Of a stretch of 64,000 bases of DNA, positions 1 to 64,000 are shown piece by piece; the stretch's first letter is position 1; each line of letters starts with the position of its first letter. A program made the position numbers and the translations under genes. Source of the stretch: Mycolicibacterium monacense (GTDB lineage: Bacteria > Actinomycetota > Actinomycetes > Mycobacteriales > Mycobacteriaceae); contig NZ_AP022617.1 in assembly GCF_010731575.1 (NCBI RefSeq), positions 4,898,001 to 4,962,000 on the forward strand, in the 5' to 3' direction. Under the pieces are notes generated by a model. The model worked only from the letters and a program-made list of their open reading frames with translations. It ran no database searches and was not told the origin of the DNA.

Positions 1-3
1 CGG

Positions 4-531
4 TCAGCTGATGGTGACCGACTCGATGACCACGGGATCGGTCGGCCGGTCGTTGCGGTCGGTCGCGGTCGTGGCGATCGCGTCGACGACCTTCTGCGAC
101 TCGGGGTCGACGACCTCGCCGAAGATGGTGTGGCGGCGGTTGAGGTGGGGGGTCTTGCCCACGGTGATGAAGAACTGCGAACCGTTCGTGCCCGGCCCGG
201 CGTTGGCCATCGCCAGCAGGTAGGGCTTGTCGAACTGCAGCTCGGGGTGGAACTCGTCGGCGAACTGGTAGCCCGGCCCGCCGCGCCCGGTGCCGGTCGG
301 ATCGCCGCCCTGGATCATGAAGCCGTCGATGACCCGGTGGAACACCGCACCGTCGTAGAACGGACCCGACGTGCTGCCGGAGGCGTTCTCGCCCTTGTAG
401 TCCTTCGTGCCCTGCGCCAGGCCGACGAAGTTCGACACCGTCTTGGGGGCGTGGTTTCCGAACAGGGCGATCTTGATGTCGCCACGATTGGTGTGCAGGG
501 TCGCCGTCGCGGTCTGAATAGGGCTCGTCAC
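4..531 (-). CDS. ppiA: Peptidyl-prolyl cis-trans isomerase A (cyclophilin)
   Basis: A 175-residue cyclophilin that catalyses proline cis-trans isomerisation in the cytoplasm. The catalytic-pocket signature [14 protein letters not shown] is at about residues 64-77 (Arg66, Phe71, Gln74), followed by [10 protein letters not shown] near 114-123 and HTIFGEV near 134-140. His129 stands where the eukaryotic cyclosporin-binding Trp would be, as is usual in bacterial forms. The length fits the mycobacterial family (about 180 residues). It is divergent from cwsA, with about 97 bp between them, the same arrangement as Rv0009/Rv0008c. The stop codon lies at the very edge of the window, so the gene is complete. 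Confidence 0.95.
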
Positions 532-628
532 GGGAAGTCAGTGTGCCATCCGCCGATTGGGCGCCGACACCGCACCCGGTGATGGCAGGCTGTGGTGACC
601 CACCGGACCGTTGCAGAAGAGGTGACGC

Positions 629-1042
629 ATGACCCTGACGCCGTTGACACCGCGACAGCGGTTGGCCCGCGGTCTGAAGTACACCGCGGTCGGACCCGTC
701 GACGTCACCCGAGGCGTCCTGGGCGTGGGCGTCGACTCCGCCCAGGCCACCGCGGCGGAACTACGCCGGCGCTACCAATCCGGACAGCTGCGCCGTGAAC
801 TCGCCGCCGCGCGGGAGACCCTCGTCGCGGAGCTCGTGGCCGCCCAGGAGGCGGTCAGCGGTCTTCCCGAGGCCCTCACGGGTGCCCGCGCCCGCAACCG
901 GCGCCGTAAGCGCCTGCTGATGGTGGGGGTGGGGGCCGGCGTCCTCGCGGTGGGGGCGGTGACGTTCTCGATCGTGCGCCGCTCGATGAAACCCGAACCG
1001 TCGCCGCTGCCACCGAGCGTGGAGGTCACCCCGAAGCCCTGA
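629..1042 (+). CDS. cwsA: Cell wall synthesis protein CwsA
   Basis: A 137-residue small membrane protein matching CwsA (Rv0008c) in length, position and architecture. It has a basic N-terminus, an amphipathic, probably coiled region at about residues 40-85, a basic stretch RARNRRRKR and a single transmembrane helix at about 96-115, with a short Pro-rich tail outside. In mycobacteria CwsA binds CrgA and Wag31 and helps cell-wall synthesis and cell shape. The ATG follows a GAGG-type Shine-Dalgarno sequence. The 3' end is 23 bp from the displaced tRNA-Ala fragment, so the mobile element entered immediately downstream without disrupting the gene. Confidence 0.88.
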   Translation: MTLTPLTPRQRLARGLKYTAVGPVDVTRGVLGVGVDSAQATAAELRRRYQSGQLRRELAAARETLVAELVAAQEAVSGLPEALTGARARNRRRKRLLMVGVGAGVLAVGAVTFSIVRRSMKPEPSPLPPSVEVTPKP

Positions 1043-1065
1043 AGGGGGCCGGGTGGGGAAAGGGG

Positions 1066-1111
1066 GTGGAGCCTAGGAGATTCGAACTCCTGACATCTGC
1101 CTTGCAAAGGC
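1066..1111. repeat. Left attachment site (displaced tRNA-Ala 3' fragment)
   Basis: These 46 bases are identical to 10602-10647. They correspond to tRNA-Ala positions 29-73 (3' anticodon arm, variable loop, T arm and 3' acceptor strand) plus one flanking base, on the minus strand. The sequence beyond 1111 diverges from tRNA, so no functional tRNA is encoded here. It is the scar left when the element's own attP restored the tRNA at the other end. Confidence 0.93.
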
Positions 1112-1193
1112 GAATCGGACCGCTGCTCAGCCCTGTGCACTAGTTATGAGGTGCGCAGCTACATCACTCCAGATCACGGAAGATTCCTGTAAC

Positions 1194-1223
1194 TGTGGGC
1201 AGATTGTGGGCACCGGGTGGGCA
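1194..1223 (+). repeat. Left integrase arm-type sites (three copies)
   Basis: TGTGGGCA occurs at 1194-1201 and 1205-1212, and GGTGGGCA at 1216-1223, with starts exactly 11 bp apart (one helical turn). The same octamer occurs twice with 11-bp spacing near the other end at 10522-10540. Arm-type binding sites for the integrase N-terminal domain are the natural reading, but this is inferred from repetition, spacing and position. Confidence 0.65.
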
Positions 1224-1224
1224 G

Positions 1225-1926
1225 TCAACGCCGATTGGAACTCGGTCGCCACTGCATGTCGGGCACAGGCCCCCGCCAGCCCTCTGGGACGGGCATATTG
1301 CGGTAATCGATCTTGTCTTCGACCCTGCCGAAAACCGTTCGGTCGAGGGGGTGGAAGGGCACCTCGGCTGCTTCCGGACGTTCCGGCCTTATCTCGATAC
1401 GCCCGACAGCAGTACCACCCGGGATCGCCTGCCAGATGGCGACCTCGACTTCGACCTGGGTCTCGTCGAGGACCTGCAAGATCGCGTAGCGGAAGTCCTT
1501 ATCGGCAGAGACCAAGACCACCGTGTCGACTTCGCCCCTAAGGGCATCGATCAGCATCGTGTTGGCCAGCCGGACGTCGACGCCCTTCTCTTCCGCAGTC
1601 CCGTCGCCTTTGTAATTGACGGTCTGCCGGTAAACCTTGCAGCCCCATTTCTCCCATTGAGCCGCGCGCTTGGCCTCCATCAGCGCGCCGCGCGGATCTC
1701 TGGCCGGATCGGGCGCGCCTCGAAACACCTTCGTCAGATGTAATTCGTGGGTGTCCCTCCGAGGTGGGGCTCCGGCTCCCGGCGACTGCAACGCAACGCG
1801 CTTCGCCAGATACAGCGGGTTGACATTGCCCCGGTAACCGGGTTCCCGAGTCAAGCCAAACGCATCTCGAGCACCTGCGTACACATTGCTGTAATCGATG
1901 TACACACCGACTCGCCGCTTGCTCAC
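1225..1926 (-). CDS. NYN-domain (PIN-like) putative RNase
   Basis: A 233-residue protein of the NYN/PIN-like nuclease fold. Acidic metal-binding positions are visible at VGVYIDYSN (Asp11), KGVDVRLAN (Asp117) and VSADKDF (Asp142, Asp144). The tail after about residue 165 is Pro/Arg-rich. The GTG start at 1926 is preferred because CAGGGG lies just upstream and because a longer frame would run through the promoter at 2003-2031. It is the last gene before the left att site, transcribed toward the chromosome edge, which is a usual place for cargo or anti-phage genes in satellites. Family knowledge supports metal-dependent RNA cleavage; an anti-phage or regulatory role is inference. Confidence 0.8.
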   Translation of the reverse strand: MSKRRVGVYIDYSNVYAGARDAFGLTREPGYRGNVNPLYLAKRVALQSPGAGAPPRRDTHELHLTKVFRGAPDPARDPRGALMEAKRAAQWEKWGCKVYRQTVNYKGDGTAEEKGVDVRLANTMLIDALRGEVDTVVLVSADKDFRYAILQVLDETQVEVEVAIWQAIPGGTAVGRIEIRPERPEAAEVPFHPLDRTVFGRVEDKIDYRNMPVPEGWRGPVPDMQWRPSSNRR

Positions 1927-1944
1927 CGATCCCCTGCCACGCTG

Positions 1945-1989
1945 GAGAAAAAAGATGGCCCGGCACCCCCGAAGGGGAAAGACCGGGCC
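1945..1989 (-). terminator. Terminator-like hairpin (possible attenuator) in NYN leader
   Basis: On the minus strand GGCCCGG (1983-1989) pairs with CCGGGCC (1957-1963), and inside it CCCC-TTCG-GGGG forms a very stable UUCG tetraloop. The stem is followed by ATCTTTTTTCTC, a U-rich tract at 1945-1956. It has the form of an intrinsic terminator but sits between the promoter (2003-2031) and the NYN start (1926), so premature termination or attenuation is suggested. Confidence 0.75.
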
Positions 1990-2002
1990 GCAACTGATGT
2001 CC

Positions 2003-2031
2003 AAGTTAGGCAACCTGGACGACACTGTCAA
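2003..2031 (-). promoter_or_regulatory. SigA-type promoter of the NYN gene
   Basis: On the minus strand TTGACA (2026-2031) is followed after exactly 17 bp by TAACTT (2003-2008). Transcription would begin near 1996 and enter the hairpin at 1989 almost at once. This is the clearest consensus promoter in the element. Confidence 0.7.
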
Positions 2032-2368
2032 CAGTTATGACGCCGGGTGCATTCCGCGCCCTGCCTGCATATATACGGCCTAGAACACCGCCCAAGTCGG
2101 GATCGTGGGGGCTCCGCGGTTCGCCCCTTCCTGGAGCCTAGATCGTGGTTCTACGCGGCCGCTAGGCGCCCAAAATGGGCATCCGGCAGGCGGGAACGCC
2201 GACGGTTATGAATCACATCAGTGCAATGTGATATAGATCACTTCGTCGGGGGTCGAGGCGACCCGCGGGGCCTGCTCACGGATGACAACCGGCATTTTCG
2301 TCATGTGACGATTGGCGCTCTGCCGCATCCTGCCTCGCTTGTCGGACCCATATGCGACACTCCGCGGC
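2032..2368. other. Intergenic region between NYN promoter and small ORF
   Basis: No convincing gene is seen across these 337 bp. The region is locally less GC-rich (around 2069-2090 and 2205-2245) and contains overlapping palindromes at 2213-2242, including a CRP-like site. It separates the minus-strand NYN unit from a small plus-strand ORF, so it can hold divergent promoters. Confidence 0.6.
2227..2242. promoter_or_regulatory. CRP-like operator
   Basis: TGTGATATAGATCACT matches the CRP/FNR consensus TGTGA-N6-TCACA at 9 of the 10 fixed positions. An overlapping palindrome, TCACAT-N7-ATGTGA, lies at 2213-2231. The site is about 127 bp before the ATG at 2369. Mycobacterial CRP (Rv3676) uses this consensus; whether it acts here is unknown. 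Confidence 0.5.
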
Positions 2369-2566
2369 ATGGCCTTCAAGGTGTACCGCGACAGCGCCGA
2401 ACCATTTCAAGAGTACGGCGACGATGACCGCTTCGAGATCATCGAGGGTGGGGTTCTGAAGATCCACCGCAAGGATGGAACCACCGTCTACATCAACGCC
2501 ACGCTGTGGGCCAGTGTCGAAGAATCACCACGTTCATCGGCGTACGAAACGCCGGTCATCCTCTAG
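2369..2566 (+). CDS. Small hypothetical protein (65 aa)
   Basis: A 65-residue ORF beginning MAFKVYRDS with a compact acidic/basic composition (YGDDDRFEIIEGG followed by VLKIHRKDGTTVYI). The alternation of charged and beta-branched residues suggests a small beta-rich domain. It is the only plus-strand gene in the left half of the element and lies downstream of the CRP-like site. No Shine-Dalgarno sequence is evident before this ATG, and a longer frame from a TTG at 2312 also exists. I do not recognise a function. Its protein-like composition makes it likely, but not certain, to be real. Confidence 0.5.
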   Translation: MAFKVYRDSAEPFQEYGDDDRFEIIEGGVLKIHRKDGTTVYINATLWASVEESPRSSAYETPVIL

Positions 2567-2690
2567 TTCATCGGCTGTCCCTCGACGTCTGGGGCGGGGT
2601 CACTCCCCTTCCCCTTCGGCATCAAGTTGGGCTTCGAGGATCTGCTGGTCGCCCATTCCCGCTTAGTGGAATTCGCCTAGAACCGCCGGG

Positions 2691-3185
2691 TCAGCCGGGT
2701 TCGCCAACAACGGCCGGCACCCCATACCGTGCCGCCAGCAGCGACCTCATTCGCTCGGCTTCGGCCGATTCGCTGCCGTCACCGAGTACCCACAGCTCGT
2801 CGATGATGCCGGTTGCGGCTCTCAACTCCGGGGCCATGATCGCGTGCTGGTATGGGAAGACCTGCCGTAATGTCACGCGCCCGACCGCGATGGGGCCAAT
2901 CTGTCTCGAGCGATCGGACCAAACCGCGCACCGCCGATGAATCTCTGCTTTCAGCAGAACCTCCGAAGCAGTCGTGAACGCGTAGACACCGCACTCGCAG
3001 TCCGGCACTGGCGGCCAGTGCGCAGCATCTCTATAGCATCGGGCCTCGAAACGCCGCTTCGGCCAGCTGACCCCTTGGTTGCGTTCTGGCTCCGGCCAGT
3101 AATACGGCGACACCAGCATTAACCCGTCGAGGAACGTCTCGTGGACGCACCAGAAGCGCCAACCGGTCGCGGTCCCGATCAACAT
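2691..3185 (-). CDS. Hypothetical protein with CxCGxYA motif
   Basis: A 164-residue protein. It contains a Trp-rich N-terminal part (GWRFWCVHE), then CECGVYAF at about residues 63-70 and GRVTLR at about 102-107. The CxCGxYA...GRV pattern recurs in a poorly characterised group of small actinobacterial proteins; no function is known to me. The ATG at 3185 is chosen because GAAAGG lies 7-8 bases upstream; a TTG five codons earlier is in frame. Its 5' side faces the repeat-dense region 3186-3565, and a 20-bp repeat shared with the 5379 gene lies 40 bp upstream. Confidence 0.7.
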   Translation of the reverse strand: MLIGTATGWRFWCVHETFLDGLMLVSPYYWPEPERNQGVSWPKRRFEARCYRDAAHWPPVPDCECGVYAFTTASEVLLKAEIHRRCAVWSDRSRQIGPIAVGRVTLRQVFPYQHAIMAPELRAATGIIDELWVLGDGSESAEAERMRSLLAARYGVPAVVGEPG

Positions 3186-3225
3186 CGACGTGCCTTTCAA
3201 ACCGTTTGGAACTCATACACACCGG

Positions 3226-3245
3226 CAGGCCCTATGCCATCCGTG
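3226..3245 (+). repeat. 20-bp repeat, copy 1
   Basis: CAGGCCCTATGCCATCCGTG is identical to 5440-5459. Both copies lie upstream of a minus-strand gene (starts at 3185 and 5379) and both are followed within 10-18 bp on the plus strand by a G/C hairpin containing GGGGATACCCC-like sequence. The central CCTATGCC is the same octamer as in the iterons at 3294-3471. Confidence 0.85.
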
Positions 3246-3293
3246 GCCGGTGTCGACAGGGGTGGGGGGATACCCCCCGGGGTTGACGTGGCC

Positions 3294-3471
3294 CGCCGCT
3301 CGAGGCATAGGCGAACAGAGAGGGAGCCGGTTTCTTTTTTGAAAAAATCGTCGGGGGGGGATCGCCTATGCCTTGAGTGGCGGCTGACCAGCGGCGACCG
3401 GGTCAGTCCCCCACCCCCGGTGTGGAAATCGGCCTCTGTGTGTGAAAGCCCCGCCTATGCCTGGAGTGGCG
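3294..3471. repeat. Iteron cluster flanking an A/T island
   Basis: Three 20-bp copies of CGCCTATGCCTNGAGNGGCG are present: 3294-3313 (inverted), 3363-3382 and 3452-3471 (direct). They differ only at the two N positions (C/C, T/T, G/T). The A/T island TTTCTTTTTTGAAAAAA (3331-3347) lies between the inverted and first direct copies. The conserved octamer CCTATGCC also occurs at 3231-3238 and 5445-5452. Confidence 0.85.
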
Positions 3472-3565
3472 ACAGGCCGATTGTCATGGGTTGGTTCCCC
3501 AGGGGGTTGACGTGCGCCGAGGGCGGAGGCAATCACTCGTATCCCTCGACGCACGTCACACTCAC

Positions 3566-4396
3566 TTAGGGGGTGACGACGGTGGTCAGCTTGGCGATGC
3601 GGTCAGTGTGCATGACGTCCCAGCCGAGGCGGAACGTCAGCCGGATCGCGACCACGTCATTGGCGAAGAACGCGTCCTCGCTGCGAGCCAAACGGACCTG
3701 GCTGACCGCGGCGATGACGCTGGATCGGTCGACGACGAGCAGACCACCGACGGGCATCGCAGGGGTTACCGATACCGGGACACCGAGCAGTGCGCGCTGG
3801 CCGGGCTGGGTGACATCGGGACCGATCAACGGCTGCGCGGAGGTATCGCTCACCTTCAGCTTGGACAGTGTCGCCCAGGCGTCGGGTGCTGCGATGATGT
3901 TCGTCGCGGCGCCGCCGACGGCTTCGATCCCGGCGATGGCATCGACGACTGGGTCGAGGTCGGTGTCGATGGCGCCGCCGTCGGTGATGCCGGTGATGTT
4001 GAGCAGACCGGTTGGGGCGGAGGCGTTGCCGAGGTAGGCGGCGTTGGCTTTCCGCACGACCGATCGACGTAGCGAGTTGGTGACCATGCGTGCGGCTTCG
4101 GGCTGCGCCAATGTCTCGTAGCTGTACTTGCCGAGGGCGGCGACCTTGTTCGTGTGGACGACGACCTCGTCGAACTCTTGGGCGGCGTCGGGGATCGGTG
4201 CGCCTTCGGCGACGAATCCGACTGTGCCGTCATCGGAGACGTACGGGACGCGGACGGCGGGTTCGTCACCTTCGATGCGGCCGACCACGGTGGCCGTGGT
4301 CAGGATCAGGGCGTCGGGGATGACGTCGTCGGGGACGTAGGCGGTGATGTCTGGCCGCCATGCGGCGGGGCTGGTAGGTGTGGTCTGAGTAGCCAC
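3566..4396 (-). CDS. HK97-fold major capsid protein
   Basis: A 276-residue phage_capsid-family protein. The pattern of an N-terminal arm, a 'VPYVSDDGTVGFVAEGAPIP' type E-loop region at about residues 52-71, a long helix with RRSVVRKANAAYL, and a C-terminal P-domain ending in AIRLTFRLGWDVMHTDRIA is typical. The GTG at 4396 is preferred (AAAGG upstream; the conserved sequence begins there). It is shorter than HK97 gp5 and lacks an N-terminal delta domain, which fits the separate scaffold gene upstream. It is the last gene of a three-gene morphogenesis operon; no portal, protease or terminase follows. It probably builds satellite capsids packaged with a helper's machinery (inference). Confidence 0.88.
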   Translation of the reverse strand: MATQTTPTSPAAWRPDITAYVPDDVIPDALILTTATVVGRIEGDEPAVRVPYVSDDGTVGFVAEGAPIPDAAQEFDEVVVHTNKVAALGKYSYETLAQPEAARMVTNSLRRSVVRKANAAYLGNASAPTGLLNITGITDGGAIDTDLDPVVDAIAGIEAVGGAATNIIAAPDAWATLSKLKVSDTSAQPLIGPDVTQPGQRALLGVPVSVTPAMPVGGLLVVDRSSVIAAVSQVRLARSEDAFFANDVVAIRLTFRLGWDVMHTDRIAKLTTVVTP

Positions 4397-4522
4397 GATG
4401 AATCGCCTTTCAGGAGAGCGGAATTGGTGGCTCGCCGCTGGCGATGCCGTGGGATGCCCTCCTGGGGCGGTCTGTGGCGGGGGGTCGAGCACCAGGCCCG
4501 AAACCCCCTGCCACAGCCCATT

Positions 4523-5035
4523 CTACTGCTCTCGGCCCATAACGACGTTGACCATGCTGTCGGCGCCGCTGCGTCCGCTGGTGGCGGGGCTGTAGCCCTC
4601 GCGGGGCACGTGCAGCCCGGAGCGGGGCTGCGGAATACCGAACTGTTCACGGATCTCCGCGGCGCGGGTCTGGACCTTGTCGGGGTCGAGTTCGCCCGCC
4701 TCGTTGAGGAGGTCTGCGATTGTGGTGCCGCCGGCCCACAGTGCTGCGCCCTTGGCGAGCATTTTGCCGGCCAGGCGTTCAGCTTCGGCGCGTTGCATCC
4801 CCTCGAGTCGTGCTGCGAGGGTGTCGCGTTCGGCTTCGGTGTCGCGCAGGCGTCGACGGTACTTGGCGGCCTCCCGGTTCCCGTTGTCCGGTTCGGAGTC
4901 TGCGGCGTCGATGTCGTCCGCTGCCGGATCTGCGCTTTCCCTTTCCTCGGAGTCGGTTGTGTCGCCTGCTGTGTCCGCTGCGGCGTTGAAGGTGTCGAGG
5001 TCGACCGGGTCGAATTCGTTGGTGCTGTCAGTCAT
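4523..5035 (-). CDS. Putative phage scaffolding protein
   Basis: A 170-residue protein with a very acidic N-terminal half (residues 1-50), a predicted coiled coil at about 53-90 (KYRRRLRDTEAERDTLAARL) and a C-terminal segment ending in ADSMVNVVMGREQ. This charge pattern, with a position directly upstream of the capsid gene, is characteristic of capsid scaffolds. The ATG at 5035 overlaps the preceding gene's stop as ATGA, so translation is coupled. The C-terminal tail would be the capsid-binding end in known scaffolds; that is family knowledge rather than anything seen here. Confidence 0.72.
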   Translation of the reverse strand: MTDSTNEFDPVDLDTFNAAADTAGDTTDSEERESADPAADDIDAADSEPDNGNREAAKYRRRLRDTEAERDTLAARLEGMQRAEAERLAGKMLAKGAALWAGGTTIADLLNEAGELDPDKVQTRAAEIREQFGIPQPRSGLHVPREGYSPATSGRSGADSMVNVVMGREQ

Positions 5036-5379
5036 TTGGTGTCGTCCTTCTTTGTAGTGGGGATGATGGTGATTCCGGGTAGTTCGCCCGGCGCGATGCC
5101 GAGTCGCTCGGCCTCGGCCTCGGTGATGACGGTGCCGCCGAAGATGCCAGTCACCGTGCGGGCTTCCTCGACGCCAATAGGTATGCCGTCGGGGTCGCAG
5201 ATCACCTTGCCGGGGATCGTGCCGCTGCACGGCTTCCCTGCCGCCGCTGATTGGCGTTCGAGGGCCTCACGCGTTAACCCGGGGGTTGGCACGACGTCTT
5301 GCGGGGTGCGTTCGGCGGTACTGAACACCTGGCGCACCCAATCGCGCGTCTCATCGTCTTGCTCGTTGCCTTCCTGCAC
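5032..5379 (-). CDS. Hypothetical protein of the morphogenesis operon
   Basis: A 115-residue protein with an acidic N-terminus (MQEGNEQDDETRDWVRQVF) and a C-terminal small beta-rich domain containing GTVITEAEAERLGI and LPGITIIP. Two Cys residues (PCSG and VICD, about residues 51 and 61) may pair or bind metal. The GTG start has a good GGAG seven bases upstream. It is the first gene of the capsid operon, preceded by the 20-bp repeat at 5440-5459 and ending in an ATGA overlap with the scaffold gene. I do not recognise it; a role in capsid size, head completion or control of helper assembly is possible but unsupported. Confidence 0.72.
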   Translation of the reverse strand: MQEGNEQDDETRDWVRQVFSTAERTPQDVVPTPGLTREALERQSAAAGKPCSGTIPGKVICDPDGIPIGVEEARTVTGIFGGTVITEAEAERLGIAPGELPGITIIPTTKKDDTK

Positions 5380-5439
5380 GTCAACTCCTATGTGTGTGAA
5401 ACGGGGGTCCGAAAAGGTTTTGAGTTCTGCACAGACAGT

Positions 5440-5459
5440 CAGGCCCTATGCCATCCGTG
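5440..5459 (+). repeat. 20-bp repeat, copy 2
   Basis: This is identical to 3226-3245. It lies 61 bp upstream of the GTG of the first morphogenesis gene (5379) and just before the hairpin at 5469-5493. It is a candidate binding site for a regulator that co-activates the 5379 operon and the 3185 gene. Confidence 0.85.
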
Positions 5460-5468
5460 CCCTGGTTG

Positions 5469-5493
5469 ACCGGGGGGAGGGGGTATCCCCGGT
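5469..5493 (-). terminator. GC hairpin after the replication gene
   Basis: ACCGGGG (5469-5475) pairs with CCCCGGT (5487-5493) across an 11-base loop, ten bases past the stop of the replication gene at 5504. There is no U tract, which is common for mycobacterial terminators. It may end the early operon, or form part of the repeat-plus-hairpin control element. Confidence 0.5.
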
Positions 5494-5503
5494 GGCTTCC
5501 ACG

Positions 5504-7285
5504 TCATGCGGATTCCTCCCCGTCGGTGGGCGGGTTGATGATGTGCCAGATTCGGTTGGACTTGCTTCGCCCGCGGGCGGGCACGCTCTGGATGCGCGGG
5601 GAGTCGCGGGCGGTGGCCCTGACGGTTTCCCACCCGTAGCCGGCGGCCTGTCCAGCGATGCGGACTTCGTCGGGTGTGACCTCGGTGCGGCCAAGGGTGT
5701 CGAGGTAGTCGTCGAGCCATTGGCGGACGGGCCGATAAGTGTGCTGCCGGTCGGGGGTGATCGACCATGTAACCCTGCCGCCGGCGCGGTCGATGACGGC
5801 GATGTCGGGGTGCGCTCTGGCAGCGTTGGCGAGGGTGGACATGGTGTACCCAGCGGCCTCTCCCGCCTGGTATACAGCAAATGCCGGGACAGTCGTGTGG
5901 CCTGCCGCTTGCAGTTCGTCGATGTGATCGGCGAACCACTTCACTGCGGTCACCTTCGGGCGGGGAGAATCCGCCGACCTGCGGGAATCCAAGTGCGTGA
6001 CTGTGGCTTGCAGTTCAGGGCTGAACTCACGGTTCAGGGCCTCTGACCTGCCGATATCGGGGCTGAACTCGGATTCAGGGCTGAACTCGGGGTTCAACTC
6101 CAATTGTGCACCACCTTGCGTGGCCTCAATGCGGGTGATCATACCGTTTGCAGCTAACTCTGCTATCGCCGCTTCGAGCAGCTCGCGGTACTCCTTCTTG
6201 CCCATCCTGGCCCGTAGATCACCGCGCGATATCCGGCCATCGGCGAGGACCTTGAGCACCCTGCGCTTCACCACGTCGAGGCGCCGTTGATCGATGAACT
6301 CCTCCCCGACCGCGCGCGCCATCGCACGATCCTGAGCCTTGGCCCGTGCTGCCCGGCGCGCCTCGTTCACGATCCAGTCCCGGGTGGAATCGGACACCGC
6401 CATCACCGTCTCGGATAGCTGCCAGTCCAACTCGGAGATCACAGAGCGGTGGTGCATGATCGCCAGGCCCGCGGCGACCTTGCAGCGGGTCAGCATGCGG
6501 TGCCCATCCAAGGCGTTGGCTTCACCGCGTTGGCGCGCGAGGTGCGCGGCGATGATCTGCTCGCGGATCTCGCTGGGACCGTACTGGATCTCCACGGTGT
6601 CGGTCGTGCGACTCCACGCGGGCAGAGAGGTTTCTAGGGGTGCAGGATCGTCGGGCGGGTCCGCGGGCATGTCCGGGTCGGTGGTCGGGACCCACAGCAC
6701 TCGCTGCGGTGTGCCCCCACTCGTGTCGTTAAAGATGACGTCGCAGTGACCGGGTTGGGCGCCGACGCTCATCACGCAGCGGTAGCTGTGTGGGAGCACC
6801 ACACGCGTTGTGGCCTCCGAGGCGTTGGACTGCCCGATCAACTCGCCCATCACCGCGGCCTTGAGTTGAGCGAGCAAGATGGATCCTTGCCGTGACGCGA
6901 TGCCGGTTAGCGAGTCGATCTCACTGACGTTGATGATCGCCTGGGTGATCCGTTCGACGCCCTCCTTTTTCGGAGGGGCGAAGAGCGCGGCGATGCCCTC
7001 GCCGGAGCCGATGGGGCGTTCGATGATCGGCGTTGGCCACGCCAGTCGTGCGACCTTGTCGCTGATGCCTTTCCCGCCGCCGGACGGGGAGACGAACGCG
7101 CCGATCAGATTCAGTGATGCCGGCCCCCCGATCACGCCGGGCAGCTGGACGCCGGGGCTGGTGCTGGCGTGCACCCGGAGGAGGACCGCAAGGAACACGG
7201 CCCACTTGGCGGCGAAACGTGCGTGTGCCCACTGCCTGATCGTCTGGAGTTGGGGAGTCGCGTCGAAGAACTCGTCGCCGGTCAA
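5504..7285 (-). CDS. P-loop replication protein (DUF3987-like helicase/primase-type)
   Basis: A 593-residue protein. SPSGGGKG at about residues 66-73 is an atypical P-loop (Gly follows the Lys), with a Walker-B-like IINVSEID at about 117-124. The middle is helical and a winged-helix-like segment (LADGRISRGDLRARM) lies near 350. A linker at about 392-425 repeats EFSPE/EFSPD three times, and the C-terminal 120 residues look like a second DNA-binding domain. The TTG start overlaps the DUF2742 stop and is preceded by AGGAGA. Satellites and phiRv-type elements carry a comparable large ATPase in this slot, so replication initiation or unwinding is likely, but the exact activity is inferred. Confidence 0.72.
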   Translation of the reverse strand: MTGDEFFDATPQLQTIRQWAHARFAAKWAVFLAVLLRVHASTSPGVQLPGVIGGPASLNLIGAFVSPSGGGKGISDKVARLAWPTPIIERPIGSGEGIAALFAPPKKEGVERITQAIINVSEIDSLTGIASRQGSILLAQLKAAVMGELIGQSNASEATTRVVLPHSYRCVMSVGAQPGHCDVIFNDTSGGTPQRVLWVPTTDPDMPADPPDDPAPLETSLPAWSRTTDTVEIQYGPSEIREQIIAAHLARQRGEANALDGHRMLTRCKVAAGLAIMHHRSVISELDWQLSETVMAVSDSTRDWIVNEARRAARAKAQDRAMARAVGEEFIDQRRLDVVKRRVLKVLADGRISRGDLRARMGKKEYRELLEAAIAELAANGMITRIEATQGGAQLELNPEFSPESEFSPDIGRSEALNREFSPELQATVTHLDSRRSADSPRPKVTAVKWFADHIDELQAAGHTTVPAFAVYQAGEAAGYTMSTLANAARAHPDIAVIDRAGGRVTWSITPDRQHTYRPVRQWLDDYLDTLGRTEVTPDEVRIAGQAAGYGWETVRATARDSPRIQSVPARGRSKSNRIWHIINPPTDGEESA

Positions 7286-7656
7286 GATGCTCTCCTAGAA
7301 GCCGTTGGGCGGGCCCAGGGGTGTGCTTCATCCCACTGGGCGCGCTGGAGTTGTTGGTGCGCGATCTGTGACCACGGGGCCGCCGTCGATATCTCCTGGT
7401 TCGCCTCGGCGCGTGCCGCTTGAGCTGTCTCCATGCGCAGAGCATGGTGTTCACCGGCGGCAGCCAACGCGAGCAACTTCCGCGGGTCGCTGTCGGCCAG
7501 GGCTCCCCATGCGGGGGTTCCGGCCATTGGCAATGATCCTGTGTTGGCCTGCGCGAGAACAGCTTCGAGGAACACATGGGTGGCCCACCACGAAACCTCT
7601 TGTGACGCGGAAGTGCCCGCCCCAATGGGGCGGGTCTCCCTGTGCGCTCTGGTCAC
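7282..7656 (-). CDS. DUF2742 phage protein
   Basis: A 124-residue protein with the DUF2742 features: VSWWATHVFLEAVL, LPMAGTPAWGALADSDP and an alanine-rich helical half (HHALRMETAQAA) ending in IAHQQLQRAQWDEAHPW. I recognise the family from Rv1583c and Rv2656c of the phiRv1 and phiRv2 elements; its function is unknown. The GTG start has GGAG five bases upstream and overlaps the previous stop (GTGA); the 3' end overlaps the replication gene the same way. The WW..H motif and the coupling to the replication protein suggest they act together. Confidence 0.82.
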   Translation of the reverse strand: MTRAHRETRPIGAGTSASQEVSWWATHVFLEAVLAQANTGSLPMAGTPAWGALADSDPRKLLALAAAGEHHALRMETAQAARAEANQEISTAAPWSQIAHQQLQRAQWDEAHPWARPTASRRAS

Positions 7657-7790
7657 TGGCGCTCCGCCTCAGCACCAAGCAGTCTCGAAAAGTGCACCGC
7701 GAAGCGCACTTTCCCAGACCAGTCGGTGCAATCTTCGCCAGCGAAAGCGCGGCAGAGCTGGCAAGCGGCGTTGAGTGGTTCGGCGGTCAT
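7653..7790 (-). CDS. Small zinc-finger-like phage protein (45 aa)
   Basis: A 45-residue ORF with Cys-x2-Cys-x6-Cys and a downstream His: CQLCRAFAGEDC followed by GKVRFAVHFSRL. This C-x2-C...C...H pattern with Gly and Arg nearby is common in tiny zinc-binding proteins of actinophages. The ATG overlaps the upstream stop (ATGA), AGGG precedes it, and its own stop overlaps the next start, so it is embedded in the translationally coupled early operon. Confidence 0.72.
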   Translation of the reverse strand: MTAEPLNAACQLCRAFAGEDCTDWSGKVRFAVHFSRLLGAEAERQ

Positions 7791-8146
7791 CGGGTCAATC
7801 CCTGTTGAATGTCGGCGGCCCGGACCAGCGTCGCCGCCAACGATCTGGCGGCGTCGGAGCGTAACCGGAGCGTCTGCTCGACCCACTCCGCGCCGATGTA
7901 TTTTTCGATGGTCAGCTCGATGCCGTCGAAGCGTTGGCCATCGGCTGCGAGCTCGCCCGACGTCAGGGCGCTTGGGTGAGCCATCGAGGTCGCAGTGACC
8001 CATATGTTCGGCGGGTGCGGCTCGCCTTCGAGCGGGATGGTTTTGACGCCGTGAACCATCCGCATGCAGTACGGATAGGTGTCGTGGTGGGTTTCGCCGG
8101 TACCACGGTGGTCGCACCACACGGCGTGGAAGTCCGTTGCGCTCAT
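7787..8146 (-). CDS. Hypothetical protein, DUF6907-like
   Basis: A 119-residue protein. The N-terminal part has CDHRGTGETHHDTYPYC, a Cys/His cluster that could bind metal, and the C-terminal part (LRLRSDAARSLAATLVRAAD) resembles the helical end of DUF6907-type actinobacterial proteins. The resemblance is weak and I give it only as a lead. The ATG overlaps the upstream stop (ATGA) and the stop overlaps the next ATG. It belongs to the early operon under the excisionase promoter. Confidence 0.68.
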   Translation of the reverse strand: MSATDFHAVWCDHRGTGETHHDTYPYCMRMVHGVKTIPLEGEPHPPNIWVTATSMAHPSALTSGELAADGQRFDGIELTIEKYIGAEWVEQTLRLRSDAARSLAATLVRAADIQQGLTR

Positions 8147-8439
8147 CGCTTCACCGCCTCGTCGCCTTCGAGGACGTCGTTCGCACGGTCCAGCGCTACG
8201 GCGGCGCGGCGCAGATGGCCGAGTGCGGTGACAACGTCAGCGACCGCGAACAACGGTGCCGTCTCTGGCAGGTCGCGTAAGACGTCGTTGATGTCGTGGC
8301 GCAGGAGGTCGACGCGGTTGGCGGCGACGTCGAGCCGTTGGCTGGGCGACTCCGGTGGTACGTAGGTGGCGCAGAACGCGCACACATCGCTGTCGCAGGT
8401 GGGTACCGTGCAGTGCAGGCATTGCTTTACAGTGGTCAT
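8143..8439 (-). CDS. Small zinc-ribbon protein (98 aa)
   Basis: A 98-residue protein with an N-terminal four-cysteine ribbon (CLHCTVPTCDSDVCAFC, residues 7-23) and a helical C-terminal domain (about 35-95, RLDVAANRVDLLRHDIND). A clear AGGAAGG lies before the ATG. The stop overlaps the next start as ATGA. Zinc ribbon plus helical bundle suggests nucleic-acid or protein binding; the function is unknown. Confidence 0.75.
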   Translation of the reverse strand: MTTVKQCLHCTVPTCDSDVCAFCATYVPPESPSQRLDVAANRVDLLRHDINDVLRDLPETAPLFAVADVVTALGHLRRAAVALDRANDVLEGDEAVKR

Positions 8440-8441
8440 GA

Positions 8442-8582
8442 CTAACCTTCCTGGTGATGGGTGAGTTCAGACGCCGTCAGGGCTGCCACCCTGGCGGCGT
8501 CATAATTTCGGGGCCGCATATCCTCGGTCCGGTCGGCCTCAGGATCAAGGCCGAGATCTTCGTGCTGCGGGTAGATCCGCAT
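8442..8582 (-). CDS. Small hypothetical protein (46 aa)
   Basis: A 46-residue ORF beginning MRIYPQHEDLGLDPEAD and ending in a helical segment (YDAARVAALTASEL). Its ATG shares one base with the excisionase stop (TGATG) and its stop is two bases before the next ATG. That continuous spacing in a coupled operon is the main evidence that it is translated. No family is recognised. Confidence 0.6.
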   Translation of the reverse strand: MRIYPQHEDLGLDPEADRTEDMRPRNYDAARVAALTASELTHHQEG

Positions 8583-8791
8583 CAGGCAGCGCCGCCGATG
8601 CGATTCGCCGCGAGGTAGGCGACTACGTCTTCGCGGAGGTACCTGACGCGGCCGCCGATCTTCACGTAAGGGATGCCTCTGCGGCGATACCTGTCCTGGC
8701 TGAGCGCGTCGACAGTTGTTTGTACGACTCTCGCCACTTGGGAGGCGGTTGCGACTGGAGGCAGCGCCTCCGGCGCAAGGAGATCGGCCAT
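8582..8791 (-). CDS. Excisionase-like MerR/AlpA-type HTH protein
   Basis: A 69-residue helix-turn-helix protein: VATASQVARVVQTTVDALSQ forms the HTH and IPYVKIGGRVRYLREDVVAYL is the wing and dimer helix typical of the HTH_17/excisionase family. It is the first gene of the leftward early operon, directly downstream of the divergent operator region, with AAAGGA before its ATG. It probably acts as recombination directionality factor with the integrase, and perhaps as an early regulator. A counterpart sits in the same place in phiRv elements (family knowledge). Confidence 0.82.
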   Translation of the reverse strand: MADLLAPEALPPVATASQVARVVQTTVDALSQDRYRRRGIPYVKIGGRVRYLREDVVAYLAANRIGGAA

Positions 8792-8817
8792 TGATGTTTC
8801 CTTTCAATCGTTTGAGA

Positions 8818-8900
8818 GATCGTTTGGATCTCTCGCGAGGTAATAATGCATCACGATTCGCAACGTGGTCAAGTGAATCGCTGGAGAGATCCAAACGATC
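8818..8900. promoter_or_regulatory. Divergent operator pair (switch region)
   Basis: GATCGTTTGGATCTCTC (8818-8834) and its exact reverse complement (8884-8900) face each other across 49 bp. The left copy is also part of a palindrome, GAGAGATC-GTTTG-GATCTCTC (8814-8834), and ATCGTTTG is repeated at 8807-8814. One operator covers the start point of the leftward promoter; the other lies just upstream of the -10 of the rightward promoter. Binding by the repressor encoded at 8916 would shut off early genes and its own gene (inference). Confidence 0.8.
8843..8872 (-). promoter_or_regulatory. Leftward early promoter
   Basis: On the minus strand TTGACC (8867-8872) and CATTAT (8843-8848) are 18 bp apart, placing the start near 8836, immediately before the left operator. 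It would drive xis through the replication gene. Confidence 0.62.
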
Positions 8901-8903
8901 GCC

Positions 8904-8909
8904 TATCGT
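8904..8909 (+). promoter_or_regulatory. -10 box of a leaderless repressor transcript
   Basis: TATCGT ends seven bases before the GTG at 8916, so the predicted start point is the first base of the start codon. Leaderless mRNAs are common in mycobacteria. The right operator (8884-8900) occupies the spacer/-35 region. Confidence 0.55.
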
Positions 8910-8915
8910 TGTCTC

Positions 8916-9437
8916 GTGACTCCTACACCGGATGCCTCGAAGGCGCTGACCAAGAACCCGTTGGGAGCAACCGGCGAGGCCGTTGCCGCCAACGTCGAGC
9001 GGCTGCGCACCGAGCAGAACCTGACATTCGCTGCGCTGTCCGAGCGGCTGTCTCGGATCGGGCGGCCGATCCCAACGCTCGGATTGCGCAAGATCGTTGC
9101 CGAGACGCGGCGGGTCGACGCGGACGACCTGGCCGCTTTAGCTGCGGCACTTGATGTTTCGCCGGTTACCCTGCTGATGCCTGAGACGTCTGATGCTGAC
9201 GAGCAAGTGTCGGTCACAGGCAAGGAGGGGCCGGTGCCAGCGGGGCAGGTATGGGACTGGTTGCGCGCGTGGGAGACGATCGACCGTAAAGGCCGGCTTG
9301 AGTGGTTCATTCGTTCCTGGCCCGTTTGGGACAGGGATCGCCTCGCCGAAAAGCTCGACGCCTTCAAGCAGCGGCAGGAAGACCACTTGCAGCGTCGGCG
9401 GGTAGCCAAGGGAGAGGCCGCTGATGGCAACGATTGA
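8916..9437 (+). CDS. XRE-family repressor
   Basis: A 173-residue protein with an N-terminal helix-turn-helix (about residues 18-88): VAANVERLRTEQNLTFAALS, then IPTLGLRKIVAETRRVDADD and LAAALDVSPVTLL. The C-terminal half is a helical region with WDWLRAWETIDRKGRLEWF and a basic tail. No Shine-Dalgarno sequence precedes the GTG; a -10 box seven bases upstream points to a leaderless message. It is divergent from the excisionase operon and overlaps the integrase start by 14 bp, so repressor and integrase are made from one transcript. It is the likely immunity repressor of the element, binding the 17-bp operators. Confidence 0.85.
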   Translation: MTPTPDASKALTKNPLGATGEAVAANVERLRTEQNLTFAALSERLSRIGRPIPTLGLRKIVAETRRVDADDLAALAAALDVSPVTLLMPETSDADEQVSVTGKEGPVPAGQVWDWLRAWETIDRKGRLEWFIRSWPVWDRDRLAEKLDAFKQRQEDHLQRRRVAKGEAADGND

Positions 9438-10554
9438 AAAGTACGAGACGAGCTCCGGCGCGGTCCGTTACCGGGTGCGGTACCGGACGCCGGACCGTCG
9501 ACAGACTGACAAACGAGGGTTCCGCACCAAACGGGATGCCGAAGCGTTCGCCAACCAGCTCGAGGTGGACAAGCGGCGTGGGTCGTATGTAGCGCCGGCC
9601 GCCGGTCGGGTGAAACTGGGGGAGTACGCGCAGGAGTGGCTCGCGTCGAAACACAACCTCAAGCCGTCGACCCGGTCCCGGTATCAGGTGGTGCTGGACA
9701 CCTTCATTGCGGAGCACGCACACGTCGCGCTGGGGGACATCTCGCGGCAGCTCGTGCGCGATTGGGTGGCCGAGATCAGTTCGGATCGATCACCGGCCAC
9801 GGTGCACAAGGTGGTCGGTGTGTTGCGCCAGGTGCTCGCGATGGCGGTGTCGGACAACCGCCTGGTGCTGAACCCGGTCGACGGTGTCGAACTGCCCGCG
9901 GTGGGGACGGTCGAGCAGCGGTTCCTCACCCTCGAACAGCTGCACGCGCTGGCGGCGGCGTCGGGCGAGCACCGGGCGTTGGTTTACGTGCTCGGGACGT
10001 GCGGGTTGCGGTTCGGTGAGGCTGCGGAGCTTCGGTGGCGTGATGTCGACCTCGACCGACTGATGATCAGGGTCACGCGGTCTGTGGTGCTCGTGGACAA
10101 CAAGTTCGTGGTGGGGTCGCCGAAGGGCGGCAAGGGCCGCACGGTGAGCCTGCCGGCCTTCGTCGCCGATCTGCTGCTGTCCGGTAGTTGTGCAGCAGCA
10201 GACGAACTAGTGTTCCCGGACTCCGCGGGTGGTCACATGCGGGGGACCAACGTGCGGCGGCGGTGGTGGTCTCAGGCGGTCACTGAGGCGCAGCTGTTTC
10301 CGACCATGACGGACCACGACACGGTGGTCTATGAGTTTAAGTTGCACGAGTTGCGGCACACAGCGGCGTCGTTGGCGATTCAGGCGGGCGCGAACATCAA
10401 GAGCTTGCAGAACATGCTGGGACACGAGAGCGCAGCCCTCACCCTGGACCGTTACGGCCATCTGTACGGGTCGGATGTGGATGCGGTCGGGGTGGCAATC
10501 AACGCGTTGTTGACTCGTGATTGTGGGCATAGTGTGGGCACGGACGCGGCCTAG
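9424..10554 (+). CDS. int: Tyrosine-family site-specific integrase
   Basis: A 376-residue tyrosine recombinase. An N-terminal AP2-like arm-binding domain (about residues 1-58, YRVRYRTPDRRQTDKRGFRT), a core-binding SAM-like domain (about 62-155) and the catalytic domain follow. Catalytic residues seen are Arg196 (CGLRFGE), Lys234 (SPKGGKGRT), His308 and Arg311 (HELRHT), His334 (LGHES) and Tyr344 (LDRYGHLY). The start overlaps the repressor gene; GGGAG precedes it. The end is 47 bp from the tRNA-Ala att site, and the last codons contain two arm-type repeats. The C-terminus ends in -DAA, which resembles an ssrA-like tag; in some mycobacteriophage integrases such a tag causes proteolysis. Confidence 0.95.
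   Translation: MATIEKYETSSGAVRYRVRYRTPDRRQTDKRGFRTKRDAEAFANQLEVDKRRGSYVAPAAGRVKLGEYAQEWLASKHNLKPSTRSRYQVVLDTFIAEHAHVALGDISRQLVRDWVAEISSDRSPATVHKVVGVLRQVLAMAVSDNRLVLNPVDGVELPAVGTVEQRFLTLEQLHALAAASGEHRALVYVLGTCGLRFGEAAELRWRDVDLDRLMIRVTRSVVLVDNKFVVGSPKGGKGRTVSLPAFVADLLLSGSCAAADELVFPDSAGGHMRGTNVRRRWWSQAVTEAQLFPTMTDHDTVVYEFKLHELRHTAASLAIQAGANIKSLQNMLGHESAALTLDRYGHLYGSDVDAVGVAINALLTRDCGHSVGTDAA
10522..10540 (+). repeat. Right integrase arm-type sites (two copies)
   Basis: TGTGGGCA at 10522-10529 and 10533-10540, 11 bp apart, inside the last codons of int. They are in the same orientation and spacing as the copies at 1194-1223, and lie 61 bp from the core repeat. Confidence 0.65.
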
Positions 10555-10601
10555 ACGCAGAACAGGCCAGACCACATAGGGTCTGACCTGCCGTTTGACT
10601 T

Positions 10602-10647
10602 GTGGAGCCTAGGAGATTCGAACTCCTGACATCTGCCTTGCAAAGGC
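10602..10647. repeat. Right attachment site within tRNA-Ala
   Basis: These 46 bases are identical to 1066-1111. They form the 3' part of the intact tRNA-Ala gene, so the element's attP supplied a working tRNA end on integration. Confidence 0.93.
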
Positions 10648-10675
10648 AGCGCTCTACCAACTGAGCTAAGGCCCC
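10603..10675 (-). tRNA. alaT: tRNA-Ala (TGC anticodon)
   Basis: A 73-nt cloverleaf: the acceptor stem GGGGCCT pairs with AGGCTCC including the G3:U70 identity pair of alanine tRNAs, with anticodon loop TTTGCAA (TGC) on a 5-bp CTGCC/GGCAG stem and T loop TTCGAAT. CCA is not encoded. It is the integration target of the element. Its mycobacterial counterpart is alaT next to ileT and gyrA. Confidence 0.97.
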
Positions 10676-10682
10676 TCGCGGG

Positions 10683-10787
10683 TCAGGCTGATCGTTCGTC
10701 GAGCGCGTGCCACACCTCGGGGCCGTGCCGTGACCGCCACACCAGAACCGACGCGGCCACCGCAGCGAGCACCAGAACGAATCGCAC
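10683..10787 (-). CDS. DLW-39-like membrane microprotein (34 aa)
   Basis: A 34-codon ORF between the two tRNA genes, GTG start with a strong GGAAGGGGG six bases upstream. It encodes one hydrophobic helix (MRFVLVLAAVAASVLVW), then RSRHGPEVWHALDERSA. The short N-terminal transmembrane helix, basic turn and conserved-type Trp near an acidic tail resemble the DLW-39 family of actinobacterial microproteins, which are encoded beside gyrA and tRNA-Ile. This one has VW in place of the LW signature, so the family call is tentative. The function is unknown. Confidence 0.68.
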   Translation of the reverse strand: MRFVLVLAAVAASVLVWRSRHGPEVWHALDERSA

Positions 10788-10836
10788 GGTGCCCCCTTCC
10801 AGCGGGCCTGGCCGGTGTGGCGACCAGCCTGTCCAG

Positions 10837-10910
10837 TGGGCCTAGGAGGACTCGAACCTCCGACCTCTTCGTTATCAGCGAAGCGCTCTAACCGCCTGAG
10901 CTATAGGCCC
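10837..10910 (-). tRNA. ileT: tRNA-Ile (GAT anticodon)
   Basis: A 74-nt cloverleaf: acceptor stem GGGCCTA pairing with TAGGCCC, anticodon stem TTCGC/GCGAA with loop TGATAAC (GAT), and T arm GGAGG-TTCGAGT-CCTCC. It lies upstream of the microprotein and tRNA-Ala, in the order known from other mycobacteria. Confidence 0.97.
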
Positions 10911-11004
10911 GTAGTCGCATACGGACGAGCAGCGAGATTACCGTAACCGCGCCTCTGTCCCCAAATCCCTTCCCGGGGCATTTCGTTCCTGCCCGCCGGT
11001 ATCC

Positions 11005-11877
11005 CTAGTCGCGGTCGGCCAGCGTGACCTCCACACCGCCCACGAGGTCGGTGGTGAGGTTGTAGATGAACGCGCCCGCGGTGGCCATCGCGGTGAGGAT
11101 CACGATGTTCACCAGGCCGACGAGCGCGGCGCCGCCGAAGATGGTGCTGCTGGAGACCAGCTCACCGCCGCTGGACCCGCTCGCGCTGGTCAACAGGTCG
11201 CCGACGTTGCTGTTCAGCTTGCTCCAGACGCCCATCCCGCCGAGCACGAGGTACAGGAACGCCACCGCGATCATCCACACGAAGAACAGCGCCACCGACA
11301 GCACCAGCGACACCTTCAGTGCGCTCCACGGGTCGACGCGACGGATCTGCATGCTGGCGCGGACCGGACCGCGGGCGGGCCGCTGACCCACCTGCGTGCG
11401 GGCGGCCGGGCGAGCGGGAGCTTCCGTCGCCGGCCGGTCGGTCGCCGGCTTGCGCTGCGGTGGCCGCGGCACCGGACCGGAGAGGTCCGGCAGTTCGCTG
11501 GCGTACGCCTCGGGCCGGGGCGCCTCCGTGCGTTCGGGGGTGCGCACCGGGGCGGCGGGCGCCTTGGTCTCCTCGGTCGGTGCCGAACCGCTCACCGGGA
11601 ACCGGCTCGTGTTCCGCGCCTCGGCGCCGGGGGCGTGGGTGGGCGAGCCGCCGCGGCTGGGCTCCTGCCGGGTGGGGGCGTCCTGTGCCCGTGACTGCGG
11701 TGGCCGATTCGGGCGGCCACGCTGCCAGGGCGGGACGTCCCCGCCTTCGGTGCCGACCCGACCAGCCGCGTTGGCCGGCGAACCGTTGTCGCGGCCCGCA
11801 CCCGGGGCAGGGGAGCCGTTGCCGCCTCCTGGGCCGTCGCCCCCGCGCGGCAATCCCGGCTCGTTCGGTGCACTCAC
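11005..11877 (-). CDS. DUF3566 membrane protein (Rv0007-like)
   Basis: A 290-residue protein. The first ~170 residues are Gly/Pro/Arg-rich and probably disordered in the cytoplasm; the DUF3566 domain (about 175-288) starts at [20 protein letters not shown] and has two transmembrane helices (about 187-212 and 250-275) separated by a loop with [16 protein letters not shown] start, 17 bp downstream of the gyrA stop and so probably part of the gyrBA operon. The function is unknown, though it is conserved next to gyrase in actinobacteria. Confidence 0.88.
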
Positions 11878-11894
11878 CTACGGCTCCTCACTGA

Positions 11895-14405
11895 TCAGAC
11901 CGCATCCGGGTCGGTGTTGACCTCGTCGGTGCTGTCGCCCGCCTCGGCGTTGCGCGCGATGGCAATCAGTGTGTCGCCCTCACCCAGGTTCATCAACCGA
12001 ACGCCCTTCGTCTGTCGCCCGGCCTTGCGGACCTGGCGGGCAGCCGTCCGGATGACACCTCCACCCGAGGTGATCGCGTACAACTCCGTGTCGTCATCGA
12101 CGATCAACGCCCCGACAAGATTGCCACGTCGGCGGTCGTACTGGATCGTCAGGATGCCCTTTCCGCCTCGACCCTGCGCGGTGTACTCCTCGATCGAGGT
12201 GCGCTTGGCGTAGCCACCGCTGGTCGCCACCAGCAGGTAGGTGTCCGGTCGCACCACGTTGAGGGACAGCAGTTCGTCGTCGGCGTTGAACCGCATGCCC
12301 TGCACACCGGAGGTCGCGCGGCCCATCGGCCGCAGCGCCTCGTCGGTGGCGGAGAACCGGATCGACTGGCCCTTGGCCGACACCAGCAGGAGGTCGTCCT
12401 CGGACGAGCAGAGCACGGCTCCGACCAGTTCGTCACCGTCGCGCAGGTTCACCGCGACGATGCCGCCGGACCGGTTGGAGTCGAAGTCGGTCAACCGCGA
12501 CTTCTTCACCAGACCGTTGCGGGTGGCCAACACCAGATACGGCGCGTCCTCGTAGCTCTTGATCTGGATGACCTGCGCGATGCGCTCGTTGGGCTGGAAG
12601 GCCAGCAGGTTCGCGACGTGCTGACCGCGCGCCGTGCGGGACGCCTCCGGCAACTCGTAGGCCTTCGCCCGGTACACCCGGCCCTGGGTGGTGAAGAACA
12701 GGATCCAGTCGTGGGTGGAGCAGACGAAGAAGTGGTTGACGATGTCGTCCTGCTTGAGGCCGGCGCCCTGCACACCCTTGCCGCCGCGCTTCTGGCTGCG
12801 GTAGAGGTCGGTCTTGGTGCGTTTGGCGTATCCGGTCTCGGTGATCGTGACGACGACGTCCTCGCGGGCGATCAGATCCTCGTCGCTGACCTCGCCGTCG
12901 GCGGGCACGATGCGGGTCCGGCGGTCGTCGCCGTACTTGTCGGCGATCTCCTTGAGCTCGTCGCGCACGATCGCGCGTTGACGTTCCGGCTTGGCGAGGA
13001 TGTCCTCGAGGTCGGCGATCTCAGCTTCGATCTTGGCCAGGTCGTCGACGATGCGCTGACGCTCCAGGGCGGCCAGGCGCCGCAGCTGCATGTCGAGGAT
13101 CGCCTGGGCCTGGATCTCGTCGATGTCGAGCAGCTCGATCAGGCCGGCCCGCGCGATGTCGACGGTCTGCGACGCGCGGATCAACGCGATGACCTCGTCG
13201 AGGGCGTCGAGCGCCTTGACCAGACCGCGCAGGATGTGGGCCCGCTCGTTGGCCTTGCGCAGCCGGTACCGGGTGCGCCGCACGATCACGTCGAGCTGGT
13301 GTTCCACGTAGTAGCGGATCATCTGGTCGAGACGCAGCGTGCGGGGGACACCGTCGACGATCGACAGCATGTTGGCCCCGAAGCTGGTCTGCAGCTGGGT
13401 GTGCTTGTAGAGGTTGTTCAGCACCACCTTGGCCACGGCGTCGCGCTTGAGTTCGACGACGATGCGCAGGCCGACACGGTCACTGGACTGGTCCTCGATG
13501 TTCGAGATGCCGGCCAGCTTGCCGTCGCGGACCTGCTCGGCGATCGAGGTGATGAAGTTGTCGTGGTTGACCTGATACGGCAATTCGGTGATGACGATGC
13601 CGGTCCGCCCGCGGCTGTCCTCTTCGATCTCCACGACGCCGCGCATCTTCACCGAGCCGCGCCCGGTCTTGTACGTGTCCTCGATGCCCTGGCTGCCCAC
13701 AATGAGTCCGTGGGTGGGGAAGTCCGGACCCTTCACGCGTTCCATCACCGCGGCGAGCGTCGTCTCCTCGTCGGCCTCGAAATTCTCCAGGCACCAGTAG
13801 ACGGCGTCGGCCAGCTCGCGCAGGTTGTGCGGTGGGATGTTGGTCGCCATACCGACCGCGATCCCGCCCGAACCGTTGGCCAGCAGGTTCGGGAACCGGC
13901 TCGGCAGGACGGTCGGCTCCTGCACCCGGCCGTCGTAGTTCGGAATGAAATCGACTGTCTCCTCGTCGATTTCACGTAACATCTCCATCGCGAGGGGGGT
14001 CAGCCGCGCCTCGGTGTACCGCATCGCGGCCGGCGGATCGTTACCCGGCGAGCCGAAGTTGCCCTGCCCGTCGACCAACGGGTAGCGCAGCGACCACGGC
14101 TGCGCCATGCGGACCAGGGTGTCGTAGATCGAGGAGTCGCCGTGCGGGTGGTAGTTACCCATCGTCTCGGCAACGGAGCGTGCGGATTTCGCGTGTCCAC
14201 GGTCCGGACGGAAGCCGGAGTCGAACATCGCGTAGAGCACGCGGCGGTGCACCGGCTTGAGGCCGTCACGCACCTCGGGCAGCGCACGCCCGACGATAAC
14301 GCTCATCGCGTAGTCGATGTAGCTGCGCTGCATCTCCTGCTGGATGTCGACCGGTTCGATGCGGTCTCCGGCTTCGTCGCCAGGAGGCAACGTGGTATCA
14401 GTCAT
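11895..14405 (-). CDS. gyrA: DNA gyrase subunit A
   Basis: An 836-residue type IIA topoisomerase subunit that breaks and rejoins DNA to introduce negative supercoils with GyrB. The catalytic Tyr130 is in [10 protein letters not shown]. The quinolone-resistance region reads [13 protein letters not shown]: residue 91, which aligns with Ala90 of M. tuberculosis, is Ser here. The GyrA box [10 protein letters not shown] (DNA-wrapping C-terminal domain) is at about 542-551. No intein interrupts the Tyr130 region. It starts 33 bp after gyrB in the same operon. Confidence 0.98.
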
Positions 14406-14438
14406 CGATGATTCCTAAGTATTTCGGTCGAACGTAGT

Positions 14439-16583
<2,145 letters not shown>

Positions 16584-16686
16584 CTATCCGCGCCGTGCGC
16601 GGAATTTCTCGAACTTCGGTGCGTCGGGACGCCGAAGGGACGGCCCCGGGAACCCCACGCGCCTCTGAGCGCACAGTTGTGAGGAC

Positions 16687-17259
16687 TCATCCGTACGTAT
16701 CGCGCGGGCCGCGGCCCGCGATGTGGTAACGGCCTTTCCGCCACGACGGCGCCGTCGGCCCGGTGATCTTCAGCGAGGTGACGACACCGTCGCCGACGGC
16801 CGCGGCGATCTTCGCCAGAAGCTGCGACTGCACCATCCGGAGTTGGGTGGCCCAGGCGGTCGATTCGGCGGCGACCGTCAGGACGCCCTCGCGCAACGAA
16901 CTCGGGGTGGCGTGTTCGGCGATCTGTTCGCCGACCACCGTCGACCACTGTCCGAACACCGCACCCTCGGCGACCTTGGGGGACCAGCCCCGGGTACGGG
17001 CCAGATCCCGCGTCGCCGCACCGAGTGTCTGGGGGTCGCGGGAATCCGGACCAGGTCCCGACCAGCTGCGGCGCCGTCCCGTACCCGCCACCCGGCGGGC
17101 CGGCGAGGTCCGACCCCGGCCCACGTCCTTACCCTGGCTGCGCGCCGCCCCGCGGGCTTCTTCGAGGGTGCGCCGCACCAGATCCATGCCCTTGAGCTCG
17201 GACAGGTGCGCGGGGGGACCGATCGGGTCGCCGTCGCCATCCCGGTCGTCGTCGCTCAT
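16687..17259 (-). CDS. dciA: DciA-type DUF721 protein (replicative helicase partner)
   Basis: A 190-residue DUF721 protein, counterpart of Rv0004. The conserved domain (about 80-180) contains [20 protein letters not shown], then [20 protein letters not shown] and the terminal RKGRYHI. The N-terminal region is disordered and basic. DciA (DUF721) is the ancestral bacterial factor that helps load the DnaB helicase, which fits a gene lying between recF and gyrB. Its ATG overlaps the recF stop as ATGA. Confidence 0.9.
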
Positions 17260-18398
17260 GACTCCACCATCGATACGCGCCCATCGTCGTCGTCCTGCAT
17301 CCGGATCACGATCCGCCGCGCATCCCAGTCGGCGGGGATGTCCTCGGCGACCGCCGCGGTGACCAGCACCTGCTCCGCAGACGCTGCGACCTCGGCCAGG
17401 GCGCGCCGCCGGGCGGCGTCCAGTTCGGCGAACACGTCATCGAGCAGGAGGACCGGATCGCTGCCGTCGGTTCGCAACAGCTCATAGGCGGCCAACCGCA
17501 GCGACAACGCCATCGACCACGACTCCCCATGGCTGGCATAGCCTTTCGCCATCTGGTCACCGAGCCGCAACTCCAGGTCGTCCCGGTGCGGGCCGACCAG
17601 GCAGACCCCGCGTTCGAGTTCGGCGTCGCGCCGGCGGGTCATCGCGTCGAGCAGGGCGGCCTCGTAGTACTCGGCGCTGACATCGTCTTCGGCATCGATG
17701 CTGGTGCGGTACCGGATGGCCGCCGGCCGCGACCCCGGCGCCAGGAGTTGATAGGCCTTCTCGACCTCCGGCGCCAAGTGGTGCACGAGGTCGGCGCGCG
17801 CGGCCATCAACAACGCACCGTGCGCGGCGAGGTGCCCATCCCACACGTCGAGGGTCTCGAGAACGCTGCGGTCTCCGCGGTACCGGGCCCCCGCGGCGCT
17901 CTTCAACAGTGCGGTGCGCTGCCTGATGACCCGGTCGTAGTCGGCGCGTACGCCGGCGATGCTCGGGCGACGGGTGGTGGCGAGTTCGTCGAGATAGCGG
18001 CGGCGTTCGCCCGGGTCACCGCGTACCAGCGCCAAATCCTCGGGGGCGAACAGCACCGCACGCAACACCCCGAGCACTTCGCGGGGGCTGCGCACCGGTG
18101 AACGGTTGAGCCGCGCCTTGTTCGCCCGGCCGGTGGTGATCTCGAGGTCGACCGCCAACTCGCGACCTTCGTTCACCACGATGGTCGACACCACCGCGCG
18201 CGGTGCGCCGGCCCGGATGAGCGGGGCGTCCGAGGCCACTCGGTGTGAGCCGAGCGTTGCCGAATACCACAGCGCCTCAACGAGATTCGTCTTGCCGAAA
18301 CCGTTGGGGCCGACGAAGACGGTACGGCCGGGCTCCAACTCCAGATCGGCGCGCGCCCAGGACCGGAAGTCGGTCAGCGTCAGATGCCGGACGAACAA
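17256..18398 (-). CDS. recF: DNA replication and repair protein RecF
   Basis: A 380-residue SMC-like ATPase that helps load RecA at gaps in DNA. Walker A is [16 protein letters not shown] (about residues 28-43), the signature region is [19 protein letters not shown] and Walker B is [16 protein letters not shown] start with GAGGAG eight bases upstream. Its 3' end overlaps dciA, and gnd lies 52 bp upstream. Confidence 0.96.
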
Positions 18399-18450
18399 CT
18401 CACTGCTCCTCGCGTCCGCGGCATCTCATTGCACCTCGCAACCGCGGCAT

Positions 18451-19344
18451 CTACCCCGACTTGCTGATCCTCTGGACGGCGTGCCCGCCGAACTGGTTCC
18501 GCAACGCCGAGACGGCCTTCATGGTGGGGGAGTCCTCCTGGCGCGATTCAAACCGCGCGAACAGCGATGCCGCGATGGACGGCACCGGCACGCGGAGGCG
18601 GATCGCCTCCTCGACCGTCCACCGGCCTTCGCCGGAATCCTCGGTGTAGCCGGAGATCTCGGCCAGGCCGGGATCCTCCCGGAGGGCCTTGGCGAGCAGC
18701 TGCTGCAGCCATGACCGGACCACCGTGCCGTTCGTCCAGGCCTGGTACACCGCCTGCGGATCGCGGATCAACTCCTCGGCGGCCAACAACTCATAACCCT
18801 CGCCGTAGGCGGTCATCAACGCGTACTCGACACCGTTGTGCACCATCTTGGCGAAATGACCCGCACCGACGGGTCCCGCGTGGACGAATCCGTCCGCCCG
18901 GTCACCCGGGGGGCGCAGGGTGTCGAAGATCGGCATGACCCGTTCGATGTCGGCGTCGTCGCCGCCGACCATCAGGCCATACCCCTCCGCCAGCCCCCAG
19001 ACACCGCCGGACACGCCCGCGTCGATGAAGCCGATTCCCTTGGCTTTCAACAGCTCTGCGTGCGGAGCGTCCTCGGTGAAGCGGGAGTTGCCGCCGTCGA
19101 TCACCAGGTCGCCCTCACCCAGCACCTCGGCGAGCGACACGATCGTGTCGTGCGTGACCGGACCGGACGGCACCATCACCCACACCACCCTGGGCGCGGC
19201 CAGCGCGTCGGCCAGCGCGGCGAGCGACGGGACGTCGGTCACCTCGGGCCGGGGATCGAAGCCGACGACTTCGTGTCCGCCTTCGCGAAGGCGTTCCCGC
19301 ATGTTGAAGCCCATCTTGCCGAGCCCCACCAGACCCAGTTGCAT
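18451..19344 (-). CDS. gnd: 6-phosphogluconate dehydrogenase (short, GndA-like)
   Basis: A 297-residue oxidative decarboxylase of the pentose phosphate pathway, converting 6-phosphogluconate to ribulose 5-phosphate. A Rossmann motif GLVGLGKMGFNM opens the protein (residues 4-15), followed by VIDGGNS, DAGVSGGVWG and HAGPVGAGHFAKMVHNGVEY (substrate and catalytic Lys/Asn). This short form is usually NAD-dependent (family knowledge). AGAGGGG precedes the ATG. It lies between dnaN and recF, a place where M. tuberculosis has no gene but rapid growers such as M. smegmatis do. Confidence 0.93.
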   Translation of the reverse strand: MQLGLVGLGKMGFNMRERLREGGHEVVGFDPRPEVTDVPSLAALADALAAPRVVWVMVPSGPVTHDTIVSLAEVLGEGDLVIDGGNSRFTEDAPHAELLKAKGIGFIDAGVSGGVWGLAEGYGLMVGGDDADIERVMPIFDTLRPPGDRADGFVHAGPVGAGHFAKMVHNGVEYALMTAYGEGYELLAAEELIRDPQAVYQAWTNGTVVRSWLQQLLAKALREDPGLAEISGYTEDSGEGRWTVEEAIRLRVPVPSIAASLFARFESRQEDSPTMKAVSALRNQFGGHAVQRISKSG

Positions 19345-19373
19345 GTCCGCCCCTCTTGGTTGCGTCGGTCCGG

Positions 19374-20570
19374 TCAGCCGGGAAGCCGTACCGGCATCAA
19401 CAGGTAAACGTAATCGGTCTGCAGGGCCGGGAACGGGCCGGCGCCACCGCCGGTGTCCTCGTCGCCCGCCGGGCGGAGGACCGCGGGCCGGCTGGGCGTC
19501 GTGAAGCCGAACGTCACCCGCTCGGAATGCAGCGAGCCGAGGCCGTCGGTGAGATACGTCGGGTTGAAGGCGATGGTGAGCGGCTCACCGGAGAACGCGA
19601 CGGCCAGGTCCTCCTCGGCGCGGCCGACGTCGTCGGCGCCGGCGGACAACCGCAACACGTCGTCGGCGAATTCCATCCGCACCTGGGCGCCGCGGTCGGC
19701 CACCAGCGCGACACGCTTGATCGCCTCGGTGAGTTCGGCGACGCCGATCGTCGCGACCGCGGTGTGCTCACTGGGCAGCAGTTGGCGGAACTTCGGGAAT
19801 TCCGCGTCGAGCAGGCGGGTGGTGCTGCGCTTGCCCTCGCTGCGAATCCCCAGCAGGCCCTCTTTGCCGACCGCGGATCCGGCGCCCAGCGCCAGGTGCA
19901 CATCGGTCCCGTCGGTGCCGGCCTTGGCCGCCTCGGCGAGGGTCTTGGCCGGTACCAGCACCGCGGCCTCGACGTCGGGCGAGCTCGTCGACCAGGTCAA
20001 CTCGCGCACCGCCAGGCGGAACCGGTCGGTTGCCGCCAAAACCACACTCTCACCGGTGATCTCAACGCGGATGCCGGTGAGCATCGGCAGCGTGTCGTCG
20101 CGGCCGGCGGCCACCGCGACCTGGCCGATGGCTTCGGCGAACAGGTCGGCGCCGATCACCCCGGTCTCGTCGGGCAGCGTCGGCAGCGCGGGGTAGTCCT
20201 CGACGGCCATGGTCGGCAGCGAGAAGCGGGCGCTCCCGCAGGTCAGCGAGACGCGGGTGCCCTCGACGCTGACGTCGACGGGTTTGGCGGGCAGCGCCTT
20301 GGTGATATCGGACAACAGCCGTCCCGACACCAGAACGCTTCCCGGAGAAGCGATTTCGGCCGCGACACGCACCTCGGCCGAAACCTCGTAGTCGAATCCG
20401 GAGATCGTCAGCCCGTCGTCGTCGCCGGTGAGCAGCACGCCGGCCAGCACGGGGACGGTCGGACGGGTCGGCAGATTGCGGGCCACCCAGGCCACTGCGT
20501 CGGCGAAGTCCTCTCGCACCAGGCGGAACTTCAGGTCGGTGTGACCCGCCGTCGTCGGCACCACGTCCAT
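19374..20570 (-). CDS. dnaN: DNA polymerase III beta subunit (sliding clamp)
   Basis: A 398-residue ring clamp that tethers the polymerase. Three repeated clamp domains are evident (about 1-130, 135-255, 260-398), with the C-terminal pocket ending [13 protein letters not shown]. The ATG at 20570 with AAGGGA upstream is chosen; a much longer in-frame extension runs into oriC and has no coding character. The family length (about 400) agrees. Confidence 0.97.
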
Positions 20571-20987
20571 AGCGTCCCTTCGCAATAACACCACAATGAG
20601 CTCTACCAGCGGTTTCACCGGCGTCTCGGAACGCGTCGCCCTGATGCGTCTCGACGACCGTAACGGCTGTCGATGAACCACCGTAGAGCTTTCCAGTCGA
20701 ACTTGAAAGCTAATCGATCGGGCTGACATCGGGCGCACCTCGACGACGTCGGGTGCGGTGAGTGGGTGTGTCCCCAAAGCCTTTGTTCTTAGAAGAGAAC
20801 TAGAGAGATATACAAGCAACAGTATTAGGGCCTGTGGAGATTGGGGATGAACGCCGTTCGGCCCAGCCTGACAGGCGTGTCGGCATGTGCGGCGGCTGTG
20901 GACGGACCGGCGGGCGGTACGCGCCGGCTGTGCACGACGGCGACGTTGTGTAACAAGAGCGGCTTGCTCCAGGGTTCGGTCACCAGG

Positions 20988-21007
20988 TTGTCCCCAGATT
21001 GTCCACA
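20988..21007 (+). promoter_or_regulatory. Tandem DnaA boxes
   Basis: TTGTCCCCA and TTGTCCACA with starts 11 bp apart. The second is a perfect match to the mycobacterial consensus TT(G/C)TCCACA. Confidence 0.85.
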
Positions 21008-21080
21008 GGGTCGGTGAGTGACAGATGTGACAGCGGGTGCCCAAGTTTTTTGGATCCGCGGGCTTTCGACACGTGACAGA

Positions 21081-21107
21081 AGGCCGCCGGATGGACCCCG
21101 GCGGCCT
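21081..21107 (-). terminator. Hairpin downstream of dnaA
   Basis: AGGCCGCCGG and CCGGCGGCCT form a perfect 10-bp stem with a 7-base loop, 26 bases past the dnaA stop. No real U tract follows on the minus strand. Confidence 0.6.
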
Positions 21108-21133
21108 GAAATCGGGAAAAAAAGGGACGACGT

Positions 21134-22621
21134 TCAGCGCTTGGCGCGCTGGCGGATCCGCGTGGTGAGTTCCTTGACGTGATCGAACACCTCGCGGCGT
21201 TCGGCCATCTCGCCGCGGATCTTCTTCTCCGCGTACATCACGGTCGTGTGGTCGCGGCCGAACGCCTGCCCGATCTTCGGCAGCGACAAGTCGGTGAGCT
21301 CGCGGCACAGGTACATCGCGATCTGGCGGGACTGCGCCAGCGCCCTGGTCTTACCCGGGCCGCGGAGCTCTTCGATCGTGGTCTCGAAGTACTCGGCGGT
21401 GGCGGCCATGATCGCCGCGGTCGAGATCTGCATGGTGCTGGCGTCGGAGATGAGATCCCGCAGCACGATCTCGGCGAGCGACTTGTCGATCGGGGTCTTG
21501 TTGAGCGAGGCGAACGCGGTGACCCGGATCAGCGCCCCTTCGAGCTCGCGGATGTTGCGCTCGATGCTGCTGGCGATGAGCTCGAGGACGTCGTCGGGAA
21601 CGTCGAGCCGGTCCATCTGGGCCTTCTTGCGCAGAATCGCGATTCGGGTCTCGAGTTCGGGCGGCTGCACATCGGTGATCAGCCCCCATTCGAACCGCGT
21701 CCGCAGCCGATCCTCCAGTGTCGCCAGCTGTTTGGGCGGCCGGTCGGAGGAGATGACGATCTGCTTGTTCGCGTTGTGCAGCGTGTTGAAGGTGTGGAAG
21801 AACTCTTCCTGGATACCTTCCTTGCCCTCGATGAACTGGATGTCGTCGACCAGCAGCACGTCGATGTCGCGGTAACTGCGCTTGAACGACGCCTTGCGGT
21901 CGTCGCGCAGCGAGTTGATGAAGTCGTTGGTGAATTCCTCGGTGGAGACGTACTTCACGCGCATACCGGGGAAGAGGCGTTGGGCATAGTTACCGGCCGC
22001 ATGCAGCAGATGGGTCTTGCCCAGACCGGACTCACCCCAGATGAACAACGGGTTGTACGCCCGGGCCGGCGCCTCGGCGATGGCCAGCGTCGCCGCGTGG
22101 GCGAACCGATTGGAGGCGCCGATGACGAACGTGTCGAACGTGTAGCGCCGGTTGAGGCTGACGGCGTTCGGATCTTCGGCGGCCGGGGTCTCGGGCGGGC
22201 GGCTGAAGTAGCGCGGCCAGGTCTCTTCGGCGCTGACCCGGGCTTCGGTGTCCTCGTCGACCTCGTCGATGTCGGCGATCACCGGGGACGGCGGCGGGTC
22301 GTCGTCCTCGGGGGAGGGGGTGGCGATCCGCACACCGAGTTCCACCCGTTGACCGAGGTGGCGGCTCAAGGCGGTGATGATCGGTTCGCGGAGGTGACGT
22401 TCGATCTCGTTCTGGACGAACGGTGTCGGAACCGACAGCAGGGCGAAACCCTCGGTGATCACGAGCGGCTTGACCAGTTTCAGCCAGGCTCGTTGCTGCG
22501 GGGTCAGGGTCGGCAGCGCACCGTCACCGTTGCGCGGTCCCGTGGCGGCCGGGTCACCGTTGAGTTCGGCGACGACGGTGTTCCAGACCGCGACAAAAGG
22601 TGGGTCGGGGTCGGCTGTCAA
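21134..22621 (-). CDS. dnaA: Chromosomal replication initiator protein DnaA
   Basis: A 495-residue AAA+ initiator. Domain I (about 1-90) includes [17 protein letters not shown]; Walker A is [15 protein letters not shown], Walker B is [15 protein letters not shown], and domain IV carries the DnaA signature [14 protein letters not shown]. Domain II is acidic and disordered. TTG start with AAGGGGG upstream, as in other mycobacterial dnaA genes. DnaA boxes in the upstream region suggest autoregulation. Confidence 0.97.
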
Positions 22622-23174
22622 CGACTGCTACCCCCTTGCGGTCTGTCCAGAGACGACCAGATCGAACGAAGACAGAACTGTCCACAAAGTTATCCACAAC
22701 CTGTGGAGTAAGACAGTCGTCGTCGTTCTGTTGTCTACCGGTTGGGACGGTCCCGGGACGGGGCTCGGCACAGCGGACGGTGCGGCTGTGGGCTCGCGGC
22801 CGGTGGATCGTCCTCATTTCGTTGTCGGCGGCCGCCTCAGGTGCGAAACGGCATTGCCAGAAGCTAACAGTTTTCTCTCGTAGTGCCAACCGTTCGACAA
22901 CATTGGGGCACTTCATCTTTCTGTCCGGCGGACAGCGGTGAAGAATGTGACGAATGTCAACGATCGGGCGCCTGATCGGCGAGGTTTGACCCGGGGAAAT
23001 CTCGTCAGTACCCTCGAACAGTCGCCCGCACGTGGCGATACGGCTGCGATCCGAAAGACGGAGACCGCGCCGGCAAGCACGCAAGACGCACGAAGCTTAA
23101 CAACGGCGACCGCGTCCACCCGCTGTGACAGGCGGATGGAATGCGGACGCCACACGTAACAAGGAGAGATTGCC
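22622..23174. other. dnaA-rpmH divergent intergenic region
   Basis: A 553-bp region without a convincing gene, holding the dnaA promoter on one side and the rpmH promoter on the other. DnaA boxes cluster at 22679-22709. The middle (about 22900-22960) is less GC-rich. The rpmH side ends in AAGGAGA before its GTG. Confidence 0.7.
22679..22709. promoter_or_regulatory. DnaA boxes upstream of dnaA
   Basis: CTGTCCACA (22679-22687), perfect TTATCCACA (22690-22698) and minus-strand ACTCCACAG (22701-22709) lie about 60-90 bp before the dnaA start. They probably serve autoregulation of dnaA, or help the origin. Confidence 0.75.
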
Positions 23175-23318
23175 GTGGCCAAGGGCAAGCGGACATTCCA
23201 GCCCAACAACCGCCGTCGCGCGCGGGTGCACGGGTTCCGGCTGCGGATGCGTACCCGTGCCGGCCGGGCGATCGTGACGGGCCGTCGTCGTAAGGGCCGC
23301 CGTTCCCTGACTGCGTGA
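23175..23318 (+). CDS. rpmH: 50S ribosomal protein L34
   Basis: A 47-residue highly basic ribosomal protein; the order [20 protein letters not shown] then [20 protein letters not shown] is the L34 signature. GTG start with AAGGAGA upstream. It begins the rpmH-rnpA-yidD-yidC-jag-rsmG-parA-parB run divergent from dnaA. Confidence 0.97.
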
Positions 23319-23339
23319 GTCGACGCAGGATCTCACGCG

Positions 23340-23696
23340 GTGCTTCCGGCTCGGTACCGGATGACCCGGTCGACGGAGTTCAGTACCACAGTCAGTAAAG
23401 GGGTGCGCTCGGCGCAACCCGATCTCGTGCTGCACATGGCGAACGTCCTCGACGATCCGAGCGGTCCACGTGTCGGGTTGGTGGTGGCCAAATCGGTCGG
23501 TAACGCCGTCGTACGCCACCGGGTCTCCCGTCGACTGCGGCACAGTGTCCATCCGATGCTCGACGAACTGCAACCCGGTCACCGGCTGGTGATCCGTGCG
23601 CTGCCGGGTGCCGCGTCGGCGACGTCGGCCCGACTCCACCAGGAACTGTCCGCGGCGCTGCGCCGAGCCCGGCCGCGCGTCGAGGCGTCGGCGTGA
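23340..23696 (+). CDS. rnpA: Ribonuclease P protein component
   Basis: A 118-residue RNase P protein, which assists the catalytic RNA in 5' tRNA maturation. The RNR signature appears as [18 protein letters not shown] (about 55-72). GTG start, 21 bp after rpmH, with GCAGGA upstream; the stop overlaps the yidD start. Confidence 0.95.
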
Positions 23697-24019
23697 ATGC
23701 ACCACGACGGGTGAGCATCTCGGCCGCGAAGGCCGTCATCTACGTCATCCAGCTCTACCGCCACATGATCTCTCCGCTTCGTTACCCGTCGTGCCGGTTC
23801 ACCCCGACCTGTAGCCAGTACGCCGTGGACGCGCTCACCGAGTACGGACTGGTGCGCGGCGGATGGCTGTCGCTCGTGCGGCTGGCGAAGTGCGGCCCGT
23901 GGCATCGGGGAGGATGGGACCCGATCCCCGAACGGCCGGACGCGGCGAGCGCGCCGCCCGAAGACCGAAGCGGTGCAGACTTCACCGCCGACCCCGTCAG
24001 GAGCAAGTCGCGTGTTTAA
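23693..24019 (+). CDS. yidD: Membrane protein insertion efficiency factor YidD
   Basis: A 108-residue YidD protein. The family core is complete: [20 protein letters not shown] then [11 protein letters not shown] and [11 protein letters not shown], with the usual cysteines. The C-terminal extension is acidic. The GTG overlaps the rnpA stop (GTGA) and its own end overlaps the yidC start by 8 bp. It aids YidC-dependent insertion of membrane proteins (family knowledge). Confidence 0.93.
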
Positions 24020-25115
24020 CTGGTTCAGCCTCGACATCATCTATTACCCGGTGTCGGCGATCATGTGGGTCTGGTACAAGGCGTTCGCCTTCCTCCTCGG
24101 CCCGGACAACTTCTTCGCCTGGGCGCTGTCGGTGATGTTCCTGGTGTTCACGCTGCGCGCGATCCTCTACAAGCCGTTCGTCCGGCAGATCCGCACCACG
24201 CGGCAGATGCAGGAACTGCAGCCCCAGATCAAGGCGCTGCAGAAGAAGTACGGCAAGGACCGCCAGCGGATGGCGCTGGAGATGCAGAAGCTGCAGAAGG
24301 AACACGGGTTCAACCCGATCCTCGGATGCCTGCCGATGCTGGCCCAGATCCCGGTGTTCCTGGGTCTTTACCACGTGCTGATGTCCTTCAACCGGACCCA
24401 GACCGGCATCGGCCGGCTGGGTCTGTCGGTGGAGGAGAACCGCAGCCTCCCGAACTATCTGTTCAGCGCGACCGACGTGGGCCACTTCCTCGACGCCAAC
24501 CTGTTCGGGGCGCCGCTGGGCGCGACGATGATCCAGCAGCACGGCCTGGAGGCGTTCACCGAATTCAACCGCGTCGCGGTGGTGGTCGTCGGGGTCCCGA
24601 TCATGCTGCTGGCGGGTATCGCGACGCACTTCAACAGCCGAGCCTCGGTGGCCCGCCAGACGCCGGAAGCGGCTGCAAACCCGCAGACCGCGTTGATGAA
24701 CAAGCTTGCGCTGTACGTGTTCCCGCTCGGTGTGGTGGTCGGCGGTCCGTTCCTGCCGCTCGCGGTGATCATGTACTGGCTCGCCAACAACATCTGGACC
24801 TACGGTCAGCAGCACTACGTGTTCGGCAAGATCGAGAAGGAAGAAGAGGCCAAGAAGGTCGAGGCGTTGGAGCGCCGCGCCGCGAACGCCCCGGCGCCCG
24901 GCGCCAAGCCCAAGCGCACCCGTAAGGCTCAGGAGGGTGCCGACGCCGGCGCGGAAGCGGTCGACGGTTCGGTGACCGATGCCGCCGGAACCGACGAGGC
25001 GGCCGGTGGGCCCGCGGCGAAGGCGAGCGGGAACGGGGCGGCCAAACCGAGTGGCGGACAGGCCGTGAGCCGAACGCCCAAGCCGGGAGCCCGGCCCAAG
25101 AAACGCAAGCGTTGA
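24012..25115 (+). CDS. yidC: Membrane protein insertase YidC
   Basis: A 367-residue YidC/Oxa1 insertase. The start [20 protein letters not shown] leads into the first transmembrane helix; the cytoplasmic loop has [20 protein letters not shown] and [10 protein letters not shown], and further helices include [20 protein letters not shown]. The C-terminal tail is basic and Pro/Ala-rich, ending PKKRKR. The GTG at 24012 with AGGAG eight bases upstream gives the family length; an earlier in-frame ATG lies inside yidD. Confidence 0.95.
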
Positions 25116-25150
25116 CCAGTCGGGGACTGGCGGAAGAGGGAGAGGCAGAC

Positions 25151-25696
25151 ATGACCGACGCTGATACGACCGAGCGGACCGAGGACGTCGAGACGCGGGA
25201 CGCCGAGGAGATCACGGCCCCGGAGGACGACCTCGAGGACCGGTTGGTGGCCGAAGGCGAGATCGCCGGCGACTACCTGGAGGAGTTGCTCGACCTGTTG
25301 GACTTCGACGGTGACATCGATCTGGATGTCGAGGGCGACCGGGCGGTCGTGAGCATCGACGGCGGGACCGACCTGAACAAGTTGGTGGGCCGCAAGGGTG
25401 AGGTGCTCGACGCGCTGCAGGAGCTGACGCGCTTGGCGGTCCACCAGAAGACCGGCGAGCGTAGCCGGCTCATGCTCGACATCGCCCGCTGGCGCCGGCG
25501 CCGTCGCGACGAGCTGGCCGCGCTGGGGGACAAGGTCGCGCGCCGCGTCCTCGAAACCGGTGAGCGCGAAGAGCTCGCCCCGATGACGCCGTTCGAACGC
25601 AAGATCGTGCACGACGCCGTCGCGGCGGTCGCCGGTGTGCACAGCGAGAGTGAGGGCGTCGAGCCGTCGCGCCGCGTGGTCGTGCTCGCCGACTGA
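25151..25696 (+). CDS. jag: Jag/KhpB-type KH-R3H RNA-binding protein
   Basis: A 181-residue RNA-binding protein. The acidic N-terminal ~40 residues are followed by a KH domain with the GxxG loop LVGRKGEVLDALQ (about 78-90) and an R3H domain with RRVLETGEREELAPMTPFER and KIVHDAV. ATG at 25151 with AGAGG upstream; a TTG overlapping the yidC stop is an alternative. It is conserved downstream of yidC in actinobacteria (Rv3920c). Confidence 0.9.
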   Translation: MTDADTTERTEDVETRDAEEITAPEDDLEDRLVAEGEIAGDYLEELLDLLDFDGDIDLDVEGDRAVVSIDGGTDLNKLVGRKGEVLDALQELTRLAVHQKTGERSRLMLDIARWRRRRRDELAALGDKVARRVLETGEREELAPMTPFERKIVHDAVAAVAGVHSESEGVEPSRRVVVLAD

Positions 25697-26434
<738 letters not shown>

Positions 26435-26436
26435 GC

Positions 26437-27438
26437 ATGGCTGAGGGTCCCGAGGGGTCGCGGGGAGCGCGGGGCGCTGCACGTGTTTCACGTGAAACAT
26501 GGCCGGTGTCGCCGAAGGATGCGCCGGCCGTGGCCGGGCAGGACTGGCAGAACGATGCCGTGATCGACACCCCGATCGGAGCCGAGGCGGAGCGGGCGGT
26601 GCGGCTGCTGCACTCGGCGTCCCGCGGCGGACTGCCGCGCCCCGCACGCCAGCGGGTGTTCACCATCGCCAATCAGAAGGGCGGGGTGGGGAAGACGACG
26701 ACCGCCGTCAACATCGCCGCCGCACTCGCGCTGCAGGGGTTGAAGGTTCTGGTCATCGACCTCGATCCGCAGGGCAATGCGAGTACGGCGCTCGGGATCG
26801 AGCACCGGCCAGGCACCGCATCCTCGTACGAGGTGTTGATCGGGGACATCCCGGTCCAGGAGGCGCTCCAGCGAAGCCCGCACAGCGAGCGGTTGTACTG
26901 CGTGCCGGCGACCATCGACCTCGCGGGCGCGGAGATCGAACTCGTCAGCATGGTCGCCCGGGAGGGCCGGCTGCGGACCGCCCTGGCCGAGCTGAAGCAG
27001 TACGACTTCGACTACGTCTTCATCGACTGCCCACCGTCGCTGGGACTCCTCACCATCAATGCCTTGGTGGCTGCACCGGAGGTGCTGATCCCGATCCAGT
27101 GCGAGTACTACGCCCTCGAAGGCGTCGGCCAGTTGCTCCGCAACATCGAGATGGTGAAGTCACACCTGAACCCGGAACTGACCGTCTCCACCGTCATCCT
27201 CACGATGTACGACGGTCGGACGCGATTGGCCGATCAGGTGGCCCAGGATGTGCGCGCGCACTTCGGCGACAAGGTCCTGCGCACCGTCATCCCGCGCAGT
27301 GTGAAGGTGTCGGAGGCGCCGGGCTACGGCATGACGATCCTCGACTACGACCCCGGATCCCGGGGTGCGATGAGCTACCTCGACGCCAGCCGTGAGTTGG
27401 CGGAGCGGGGTGCCCCCCATGACGGCGCCTCACGATGA
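26437..27438 (+). CDS. parA: Chromosome partitioning ATPase ParA
   Basis: A 333-residue Walker-type ParA. The deviant Walker A KGGVGKTTTAVNIAAALA (about 85-102), a Walker A' LVIDLDPQGNASTALG and Walker B DYVFIDCPPSLGLLTINAL are clear. The ATG at 26437 (AGGAG six bases upstream) is chosen; an ATG at 26431 overlapping the rsmG stop is possible. The disordered N-terminus contains a parS site (26484-26499). With ParB it segregates origins to the poles. Confidence 0.94.
   Translation: MAEGPEGSRGARGAARVSRETWPVSPKDAPAVAGQDWQNDAVIDTPIGAEAERAVRLLHSASRGGLPRPARQRVFTIANQKGGVGKTTTAVNIAAALALQGLKVLVIDLDPQGNASTALGIEHRPGTASSYEVLIGDIPVQEALQRSPHSERLYCVPATIDLAGAEIELVSMVAREGRLRTALAELKQYDFDYVFIDCPPSLGLLTINALVAAPEVLIPIQCEYYALEGVGQLLRNIEMVKSHLNPELTVSTVILTMYDGRTRLADQVAQDVRAHFGDKVLRTVIPRSVKVSEAPGYGMTILDYDPGSRGAMSYLDASRELAERGAPHDGASR
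26484..26499. promoter_or_regulatory. parS: parS site 2
   Basis: TGTTTCACGTGAAACA, perfect, 735 bp from the first site and inside the parA coding sequence (codons for VSRET). Confidence 0.96.
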
Positions 27439-27465
27439 CCGTCTGTGCGCGAAGGAGAGAAGGAC

Positions 27466-28458
27466 ATGACGCAGCCCACTCGTAAGCGCAGCGGCCTCGG
27501 CCGCGGCCTGGCCTCGCTCATCCCGACCGGACCGACCGAGGACGGCAGCCAAGCCGCGCTGGGTGGACCGCGGATGGGTAACGCCGCGGCCGATGTGGTC
27601 ATCGGTGGCGGTCCGGTGGCGGCACCGCCCGCCCCGGAACTCGGCGCCGTCTACCGGGAGATCGATCCGTCGGCGATCGAGCCGAACCCGCGTCAGCCCC
27701 GGCAGGTCTTCGACGGCGAGGCGCTCGCCGAACTCGTGCACTCGATTCGCGAGTTCGGACTCATGCAGCCGATCGTAGTCCGCGCGCTCGAACCAGGTGA
27801 CGCCGGTCCGCGCTACCAACTCGTCATGGGGGAGCGGAGGTGGCGTGCCGCACAGGAGGCCGGACTCGCGACCATCCCGGCGATCGTGCGCGAGACCGCC
27901 GACGACAGCATGCTGCGCGACGCCCTGCTGGAGAACATCCACCGGGTTCAGCTCAACCCGCTCGAGGAGGCGGCCGCCTATCAGCAGCTGCTCGACGAGT
28001 TCGGCGTCACCCACGACGAACTGGCCGCGCGGATCGGTCGCTCGCGGCCGGTGATCACGAACATGATCCGACTGCTGCGCCTGCCGATCGCGGTCCAGCG
28101 TCGCGTCGCCGCCGGGGTGCTCTCCGCCGGGCACGCCCGCGCGCTGCTCGCCCTCGAGGGCGGACCCGAACGCCAGGAGGAGCTCGCCGCCCGCATCGTC
28201 GCCGAAGGGCTGTCGGTGCGCGCGACCGAGGAGGCGGTCACGCTGGCGAATCACAGCGGTCCGGCCGCCCCGCCGGCGCCGCGGCGCAAGCCGATCCAGA
28301 TGCCCGGCCTGCAGGATGTCGCCGAACAGCTGTCGACGGCGTTCGACACCCGGGTCACGGTGAGCCTAGGCAAACGCAAAGGCAAGATCGTCGTCGAATT
28401 CGGCTCGGTCGACGATCTTCAACGAATTGTCGAGTTGATGAACTCGACGAAGCCCTGA
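27466..28458 (+). CDS. parB: Chromosome partitioning protein ParB
   Basis: A 330-residue CTP-dependent clamp protein. The N-terminal LGRGLASLI motif stimulates ParA; the CTPase/ParB domain has [20 protein letters not shown] and [12 protein letters not shown]; the HTH segment ([20 protein letters not shown]) reads parS; the C-terminal dimer domain ends [10 protein letters not shown]. The ATG at 27466 follows GAAGGAG; an earlier in-frame start adds seven residues. Confidence 0.95.
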
Positions 28459-28643
28459 CCAAGGACACGGGGGCATTACGTCACTGTGACACCACGACCT
28501 TCGACGGACCGATCGCTCACCCCGGCTGAGCGCAGATCATCTGCCCGGCAACACTTTTCACCTGGCGCCACCGCGCTGCCTATCCTGGAGCCCGAACCGC
28601 GGCCGTCCGCAGCGTCCGCGGCGCACGAGAACCGGGGAGCCTA

Positions 28644-29393
28644 GTGCCGACACGTATCACGCCCTTGCGTTTGGAAGCTTTCGAGCAGCTTCCCAAGCAT
28701 GCGCGGCGCTGTGTCTTCTGGGAGGTCGACCCTTCGACGCTGGGACGCGAGGACCATCTGTCCGACCCGGAGTTCGAGAAGGAAGCCTGGCTGTCGATGG
28801 TCATGCTCGAGTGGGGGTCATGCGGCCAGGTCGCCGTGCGCTGTCCGGAGGCGATGAGCGACGAGGCCGCCGCGACCGATCCGTCGGCGGAGGAACCGTG
28901 TGTGGGGTACGCGTTCTACGCACCGCCGCGGGCGGTTCCCCGCGCACGGCTGTTTCCGACCGGACCGGTCAGCGCGGACGCGGTGCTTCTGACGACGGTG
29001 GGGGTGGAGCAGGGCGATGACACCACCGGACTGCCCCACACGCTGCTGACCTCCGTCGTCGGAGATCTGGTGCGCCGCGGTGTCCGCGCCCTCGAGGCGT
29101 TCGGCCGTACCGAGGCGGCCGCCGAACTCATCGACCCGCGACTGGTCCCCGATGAGCTCACCCCGGTGGTCGAGGCGCTCGGCGACTGTTCGGTGCATCA
29201 GTGCATGCTGGACGCGGACTTCCTGGAACAGGTGGGCTTCACCGTCGTCTCGCCGCACCGGTACTTCCCCCGGCTGCGTCTGGAACTCGAGCAGGGCCTT
29301 GGATGGAAGGCCGATGTCGAAGCGGCGCTGGAGCGGCTTCTGGAGTCGGCCCAACTGCAGCAGCCCGTCGGGGCGGGCAGCGGCCGCTGTTAG
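28644..29393 (+). CDS. GNAT-like acetyltransferase (Rv3916c-like)
   Basis: A 249-residue protein related to N-acetyltransferases by its pattern: VGYAFYAPPRAVPRARLFP (core strand), LLTTVGVEQGDDTTGLPHTL (cofactor-site region), then LLTSVVGDLVRRGVRALEAF. It matches Rv3916c in position and length (about 245). GTG start with GGGGAG five bases upstream. It converges with cwlM, with 12 bp between the stops. The substrate is unknown. Confidence 0.8.
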   Translation: MPTRITPLRLEAFEQLPKHARRCVFWEVDPSTLGREDHLSDPEFEKEAWLSMVMLEWGSCGQVAVRCPEAMSDEAAATDPSAEEPCVGYAFYAPPRAVPRARLFPTGPVSADAVLLTTVGVEQGDDTTGLPHTLLTSVVGDLVRRGVRALEAFGRTEAAAELIDPRLVPDELTPVVEALGDCSVHQCMLDADFLEQVGFTVVSPHRYFPRLRLELEQGLGWKADVEAALERLLESAQLQQPVGAGSGRC

Positions 29394-29405
29394 CGACCGA
29401 ACCGG

Positions 29406-30602
29406 TCAGTTCGAGCTGAGCCGGCCGGCCTGTTCGACGGACAGTTCGTGCGCCAGCAGTTCGGCGAAGGTGAATGTCCCTGTGGGGCGGTCGTTCTTAC
29501 CGAGCAGATAGAGCCGCTTGACCGCGGCGAGGATACCTTCGGCGATCGCGTCCCGATTGTGGTTGGACACCAACAGCTCCCGGTCACGGGGGTTGGTGAT
29601 GTAGCCGACATCGACCTGCACCGTGGGCATCCGGGTCAGACGCAGCAGATCCCAGGTCCGGCCGTGGGTGCGGCAGTCCCGTAATCCGGTGCGGGCGACG
29701 ACCTCTCGCTGGATGAAGTCGGCGAGATTGCGTCCGATGGTGGAGACCGACCCGTGTGAGTTGCCGAAGTGGAACGACGCGACGCCGTTCGCGGCCGGGG
29801 TGGGCTGTGCGGCGCAGCGCAGGCTGATCATCAGGTCCGCGCCGACGGTGTTGGCAGTCGCGGCGCGTTCGGCGTCGGAGGGGCTGCGGTTGGCCGGGCG
29901 GGACAGGAACGTGTCCATCCCGATCGCGGTCATCCGGCCCTCGAGGCGACTTGCCAAGTCCCACAGGATGTCTGCTTCGCTGATCGGACCCTGGGGCCCG
30001 TTCATGATGAGGCCGTGGTCGCTGCCGCCGCGGCCCGGATCGATGATGACCCGCTTGCCCGACAGTCGCGGACCGGAGCGGCGGACGAGCTCCTCCTCCC
30101 GGATCGCGTGCGGCGAACCGCCGGTCACGCGTGACCCGAGGAAGTACAGCGAGCGCAGGGTCTCCGGACCGCAGATGCCGTCGGGATAGAGCCCGTACTC
30201 GCGTTGGTAGGAGGTGAGCCCGTGATGGGTCTGCAGCCCGAAGTGCCCGTCGACCAGACCGGTGTAGAACCCGAGATCCTGCAGGCGCGCCTGCAGTGTC
30301 GCGACATCGTCGCCGTACATCGGGGCGCCGAACTGATGCATCAACGTACGTGCGCCGAGGCGGTAGGACGCCTCTTTCAGCGCCCGGTACGTGGCCTCAC
30401 CGACGATGCCGTCGACCAGGAGCCCGCGGTGCTGCTGGAAGGCGCGGACCGCCTGGTCGAGATGGTCGTCGAACAGGTCTGCGACGACATGTCTTCCGGT
30501 GGTGAGGTCGTCGTCGGGGCTGTCCAGCAGGCCCAGAGCGGAGAGCGCTGCGCGGATCTCGGTGACCGCGGCTCCGCGATCACCGTGACGCAGACTCGAC
30601 AT
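29406..30602 (-). CDS. cwlM: Peptidoglycan amidase homologue CwlM (MurA regulator)
   Basis: A 398-residue protein with two N-terminal peptidoglycan-binding-type repeats (about 1-75 and 85-155; DDLDQAVRAFQQHRGLLVDG and YGDDVATLQARLQDLGFYTG) and an Amidase_3 domain (about 180-365; VIIDPGRGGSDHGLI). In mycobacteria CwlM is phosphorylated by PknB and activates MurA from the cytoplasm; the C-terminal threonines 374, 376 and 378 sit in TGTFTFAEL, the phosphorylated region. No signal peptide is visible, which fits a cytoplasmic role. AAGGGG precedes the ATG. Confidence 0.93.
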   Translation of the reverse strand: MSSLRHGDRGAAVTEIRAALSALGLLDSPDDDLTTGRHVVADLFDDHLDQAVRAFQQHRGLLVDGIVGEATYRALKEASYRLGARTLMHQFGAPMYGDDVATLQARLQDLGFYTGLVDGHFGLQTHHGLTSYQREYGLYPDGICGPETLRSLYFLGSRVTGGSPHAIREEELVRRSGPRLSGKRVIIDPGRGGSDHGLIMNGPQGPISEADILWDLASRLEGRMTAIGMDTFLSRPANRSPSDAERAATANTVGADLMISLRCAAQPTPAANGVASFHFGNSHGSVSTIGRNLADFIQREVVARTGLRDCRTHGRTWDLLRLTRMPTVQVDVGYITNPRDRELLVSNHNRDAIAEGILAAVKRLYLLGKNDRPTGTFTFAELLAHELSVEQAGRLSSN

Positions 30603-30745
30603 ACTCGCCCCTTCGGCAGGCCCTCGTTATGGCTGTCAGTACCCCTGCGGCATCGACATATGCACGACAGGCCCGAAAGGCATTGTCTCAGAAGTTCCGG
30701 TCAATCCGGAAAACGCCAGGCGAACCGGAATCAGGCCGTGATCCG

Positions 30746-31075
30746 TCAGAGCAGGTCGGTGAGTTCCCGCAGCAGTGCGGCTTTGCCCTTCGCACCGACG
30801 ATCCGCTTGACCGGTTCACCGTCCTTGAACAGGATCATCGTCGGGATCGAGACGACCTGGAAGTCGCGTGCGGTGGTCGGATTCGCGTCGACGTCGAGTT
30901 TGGCGACGGTCAGCGCGCCGGCCTTCTCGCTGGCGATCTCCTCGAGGACCGGGGCGACCATCTTGCACGGCCCGCACCAGGTGGCCCAGAAGTCGACCAG
31001 GACGGGCGTGCTGCTGGTCAGCACGTCCTCGGAGAACGAGTCGTCGGTGACGGTGACGGTGGCGCTGTCGGCCAT
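30746..31075 (-). CDS. trxC: Thioredoxin
   Basis: A 109-residue thioredoxin with [17 protein letters not shown] (active-site Cys pair) and the cis-Pro loop [12 protein letters not shown]. The ATG at 31075 with GGAG upstream gives the family length; a longer in-frame extension overlaps trxB and is not used. It is 34 bp downstream of trxB, in one transcription unit. It reduces protein disulfides and is recycled by TrxB with NADPH. Confidence 0.97.
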
Positions 31076-31109
31076 GTGTGCTCCTCGGGATAGGGGTGTG
31101 TCAGATGTC

Positions 31110-32081
31110 TCAGATCGGGGCCGAGATCTCTTGATCGCTTGGTGCGACGCCGATTTCGGCCAGCCAGCGCTCGGCGTCGATGGCGGCCGAACAACCGCTG
31201 CCCGCGGCGGTGATCGCCTGCCGGTAGGTGCGGTCCACGAGATCGCCTGCGGCGAAGACACCTTCGACGGAGGTGTTGGTGGTGCGACCCTCGACCAGGA
31301 CGTAGCCGTCCTCGTCGACGTCGACCTGACCACGCACGATGTCCGAGCGCGGCACGTGCCCGATCGCGACGAACACACCGGTCACCGCGAGCTTCGACTC
31401 CTCACCGGTCACGGTGTCGCGCAAGCGGATTCCGGTCACCTTGGGATCGCCCTCGATCTCGGTGACCGCGGTGTTGGTCATGAACGTGATCTTCTCGTTG
31501 GCGCGGGCGCGGTCGAGCATGATGCGCGAGGCGCGGAACTCCTCGCGGCGGTGGATCACCGTCACGCTGCGCGCGAAGCGGGTGAGGAACGTCGCCTCCT
31601 CCATCGCCGAGTCGCCGCCGCCGATGACCGCGATGTCCTGATCGCGGAAGAAGAAGCCGTCGCAGGTCGCGCAGGTGCTCACGCCCATGCCGAGCAGCGC
31701 GTCCTCGCCGGGGACGCCGAGGTGGCGTGCGGCGGCACCCATCGCGAGGATGACCGCCCGGGCCCGATGGGTCTCGTCGCCCACGGTGACCGTCTTGACG
31801 GGGCCGTCGAGGGAGACCTCGTCGACGTCCTCCATCCGCAGGTCGGCGCCGAAGCGCAGCGCCTGCTCGCGCATCTCGTCCATCAGTTCGGGTCCGGTGA
31901 TGCCGTTGCGGAAGCCGGGGTAGTTCTCCACCTCGGTCGTGGTCATGAGCGCGCCGCCGAACTGGCTGCCCTCGAATACGAGCGGCTTGAGCTGTGCGCG
32001 CGCGGCGTACACGGCGGCCGTGTATCCGGCCGGGCCGGAGCCGATGATGATCACATCGTGAACCGTCGATGAGCTGGTCAT
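31110..32081 (-). CDS. trxB: Thioredoxin-disulfide reductase
   Basis: A 323-residue FAD/NADPH flavoprotein. The FAD motif is [20 protein letters not shown] near the N-terminus, the redox-active pair is CATCDGFFF (about residues 143-151), the NADPH motif is [19 protein letters not shown] and the second FAD motif is [10 protein letters not shown]. The ATG at 32081 has AAAGG upstream. It is the partner of trxC and lies only 82 bp from the sigM stop. Confidence 0.97.
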
Positions 32082-32163
32082 GTGAGCCTTTCTGCCGTTT
32101 CGCACCGGCACGGGTACAACACCAGCCTAGGTCCGGGTGTTCCCGACTGCCTGGAGGGTCACG

Positions 32164-32841
32164 CTACGGCCGGTCGACCGGTGTCCCGCCACCCGCGTGA
32201 CGCACGGCGCGCTCGATAGTGGGACGGCGGCGGCTACGGGCCGACCGCGGCACCGGGTGGCAGCCGCGGCCGGCGGGCGGCGGCGATGCCGTCTCCGTCT
32301 CGTCGAGACCGCGCAATGTCTCGGCCAGTTTCGCCCGGCCCCGGCTGCACCGACTCTTGACCGTGCCTTCCGCGACGCCCAGCATCCGGGCGGTTTCGGC
32401 GACCGAGTACCCCTGCATGTCGACGGCGACGACCGCGGCGCGTTGTTCGACCGGCAACCGCAGCAGGGCCCGTTCGATGACGATCGCGGTGTCCACCCTG
32501 GCCGTCGGGTCGCCGGCCGATCCGACGTCGTCGACGAGCGTGCTGGTGGCGTGTGTGCGGTTGGTGCGCAGCCGGTCCAGGCACGCGTTGACGACGATGC
32601 GGTACAGCCAGCTGCTCACCGCGGAGTCGAAGCGGAAGCTCGCGGCCTTGCGGTGCGCCGAGAGCATCGCCTCCTGCAGCGCGTCGGCGGCGTCCTCGCG
32701 GTTGCTGCTGGTGATCCGCGCGAGCCGCTCGAGCTGGCGCTGGTGGCGGACGAACAACTCCGCGAACGCGTAGCGGTCACCCGCGACATGATCGGCCAGC
32801 AGCTGGGCGTCGGACCGGCCGACGGCGTCGAAGCTCACCAC
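32164..32841 (-). CDS. sigM: ECF sigma factor SigM
   Basis: A 225-residue ECF sigma factor. Region 2 is AFAELFVRHQRQLERLARIT with DALQEAMLSAHRKA, and region 4 is LLRLPVEQRAAVVAVDMQGY then SVAETARMLGVAEGTVKSRC. The C-terminal ~50 residues (Pro/Arg-rich) are low complexity. GTG start (two adjacent GTGs) with AGGG upstream. Its locus equals Rv3911, but the anti-sigma gene that follows sigM in M. tuberculosis (Rv3912) is absent: trxB comes next. Confidence 0.93.
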   Translation of the reverse strand: MVSFDAVGRSDAQLLADHVAGDRYAFAELFVRHQRQLERLARITSSNREDAADALQEAMLSAHRKAASFRFDSAVSSWLYRIVVNACLDRLRTNRTHATSTLVDDVGSAGDPTARVDTAIVIERALLRLPVEQRAAVVAVDMQGYSVAETARMLGVAEGTVKSRCSRGRAKLAETLRGLDETETASPPPAGRGCHPVPRSARSRRRPTIERAVRHAGGGTPVDRP

Positions 32842-32939
32842 AGCCGAACCCTAAGCGGGTCCGGGGGTGCTCTCGCGCACGTAGTTCGCCGACGGCTCGT
32901 CGACAGAGGTCGCGGCTCACCGAGCCTGTGGATAACCGC

Positions 32940-35900
32940 CTACGAGGTGCCCTTGAGCGTGATCTCGGAGATGTCGGTGCGGCTCTCACCGTTGACGGTG
33001 CCGAGTTTGTCGATCCACACCAGCACGAACGAGGTGGGGGAGGCGTCGCTGACCTCGATGGTGTTGTTGCCGGTGCTCAACGGCGTCGACGGGGTCATCT
33101 CGGTGGTGCTCTCGAGCGACGACGGTTCGGCCGACTGCGCCGACCGGATCTGCACCGAGGTGCCGGTCGAGGAGACGTTGACGTCCACCGAACTGATCGT
33201 GGTGGGCTGCGGCAGCTCGAGCATCAGCCCCACGCCGTTCTTGAAGTTCGGGAACGGGTTCGGATCGGAGTAGATGTCGGTGGGCCACACCGTCGTCGAG
33301 TTCCCGTCGATGGCGTTGCCGGCCTGATCCGGGGAGTCGGCGCCGCCGGCGGGGGAGAACACCGTCGCCCGCACCGGACGCACCACGTTGCCCGGCGCCG
33401 TCGACCCGCCCTCGGCCTCTTCGGAGGTGGTCGGGGCGTTGAGGCCGAGTTCGTCGCCGTCGAACCCGCCGCCGACGTCACCGAAGATGCGGCTCAGCAC
33501 GGTCGCCAGCACGATGAGCGCGACGACGACGATCACGCCGCCGACCGTGAGGCCGACCATCAACCCGCGCTTGCGGCGGGCCTGCGCCTCCGGGTCGTCG
33601 TCGGGTTCGCCGCGGAAGCGCGACGGGGTGCCGCCGTCGGGCCGGTCGACCGGTGAGATCAGGTCGGTGCGGTCGGCCACGGCGGTGGCCTGCTGCAGGA
33701 GGTTCAGCAGCGTCGGTGCGCTGCGGATGCCGCCGTCGGGTTGTACGGCGTGCGCAGCCGCCGCCGAGATCTGGAACGGGATCTCCCGGTCCACCGCCCG
33801 CGGTTCGAGCGGGTCGCCCGCCGGGTCGCGGTCGGCGGGGGCGAGTCCGCTGGGCACCCCGGTCTCGGGCAGCGGCCAGCGGTTGACCAGCAATGCGTAC
33901 AGCGCGGCGCCGATACCGCGGATGTCGTCCTCCGGCGTGGCGTCGGGCATGGTGGCCGGGAACGCCAGGGCGACGTCGCCCTCGATGCTGACCCGGACGC
34001 GGCTGGGATGGTCGATCGACAACGCCACCCCGGCGCGGTGCGCGGCCTCGGCGGCCGCGGCGAGCGACTGGATCGCGCGGGCGCCGCCGATCGGTGAGGG
34101 TGCGGTCTCGGCGACCTCGGCCAGCGACCCGCCGCGGATCCACTCCGAGACGATCAGCCCACCGGATCCGGTGTTGGCGACGTCGAGGACGCGGGCCACC
34201 CCCGGCATGTCGAGGCGGCTGAGCTTGAGTGTGCGCGCCAGGATGTCCTGCACCCGCTCGTCCGGCAGAGTGGCGTCCGGGTCGACGAAGGTCAACGCGA
34301 CCTGACGGTCGAGCGCGGTGTCGAGAGCCTGCCAGAACTGCAGGTTGGGGGGTCCGCCGTGGAACACCAGCAGGCGGTAGCGGCCGCCGCTGATCGTCGC
34401 GCCGGGGATGAGGTGGACGTCCTCGTCGGAGGTGGCTGCCTCGATGGCCGGTTCGCGCGGCGCGTCGAAGGGCAGCGATTCCCGGGTGGGATCGCCGCCG
34501 TAGTCCGCGGGCGGACGGCCGGACGTGGGCATCTCCGCGGTGGCCGACCGGTCGGCGGGTGCGGAGGGGGTTTCGGGGACGTCGGGCTGGAAATCGTCCG
34601 CGGCGGGCCGCGAGATTCTGGTGGTCGACGCGCTGTCGGGCGCCGCTGCGGAATCACCCGCGGAGTCGTCGCTCACCGCTGGTCCTCTCCACCTTTCTGC
34701 CCCGGCGCCATGCACCGGAGTTCCCCGAACCGGAGGGTCGTACCGGCCGGTCGCGGGGCCCCGACTCCGCCGCACCGGACGCGCACTCCTGCCGTCAGAG
34801 TACGGGAAGGCACCGGCGGGCCGCGGTTGGTCGGGTCGAGATATTGACGCGGCGGGTGCCGGCGCGGACCTGCCGAGCCGCCTGCGGACGAACGCGACGG
34901 CGGCGTCGGCTTCGGGCACCCGCGCCGCGAGCAGCACCCCCGCGATCACCGGCACCATGATCAGACCCAGCACCGCAAGCCGCACCAGCGATCCCACACC
35001 GTCGGCATCGGCCGTCAGCGACTCCAGGCCGAGCAGCTGATCGGCGACGTGGGCGAGCAGGCCGGCCAGCAGGGAGGCGGCGATGGTGACCAGGATCGTG
35101 CGGATCACCTGCACGTCGAACATCCGGCCGCCCGGGGGGCGCAGGCTGGATTTCAGCAGGAAATGGCCGACCACCGCACCCGCGAGGAAGCCGAGACCAT
35201 TCGCCAGGCCGAGGTATCCGGCCACCAGCTCCGGATCGTCGGTCATCGCCGGTGCGGCGAGCGAGGCGATCACCTTGACGGTGGTCACGACGATGATCAC
35301 GATGATCGGCGTCCACGGCTGCTCACGCGCGTAGAAGACCCGCAATTGCAGGAGCACGAGCGCGTAGGGGATCAGCGTGAACGCCGACAGCGTGATGGCC
35401 ATGCCCAGGTAGCCGGCGTCGGTCTCACCGAAGTTGCCGTAGGCGAACAGCGCGGTGCCGATCGCCGGGCCGCCCACGGTCATGACCGCGACGATCGGGA
35501 TCAGCGTGACCATGGTGAGCCGGGTGGCCAGCGACAGGTCGCCCAGCACGGCGGGGATGTCGTCGGCGGCGGCGTTACGGGACAGCCGGGGCATCACGAC
35601 GGTGAGCACCGTGACGCCGATCATCCCGAACGGCAGCATCAGCACCAGCCAGGTGTAGTTGTAGATCGCCGGTCCGGACGCCGCCGAGGCGCTGGCGATC
35701 TGGTTCGTGACGATCAGCCCGATCTGGCTGATGAGCACGTAGAGCACCATCGCCGCGGCCATCGTGCCGAACTTCTTGAGGCGGTCGTCGATCCCCCACA
35801 GCGGGCGCAGGCTGATCCGTTCGCGACGGATCGCGACGAGCAGGACCGCGGTCTGGGCGAAGACGCCGAGTGTCGTGCCGATGCCCAGCACCAGCAGTTT

Positions 35901-36683
35901 GGCGTTGCCCATCTCGACGGGGTCGACCGAGAGTTCGCCCGGCACGATCAGATACAGCACCAGGGTGGCGATGGCGACCACGTTGTTGACCACCGGCGCC
36001 CACGCCGGCGGCCCGAAGACGTTGCGGGTGTTGAGGATTGCCATGAACACCGAGGACAACCCGTAGAACAGCACCTGCGGCAGCAGCAGGTAGGCGAACG
36101 CCGTCGTCAGCGGATTGTTGACCTGCGGGTCGTCGCCGAGCATCAACCGCACGAGCAGGGGTGCGCCCGCGACCGAGAGCACCGTGGCCGCCAGCAGCAG
36201 TGTGGTCGCCAGGGTGACCAGGCGGCGCACGAAGGCGGTCCCGCCGTCGGGGTCGTCGCGTTCGGCGCGGGCCAGGACCGGCACGAAGATCGCGGTGAAG
36301 GTGGCCTCGAGCACCAGCGCCGCGACCAGGTTCGGCAGCTGGTTGGCCACCGTGAACGAACTCGACAGCGCGGCACCGAGGATGGCGGCGAGCAGCACGA
36401 TCCGCAGGAATCCGGTGATGCGGCTGACCAACGTCGCGACCGCCATACCCCACGAACGTGAGACGACGGCCGCGTCGGACAGTTCCGGCCGGCCGGCCCG
36501 GCGGCGGGGGGCCGGACCACGCGGGACGCGCTGCCGCGGTGGGGCGGGCGGTGGGCGTCGGCCAGGGCCCGGGCGTGCGGCACCGGGTGGGGGCGGGATG
36601 CGGCGCGGCGGTGGGAACGGTTGCGGCGGGGGATCGGGCGGCCGGTTCGGCGGGGGACCCGGTTCCCACCCGGTGGTGCTCAT
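32940..36683 (-). CDS. murJ: MurJ (MviN) lipid II flippase fused to pseudokinase
   Basis: A 1247-residue protein. After a Pro-rich cytoplasmic tail (about 1-75) comes the 14-helix MurJ domain (about 75-600) that flips lipid II. A kinase-like domain follows (about 760-1030): ISGGRYRLLVFHGGPPNLQF lacks the Gly loop, and the usual catalytic Lys and HRD/DFG motifs are missing, so it is a pseudokinase. A transmembrane helix (about 1070-1092) and an extracytoplasmic discoidin-like beta domain end the protein. It corresponds to Rv3910, whose pseudokinase recruits FhaA when phosphorylated. The ATG overlaps the preceding stop (ATGA). Confidence 0.93.
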   Translation of the reverse strand: MSTTGWEPGPPPNRPPDPPPQPFPPPRRIPPPPGAARPGPGRRPPPAPPRQRVPRGPAPRRRAGRPELSDAAVVSRSWGMAVATLVSRITGFLRIVLLAAILGAALSSSFTVANQLPNLVAALVLEATFTAIFVPVLARAERDDPDGGTAFVRRLVTLATTLLLAATVLSVAGAPLLVRLMLGDDPQVNNPLTTAFAYLLLPQVLFYGLSSVFMAILNTRNVFGPPAWAPVVNNVVAIATLVLYLIVPGELSVDPVEMGNAKLLVLGIGTTLGVFAQTAVLLVAIRRERISLRPLWGIDDRLKKFGTMAAAMVLYVLISQIGLIVTNQIASASAASGPAIYNYTWLVLMLPFGMIGVTVLTVVMPRLSRNAAADDIPAVLGDLSLATRLTMVTLIPIVAVMTVGGPAIGTALFAYGNFGETDAGYLGMAITLSAFTLIPYALVLLQLRVFYAREQPWTPIIVIIVVTTVKVIASLAAPAMTDDPELVAGYLGLANGLGFLAGAVVGHFLLKSSLRPPGGRMFDVQVIRTILVTIAASLLAGLLAHVADQLLGLESLTADADGVGSLVRLAVLGLIMVPVIAGVLLAARVPEADAAVAFVRRRLGRSAPAPAASISRPDQPRPAGAFPYSDGRSARPVRRSRGPATGRYDPPVRGTPVHGAGAERWRGPAVSDDSAGDSAAAPDSASTTRISRPAADDFQPDVPETPSAPADRSATAEMPTSGRPPADYGGDPTRESLPFDAPREPAIEAATSDEDVHLIPGATISGGRYRLLVFHGGPPNLQFWQALDTALDRQVALTFVDPDATLPDERVQDILARTLKLSRLDMPGVARVLDVANTGSGGLIVSEWIRGGSLAEVAETAPSPIGGARAIQSLAAAAEAAHRAGVALSIDHPSRVRVSIEGDVALAFPATMPDATPEDDIRGIGAALYALLVNRWPLPETGVPSGLAPADRDPAGDPLEPRAVDREIPFQISAAAAHAVQPDGGIRSAPTLLNLLQQATAVADRTDLISPVDRPDGGTPSRFRGEPDDDPEAQARRKRGLMVGLTVGGVIVVVALIVLATVLSRIFGDVGGGFDGDELGLNAPTTSEEAEGGSTAPGNVVRPVRATVFSPAGGADSPDQAGNAIDGNSTTVWPTDIYSDPNPFPNFKNGVGLMLELPQPTTISSVDVNVSSTGTSVQIRSAQSAEPSSLESTTEMTPSTPLSTGNNTIEVSDASPTSFVLVWIDKLGTVNGESRTDISEITLKGTS

Positions 36684-39133
36684 TTCTGGTCGCCGACGGG
36701 TTGGTCGCCGGGGGCGTACCGGAGGGCGGTGTCGAGCGGGTCGGTAGGCGCATGCGCCTCGTGGGTCCGGTCGGCCACCGCGCGTTTCGGCCGGTCGAGG
36801 TCGGCCGGGTCGGGTTGGCCGCGGAAGCGGTGCCACAGCCGGCGGCCGGCCAGCAGCACCAGCACCGCGCCGGCGCTCATCGTGATGATGAACAGCACTT
36901 TGCCGTACGCGTTGGAGTGCACCGACAGCCGCACCGGTTCACCGAGCGGCAACCCCTCGGCGGTGCGCAGCGCCACGTCGACGGCGACCCGCTGGGTGAA
37001 GTGCACCTCGATCGGAACCCGCAGCGGCAGATATCCGGGCGGCAGGCTGATCTCGCCCAGGTCGTCGACCGTCATCCCCGGGGGTGCGTTGACGGCCAGC
37101 CGCACCCGGATCGGCACCGGGAGATCGTTGCGCAGCGCCAGCGGCAGCGGGCTGCGCTCGGTGGCCAGGGTGTACGCGCCACCGGGGTTCATGATCCGCA
37201 CCGCGCCGAACATGTCGCCGACGGTGTCGGTGACCACCGCGAGGCGCTGCCGGGCCAGTCCGTCGCGGGCGGGCGGCGGCACCGACTGGCTCAGCGCGCG
37301 CAGCATGTCCTCACGCAGCGGCGCGGTGTACCCGATCCCGGTCAGCCCGGTGCGTTCGTCGACGCCGAGGGCCGCGGTCAGGCCCGAGAGCCGTCCGTTC
37401 GTGGCGGCGATCCCGGACGTCACCGCGTCGTCGATGCGGCCGCGCGGGTTGCCGATGTCGTCGGCCGGCCACCCGGCATCGGGCTGCGGTGGTACGGCAT
37501 CGCCCTCGGCGATCACCTCACGCAGCGGCCGGGGGAGGGCGAGGCCGGCCCTGATCGCCGTGCCCATCGAGGTCAGGACGGCCTGGGCGTCGTCGGGCCG
37601 CGGGCTCCACACCAGTGGCGGCACCACGATCTGGGTACGCGGGCCGGTGTCGGGTTGCAGACCGCGCCACAACAGGGAGCCGATCGCGTTCTGGCGCCGG
37701 GCCACCGCCGAGTCGTGCCGCAGCGGGACGTCCAGCGACGGGTCGAGGTAGGTCGGTGCCGCGGGTTCGGCGCCGGCCCCGGCGAGTGCCGCACCGATCG
37801 TCGGGTCGAACGGCATCGCGACGAGGTTGGGGGAGTACCGCACGGGGGCCAGGTCGGCGGTCGAGCCGAGGCCGGTCGCGTCGTCGCGGGCCGTGAGGGT
37901 GGCCGCGGTGACCGCCACCGTCCGCCCCTGCGTGGACAGCAGCTGCGCCGCCGCCCCGGTGAGCGGACCGTCGCCGACCAGCGTGACACCGCGGGTCGAG
38001 GGGACGCCGAGGATCTGGTCGACGATGTCGGCGGCGCCGGTGGTGGCGATCGCGCCGAGGCGCGGATCGCCCACCCGCTGCAGCGCGTCGAGATCCGCCT
38101 GGGCGTACGGCGTGGCCGTCACGCACATCCGTCGGGCGAGCACCTTGAGCCGGTTGAGCCAGCCGACGGCCGCTTCCTGTCCGGTGCCGGGGCGGGTCGG
38201 CGTGGTCGGCCCGGCGTCGGGTCCGTCGTTCACGGCGTATCCGGCCGTCATCGCGTTGACCGTCACCAGCAGGTCCGGGTCGACCGCCAGGCACAGTGCT
38301 CGGCCGAGCTCACCGCCCTGGTCCACGGTCGGGCCGGTGGCGAAGTCCACCGCGGCCAGCAGCGTCTCCAGCCGGCCGCCGGGCGCCAGCGACGCCGCGA
38401 GGTCGTCGTCGATCAACCGCACCGGTGTCGTGCCGCCCGGGATGCCCGCGGCCAGCCGGGGTTTGTCGGCAAGGGGCCAGAACATGGTCAGCCGCACGGG
38501 TTTCGACGTGTCGGGAGGTACGACGGAGGTCAGTGTCTCGGCGGCCGACTCGGCGCCGGGTTCGGACGGCACGCCCAGCACCGGCAGCAGGAAACGCGCG
38601 TCGTCGAGCCGGGCCGGCGCCCCGTAGTCCGGTGTGCCGTTGACGTTGACCATCAGCGGATACACGCCGGGCGACTCGATGCGCAGCGACGGCCCGTCCG
38701 CGGCGCGAATCGGATAGGCGAAGGTGAACGGCACCTCTTTACCGCGATCGAGTTCGGGGGCGACGGTGACGAAGTCGGCGACCGGCTCGAACTGATCCAG
38801 GTTGCCGGTCAGGTTGGTGCGCAGCCCCGACGACGAGTCGACCGCCGGCGCGTGTTCGAGACGCAGCACCACATCGCGGACCGTGCGGTCCCCGACATTG
38901 CGCACCACCCCGGACACCGTGACCACCGGATCGCTGGCCGTGGTGACGACGTCTGGGGTCACGCGGTCGATGCGCAACTGCAGGAACGCGGCGGCGCCGG
39001 GCTCCCCGGCGGCGGCATGCGGAAGGACGGTCGAGATGGCGGTCAGCAGCAACAGGACCAGTGCGGCCAGCAGACGCGGCACCGCCGTCGTCATGCGTGG
39101 CGCCGCCACGGTCCTCACTGCCCTTGTCCGCAT
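36680..39133 (-). CDS. DUF6049 membrane-anchored exported protein (Rv3909-like)
   Basis: An 817-residue exported protein: a signal-like helix (about 14-42, [14 protein letters not shown]), a large extracytoplasmic part with beta-rich domains and a C-terminal transmembrane helix (about 745-767, [18 protein letters not shown]) followed by a short cytoplasmic tail. It matches Rv3909 in position and length. The function is unknown; the conserved pairing with MurJ suggests cell-envelope work. ATG at 39133 is chosen; 39094 is an alternative. It overlaps the NUDIX gene by 19 bp and murJ by 4 bp. Confidence 0.85.
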
Positions 39134-39927
39134 CCGTTCGTCCGCCGGCCGGGAGGGGTTTGGCTGGACTCGTCACGACGACGGTTGCGGGTGTGCGAAT
39201 GGGTCTGCGGGCGTCGCCGCGGCGCCGAGCGCGGCAGCGGCGGGAGCGCCGCCGGACCGTCGGCGTGCAGTTTGTCGATGAGTTCGTGGGCGACCTCGGC
39301 CAGTCGGCGTTCGTCGGCGTAGGCCAGCCGGCTGGGCAGTTCCTCGAGCGGCACCCAGGCCACCTCGGTCACCTCGACGTCCTCGTCGGACAGTTCACCG
39401 CCGAGGAATCGCATCAGGTAATGGTGCACGGTCTTGTGGACGCGGCGCCCCTCGGTGACGAACCAGTAGTCGATGCTGCCCAGCGCGGCGAGCACGTCAC
39501 CGCGGATGCCGGTCTCCTCGGCGACCTCGCGGATCGCGGTCTGCTCGGCCGTCTCACCCATCTCGATGTGCCCCTTGGGCAGTGACCACAGCATCCGGCC
39601 GCGGCGGTCGATGCGGCCGATCAAAGCCGCCACCTGACTGTCCTTCGGTCCGTCGATACCGTCGATGACCAGACCGCCCGCCGAGGTCTCGTGCACGGTG
39701 CGCAGCCGCTCCTGGGGGCGGCGGGGCCGGGCCTTGCGGGCCTGATCGGTGGGTTTGGCCCCTGTTTCGGGGGTACCGGTCCCGGGGGTATCCGTGGGGC
39801 CGGAGCCGTTGGCGGGCTCGGCGGAGGCGGTGGATCGGTCGGTCGCCGCCTGCGGGGGTCCGGCCGCGCGTCGGCCGCGACGTCGCCCGCGGCGGCGTCG
39901 TGGTTTGGGCTGTTCGCCTTCCGACAC
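39115..39927 (-). CDS. NUDIX hydrolase (Rv3908/MutT4-like)
   Basis: A 270-residue protein. The N-terminal ~75 residues are basic and disordered ([11 protein letters not shown]), the NUDIX domain follows (about 85-215) with the box [22 protein letters not shown]-type signature (Gly, REVAEE, Gly present), and the C-terminus is Arg/Pro-rich. The GTG at 39927 lies seven bases after TACTAT, so a leaderless transcript is likely. It may sanitise oxidised or signalling nucleotides; the M. tuberculosis counterpart has been called MutT4. It is divergent from pcnA. Confidence 0.9.
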
Positions 39928-40012
39928 CCAAGCGATAGTAGCTGCCACCCAGTTTCGCTCCGGCCACACTCGCCGGTCGCTGCCGGACCGTTACCCTCTA
40001 GGCTCAACGAAC

Positions 40013-41482
40013 GTGCCGCACGACCCAGACGACGCCGAAGACGACACCGCGCTGCTGGCCCGTGCCGCGGTGGCGCTCAATCGTGACGGCGAGGTTCTGC
40101 GCGATATCGGCGCGGTGTTCGCTGAAGCCGGTCACACCTTGTATCTGGTCGGTGGCAGTGTGCGCGATGCGCTGCTCGGCAGGCTGGGCACCGACCTCGA
40201 CTTCACCACCGACGCGCGCCCGGAGCAGATGCAGGCGTTCCTGAGGCCATGGGCCGACGCGCTGTGGGATACCGGCATCGAATTCGGCACCGTCGGGGTC
40301 GGCAAGGCCGGCCACCGCATGGAGATCACGACCTTCCGCGCCGACAGCTACGACCAGGTGTCGCGCAATCCCGCGGTCCGGTACGGCGACCGGCTCGAAG
40401 ACGATCTGGTGCGCCGCGACTTCACGGTCAACGCCATGGCGGTGGCGATCACCGCCGCCGGTCCGGGCGAATTCCACGACCCGCTGGGCGGTTTGGCCGC
40501 ACTGCGGGCGAAGGTGCTCGACACCCCGTCGGCGCCCGAGGTGTCGTTCGGCGACGATCCGCTGCGGATGTTGCGCGCCGCGCGCTTCGCCTCACAGCTC
40601 GGGTTCGGCGTCGCACCGCGCGTGCGGACCGCGATGACGGAGATGGCGCCGCAGCTGGCCCGCATCACCGTCGAGCGCGTCGCCGCGGAGCTGGACAAGC
40701 TGCTGCTCGGCGCCGATCCGGTGACGGGTATCGACCTGATGGTGCAGACCGGGCTCGGCGACGTGGTGCTGCCCGAGGTCGGCGGGATGCGGCTGGCCAT
40801 CGACGAACACCATCAGCACAAGGACGTCTACTGGCATTCGCTGACGGTGTTGCGTCAGGCCATCGATCTCGAGGACGGTCCCGATCTGGTGTTGCGCTGG
40901 GCGGCGCTGCTGCACGACATCGGGAAGCCGGCGACGCGGCGCCACGAACCCGACGGCGGGGTGAGCTTCCACCACCACGAGGTCGTGGGCGCGAAGATGG
41001 CCCGCAAGCGGATGCGGGCGCTCAAGTACTCCAAGCAGATGGTCGACGACGTGTCGCAGCTGGTGTTCCTGCACCTGCGCTTCCACGGATACGGCGATGC
41101 GAAGGGGCCAGGCAAGTGGACCGATTCGGCGGTGCGCCGCTACGTCACCGACGCCGGTCCGCTGCTGGACCGGCTGCACAAGCTCGTCCGCGCCGACTGC
41201 ACGACCCGTAACAAGCGCCGCGCCGCCCGGCTGCAGGCCAACTACGACGACCTCGAGCGCCGCATCGCCGAGTTGGCCGCGAAGGAGGATCTGCAGCGGG
41301 TGCGGCCCGACCTCGACGGCAACGAGATCATGCGGCTCCTCGACATCCCGGCCGGCCCGCAGGTGGGGGAGGCGTGGCGCCATCTGAAGGAGTTGCGGCT
41401 CGAACGCGGTCCGCTCTCCCACGACGAGGCGGTCGACGAACTGCTGAAGTGGTGGAACGCCGAACCCCGTCGGGACGTCTGA
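40013..41482 (+). CDS. pcnA: CCA tRNA nucleotidyltransferase
   Basis: A 489-residue nucleotidyltransferase with an HD domain. The head domain has LYLVGGSVRDALLGR and TDLDFTTDARPEQ (catalytic Asp pair), then RRDFTVNAMA and DDPLRMLRAARFASQLGF; the HD domain shows LRWAALLHDIGKPATRR. It adds CCA to tRNA 3' ends, which matters here because neither tRNA in the window encodes CCA. The GTG at 40013 gives the family length (Rv3907c about 480). Confidence 0.95.
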   Translation: MPHDPDDAEDDTALLARAAVALNRDGEVLRDIGAVFAEAGHTLYLVGGSVRDALLGRLGTDLDFTTDARPEQMQAFLRPWADALWDTGIEFGTVGVGKAGHRMEITTFRADSYDQVSRNPAVRYGDRLEDDLVRRDFTVNAMAVAITAAGPGEFHDPLGGLAALRAKVLDTPSAPEVSFGDDPLRMLRAARFASQLGFGVAPRVRTAMTEMAPQLARITVERVAAELDKLLLGADPVTGIDLMVQTGLGDVVLPEVGGMRLAIDEHHQHKDVYWHSLTVLRQAIDLEDGPDLVLRWAALLHDIGKPATRRHEPDGGVSFHHHEVVGAKMARKRMRALKYSKQMVDDVSQLVFLHLRFHGYGDAKGPGKWTDSAVRRYVTDAGPLLDRLHKLVRADCTTRNKRRAARLQANYDDLERRIAELAAKEDLQRVRPDLDGNEIMRLLDIPAGPQVGEAWRHLKELRLERGPLSHDEAVDELLKWWNAEPRRDV

Positions 41483-41488
41483 ACCGGT

Positions 41489-41986
41489 GTGGAGTACTGC
41501 CTGGGTGACGCCGACGGATCGGCGACGATGTGGACCGCGGAACCGGATGCCGACACCGACGGCGACGGGGTGTTCGACGCGGTCGCGCTGGATCTCGACG
41601 GGGACGGCCGGGTCGACGACGCGCTGGCCGACCGCGACGGTGACGGGCTGGCGGAGGTCGGCGCACGCGACCTCGACGACGACGATGTCGCCGAGGCCTA
41701 CGTCAGCGACGACGGCACCGGCACCTGGATGCTCAGCGTCGACCGGACCGGGCAGGTGCGCTGGTTCGGTCTCGACGGCGTCGAGCACACCGGCGGTCCG
41801 ATGGTCGATCTCGACGCCGACGGGCAGGTCGACGACCGGCTCGTCGACAGCGACGGCAACGGCCTGGCCGACCGGGTGTTCAGCGGCGACACCGCACACG
41901 TGGACACCGACGGTGACGGGCGCTGGGACGTCCGGCTGTCCGACGGCGACGGCGACGGCCGCGCCGATGCGGCGACCGGAATGTAG
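41489..41986 (+). CDS. Asp-rich repeat protein (Rv3906c-like)
   Basis: A 165-residue very acidic protein built of repeated DxDGDGxxDD elements (DADTDGDGVFDAVALDLDGD, then DRDGDGLAEVGARDLDDDD, and VDTDGDGRWDVRLSDGDGDG). These resemble calcium-binding thrombospondin type-3 or EF-like loops. There is no signal peptide. It corresponds to Rv3906c in place and length. GTG start just after the pcnA stop. Calcium binding is inferred from the loops; the function is unknown. Confidence 0.82.
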   Translation: MEYCLGDADGSATMWTAEPDADTDGDGVFDAVALDLDGDGRVDDALADRDGDGLAEVGARDLDDDDVAEAYVSDDGTGTWMLSVDRTGQVRWFGLDGVEHTGGPMVDLDADGQVDDRLVDSDGNGLADRVFSGDTAHVDTDGDGRWDVRLSDGDGDGRADAATGM

Positions 41987-42037
41987 CGCCGACCTGCATC
42001 CGGTTTACGCAGGGGTCAACCGGGCTACCGCTTGGCT

Positions 42038-43255
42038 ATGACCGGCCCCGAATTGCTCGCCGGCCGCTACGAACTCCGCGAGGTGCTCGGCCTCGGTGGA
42101 ATGGCAGAGGTCCGCGACGGATGGGATACCCGCCTCGATCGTGCGGTCGCGATCAAACTGCTGCATCCGGCGATGCGGGCCCAACCGGACGTCCGCAGCC
42201 GCTTCGAGGCCGAAGCCCGTTCGGCGGCCGCCCTCACCCACCCGAACATCGTCGCGGTCCACGACTACGGCGAGGACGACGGCACGCCGTTCATCGTCAT
42301 GGAGCGGCTGCCGGGCCGCACCCTCGGCGACGTCATCGCCGCGGGACCGATGTCACCGGCCCAGGTGCGCTCGATGCTCGGCGAGGTGCTCGCCGCCCTC
42401 GAGGTCGCCCACGCGGCGGGTGTGCTGCATCGCGACATCAAACCGGGGAACATCCTGCTCTCGGCCGATGCGAACACCCTCAAGGTCGCCGACTTCGGGA
42501 TCGCCAAGACCGGCGGCGCCGCCTACACCATGACCGGTCAGATCATCGGGACGCTGGCCTACATGAGCCCCGAGCGGGTCAGTGGGGCACCGGCCTCGGT
42601 CGCCGACGATCTCTACGCCGTCGGGGTGATGGCGCATGAGGCGCTGTTGGGTAGACGTGCGTTCCCGCAGGACAACCCCGCGGCGGTGGCGCGCGCGATC
42701 ATGGACGACCCACCACCCCCGGTGACCGCGTTCCGCACCGACGTCGACCCGATCCTCGCCGGGGTGATCGAGCGGGCGATGACCCCTGATCCGCCGCAGC
42801 GGTTCGGCAGCGCGACCCAGATGCGCGCCGCGCTGGCCGGTGACCAGCACGCGCTGTTCGACGGTACGGCGCCGGTCTCCCCGCCACCGCGTCCTGCGAC
42901 ACGGGTGCTCGCCGCTCCGCTGCCGCCGACGTCGGCCGGTCCGGTGCCCCGGGGCCGGCCGCGGCGCACCCGCGCGCTGGCAGGCGCCGGCGCGGTGCTG
43001 GCGGCCTTCGCCATCGCCGCCGTCGCGCTGGCGATGGACCCGTTCTCGTCGGCGCCCGCTCAGGAACCGGTGAGCACCAGCACCACCCTGCCGCCCCCGC
43101 CGCCGTCGACGACCCCGCCCCCGCCGCCGTCGTCGGTCGCGCCGGTCGTCGAACAGCCTCAGGCTCCGGTCGTCGAGAACAAGAAGCCGAAGGGCAACGG
43201 CAACGGCAACGGCAAGGGCAACGGCAACGGCAAGGGCAACGGCAAGGGGAACTAG
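42038..43255 (+). CDS. Transmembrane Ser/Thr protein kinase without PASTA domains
   Basis: A 405-residue Hanks-type kinase: GLGGMAEV glycine loop, AIKLLHPAM (catalytic Lys), HRDIKPGN (catalytic Asp), VADFGIAK (Mg-binding DFG), then a Pro-rich juxtamembrane part, a transmembrane helix (about 310-332) and a short extracellular tail. The tail is Pro-rich and ends with Gly-Asn-Lys repeats (about 383-405, encoded by near-tandem hexamers at 43195-43250). No sensor domain is recognised. The ATG is two codons into the longest frame. This kinase is not at this place in M. tuberculosis as I remember it. Confidence 0.92.
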   Translation: MTGPELLAGRYELREVLGLGGMAEVRDGWDTRLDRAVAIKLLHPAMRAQPDVRSRFEAEARSAAALTHPNIVAVHDYGEDDGTPFIVMERLPGRTLGDVIAAGPMSPAQVRSMLGEVLAALEVAHAAGVLHRDIKPGNILLSADANTLKVADFGIAKTGGAAYTMTGQIIGTLAYMSPERVSGAPASVADDLYAVGVMAHEALLGRRAFPQDNPAAVARAIMDDPPPPVTAFRTDVDPILAGVIERAMTPDPPQRFGSATQMRAALAGDQHALFDGTAPVSPPPRPATRVLAAPLPPTSAGPVPRGRPRRTRALAGAGAVLAAFAIAAVALAMDPFSSAPAQEPVSTSTTLPPPPPSTTPPPPPSSVAPVVEQPQAPVVENKKPKGNGNGNGKGNGNGKGNGKGN

Positions 43256-43257
43256 CC

Positions 43258-44034
43258 TCAGCCGCGCCCCGGCCCCGGCGGGCCGGCGAACGCCTGCGCG
43301 ATGGACAACCACTGCTCGGCGTCGGGTCCCACCGCGGTCACGTCCAACTCGGTCCGGGGTCGCCGCTGGGTGACCAGGAAACAGAAGTGCTCGGCCGATC
43401 CGGTGACCCGCTGCGCGGCGTCCGCCGGTCCCCACGTCCACGGGGATCCGTCGGGTGCGGTCAGTTCCACGTGAAACGTCTCGGCCGGGGCGGGCAGTCC
43501 GTGGACGGCGAACGCGAAGTCTCGGGTGCGCACCCCGATGTGCGCGATCGAGCGCAGCCGGGTGGTCGGGGTCCGCCGCACGCCGAGCGCGTCGGCGACG
43601 TCGAGTCCGTGTGCCCACGTCTCCATCAACCGCGCGGTCGCCATCGACGCCGCGCTCATCGGCGGGCCGAACCACGGCAGTTTGCGTCCGTCGGCGACGG
43701 TCAGCAGGGCGTCGTGCAACAGGCCCCGGGTGGTCCGCCAGTCGGCCAGCAGTTCCGCAGGCGGCGTGGCCGCCAGGTCCTCGGCGGCGCGGTCGACGAA
43801 GCCGCCGGGATCCTTCGCGGCGTCACCGAGGACGACGTTGAACCCGGCCTCGTCGGTCACCGACAGCAGCGCGACGCGGTCGGTCCACAACAGGTGGGCG
43901 ATCTGATGGGCGATGGTCCACCCGGGCGCCGGGGTCGGTGTCGACCACATCGCGGCCGGGAGGTCGGCGATCAGCGCGTCGAGTTCGTCGCTCTCGGCGC
44001 GCAGGTCGGCGACGACGGAGTCTGCGGCGGCCAT
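43258..44034 (-). CDS. TIGR03084-family metal-binding protein (Rv0036c-like)
   Basis: A 258-residue DinB/maleylpyruvate-isomerase-like protein. The N-terminal four-helix bundle contains [17 protein letters not shown], where the His residues are the likely metal ligands, and [18 protein letters not shown]; the C-terminal half is an SCP2-like beta domain. It matches Rv0036c in length (257). A parS-like sequence lies in its coding region (43463-43478). It may use mycothiol as a cofactor, as relatives do; this is inference. Confidence 0.85.
43463..43478. promoter_or_regulatory. parS-like sequence
   Basis: AGTTCCACGTGAAACG keeps 13 of 14 bases of the GTTTCACGTGAAAC core; the differing base is the position that is variable in the B. 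subtilis parS consensus. It is about 17 kb from the two perfect sites. Confidence 0.45.
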
Positions 44035-44044
44035 GATGTGCAGA

Positions 44045-45328
44045 CTAATTGCGCGCGTGCGACGGCCGCCCCAACACGGCGTGCAGCGCCAACCCGACGA
44101 GGTACACGCCGACACCGGCGGCCGCCAAACCCGGGGCGCGGCCGTCGGCCGGGATGACCACCGCCGCCGCCGCGATGGCGCCGATGAACGCCATCCAGAA
44201 CAGCGAGTCCTGCACGGTGAAGACGTGACCGCGCAGCGCGTCGTCGACGTCCAGCTGCATCGCGTTGTCGGCGCAGAGTTTGACGATCTGCCCGGCGGCG
44301 CCGAGCAGTGATCCGCAGATCACCATCACGGGCAGCTGGAGACCGATCGCCGCGAGCTGGATGACGGTCGCCGCGACGAGCGCGCCGTTGGCGGTGCGGT
44401 AGCGGCCCCAGCGGGTGATCAGCGACGGCGTGGCGACCGTCGCGAGGAACGAGCCGGCGCCGGTGGCGGCGACGAAGAGCACCGTGGTGCCGAGCCCGGC
44501 GACGGCCGCGGTGTCGCTGTGGCGCACCATCACCAGCACCAGCAGCGTGTTGACCCCGAACACCACGCGGTGCGCGCCGAGGCCGGACAGTGTGGCCGCG
44601 ACCGCCCGCACCGACAGCACGGTCCGCGCACCGTGCAGCCACCCCGTCGCGACCGCGTACGCGACGGACCCGTGGACGGCCCGCGCGCTGTCGTCCGGGC
44701 CGAGCACATGTGCGGCGAACCGGATCGACAACAGCAGCGCCAGCGCCACGGGCAGCGCGGCGATGAGGATGATCGCCGAGGCGCCGGCGTCGTCGGCCCC
44801 GAAGGCCCAGCGCGGCAACAGCATGAAGTTCGCACCGAGGAACGCGGCCACCGCACCGGTGGCCGCCGCCACGGAGTTCATCGCGACCACCTGCTCGCGC
44901 GGCACGACATGCGGCAGCGCCGCCGACAGACCCGAGGACACGAAGCGGGTGAACCCGTTGACGACCAACGCGCCCAACAGGATCGGCAGATCGCCGACCC
45001 GCCCGGCGAGCAGTGCGGCCACCCCGAGCACCAGTACGAGCCGCGCCGAATTCGCGCCGATCAGGACGAGCCGGCGATCCCACCGGTCGAGCAGCGCGCC
45101 GGCGAACGGACCCAGCAGCGAGTACGGCAGGAACAGCACCGCGAACGATCCGGCGATCGCCCACGGCGTGGCGGCGCGGTCCGGGTTGAACAGGATCGCC
45201 CCGGCCAGCCCGGCCTGGAACAGACCCTCACCGAACTGGCTGACCGCGCGCAGTTCGAGCAGCCGCCAGAACTCTGGAAGCCCGCGCGCCGACTGCCACA
45301 CGGCTTTCGGCGCGCGAGCGTCAACCAC
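44045..45328 (-). CDS. MFS transporter (Rv0037c-like)
   Basis: A 427-residue major facilitator superfamily protein with about 12 hydrophobic segments. [20 protein letters not shown] near residues 49-68 is the loop 2-3 signature. Its counterpart Rv0037c is also of unknown substrate. GTG start; the 3' end is 10 bp from the TIGR03084 gene's ATG, so the two may be cotranscribed. Confidence 0.88.
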
Positions 45329-45477
45329 GAGAGATCACGTCCTGTTCTCACCGCGCGACACATGTGAAATGGCGCCGGCGGCGCCGAGGTGCGCGGCACC
45401 GCATCCACAGTACAAATGTCGCTGCGGGCGCGGCTTGTCCGCCACATCGGCAGCGCGCCGGTGACATGATGGTGAAC

Positions 45478-46083
45478 GTGGCGCAGTCAGAGGATCCGGA
45501 GGACTTCATCGCTCCCGCGGCACAGCGGGTGCGCGCGGGGACGCTGTTGCTCGCCAACACCGATCTGCTGGAGCCGACCTTCCGGCGCAGCGTCATCTAC
45601 ATCGTCGAACACAACGACGGCGGAACCCTCGGGGTGGTGCTGAACCGGCCGAGCGAGACGGCGGTCTACAACGTGCTGCCGCAGTGGGCGAAGCTGGCCG
45701 CCAAACCCAAGACGATGTTCATCGGCGGGCCGGTGAAGCGCGATGCCGCGCTGTGCCTGGCCACCCTGCGGGCGGGTGTGGAGGCCGCCGGTGTGCCGGG
45801 GTTGCGGCACGTGCAGGGACGCATGGTGATGGTCGATCTCGACGCGGACCCCGAACCGCTGGCCCCGGCGCTCGAGGGCGTGCGGATCTTCGCCGGCTAC
45901 TCCGGCTGGACCATCGGCCAGCTCGAGGGTGAGATCGAGCGCGACGACTGGATCGTGTTGTCGGCGTTGCCTTCCGACGTGCTCATCGAGCCGCGGGTGG
46001 ATCTGTGGGCGCGGGTGCTGCGTCGTCAGCCGCTACCGTTGTCGCTGTTGGCGACCCATCCGATCGACGTCAGCCGCAACTAG
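45478..46083 (+). CDS. yqgE: YqgE/AlgH-family protein (UPF0301, Rv0038-like)
   Basis: A 201-residue protein with the family core: GTLLLANTDLLEPTFRRSVI, VIYIVEHNDGGTLGVVLNRP, GGPVKRDAALCL and GYSGWTIGQLEGEIERDDW. It is near-identical in pattern to Rv0038. The GTG at 45478 seven bases after CATGAT suggests a leaderless message and matches the recalled start of its relatives; ATGs at 45466 and 45469 are alternatives. The function is not established. Confidence 0.9.
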   Translation: MAQSEDPEDFIAPAAQRVRAGTLLLANTDLLEPTFRRSVIYIVEHNDGGTLGVVLNRPSETAVYNVLPQWAKLAAKPKTMFIGGPVKRDAALCLATLRAGVEAAGVPGLRHVQGRMVMVDLDADPEPLAPALEGVRIFAGYSGWTIGQLEGEIERDDWIVLSALPSDVLIEPRVDLWARVLRRQPLPLSLLATHPIDVSRN

Positions 46084-46084
46084 T

Positions 46085-46444
46085 TCAGCGGCAGGACAGC
46101 ACGCAGCTGGCGCACGAGCCCGCGCAGTCGGCGTCGGCACCCGCCGCCGCTTGGGCAGCCTCGGTGCGGGCGACCACCTTCGCGCTCTGCCAGCAGCCCG
46201 CCGCGACCGTCGCGACCGCCCCGACTCCGCACGCGATCACCGCGAGCACACCGGTCTCGGGCGGGGCCGCCAGCGCCACCACGCCACCGGCCGCCAGCAT
46301 CACCGAGGCCGCGAGCTGGGTCGGCGCCACCGCCCGCAGAATCTGCTGACGGGGATCGGCCGAACGCGGCCGCGTCAGCAGCCACAGCCCGAGGCCGGCG
46401 ACCGCGACGGCGGCACACAGGCACAGCACCGCAACGAAGACCAT
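46085..46444 (-). CDS. Small membrane protein with Cys-rich tail (Rv0039c-like)
   Basis: A 119-residue protein with three hydrophobic helices (about 1-22, 42-60 and 64-84) and a C-terminal cysteine cluster (DCAGSCASCVLSCR) that could bind metal or form disulfides. It corresponds to Rv0039c, which is of unknown function. It converges with yqgE one base apart. Confidence 0.75.
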   Translation of the reverse strand: MVFVAVLCLCAAVAVAGLGLWLLTRPRSADPRQQILRAVAPTQLAASVMLAAGGVVALAAPPETGVLAVIACGVGAVATVAAGCWQSAKVVARTEAAQAAAGADADCAGSCASCVLSCR

Positions 46445-46479
46445 GGGTCACAAGAATACGAGGCGGGGTTCGGGGTCGC

Positions 46480-46507
46480 CCCCCGGGCGCCAGGCTTCGC
46501 CCGGGGG
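46480..46507 (-). terminator. Terminator of the mtc28-like gene
   Basis: CCCCCGGGCG (46480-46489) and CGCCCGGGGG (46498-46507) form a perfect 10-bp stem, 8 bases past the stop at 46516. Confidence 0.75.
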
Positions 46508-46515
46508 ACGGCGTA

Positions 46516-47409
46516 TCAGGGCTGCCCGAGGGGCTGGGGCAGCGGAGCCAGCCCGGGTGCCAGCGGTGCCGCCGGGGCCGGTGGTGGCGGGGCGACGGCG
46601 GGCTGCGCGGTGGGTGAGGTCACCTTGAACCCGGTGACGATCGCATCGGTGGCGTCCGCGGCCGGGACGGCCTGGTCGACGGTGGTCGTCACCGCCAGCG
46701 ACACCAGGTAGCGGTCCGGCCCGGAGGATGCGATGACGTGCCTGCGTGAGGTGTTCAGCGTCATCGAGTTCTCGCGGTAGGTGCCCTCGATGAGCGAGGA
46801 CGGCATCCCGTTGTAGGGCGCCAGCGACGCGTCGGTGGACCGCCACGCCGGCAGCGCCTGGCTGTCGATGAACCCGTGGCTGATGGCCTCGTCGGGGTTG
46901 AAGTCGCCGATCAGCTTGTACACCTTGAGCTGTGCGTTCGACGAGTACAGCCCGTCACCGCCGACGCGGTCGGCGATCACGGCGAACGCCTCGGGGACGT
47001 TGGGGTCGGGGATGTAGGCCCAGCCACGCGGCATCGGCAATGTGATGTTGAGCGCGTTGAAGTCGCGGGCCACCTGCGGCTGCATGGCGACGTTCTTGGC
47101 CTTGAAGAACTCGGCGATCGTGCCCGAGGAGGCGGGCAGGATGGTCGGGGCCGGTGGTGCGACCGCAGCGGGCGCCGTGCCCGCGCTGGGGCTGATCACG
47201 GCACCCGGGATCCCCCGGGTCGTCGCCGACTCCGGCACCGCTGCCGGTGCCGCGGCGGGGGCGACGGACACCGCGACGGGGCCGGGTACCGGGGGTTGAG
47301 GGAAGACGGGTTCTGCCGTGGCGGTCGCTCCGGCGAAGCCGACCAGTCCGGCCACGCCCGCAGCCACACCTCCTGCCAGAACCCGCCAGTGACGGGCTTT
47401 CTCGATCAT
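46516..47409 (-). CDS. Proline-rich secreted protein (Mtc28/LpqN family)
   Basis: A 297-residue exported protein. A signal peptide (about 1-31; VLAGGVAAGVAGLVGFAGAT followed by ATAEP) and a Pro/Ala-rich stretch (32-90) precede the LpqN/Mtc28 domain (about 95-265; LPMPRGWAYIPDPNVPEAFA). A Pro-rich tail closes the protein. It corresponds to Rv0040c (Mtc28), a secreted antigen of unknown function. The ATG at 47409 has AGAAGGA upstream; the longer frame lacks one. Confidence 0.88.
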   Translation of the reverse strand: MIEKARHWRVLAGGVAAGVAGLVGFAGATATAEPVFPQPPVPGPVAVSVAPAAAPAAVPESATTRGIPGAVISPSAGTAPAAVAPPAPTILPASSGTIAEFFKAKNVAMQPQVARDFNALNITLPMPRGWAYIPDPNVPEAFAVIADRVGGDGLYSSNAQLKVYKLIGDFNPDEAISHGFIDSQALPAWRSTDASLAPYNGMPSSLIEGTYRENSMTLNTSRRHVIASSGPDRYLVSLAVTTTVDQAVPAADATDAIVTGFKVTSPTAQPAVAPPPPAPAAPLAPGLAPLPQPLGQP

Positions 47410-47617
47410 CGACAGTCCTTCTCCCGTGGTGGTTGGGCTCGTCACGCCCTGAGGTCAGGCGCCGACTGTATCCACGCCGCACGGGGGGTAACCAGGGCTG
47501 GAACCGAGCTGGGATCAAGCCCTGACTTCGCCGCAACGCAACCGATATCGAGCCGTGTCCTCGAGGGCCGACGGACGGGCCCGAACTCGGCCGAAACGCT
47601 CCTTATACCCTGGTGAG

Positions 47618-50470
47618 GTGACCGAAACCCCGACCGCCCAGCCCGACCGGGCCGCTGATGCCGACACCCCGCAGCACCGCTACACCGCTGAGCTCGCCGG
47701 GCAGATCGAGGGCGCGTGGCAGCAGACGTGGGCGGTCGAGGGCACCTTCAACGTGCCCAATCCGGTCGGTGAGCTGGCCCCGCCGGACGGCACGGTGCCC
47801 GCCGACAAGATGTTCGTCCAGGACATGTTCCCGTACCCGTCGGGGGAGGGTCTGCACGTCGGACATCCGCTGGGCTACATCGCCACCGACGTGTACGCGC
47901 GCTACTACCGGATGACGGGGCGCAACGTGTTGCACGCGTTGGGGTTCGACGCGTTCGGTCTGCCCGCCGAGCAGTACGCGGTGCAGACCGGCACCCATCC
48001 GCGGACCCGTACCGAGGCCAACATCGTCAACTTCCGCCGCCAGCTGGGCCGGCTGGGGCTCGGCCACGACACGCGACGCAGCTTCTCCACCACCGACGTC
48101 GACTTCTACACCTGGACGCAGTGGATCTTCCTGCAGATCTACAACGCCTGGTTCGACCGTGACGCGAACAGGGCGCGACCGATCGCCGAGCTGATCGGCG
48201 AGTTCGAGTCCGGGGTCCGCACCCTCGACGACGGTAGGCCGTGGTCGGAGCTGAGCGCCGGCGAGCGCGCCGACGTGGTCGACTCCTATCGGCTGGTCTA
48301 CCGCGCCGACTCGATGGTCAACTGGTGCCCCGGGCTGGGCACCGTGCTGGCCAACGAGGAGGTCACCGCCGACGGCCGCAGCGACCGCGGCAACTTCCCG
48401 GTGTTCCGGAAACGCCTGCGGCAGTGGATGATGCGCATCACCGCCTACTCCGACCGCCTGCTCGAAGACCTCGAGGTGCTGGACTGGCCGGACAAGGTCA
48501 AGACGATGCAGCGCAACTGGATCGGCCGCTCGACCGGCGCCAGCGTGCAGTTCGGCACGGACGCCGGCGACATCGAGGTGTTCACCACCCGTCCCGACAC
48601 CCTTTTCGGCGCGACGTATCTGGTGCTGGCGCCCGAACATCCGCTCGTCGAGCAGTTGGCGGCCGAGCAGTGGCCCGACGATGTGGACGGCCGGTGGACG
48701 TTCGGTGCGACGACCCCGCGCGAGGCGGTCGCCGCCTACCGCGCGTCGATCGCCGCGAAGAGCGACCTGGAGCGCCAGGAGAACAAGACCAAGACCGGCG
48801 CGTTCCTGGGCGCGTACGCCACGAATCCCGCCAACGGACAACAGGTTCCGATCTTCATCGCCGACTACGTGCTGATCGGCTACGGAACCGGCGCGATCAT
48901 GGCGGTGCCCGGCCACGACCAGCGGGACTGGGAGTTCGCGCACGAGTTCGGGCTGCCGGTCGTCGAGGTGATCTCCGGCGGAGACATCAGCGAGGCGGCC
49001 TACGCCGGTGACGGCCTGCTGGTGAACTCCGATTACCTCGACGGGCTGGACGTGGCGGCGGCGAAGGCGGCGATCACCGATCGGCTGGTCGCCGACGGCC
49101 GCGGCCGGGCGCGCGTCGAATACAAGCTGCGCGACTGGCTTTTCGCGCGCCAGCGGTACTGGGGTGAGCCGTTCCCGATCGTCTACGACAGCGACGGTCG
49201 TCCGCATCCGCTGCCGGAGTCCGCACTGCCGGTGGAGCTTCCGGACGTCCCGGACTACTCGCCGGTGCTGTTCGACCCGGACGACGCGGACAGCGAACCG
49301 AATCCGCCGTTGAACAAGGCGACTGATTGGGTGCACGTCGAACTCGATCTCGGTGACGGTCTGCAGACCTACACCCGCGACACCAACGTGATGCCGCAGT
49401 GGGCGGGCAGCTCCTGGTACGAGCTGCGCTACACCGATCCGCTGAACAAAGAAGCGTTGTGCGCCAAGGAGAACGAGGCCTACTGGATGGGGCCCCGGCC
49501 GGCCGAGCACGGCCCCGACGACCCCGGCGGCGTGGACCTCTACGTCGGCGGTGTCGAGCACGCCGTGCTGCACCTGCTGTACTCGCGGTTCTGGCACAAG
49601 GTGCTCTACGACCTGGGCCACGTCAGCTCGCGGGAGCCCTACCGGCGCCTGGTCAACCAGGGCTACATCCAGGCGTTCGCCTACACCGATTCGCGGGGGT
49701 CGTACGTGCCGGCCGCCGAGGTCGTCGAGCGGGACGGGAAGTTCTGGTTCGAAGGTGCGGAGGTCTTCCAGGAGTTCGGCAAGATCGGTAAGAGCCTGAA
49801 GAACTCGGTGTCGCCGGACGAGATCTGCGACAACTACGGCGCCGACACGCTGCGGGTCTACGAGATGTCGATGGGTCCGCTCGAGGCGTCGCGGCCGTGG
49901 GCCACCAAGGACGTCGTCGGCGCGCACCGGTTCCTGCAGCGGGTGTGGCGACTGGTGGTCGACGAGCAGAGCGGTGCGGTGCGGGTGGCCAATCACGAGG
50001 CGCTCGACACCGACACCCTGCGCGCGCTGCACCGCACCGTCGCGGGGGTGTCGGAAGACTATGCGGCGCTTCGCAACAACACCGCGGCGGCCAAGCTGAT
50101 CGAGTACACCAACCACCTGACGAAGGAGGGGGTGACGGCTCGGGCGGCCATCGAACCGCTGGTGTTGATGGTCGCGCCGCTGGCGCCGCATCTGGCCGAG
50201 GAACTGTGGCGGCGGCTGGGGCACGACACGTCGCTGGCGCACGGTCCGTTCCCGGTGGCCGACCCGCAGTATCTGGTGACCGACACCGTCGAGTACCCGG
50301 TGCAGGTCAACGGGAAGGTGCGCAGCCGGATCACAGTCGACGCCGATGCCGGCAAGGACACGCTCGAGGCGGCGGCGCTGGCCGACGAGAAGGTGCAGGC
50401 GTTCCTCAACGGGGCGACGCCGAAGAAGGTGATCGTCGTCCCGGGCCGCCTGGTCAACCTCGTCGTGTAG
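47618..50470 (+). CDS. leuS: Leucyl-tRNA synthetase
   Basis: A 950-residue class I synthetase. The HIGH motif appears as [15 protein letters not shown] (about 67-81), the editing domain as [14 protein letters not shown], and KMSKS as [15 protein letters not shown]. It charges tRNA-Leu. A GTG start about eight bases after TATACC suggests a leaderless message. Its stop codon abuts the palindromic repeat at 50471. Confidence 0.97.
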
Positions 50471-50520
50471 CGATTTCGGCGTGCTGGGTCGCGCTGGGCG
50501 CGACCGCGCACGCCGAAATC
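50471..50520. repeat. Palindromic repeat R1 (terminator-like)
   Basis: The 13-bp stem GATTTCGGCGTGC/GCACGCCGAAATC encloses a second stem GGTCGCGC/GCGCGACC. It starts one base after the leuS stop. The reverse complement of the copy at 51409-51459 differs from it at only about three positions. Confidence 0.85.
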
Positions 50521-50564
50521 ACCTCGGCGGGAACCGTGCGGCCGCCGGCGCCGTCCTTTGACAT

Positions 50565-51422
50565 GTGCTCGCGGATTACCTTCGTAGACACGACGGTGTC
50601 GTAAACCTCGACCAGGCCCGGCGGGCCGGATTCGACAAGCACGCCGTCGACCGGAAGGTTCGTTCGGGCGAGTGGCGTCGGTGTTGGCGTGGCGTGTACT
50701 TCGTCGACGATCGTCCGTTCACCGACGCCGCCCGGGTGCGGGCACTCGTCTGGAGCTATGGGCGTGACGCCGTGGGTAGCGCGCTGACGGCCGCCTGGTG
50801 GCACGGCTTCTCACGGTTCTGTCCGGAGATCGTCGATGTCACGGTGCCTCGCAACAGCAACGGGCGTGTGCCTCCCGGTTCACGGGTGCGACGACGCGAT
50901 CTCGCCGGCGACGACGTCGCAGTGAGCCGCGGTCTGCGCGTGACGGCAGCTCCACTGACGGCCATCGAAGCCGCGGTTCGAATCCGCGGCGGCGCCAAGA
51001 TCGTCGACCGGGCGCTGCAGAACGACATCGAACTGCGCGAACTCTGGCTCGCACATCTGCGCAACAAGGGCCGTTACGGCTCACCGGCAGCGCGAATCTT
51101 GTTGCAGGCCGCCGACACCGGTGCGCACTCCGAGGCGGAACGGCTTTTCGTCCGGCTCCTCGACCAGGCCGGCATCACCGGATGGCGGACGAACCATCCC
51201 GTCGGCGGCTACGTCGTCGACGTGGCGTTCCTCGCCGCCAAGGTGGCTGTCGAGATCGACGGGTTGGCGTTTCACAGCGACTCCGAAGACTTCCAGAAGG
51301 ACCGCGTCCGGCAGAACGCCATCACGCTGCTGGGCTGGCAGGTGCTCAGGTTCACCTGGCTGGACCTCACCGAGTATCCCGATCGGGTGATCGCGGTCCT
51401 GCGCACCGCGATTTCGGCGTGA
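50565..51422 (+). CDS. AbiEi-N-like/DUF559 endonuclease-fold protein
   Basis: A 285-residue protein. The N-terminal part (about 1-110) has the winged-helix look of AbiEi-type antitoxin domains (GVVNLDQARRAGFDKHAVDR then GEWRRCWRGVYFV). The C-terminal DUF559 domain (about 185-282; HSEAERLFVRLLDQAGI, VDVAFLAAKVAVEIDG and QVLRFTWLDL) belongs to the VSR-like/PD-(D/E)XK fold, with an active-site-like D-x-E...E pattern. It lies between two inverted copies of a palindromic repeat, and its stop codon falls inside the second. Such genes are often mobile or defence-associated. The GTG start has no clear Shine-Dalgarno sequence. Confidence 0.78.
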   Translation: MLADYLRRHDGVVNLDQARRAGFDKHAVDRKVRSGEWRRCWRGVYFVDDRPFTDAARVRALVWSYGRDAVGSALTAAWWHGFSRFCPEIVDVTVPRNSNGRVPPGSRVRRRDLAGDDVAVSRGLRVTAAPLTAIEAAVRIRGGAKIVDRALQNDIELRELWLAHLRNKGRYGSPAARILLQAADTGAHSEAERLFVRLLDQAGITGWRTNHPVGGYVVDVAFLAAKVAVEIDGLAFHSDSEDFQKDRVRQNAITLLGWQVLRFTWLDLTEYPDRVIAVLRTAISA

Positions 51423-51459
51423 GCAGTCGCGCTCAGCGCGACCCAGCACGCCGAAATCG
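51409..51459. repeat. Palindromic repeat R2 (inverted copy of R1)
   Basis: The stem CGATTTCGGCGTG/CACGCCGAAATCG overlaps the end of the DUF559 gene (its stop TGA is in the repeat) and stops just short of the SDR gene's 3' end. It is 47 of 50 bases identical to R1 in reverse orientation. Confidence 0.85.
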
Positions 51460-51462
51460 CAA

Positions 51463-52131
51463 CTATCGGGGGCGGACGATCACCTCGTGGATGTGCGCAT
51501 CGGCGGGAGCGTTGACCGCGTCGGCCGTCACCTTGGCGACGGTCTCCGCGCTGAGGAAGTCGGCCGGGTTGTAGTCCCGCCCCTCGTAGGCCCGAAGGTC
51601 CTGCTGCATCTCCGTCGCGATCCGGCCCGGATGCACGGAGGTGACCCGCAGACCGGCCTCGTCGTTGCGCAGTGAGTCGGCGAACGCGCGCAGCGCGAAC
51701 TTGCTCGCCGAATACGACGCCAGGCCGGGGGAGGCGTTGATCCCCGACCCCGAGTTGATGAACACCACCTGCCCGTCCGGGGCCGCCCGCAGCGCAGGCA
51801 ACAACGCCAGCGTGAGCGCGACGGCGCCGATCACGTTGACGTTCATCGTGGCCCGCCACTCGTCGACGGTGGATTCGGCGACGCGCGCCGGATAGGCGAC
51901 ACCGGCATTGTGGATCAGCACGTCGAGTTCGACGATCGGCTCGACGGCGGCCGGGATCGTGTCGACGTCGTCGAAGTCGATCTCCCAGGTGGTGGCGCCG
52001 AGGCGCTGCGCGACCTCGTCGAGTTGCGCGGACGGCCGGCCGGCGAGGAACAACGTGTGGGTGGGCGCCAGCGCGGTGGCGATGGCCGCCCCGAGGCCGC
52101 GGCTGGCGCCTGTGATCATCGCGGTCGGCAT
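51463..52131 (-). CDS. Short-chain dehydrogenase/reductase
   Basis: A 222-residue SDR. The cofactor motif TGASRGLGAAIA (about 7-18), NAGVAYPARV, and the catalytic Ser...Tyr-x3-Lys (INSGSGIN and YSASKFALRAF) are present. Substrate unknown. The ATG at 52131 gives the ordinary SDR length; a far longer in-frame extension overlaps the next gene and is not coding. It is divergent from the hydrolase gene, 54 bp apart. Confidence 0.9.
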   Translation of the reverse strand: MPTAMITGASRGLGAAIATALAPTHTLFLAGRPSAQLDEVAQRLGATTWEIDFDDVDTIPAAVEPIVELDVLIHNAGVAYPARVAESTVDEWRATMNVNVIGAVALTLALLPALRAAPDGQVVFINSGSGINASPGLASYSASKFALRAFADSLRNDEAGLRVTSVHPGRIATEMQQDLRAYEGRDYNPADFLSAETVAKVTADAVNAPADAHIHEVIVRPR

Positions 52132-52185
52132 GTCGCCAACCCTACCGACCTGCGCGAAACGCATTGCCGTCGCATGATTGGACTG

Positions 52186-53526
52186 ATGCCACACGACCCC
52201 AGCTTCGCGCCCACGCAACTCGCGGCCCGCGCCGCGTACCTCCTGCGCGGTAACGACCTGGGCGCGATGACCACCGCGGCGCCCCTGCTGTACCCGCACA
52301 TGTGGAGCTGGGATGCCGCGTTCGTGGCGATCGGGCTGGCGCCGTTGAGCGTCGAGCGTGCGGTCGTCGAACTCGACACGTTGCTCTCCGCACAGTGGCG
52401 CAACGGGATGATCCCGCACATCGTGTTCGCCAACGGGGTCGACGGATACTTCCCGGGCCCCGCCCGCTGGGCGACGTCCGCCCTGGCGGCCGACTCCCCG
52501 CGCACCCGCCACACCTCCGGGATCACCCAGCCGCCCGTGCACGCGATCGCCGTACAGCGCATCCTCGACCACGCCCGCACCAGGGGCCGGTCGACCCGCC
52601 AGGTGGCCGAGGCCTTCCTCGACCGGCGCTGGGGGGATCTGGTGCGCTGGCACCGCTGGCTGGCCGAATGCCGCGACCAGAACGGCCGCGGCCGCATCAC
52701 GCTCTATCACGGGTGGGAGTCCGGCATGGACAACTCCCCGCGGTGGGATGCCGCCTACGCCAACGTGATTCCGGGTGCGGTGCCGGAATATCAGCGCGAG
52801 GACAACAAGATCAACACCGACGCCACCCAGCGGCCGTCCGATCACGAGTACGACCGCTACCTGTGGTTGCTCGAGGAGATGAAATCCGCCCGCTACGACG
52901 ATCATCTGCTGCCGAAGGTGATGAGTTTCGCCGTCGAGGACGTGTTCGTCTCGGCGATCTTCTCGGTGGCCTGTCAGGTGCTCGCCGAGATCGGGGAGGA
53001 CTACAAACGCCCCAACGCCGACGTGCGTGACCTGTACGCGTGGGCCGAGCGGTTCCGCGCCGGCGTCATCGAGACCACCGACCAACGCACCGGCGCGGCA
53101 AGGGATTTCGACGTCCGCACGGAGAAGTGGGTGGCCACCGAGACCGTCGCGCAGTTCGCCCCGCTGTTGTGCGGCGGCCTGCCGCACCACCGGGAGCGGG
53201 CGCTGCTGCGCCTGCTGGAGGGGCCACGGTTCTGCGGGCATCCCGACCTCAGATACGCGTGCATCCCCTCGACGTCGCCGGTGTCACGCGACTTCCGGCC
53301 GCGGGAGTACTGGCGCGGCCCGGTCTGGCCGGTGATGACGTGGCTGTTCGCCTGGTGCTTCGCCCGGCGCGGGTGGGCCGAACGGGCCAGGGTGCTACGG
53401 CACGAGGGGCTTCGCCAGGCCAGCGACGGCACCTTCGCCGAGTACTACGAACCGTTCACCGGCGAACCGCTGGGCAGCATGCAGCAGTCGTGGACCGCCG
53501 CGGCGGTACTGGACTGGCTGGGCTAG
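52186..53526 (+). CDS. ggh: Glucosylglycerate hydrolase (GH63)
   Basis: A 446-residue GH63-type hydrolase. It is clearly the glucosylglycerate hydrolase of rapid growers: MPHDPSFAPTQLAARAAYLL, then PLLYPHMWSWDAAFVAIGLA, with the acid Asp182 in WESGMDNSPRW and the base Glu419 in FAEYYEP, positions reported for the M. hassiacum enzyme. It frees glucose and glycerate from glucosylglycerate, a nitrogen-stress solute, on recovery. The ATG lies seven bases after CATGAT, hinting at a leaderless message. Confidence 0.95.
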   Translation: MPHDPSFAPTQLAARAAYLLRGNDLGAMTTAAPLLYPHMWSWDAAFVAIGLAPLSVERAVVELDTLLSAQWRNGMIPHIVFANGVDGYFPGPARWATSALAADSPRTRHTSGITQPPVHAIAVQRILDHARTRGRSTRQVAEAFLDRRWGDLVRWHRWLAECRDQNGRGRITLYHGWESGMDNSPRWDAAYANVIPGAVPEYQREDNKINTDATQRPSDHEYDRYLWLLEEMKSARYDDHLLPKVMSFAVEDVFVSAIFSVACQVLAEIGEDYKRPNADVRDLYAWAERFRAGVIETTDQRTGAARDFDVRTEKWVATETVAQFAPLLCGGLPHHRERALLRLLEGPRFCGHPDLRYACIPSTSPVSRDFRPREYWRGPVWPVMTWLFAWCFARRGWAERARVLRHEGLRQASDGTFAEYYEPFTGEPLGSMQQSWTAAAVLDWLG

Positions 53527-53529
53527 CGC

Positions 53530-53988
53530 CTAGTCCTGGTGCTGTTCGGCGAGGCGTTCCAGAGGTGCCAACGCCTTGGCCAGCGTGTCGAGTTCCTCGT
53601 CGCTGAGCTTCGACAAAAGCGTGGCCAGGTGTGCGCGGCGGGTGGCCAGCGCCTCGCGGTGCTGCACCAGACCCTCGGGGGTGACCTCGACGAGCACCGC
53701 CCGCAGGTCCGAGGGGTCACGGGAACGTTTGACCAGGCCGAGCTTCTCGAGCCGGCGGATCGCCACGGTGGTGGTGGGGGTGCGGACGCGTTCGTGCGCG
53801 GCCAGCTCGGTCATCCGGATCGGGCCGCAGTCCAGCAGCGTCAGCAGGATCGACAGCTGGGCCAGGGTGAGGTCGCCGCCCTCGGCACCCCGGTTGACGT
53901 CGCCTCGGCGCAGGACGGAGAACACCTTCGACAACACACGCTGGAGCTCACCTGCGAGCTCGGTGACCTGCGTCTGTGTCTCGACCAT
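53530..53988 (-). CDS. MarR-family regulator (Rv0042c-like)
   Basis: A 152-residue winged-helix regulator: LTLAQLSILLTLLDCGPIRM, then ELAAHERVRTPTTTVAIRRL and EKLGLVKRSRDPSDLRAVLV (recognition helix and wing), with helical dimerisation ends. It corresponds to Rv0042c. The ATG at 53988 is chosen; an extension to 54045 overlaps the ABC gene. Confidence 0.9.
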   Translation of the reverse strand: MVETQTQVTELAGELQRVLSKVFSVLRRGDVNRGAEGGDLTLAQLSILLTLLDCGPIRMTELAAHERVRTPTTTVAIRRLEKLGLVKRSRDPSDLRAVLVEVTPEGLVQHREALATRRAHLATLLSKLSDEELDTLAKALAPLERLAEQHQD

Positions 53989-54041
53989 AGTTCGCCAGTC
54001 TAACGTGTCGGGGCCTGCCGTTTTGGCTTTGGCCGTTAAAT

Positions 54042-54785
54042 TCACAACACCTGCGACAGGAACCTCTGGAGCCGGTCGGTCTGGGCCGCATCGAAGATCT
54101 GTTGCGGCGGTCCGGCCTCGACGACCTGGCCCTGATCCATGAACACCACCGAGTCCGCGGTCGACCGGGCGAAGCCCATCTCGTGGGTGACCACCACCAT
54201 GGTCATCCCGTCCGCGGCGAGCTCGGCCATCAGCGCGAGGATGCCCTTGACCAGTTCGGGGTCCAGCGCCGAGGTGGCCTCGTCGAAGAACATGATCTGC
54301 GGTGACATCGCGAGGGCGCGGGCGATCGCGACCCGCTGCTGCTGACCGCCGGACAGCGTGCCGGGCCGGACCTCGGCCTTCTGGCGCAGTCCGACGCGGT
54401 CGAGTTGGGCCAGGCCGAGTTCGCGGGCCTGATCGGCGGGCAGCCGTTTGAGCTTGCGCGGGGCCAGCGTCACGTTGTCGAGCACGCTGCGGTGGGGGAA
54501 GAGGTTGAACTGCTGGAACACCATGCCGATCCGCTGCCGCAGCTCGTCGGGGTTGTCCTTGAGCACCGAGCGCCCGTCGAGCAGGATGTCGCCGCGGTCG
54601 GGTTCGTAGAGCCGGTTCAGCGTCCGCAGCAGGGTCGACTTCCCCGAGCCCGACGGTCCGATGACCGCCGCGGTGGTTCCGGCCGGCACGTCGATGTCGA
54701 CGCCGCGCAGCACCTTGTTGGGCCCGAACGCAACGTGGATGTCGTTGGCGCTCAGGGAGACCGGATCGACGGATGTGTCGGCCAT
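54042..54785 (-). CDS. Amino-acid ABC transporter ATPase (GlnQ-type)
   Basis: A 247-residue ATPase. Walker A GPSGSGKSTLLRTL, Q-loop VFQQFNLFPH, signature LSGGQQQRVAIARAL and Walker B QIMFFDEATSALDPE place it in the polar amino acid (GlnQ/HisP) subfamily. Its ATG shares a base with the stop of the upstream fusion (TGATG), so the two are one operon. Confidence 0.95.
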   Translation of the reverse strand: MADTSVDPVSLSANDIHVAFGPNKVLRGVDIDVPAGTTAAVIGPSGSGKSTLLRTLNRLYEPDRGDILLDGRSVLKDNPDELRQRIGMVFQQFNLFPHRSVLDNVTLAPRKLKRLPADQARELGLAQLDRVGLRQKAEVRPGTLSGGQQQRVAIARALAMSPQIMFFDEATSALDPELVKGILALMAELAADGMTMVVVTHEMGFARSTADSVVFMDQGQVVEAGPPQQIFDAAQTDRLQRFLSQVL

Positions 54786-56560
54786 CAGATCATCTCCTGG
54801 GTCGCCGCCGGTTGCAGGGTGGGCGGATCCTCTTCGGTGGGCCGGCGGCCGCGGCGCAACCGGGCGTCGACGTAGTTCACCAGATGGGTCAGCGGGATGG
54901 TCAGCAGAAGATAGAACAGGCCCGCGGCGACAAGAGGTGAGAGGCTTCCGGTCTGGGCGTTGAGGTCGCGGCCGACCTGGAACAGCTCGCGCTGGTCGGC
55001 GACCAGTCCGAGGAAGTACACCAGTGACGACGCCTTGAGCAGCGAGATGAACTGGTTCATCAGCGCGGGCAGCACGCGGCGCACCCCCTGCGGGATCACC
55101 ACCAGCCGCATCGACGACGAGTAGCTGAAGCCCAGCGCGCGGGAGGCTTCGAGCTGTCCGGACTCCACGCTCTGGATGCCGGACCGGAAGATCTCGCCGA
55201 TGTAGGCCGCGGCCATCAACCCGAGTGCGGCGATGCCGAGCGGGAACGGGTTGTTACCGGTCAGCCCGCCGACGATCGGTCCGACGCCGAGCCCGATGAG
55301 CAGGATGATCACCACCTCGGGCAGGCCGCGGAAGATGTCGGTGTAGACCCGCGCCGGCCACCGCAGCAGCCGGGACCGGGAGATCCCGGCGACCGCGAGC
55401 GCCATCCCCAGGACCAGGCCGATGACCGCGGCGCTGACGGTGAGGATCAACGTGTTCGGCAGGCCGGTCTTGAGCAGGTCCGGAACGGCCTGTCGGTAGA
55501 GGTCCCAGTTGAGGAACGAGTCGGACAGTTGGCGCAGCGTCGATTTCGGTGCGGCCGGGCCGGCGTCGGACTCCTGTTGTTGCGCGGCGATGGCCTGGAA
55601 GTCGGGCAGCTCCGGTGCGGGCGCCGCCTTCGAACCGGGTTTCCACCCCGGCGGCAGGGCGCGCGGCACCCAGTCGGAGTACAGCCGGGCCCAGGTGCCG
55701 TCGGCGATCACCGCGTCGAGTCCGGAGTTCAGCGCGTCGATCAGCGGCTGGTTCTCCTTGGCGACGGCGTAGGCGATGAAGTTGTCCAGGCTGAACGTGT
55801 TCTCGATGATCTGCGCCGGATCGCCCGCCTGCACGGTGCCCTCGGCCTGCGCCGACGGGGCCACCCACGCATCGATCTGCCCGGTCTTGAGGCTGGCGTA
55901 GACGGTGTTGTAGTCGGGGAAGATCACCGGCTGCAGGCGCAGTGTGTCGACGACGTAGGCCTCCTGCACGGTGCCCTGCACGACGCCGATGCGCTGCCCC
56001 GGGCCCAGCTTGCCGAACCCGTCGATCGGGGATCCGCTGGGCACGACCAGCGAGAAGTACCCGAAGTCGTAGCCGTTGGTGAAGCCGACGGTGCGCCGGC
56101 GCGCGTCGGTGGTGGTGATCGACGACGACCCGACGTCGAACCGCCGGGCCGCGGTCTGGGCGAGCAGCCCGGAGAATTCGGTGCCGACGAAATTGACTCG
56201 CAGGCCCAGCTTCTCGGCGATCGCACGCAGCAGTTCGTTGTCGAACCCGGTGAACTGACCGGAGGAGTCTATGCAGATGCTCGGCGGCGCGTCCGACAGC
56301 GTCCCGACGGTCAGCACACCGGGGGTGCCGAGCCCCAGCGCGTCGACGTCGATGCTGTCGAGAGGGCGCACGTTCGCCGTGGTGTAACGGTCGGCTTCCG
56401 GACCCTGTGCGGCGGCAGCGAGGTTGGTGGGCAGCGCGCTGGCGCTTTCCACGCCAGGCGGGGCGCACTGGTCGACCTGCGCGCCGGCCGGCGCGGCGCA
56501 ACACAGCGTCGCCACCATCAGCATCGTCGTGATCAGTGCGGCGATCCGTCCGACGTTCAT
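54785..56560 (-). CDS. Fused substrate-binding protein/permease (glutamine-type)
   Basis: A 591-residue fusion. A signal or anchor helix (about 1-28), a periplasmic amino-acid-binding domain (about 80-310; LTVGTLSDAPPSICIDSSGQ, then FTGFDNELLRAIAEKLGL), a linker, and a permease domain (about 365-570) with five or so helices and LVVIPQGVRRVLPALMNQFI as the EAA-like loop. It forms a compact importer with the ATPase at 54042. ATG at 56560 is chosen over an upstream GTG. It lies 10 bp after the GntR gene. Confidence 0.92.
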   Translation of the reverse strand: MNVGRIAALITTMLMVATLCCAAPAGAQVDQCAPPGVESASALPTNLAAAAQGPEADRYTTANVRPLDSIDVDALGLGTPGVLTVGTLSDAPPSICIDSSGQFTGFDNELLRAIAEKLGLRVNFVGTEFSGLLAQTAARRFDVGSSSITTTDARRRTVGFTNGYDFGYFSLVVPSGSPIDGFGKLGPGQRIGVVQGTVQEAYVVDTLRLQPVIFPDYNTVYASLKTGQIDAWVAPSAQAEGTVQAGDPAQIIENTFSLDNFIAYAVAKENQPLIDALNSGLDAVIADGTWARLYSDWVPRALPPGWKPGSKAAPAPELPDFQAIAAQQQESDAGPAAPKSTLRQLSDSFLNWDLYRQAVPDLLKTGLPNTLILTVSAAVIGLVLGMALAVAGISRSRLLRWPARVYTDIFRGLPEVVIILLIGLGVGPIVGGLTGNNPFPLGIAALGLMAAAYIGEIFRSGIQSVESGQLEASRALGFSYSSSMRLVVIPQGVRRVLPALMNQFISLLKASSLVYFLGLVADQRELFQVGRDLNAQTGSLSPLVAAGLFYLLLTIPLTHLVNYVDARLRRGRRPTEEDPPTLQPAATQEMI

Positions 56561-56570
56561 GGGTTTGAAC

Positions 56571-57233
56571 CTAACCACCGTCGCCCGCCAGCACGCCGCG
56601 GCGGGTCAGCTCGGCGACCATGATCGTGGCCATGAGGTCGGACCGCTCGAGGCAGGCGGTGCGTGCGCCGGCGGCGTCCCGCGCGGCGATGGCCGTCGCC
56701 TCCTGCTGGTAGGTCGGCAGCAATTCCGCCCGCACCCGCGGATAGGACACCCAGAAGTCCGACGCCGCGAAACACTGCGACGCGCGGATCGCCGCGTGCA
56801 GCCGCGGGCCGGCGTACGCGTCGTCGACGATGTCGCGGAACCGTTGGCAACCTTCGTGGAACAACCTGCGATCCTTGCCTTTTCGCATGTGCTGCAGCGT
56901 GTCGTCGAGTTCGCCGAGCAGTTCCGGGTTCGGGTCGGTGGCCGCCCTCGCGGAGGCGATGCCGGTGAGCACGCCGTACAGCTCGTGGTGTTCGTGCAGC
57001 GCCGCCGCGTCGAAGCGTTCGACGAACGCACCCCGGTGATACCGCGTCGACACGATGCCGTCGTGTTCGAGCTGGACCATCGCCTCCTGGACCGGCACCC
57101 GGCTCACCCCGAGCGCCTCGGCGATCGCGTTGCGGTCGATGCGGTGCCCGCCGCGCAACCGGCCGGTCAGAACCAGGTCGACGACGTACGCGACGACCTG
57201 GTCCTTCTCCTTGACTCCGTAGCGTTTGGGCAT
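56571..57233 (-). CDS. GntR/FadR-type regulator (Rv0043c-like)
   Basis: A 220-residue regulator: a winged helix (RIDRNAIAEALGVSRVPVQE then AMVQLEHDGIVSTRYHRGAF) and a helical FCD effector domain (about 85-210). MPKRYGVKEKDQ resembles the start of Rv0043c, so the ATG at 57233 is used; an in-frame GTG at 57278 overlaps the next gene. Its stop is 10 bp from the transporter start, suggesting it controls that operon. Confidence 0.9.
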   Translation of the reverse strand: MPKRYGVKEKDQVVAYVVDLVLTGRLRGGHRIDRNAIAEALGVSRVPVQEAMVQLEHDGIVSTRYHRGAFVERFDAAALHEHHELYGVLTGIASARAATDPNPELLGELDDTLQHMRKGKDRRLFHEGCQRFRDIVDDAYAGPRLHAAIRASQCFAASDFWVSYPRVRAELLPTYQQEATAIAARDAAGARTACLERSDLMATIMVAELTRRGVLAGDGG

Positions 57234-57253
57234 CCGGCCGGGGGAGTGCGCCG

Positions 57254-58048
57254 CTACCGGCTGTCCCGCCAGCGGCACAGCGTTTCGGCGGCCGTCAGGT
57301 CGTAGTCGGGGCCGTTGACGCCGACGGTCAGCAGGGTGACACCCAGTTCGACGAGTGCGTCGGCTTCGGCGAGCATCGCGTCCTTCCCGCTCTCGGGCAC
57401 CCCGGAGGAGCGTTCGACGGCCGACGGGTCCCGGCCGACGTCGGCACAGTGCCGGTCGAGGACCTCGGCCTTGCCGGGATAGGTGGTGCGGTCGGTGAAG
57501 CCGTGCCAGATGTCGGCGTACTCGGCGACCAGGCGCAACGTCTTGCGCTCACCCTGACCGCCGATCAGGATCGGGATCTCGCGCGTCGGTGCGGGATTGA
57601 GCTTCGCCAGCCGCGACTTGATCCGCGGCAGCGCCCGCGCCAGATCGTCGAGTCGGCTTCCCGCCGTACCGAATTCGTAGCCGTACTCGTCGTAGTCCTT
57701 CTGCTTCCAGCCCGAGCCGATACCGAGGATCAGCCGCCCGTCGCTGATGTGGTCCACCGTGCGGGCCATGTCGGCCAGCAGTTCCGGGTTGCGGTACGAG
57801 TTGCAGGTCACCAGCGCGCCGATCTCGATGCGTGAGGTCTGCTCGGCCCACGCGGCCAGCATCGTCCAGCATTCGTAGTGGGCGCCGTCCGGGTCGCCGT
57901 ACAGCGGGAAGAAGTGGTCCCAGTTGAATGCGACGTCGACACCGATGTCCTCGCAGCGGCGCACCGCGTCGCGGATGTGGCGGTACTCCGGTGAGTGCTG
58001 GGGCTGCAGTTGGACGCCGATGCGTACGGGATGTGTGGCAGGGGTCAT
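57254..58048 (-). CDS. LLM-class F420-dependent oxidoreductase (Rv0044c-like)
   Basis: A 264-residue luciferase-like TIM-barrel protein: VAFNWDHFFPLYGDPDG, IEIGALVTCNSYRNPELLA, LGIGSGWKQKDYDEYGYEFG and PILIGGQGERKTLRLVAEYA. This sub-family in mycobacteria generally uses F420. The length equals Rv0044c. Substrate unknown. It is followed by the GntR gene on the same strand, with 20 bp between their assigned ends. Confidence 0.9.
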   Translation of the reverse strand: MTPATHPVRIGVQLQPQHSPEYRHIRDAVRRCEDIGVDVAFNWDHFFPLYGDPDGAHYECWTMLAAWAEQTSRIEIGALVTCNSYRNPELLADMARTVDHISDGRLILGIGSGWKQKDYDEYGYEFGTAGSRLDDLARALPRIKSRLAKLNPAPTREIPILIGGQGERKTLRLVAEYADIWHGFTDRTTYPGKAEVLDRHCADVGRDPSAVERSSGVPESGKDAMLAEADALVELGVTLLTVGVNGPDYDLTAAETLCRWRDSR

Positions 58049-58090
58049 AGCGCCACGGTAACTCTCGGGTGCCGGGTCGCCCCAGGACGC

Positions 58091-59167
58091 TCAGCCGAAG
58101 CGCAGCTGAATGCGATGGTCCTCGTCGGTGACGTAGAAGGTCTGCCCGGATTCGACGGACAGGCCCTCCACGTTGCGCAGGTCGCGGAAGTCGTGGACCA
58201 ACTCCGCTCGGACGGCACCGTCGGCGGGTTCATCGGCGGTCAGGGTGAAGCGCCAGTGTGAGCAGTGCGCGACCGCGCCCTCGGGATGATCGTCCAGCAG
58301 GACCGAACCCTTGTCGGTCGCGTCGATCGAGCCGAGGATCGCGTCGTAGACGTCGTCGCCCGACCGCGACAGGGCACGAAATCCGACGAGCGCGTCGGGT
58401 GGGGACACACCGGCCAACTCCCACACCCGTACGGCCGTCGGTGACGAGACCTCGCCGTCGAACAGGGCCGGCACGCCGGACAGCTCGACGAGGATCGGCT
58501 CGCCCGCCGCGGTCGTCGGGAAGCGCAGCGCCAGCAGAAGATTCCCGTTCGGCCGGAAGGCAGCACCCTCGATGTTGATCGGCACGTCGCGCTCGGTCAG
58601 CCGATCTACCCACGACTTGCTGCGCTGGGTTCCGCGTTCGATCGTGCGGGCAATGAACCGGGTGCGCACGGTGTCACCCGGGGTGATCGCGACTACATGG
58701 GAGGCGTCGAGCGCGTCGTTTATCAGCCGGTGCAGGTGGAACTTGTTGCGGCGGACGATGATCGGGAGTTCAGACTCCGGTACGGTGCGGTCGATCGATT
58801 GTTCGTCGAAGCGGGCGAGGAAGGCGCGCTTGGCCTGCAGGGGCCCAGCCTTGGATCCGTAGTGCGATCCCACCACGTACACCCACCCGTCGTGGCGCGC
58901 CACGGCCTCGGCGTCTTCGGTGCGTCCCTTCTCGTCGCCCGCGTCGACAGGCAGCCGGTGGATCTCCCATCCGCGGTCGGGCGCCGCGCCGCGGGCGTGG
59001 CCGAGCACCGCCACGCAGTCCTCGACCGGACCTTCGTCGAGCACGGTCCAGAATCCGAGATCCCACCCGTGCGCTTCGAGCAGAGCCTCGTTGTCGACGT
59101 GGACGAGGTCGGAGGCCTCGTTGCCCTCGTGGGCGAGATCCACGGTGGTCAGCGCCGGCGACGTCAC
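58091..59167 (-). CDS. DUF3616-like beta-propeller protein
   Basis: A 358-residue protein. INIEGAAFRPNGNLLLALRF and VEGLSVESGQTFYVTDEDHR are the DUF3616-like pattern of a beta-propeller that may be related to phytase-like folds. There is no signal peptide. GTG start. It lies between the LLM gene and PhoX; no function is known to me. Confidence 0.72.
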   Translation of the reverse strand: MTSPALTTVDLAHEGNEASDLVHVDNEALLEAHGWDLGFWTVLDEGPVEDCVAVLGHARGAAPDRGWEIHRLPVDAGDEKGRTEDAEAVARHDGWVYVVGSHYGSKAGPLQAKRAFLARFDEQSIDRTVPESELPIIVRRNKFHLHRLINDALDASHVVAITPGDTVRTRFIARTIERGTQRSKSWVDRLTERDVPINIEGAAFRPNGNLLLALRFPTTAAGEPILVELSGVPALFDGEVSSPTAVRVWELAGVSPPDALVGFRALSRSGDDVYDAILGSIDATDKGSVLLDDHPEGAVAHCSHWRFTLTADEPADGAVRAELVHDFRDLRNVEGLSVESGQTFYVTDEDHRIQLRFG

Positions 59168-59192
59168 CCGGCGATGCTAGCGGCGCCCGGCG

Positions 59193-61292
59193 CTATACGC
59201 CGATCTGCCCGCCGTTTCGCCACACCGCGACCATCGACGGCCGCGCGGTCCCGTTCCCGCCTTCGGGCCACCGTGAGAGCGGGTTGTCGATGCTGTTGTC
59301 GTCGTGCTCGCCGGGATGCTGGACGGCGACCATCACCAGATCGTCGAGCACGATCGGCCCACAGGTCTCCGCACCCAGCGGCACGGTGAGGAATTGCTTG
59401 GTCTCGCCGCGGTTCGGGCCTTCCAGCGCCACGGCGAACAGGCCGTCATTGGAGTCGAGCGCGTTGCCGTCGGTGGAGATCCACAGGTTCCCGTGGTTGT
59501 CGAACGCGAGGTTGTCCGGGCAGGAGATCGGGCTGACCTTGGTCTTGTCGAAGCCGGCGAAGTAGGTGTCGGCCGCCGCCGGATCGCCGCACACCAGCAG
59601 AAGTTCCCAGGTGAAATCGGTACCGGTGTGGTTGTCGGTGATCTCGAGGACCTGCCCGCTCTTGTTGTCGTTGCGGGGATTGGCCGCGTCGACAGGGGCC
59701 TCACCGGATGCGCCGCGTTCGTCGTTGTTGGTCAGCGCGACGTAGACCTTGCCGGTCTTGGGGTTGGCCTCGAAGTCCTCGGGCCGGTCCATTTTGGTCG
59801 CACCGGCCTTGTCGGCGGCCATCCGGGTGAACACCGCGGCCTCCTGAGCGGAGATCCCCTCGACCAGCGATTCGGCCTGTCCACCGGGGCCCGACCGCAG
59901 CAGCGGGATCCAGGTGCCGCTGCCGCGGAAGGAGCCCATCGACGGCAGCTTGCCCGATCCGTCGATCTCGTCGGCCGGGATGTCGCTGGTCAGCTTCGCG
60001 ACGTAGAGGGTGCCCTCGTCGAGGATGGTCATGTTGTGCGCCATCGCGGCCGGTTCATATGCATCTCCTGTCGCTTCGCTCGCCCCGGCACCCGGCTGCA
60101 TCTTCTTGCTGGAGACGAACTTGTACATGTAGTCGAAGCGCTCGTCGTCACCGGTGTAGGCGACCACGGTGCCGTCGTCGGTGACGTAGATGTTGGCGCC
60201 CTCGTGCTTGAGCCGGCCCATCGCGGAGTGTTTGACCGGCTTCGAGTTGGGATCCCACGGATTGAGTTCGACGACGTAGCCGAACCGGTTCGGCTCGTTG
60301 GGTGTCTTCGTCAGGTCGAAGCGAGGGTCGAACGTCTCCCACAGCAGGGCGGTCGGTTCCGGCGAGATCCCGTAGCGGTCGAGCCGGTCGGCGTCCACCG
60401 GGTTCGGGGCAGGCGCGCCCTCGGCGGCGCCGAAGTAATCCTGGAAGTTCTCCTCGCCCGAGAGCACGGTGCCCCACGGGGTGACGCCGCCGGCGCAGTT
60501 GGCGAACGTCCCTGCGACCGTCCGGCCGTCCGGATCCGCGGCGGTCTTGACGAAGTCGGTGCCCGCGGCCGGACCCGTCAGCGTCATCGGGGTGTCGGCG
60601 GTGATGCGGCGGTTGTAGCGGCCGATCACCGGCTTCAACCCCTGCGGCGTGCGCTCCACCTCGACGACACCCATGCCGACCGCCGCGATCTCGACGTCGA
60701 AGTGCTCACGGGTCGGGGCGTCGGGGTTGTAGCCGGGGAACATGAACACCGGGTCCACGTACTCGAAATTGGTGACCAGCAGGAACCGGTTGCGCTGACC
60801 CTCGATCGGCAGCAGCCCGGCGAAGTCGTTGTTGAACCCGAACTGCCCGCGCTGTGCGGCGCCGGTCTGCCTGGCGACGTCGAATTTCGGCGCGCCGGGC
60901 AGGATCGGGTCGCCCCAGCTGATCACGACCGCCTGCTCGTAGCCCTCGGGAACGACGACCGTGTCCTCGCTGTTGGGGGCGACCGAGGTGAACTTCATGC
61001 CCGCCGGGGACTCCGCCGGTGCGTCGGACGTCGGGGTGGTGGCGGCGGGTTGCTCGCCGCCGCCGCACGCGGCCAGCAACGATCCGGCGCCGACGGCGAG
61101 CACGGTCACCCCGGTGACCTGCAGCATCGACCGGCGCGTCACCGCCTTGACGACATCGCCGAAGTACTCGTTGTCGCTGGTGTTCGGAACCGGTTTCCAG
61201 CATGCGTCACCGCACTTGTAACGGCAGGTGATGTGCTGCCGCTTGGACTTACCGTCATGCGACACAAAGAGATTCAACGGCACTAGCGCCAT
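59193..61292 (-). CDS. PhoX-family phosphatase (DUF839)
   Basis: A 699-residue DUF839/PhoX protein. The N-terminal motif CRYKCGDACWKP (about 23-34) is typical of actinobacterial members, followed by TRRSMLQVTGVTVLAVGAGS then LLAACGGG, a twin-arginine signal with a lipobox-like end. The large beta-propeller has GTFANCAGGVTPWGTVLSGE and PDNLAFDNHGNLWISTDGNA. It is probably a Ca/Fe-dependent phosphatase at the cell surface. GGAAGG precedes the ATG. Confidence 0.9.
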   Translation of the reverse strand: MALVPLNLFVSHDGKSKRQHITCRYKCGDACWKPVPNTSDNEYFGDVVKAVTRRSMLQVTGVTVLAVGAGSLLAACGGGEQPAATTPTSDAPAESPAGMKFTSVAPNSEDTVVVPEGYEQAVVISWGDPILPGAPKFDVARQTGAAQRGQFGFNNDFAGLLPIEGQRNRFLLVTNFEYVDPVFMFPGYNPDAPTREHFDVEIAAVGMGVVEVERTPQGLKPVIGRYNRRITADTPMTLTGPAAGTDFVKTAADPDGRTVAGTFANCAGGVTPWGTVLSGEENFQDYFGAAEGAPAPNPVDADRLDRYGISPEPTALLWETFDPRFDLTKTPNEPNRFGYVVELNPWDPNSKPVKHSAMGRLKHEGANIYVTDDGTVVAYTGDDERFDYMYKFVSSKKMQPGAGASEATGDAYEPAAMAHNMTILDEGTLYVAKLTSDIPADEIDGSGKLPSMGSFRGSGTWIPLLRSGPGGQAESLVEGISAQEAAVFTRMAADKAGATKMDRPEDFEANPKTGKVYVALTNNDERGASGEAPVDAANPRNDNKSGQVLEITDNHTGTDFTWELLLVCGDPAAADTYFAGFDKTKVSPISCPDNLAFDNHGNLWISTDGNALDSNDGLFAVALEGPNRGETKQFLTVPLGAETCGPIVLDDLVMVAVQHPGEHDDNSIDNPLSRWPEGGNGTARPSMVAVWRNGGQIGV

Positions 61293-61499
61293 GGCAGGCA
61301 GGGTCCTTCCGTCCGCACGACCGCGGGCTGAGCGGCCGATCGGGCGGAAACCTACGGCAACCGGACGTGCAACAGGCGATCAACAGGTGAACAGCCGGTG
61401 GCGGGCCGCGACACACCGTTGCGATTTCAACGGATTTGCTGCGGCGCCGCTTTCCCAGGGTATAGGTTCCCGGCAAATAAATAACGGAGGGGTCAAAAT

Positions 61500-63245
61500 A
61501 TGGCGGTTCGTCGGGGCGCACGTCGTGCGCAGGGCTTTGCGGTGCGGCGTTGGCTCCAGGTGGGAGCGGCGTCGGCCGGTGTGGGCGCGGGGTTGCTCGG
61601 CTTCTCGCTGCTGGGTCCGCAGGTCGGTACGGCCGCCGCGGACACCGCGGGGGAGACCACGACGTCGTCGAACGCGCCCTCGTCCGGCGACGACGCCCGG
61701 TCGACGTCCACGGATCAGTCCGACGACACCGACGACCAGGACACCGAGGACGCCGACGAAGAAGACGCCGAAGACGCCGACGAGGAAGACGCTGAGGACG
61801 CGGAAGACGCGGAAGACGAGGACGAAGACGCCCCCGAAGACCTCGAAGACGAAGACCCTGACGAGGACACCCTCGACCAAGACGACGAAGACGACGAAGA
61901 ATCAGCGGCCGACGACGACGACAAGCGCGCCGCACGCGGCACCACCGAAGACGTTGCCGCGGAGACGGTTTCGCAGCCACAGGCGCGGGTGACCGCTCTC
62001 GAGCCCAAGGCCCCGTCGGGCAGTTGGAGCGACGTCACCGGACGGGCCATCTCGACCTGGACGAGAGACTCCCAGGGCTGGATCAACTCCCTGCCGGTCG
62101 AAAACCAGGCCAAGTACCACCTCGAGGGCGCGCTCTGGGCGACCCGCCGCACGTTCCTCAACCAGGCGCCCGACGTCGCGCCGATCCAGATCAGCGGCAA
62201 GCTCGACGGCCCGGTGGTCGGGACGGTCGGCGCCGTCGATCCCGACGGTGACCGGCTGATCTACATCGTCACCCGCGGGCCGAAAACGGGTTCGGTGAAG
62301 GTGAATGCCGACGGCACCTACACCTATACGCCCGGCGCGGGTTTCGACGGTGTCGACACCTTCCGCGTGGTGGCCGTCGACGTCGGGCCCCACGTCAACC
62401 TGCTCGACCCGTTCCGCCCGATCGGCACCAGCGCCGACAACCTGGTCAACCAGCGGGCCATCAGGTTCACGTTCGCCTACCGGGACGGGTCCGAGCACTG
62501 GACGCCCGAACGGCGCGCGGCTTTGAACGATGTCGCCGACCGGCTGGTGGAGTACTTCACGGTCACGCGGGCGGTGACCCTCACGTACGACATCCTGGGT
62601 GAGAACGACGCCACCTCGAGAACCCTCGCGTGGGCGTGGAGCGATCCCCTCAGCCAGGAGCCGGGCTACTGGAGAACCGTGGTGCAGAACAAGATCATCT
62701 CAGGGGTCGACGCCAACGGCGAGGCGTCCGATGGTCAGATCGCCTACAACTTCGGTCACAAGTGGGGGCTCGGTGACACGGTGGCCAGTGACGAGTACGC
62801 CTTCACTCCGGTGGCGATTCACGAGATCCTGCATTCGTTCGGCTTCATGTCCTTCATCGAACGGCCGGGCGAGAACGTCGAGCGCACCTGGATGGTCTTC
62901 GACCAGTTCGTCGTGACCGCCGACGGCAGCCGACCGATCGACTCCGACTACGGGTGGGATGCAGAATTCGATCCGTATCTGACCGGTCAGAACGGCGGGA
63001 TGTACTTCGGTGGGGCCAACGCCGTTGCGGCGTACGGCGGTCTGGTTCCGCTGTTCACCCCGAATCCCTGGCGGCCGGGCAGTTCGATGAGCCACGTGGA
63101 CGACGCCACGTTCACGGGTGTGAATGTCAAGGTGATGAACGCGCAGGCGCCCATCGGGCCACGCGTCCGCATCCTCAGCCCGATGGAGATCGGGATCCTG
63201 CGGGACCTCGGATACCGCGCGAGCGCGCCGGTCACTCAGCTCTGA
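61500..63245 (+). CDS. Exported acidic metalloprotease-like protein
   Basis: A 581-residue exported protein. A signal-like helix (about 17-46) is followed by an Asp/Glu-rich tract (about 70-145) encoded by near-tandem GAC/GAA codons, a cadherin/VCBS-like beta domain (about 225-300; DGTYTYTPGAGFDGVDTFRV) and a C-terminal domain with AIHEILHSFGFMSF, an HExxHxxGF motif as in metzincin-like zinc peptidases, then a family-typical ending LSPMEIGILRDLGY. The usual third His of metzincins is not at the expected spot, so activity is uncertain. GGAGGGG lies before the ATG. Confidence 0.8.
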   Translation: MAVRRGARRAQGFAVRRWLQVGAASAGVGAGLLGFSLLGPQVGTAAADTAGETTTSSNAPSSGDDARSTSTDQSDDTDDQDTEDADEEDAEDADEEDAEDAEDAEDEDEDAPEDLEDEDPDEDTLDQDDEDDEESAADDDDKRAARGTTEDVAAETVSQPQARVTALEPKAPSGSWSDVTGRAISTWTRDSQGWINSLPVENQAKYHLEGALWATRRTFLNQAPDVAPIQISGKLDGPVVGTVGAVDPDGDRLIYIVTRGPKTGSVKVNADGTYTYTPGAGFDGVDTFRVVAVDVGPHVNLLDPFRPIGTSADNLVNQRAIRFTFAYRDGSEHWTPERRAALNDVADRLVEYFTVTRAVTLTYDILGENDATSRTLAWAWSDPLSQEPGYWRTVVQNKIISGVDANGEASDGQIAYNFGHKWGLGDTVASDEYAFTPVAIHEILHSFGFMSFIERPGENVERTWMVFDQFVVTADGSRPIDSDYGWDAEFDPYLTGQNGGMYFGGANAVAAYGGLVPLFTPNPWRPGSSMSHVDDATFTGVNVKVMNAQAPIGPRVRILSPMEIGILRDLGYRASAPVTQL

Positions 63246-64000
63246 CGGGTGAGCACATCGCGCAGGATCTCGACGAGCGCCTTCGGTTGATCGCCCTGCA
63301 CGGAGTGCCCGGAGTCGGCGACCACGTGGGTGCGCTGAAAGCCCGGCGCTCCCTTGGCGAATGCGTCGGCATCCTCGTCGTTGACGAAGAACGACTTCGC
63401 ACCGCGCACGAGCGTGGTGGGCATGGTGATCGCAGGCACGTCGTCCCACAGCCCCTCGAAGCCGTCGCCCTTGCGGAACGAGTCGTAGCGCCACGTCCAG
63501 GTGCCGTCGTCGAGTCGCTTGCTGTTGTGGAAGACGCCGCGGCGCAACGAGTTCCGGTCCCGGTGCGGGGAGGCGGCGACGGTCACGTCGAGCATCGCCT
63601 CGAACGACGGGAATGTGCGGTCGCCCTGTACGAGCGCCACCGCACCCAATTGCGCCTTGGTCATCTGCTCATGGCGTTCGGGGGCCGACGGTGTGACGTC
63701 GACGAGGACGAGTTCGGGGACCAGCGCCGGTTCGGTGGCCGCGATGCGGAGCGCGGTCAAACCGCCCAGCGACATCCCGACGACCAGCCGCGGATTCGGC
63801 GCCCACTCGCGCAGCACGGGCCGCAGCGTCTCGGCGTTGAGCTTCGGTCCGTAGTCGCCGTCCTCGCGCCAGGCCGAGCGGCCGTGCCCGGGCAGGTCGA
63901 TCGCCAGCGCGGGCACCCCGAGGCCGAGGACGACGGTGTCCCAGGTGTGCGCGTTCTGTCCGCCGCCGTGCAGGAACACCACCCGGGGCTCGTCGTCGCC
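63236..64000 (-). CDS. Alpha/beta hydrolase, 5' end outside window (Rv0045c-like)
   Basis: A partial gene continuing past the window edge; 254 C-terminal residues are visible. VVFLHGGGQNAHTWDTVVLG is the oxyanion region, GMSLGGLTALRIA the nucleophile elbow (Ser in GMSLGG), and SGHSVQGDQPKALVEILRDV includes the catalytic His. It closely follows the pattern of Rv0045c, an esterase. The frame is open through the last base, so about 40-55 N-terminal residues are missing. Its 3' end overlaps the convergent metalloprotease-like gene by 10 bp. Confidence 0.9.
   Translation of the reverse strand, partial: GDDEPRVVFLHGGGQNAHTWDTVVLGLGVPALAIDLPGHGRSAWREDGDYGPKLNAETLRPVLREWAPNPRLVVGMSLGGLTALRIAATEPALVPELVLVDVTPSAPERHEQMTKAQLGAVALVQGDRTFPSFEAMLDVTVAASPHRDRNSLRRGVFHNSKRLDDGTWTWRYDSFRKGDGFEGLWDDVPAITMPTTLVRGAKSFFVNDEDADAFAKGAPGFQRTHVVADSGHSVQGDQPKALVEILRDVLTRQS

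Follow-up and report, generated by a model that had tools for sequence, protein, structure and literature searches.

Cos-like sites in a mycobacterial PICI-like element with its own capsid suggest packaging by helper phages

How could an integrated 9.5-kb element that encodes a capsid protein be packaged and spread if it carries no recognisable packaging, tail or lysis genes of its own? This question is raised by positions 1066..10647 of the window, the whole 64,000-nt stretch of Mycolicibacterium monacense that was analysed (GCF_010731575.1, NZ_AP022617.1, 4,898,001-4,962,000). The element is bounded by perfect 46-bp direct repeats (46/46 identical) and measures 9,536 bp from the start of one repeat to the start of the other. 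The right repeat, 10602-10647, is the 3' part of tRNA-Ala, and an unoccupied site was found in a related genome, where the joined flanks match as one piece (G014, C13:293113-293777, 79%). These data confirm the 9.5-kb unit in tRNA-Ala proposed in a first-pass annotation of this DNA. Its placement beside gyrase and the origin is also borne out: gyrA adjoins the element, gyrA and gyrB lying at 11895-16466 and dnaA at 21134-22621 (names read from translations), and the dnaA region lies some 10-12 kb away from the element end.

Table 1. Features of the element, in window coordinates.
Feature	Position	Strand	Evidence or remark
Distal att repeat (tRNA-Ala 3' end copy)	1066..1111		46/46 identical to 10602-10647
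NYN-domain protein, possible cargo nuclease	1225..1926	-	PF01936 2e-10; partial match to PADLOC HEC-09 2e-8
169-aa protein, possible cargo	2691..3200	-	cluster in 3/40 loci incl. one duplicate record; zero family matches in profile searches
Second-type cos-like site IIb	3217..3276	-	predicted cut near 3234/3233; 73% copy of 5431-5490
First-type cos-like site C, inverted	3293..3314	+	profile 22.3; one arm of inverted repeat I1
First-type cos-like site B	3362..3383	-	predicted cut 3368/3367; profile 26.6
First-type cos-like site A	3451..3472	-	predicted cut 3457/3456; profile 20.0; rank 5/1,422 and 10/1,364
HK97-fold major capsid protein, 276 aa	3566..4396	-	GTG start; PF05065 2.7e-26
Probable scaffold, 170 aa	4523..5035	-	cluster in 34/40 loci, immediately ahead of capsid in most
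115-aa protein, first in head operon	5032..5379	-	cluster in 12/40 loci; partial structure model, zero fold matches at E<=0.001
Second-type cos-like site IIa	5431..5490	-	predicted cut near 5448/5447; upstream of head operon
Replication protein (primase/helicase type)	5504..7285	-	phrog_28894 (DNA polymerase/primase) 6e-55
DUF2742 protein	7282..7656	-	PF10888 1e-29
Zinc-finger-like 45-aa ORF (weak)	7653..7790	-	Phage_zn_bind_8 0.042, sub-cut-off
Conserved 119-aa protein	7787..8146	-	cluster in 3/40 loci
Conserved 98-aa protein	8143..8439	-	cluster in 3/40 loci
Conserved 46-aa protein, next after excisionase	8442..8582	-	cluster in 5/40 loci
Excisionase-like HTH protein	8582..8791	-	phrog_66 7.5e-6; HTH_17 6.6e-6, slightly below its cut-off; cluster in 12/40 loci
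HTH repressor	8916..9437	+	phrog_11503 2e-28; phrog_4583 (transcriptional repressor) 1e-7
Tyrosine integrase	9424..10554	+	PF00589 6e-20, phrog_1 2e-69
Intact tRNA-Ala (tgc)	10602..10675	-	bears integrase-side att core 10602-10647

The integrase, repressor, excisionase, replication protein, DUF2742 protein and capsid named in the first-pass annotation are all backed by family matches. Its pairing of a capsid with a probable scaffold stands firmly for the capsid; the scaffold remains probable, being assigned from its position and a weak match (9e-4) to a PHROG whose function is unknown, without a named family. None of the element proteins matched a terminase, portal, tail, holin or lysin at E<=0.1 in two family libraries, as had been proposed, and the terminase, portal, tail and lysis genes of an intact prophage are thus not found in it. 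The earlier reading of the element as a satellite survived this check as far as it was run, with no terminase or portal found within the element. When the terminases and portals of three phages were compared by tblastn with 39 relative loci, matches were confined to L040 and to L054, which duplicates it, and they fall outside the att repeat.

The structure model of the capsid protein gave 373 fold matches at E<=0.001, including the HK97, SaPI1 and cf-PICI EcCI2 capsids. The capsid would presumably self-assemble. A family 2A encapsulin ranks 37 among these matches and the protein is a small HK97 protein, which would fit an encapsulin-like or domesticated shell operating without DNA transfer. 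We consider this scarcely credible, since the element carries an integrase, excisionase-like and replication genes, a scaffold and cos-like sites. Capsid homologs were detected at E<=1e-3 in 131 of 297 congeneric genomes (own genome included), many of them weak or distant; neither capsid nor scaffold matched any of 50,697 phage records.

The 39 loci comprise the window and 38 relatives. Clear att repeats delimit 23 of them, this element counted, with a median size of 9,071 bp (range 7,736-12,349); the size count drops loci that lack repeats, overlap themselves or have short or non-tRNA repeats, such as the short repeats of L055 (18 bp) and L064 (24 bp). All but two of the 23 clear-ended elements overlap a predicted tRNA. 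Gene order is largely constant although the capsids are distant (38-95% identity). Family scans of the relatives covered 249 proteins of at least 60 aa, encoded in the stretch that begins 5.2 kb ahead of the capsid and ends 2.5 kb behind it; 16 clusters (c14 among them) fall outside these scans, which considered the first 25 of 84, 143, 41 and 39 families and would thus pass over weak single matches. Seven distinct relatives carry a phage-like head-tail adaptor cluster 3' of the capsid, whose best phage matches in the three searched were 76-82% (Mycobacterium phages), 71% (a Rhodococcus phage, for a Rhodococcus element) and 56%. This cluster is absent from the window element, which counts against a model in which a portal has to dock. 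The capsid of L052 is split, and L083 has pieces of a capsid and of a portal at this tRNA-Ala.

A decayed prophage origin of the element is unlikely. The small number of head genes and the broken state of some relatives (L052, L083) could indicate that part of a head module was retained by chance. This is very improbable in view of the narrow sizes, a gene order that stays largely constant even where capsids are distant, a capsid dN/dS of 0.088 (purifying selection), intact att repeats, the existence of an empty site and a capsid family unseen among the phage records.

The earlier proposal that the element borrows DNA packaging gains positive support from its noncoding DNA, in the form of cos-like sites. 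Past the capsid gene, three sites of a first type resemble the cos junctions of 38-60-kb actinobacteriophages. In a rank test over all windows of a complete phage genome, site B ranks 1/1,422 in Sneeze (score 33), whose record taxonomy is Gclasvirinae, and 1/1,364 in phiGD21-1 (score 48), at the genome-end junction. Sites A and C score below B in this rank test; C ranks 1/1,364 in phiGD21-1 as against 35/1,422 in Sneeze. Both phages also belong to the training set of the 22-column cos profile, which was built from 10 of 13 phage junctions and from one site in each of L101, L109 and G222, prophages whose sites were located by a pattern drawn from phages and satellites. Sarge, PropG4 and ReT1v, with record ends that did not fit, were excluded from training, and the best profile match of ReT1v (15.4) falls elsewhere than its junction. 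A blastn comparison of the window element with the phages did not recover its cos-like sites, and direct BLAST of the post-capsid and site DNA against the phages gave no relevant match, for one because linear phage records divide cos between both ends. With the phage ends joined, a cos match was visible for three relatives. A tblastx comparison was noisy and was left out of the results.

We searched for first-type sites in 38 satellites, a set that excludes L054, which duplicates L040, and L052, whose capsid is broken. At a profile score of at least 15, 17 matches were obtained across 341 kb, 16 of them intergenic and distributed over 10 elements, with none in 228 kb of flanks, none in 53 kb of host window and a background of 17 matches in 3.4 Mb of shuffled DNA; the other 28 of the 38 satellites have no intergenic first-type site at this threshold. 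In prophages, the motif lies ahead of terminase genes in 16 of 34 IMG/VR pattern matches, and in G222. The partly satellite-derived pattern CNCTCAWGGCWTAGGC gave 6 matches in 297 genomes versus 15 for the reversed control and hence no overall enrichment; satellite sites account for four of these 6 matches.

Two further sites, IIa and IIb, show a less certain likeness to the cos of another phage group, whose terminase differs; Sneeze/phiGD21-1-like and KeAlii/ReT1v-like terminases are barely alignable by BLASTP. For IIa, the genome-end junction comes first among the windows of both KeAlii (1/1,402) and ReT1v (1/1,396), with scores of 29 that lie within the range of chance-best scores. IIb ranks 1/1,402 in KeAlii and 3/1,396 in ReT1v, yet also 3/1,422 in Sneeze. 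The split between types is imperfect, as rank 1 is also reached by L055 in KeAlii and by a site of L051 in ReT1v. Scans of IMG/VR with second-motif patterns returned one contig, without any window protein, in one case and nothing in another. The motif at 5431 and 3217 was initially taken as a shared promoter; KeAlii and ReT1v later aligned it to genome ends. Similar sites in L064, L066, L068 and L069 did not pass this rank test, with ranks of 3 to 1,132 across four phages, and are not claimed.

Iteron-like repeats, an AT tract and an inverted repeat are present after the capsid, and could partly serve a replication origin; the main repeats match phage cos. That the post-capsid repeats are an origin or regulatory site instead of cos seems improbable: sites of the first type align with the genome ends of phages, precede prophage terminase genes and are paired with differing replication-protein clusters. 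This alternative is stronger for IIa and IIb, which stand directly upstream of genes. The palindrome feature is also common at random host positions (28%).

Elements of this kind are already published as candidate mycobacterial PICIs, among them phiRv1 and phiRv2, in agreement with the likeness noted in the first-pass annotation. In the available portions of PMC10654092 they are defined by an integrase and a major capsid gene, both of which the present element holds within one integrated region. They are described there as integrated; some lie in tRNA genes, and some carry genes for a scaffold or a terminase. Their transfer is undemonstrated, and induction and transduction are called an open question. 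The terms 'cos site' and 'packaging signal' do not occur in that text, and its consulted portions do not treat packaging sites. What is new here is the occurrence of cos-like packaging sites in the noncoding DNA of such an element, together with candidate helper groups. Among the PICI features given in the abstract of PMC6092414, we found a specific attachment site with an integrase (att repeats, tRNA-Ala, empty site) and island-exclusive genes, capsid and scaffold, absent from the phage records searched. That abstract also names phage-dependent induction, phage interference, a conserved organisation of the replication origin and specific packaging into phage-like particles; what may bear on the last two here are the post-capsid repeats and the predicted cos-like sites. 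The predicted sites would also provide the cos-type SaPI feature of a cos site matching candidate helper phages.

SaPIbov5 is similar in having a cos site, used by the helper terminase, a capsid-protein homolog and a small genome. According to PMC8569155 and PMC5052747, its homolog Ccm forms the pentamers and the helper protein the hexamers, and Ccm alone cannot form capsids; Ccm and the phi12 capsid protein share 24% identity and N-terminal delta domains, and a separate scaffold is absent (PMC8569155). The window element, with a cos-like site, a capsid homolog and no portal, might likewise use the helper terminase while its capsid protein joins and shrinks a helper-made shell, without building a shell alone. 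We hold this as a minor possibility. The candidate helper phages have a separate scaffold, and the element has a probable scaffold of its own (34/40 loci); BLASTP of its capsid against that of Sneeze gave no significant match (E 0.15), and 276 residues would leave scant space for a delta domain. The 276-aa capsid and separate scaffold-like gene, and possibly two cos types, distinguish it from SaPIbov5. The cf-PICIs of the EcCI2 type share an own HK97-fold capsid and borrow tails. As reported in the consulted sections of PMC10690885, their gene set further includes protease, portal, connectors, the two terminase subunits and HNH, whereas family searches found none of these in the window element. 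The Streptomyces satellites MulchRoom and MiniFlayer are likewise actinobacterial and have their own capsid, but these excerpts give them terminase and portal and no primase homologs, the reverse of the window element. An own capsid without portal or motor would be a new point between the P4/SaPI and cf-PICI satellites and would raise the question of how a portal from another phage gets into a private shell.

The element is probably an integrated cos-type satellite, a mycobacterial PICI-like element that would build its own head and use the terminase, portal and tail of a helper; the cos-like sites suggest that phages load and spread it. A helper phage would lift repression, and the element would then excise and replicate. 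Its capsid and scaffold would form a head with room for about 9 kb of DNA, the helper terminase, probably with its HNH nuclease, would cut at a cos site, the head would be filled via the helper portal, and a helper tail would then be attached. Tentatively, the five sites of two cos types could allow terminases of two lineages to package the 9.5-kb DNA into the private capsid, uncoupling head from helper choice; this reading is weakened by second-type alignment scores that lie within the chance-best range. If true, this would be a packaging strategy combining an own head with a motor and portal taken from helpers and with several packaging dialects. The sites point to likely helper groups and to exact predicted virion DNA ends, which makes a laboratory test simple. 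We found no resident helper in the host's own genome, where PF03354, PF04860 and the terminase proteins of two phages had no match. The ReT1v terminase query had no positive control; of 14 control genomes, 3 and 4 gave matches to PF03354 and PF04860, and the phiGD21-1 terminase query recovered a prophage in G222.

The element is 9,536 bp long and is integrated between perfect 46-bp repeats, the integrase-side copy lying within an intact tRNA-Ala. The element-free flanking DNA is present as a single piece in genome G014 (79% over 643 bases), showing that the insertion is real. In four other genomes (G004, G018, G034 and G037) the 46-bp core occurs twice with a spacing of about 7-10 kb, so that the tRNA-Ala beside gyrA looks, from these sequences, like an integration hotspot. 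In the corresponding loci L081, L070, L082 and L083, integrase sequences match that of L070 at 62-90%, with the L082 alignment covering just 79 residues; apart from this, L083 showed nothing more than fragments of a capsid and a portal.

Coordinates of the features discussed (window positions unless stated)
Feature	Position	Strand	Remark
att repeats	1066-1111; 10602-10647		element borders
NYN-domain protein	1225-1926		partial match to PADLOC family HEC-09 (2e-8)
First-type site A	3451-3472	-	
First-type site B	3362-3383	-	
First-type site C	3293-3314	+	inverted
Sites B and C	3293-3383		convergent, 59 bp apart
Second-type repeat IIa	5431-5490	-	60 bp
Second-type repeat IIb	3217-3276	-	60 bp
Capsid of L055	C1: 1,519,864-1,520,697		second satellite, own genome
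L040 separate region	L040: 13600-20822	other strand	capsid, portal and terminase matches; beside tRNA cluster

We compared the element with 39 relative loci (L036-L074), several of them cut by contig ends and one, L054, a duplicate record of L040. Gene order is largely the same across these loci: integrase, repressor, excisionase, small genes and replication protein, then an optional 115-aa gene, scaffold (so called by its position before the capsid), capsid, an optional adaptor and cargo. The capsid cluster is present in 40/40 loci, scaffold in 34, integrase in 31 and the 115-aa protein in 12. Clear att repeats bound 23 of 39 loci (the window element and 38 relatives); these elements span 7,736-12,349 bp (median 9,071), all but one being below 10.1 kb. 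The dN/dS of the capsid against L036 is 0.088. A tblastn search of 50,697 phage records with the capsid found nothing at E<=1e-3, and the scaffold likewise had no match there at 1e-2. The first-pass annotation had preferred a satellite to a decayed full prophage, and our results likewise make decay unlikely: relatives largely keep the gene order and a narrow size of about 9 kb, capsid dN/dS is low and the capsid has no match in the phage records searched. L055 carries a capsid of the same family (46-48% identity). A small protein cluster between replication protein and scaffold occurs in 10/40 loci and is absent from the window element; one tested member is weakly WhiB-like (phrog_9926, 6e-4; Pfam Whib below cut-off).

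The capsid is the sole structural family match in the element, and Pfam and PHROGs searches found neither terminase nor portal, in line with the initial reading. When the relative loci were searched with the terminases and portals of three phages, matches at E<=1e-3 were confined to L040 and its duplicate; they lie beyond the att repeat, adjoining a second capsid on the opposite strand, in a separate region closer to a cf-PICI or prophage. Among the matches listed for another 249 proteins encoded close to the capsid genes of the relatives were helicases, primases and HNH nucleases, along with TIR, Schlafen and methylase proteins as possible defence cargo; a single adaptor (Phage_Gp19) and a single tail protein (Sipho_Gp37) were listed, and no terminase or portal. 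The NYN-domain protein of the window is possible anti-phage cargo. As to resident prophages, also raised at first pass, the own genome lacks PF03354 and PF04860 hits, and two phage terminases used as queries matched nothing in it. The phiGD21-1 terminase query found its positive control in G222 (E 3.7e-237); among four other satellite hosts it gave no match in three and a weak one in the fourth.

Elements were searched by blastn against phages with joined ends. L055, L051 and L058 were placed across the genome-end junction of phiGD21-1, and the Sneeze junction was matched by L058 and, weakly, by L051 (E 0.06); the window element was not placed at phage junctions. Local alignment paired window CGCCACTCAAGGCAT|AGGCGATCCCCCCCC with the phiGD21-1 junction CGCCCCTCATGGCTT|AGGCGACCGCCCCCCC, and a core near GGCAT|AGGCG fits 10/13 phage junctions. 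A cos profile was trained on those ten junctions and three prophage sites. Its top match is the genome end in Sneeze (25.8; next best 11.3) and phiGD21-1 (27.1; next 10.3), both in the training set. The three window sites score 26.6, 22.3 and 20.0, and L055 scores 30.3, the highest of 38 elements. At a score of at least 15, the profile matches 17 times across 38 satellites (341 kb). Coding sequence makes up about 80% of this DNA, yet 16 of the matches are intergenic; the other lies inside the capsid gene of L073. There is no match in 227,589 bp of flanks or in window 11001-64000, and 3,410,340 shuffled bases have 17. In IMG/VR, GGC[AT]TAGGCG.{1,4}GCCCCCC lies ahead of terminase genes in 16/34 contigs, 14 of these being of phiGD21-1 type; the remaining 18 look like chance matches. 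CNCTCAWGGCWTAGGC has two matches in the 6.04-Mb own genome, each just 3' of a satellite capsid gene; since the pattern was derived in part from these very sites, the result lies in the absence of a third match. Across 297 genomes the pattern matches 6 times, 4 of these within satellites, and its reversed control 15 times.

Two side features agree in part. A G/C palindrome lies upstream of 10/15 phage and 10/18 satellite sites; among positions drawn at random it is seen at 16% of intergenic ones in the elements, but at 28% of those in the host. A downstream A/T tract accompanies 10/15 and 12/18 sites, against 5% and 0% of these random positions. Each feature occurs at 2/5 window sites. We also ranked the genome-end junction among all 120-bp windows of each phage. 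With site B it ranks 1 in Sneeze (score 33) and phiGD21-1 (score 48), but 42 in KeAlii and 296 in ReT1v, opposite to the second-type repeat. Site A gives ranks of 5 and 10 in Sneeze and phiGD21-1, and site C 35 and 1; their assignment as first-type sites is less sure. The convergent pair recurs in L036 (63 bp apart) and L056 (72 bp). A cos-like site near a contig end in G159 (L098), with no capsid or terminase marker match in 10 kb, possibly marks another satellite type.

The second-type repeat is similar to the genome ends of KeAlii and ReT1v. In the three pairs compared, the terminases of these two phages barely align with the phiGD21-1 and Sneeze enzymes (best E 0.002 to 0.5). With IIa and IIb, respectively, the junction ranks 1 and 1 of 1,402 in KeAlii, 1 and 3 of 1,396 in ReT1v (cut placed 14 bases inside its record), 15 and 3 of 1,422 in Sneeze, and 488 and 146 of 1,364 in phiGD21-1. 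Scores of 28-29 do not exceed what other queries reach in their best chance windows, so that support comes from rank and from the same result in L036 (rank 1 in both, at scores of 33 and 31). The assignment of a second cos type is less sure.

PMC10654092 already describes candidate PICIs of mycobacteria that carry an integrase and a capsid gene, and leaves their transfer open; a passage of PMC9006064 deals with ordinary phages. The literature searched, with few subscription papers, held no report of cos sites in such elements or of multi-cos satellites, and the novelty of these sites is not proven.

From the observed anatomy and cos-like sites we infer how packaging could proceed. A helper phage would trigger excision and replication, and the element would build its own small head. 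The AlphaFold capsid model (pLDDT 79.5) matches HK97, SaPI1 and cf-PICI EcCI2 capsids among many others; the main rival reading has the capsid used as in SaPIbov5 (PMC8569155, PMC5052747). The helper terminase would cut the element's DNA at cos, and the helper portal and tail would be used.

The adaptor is absent from the window element and from L036, its 95% capsid twin. One protein cluster follows the capsid in seven distinct relatives, and its tested member is a head-tail adaptor (phrog_1290, 6e-49). Three of the seven were compared with phages. The L040 protein comes closest to Mycobacterium phages (76-82%), that of the Rhodococcus ruber element to Rhodococcus phage ReT1v (71%) and that of L037 to a phage of M. 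abscessus (55.6%). Phages and satellites thus have the connector in common, whereas the capsid is private.
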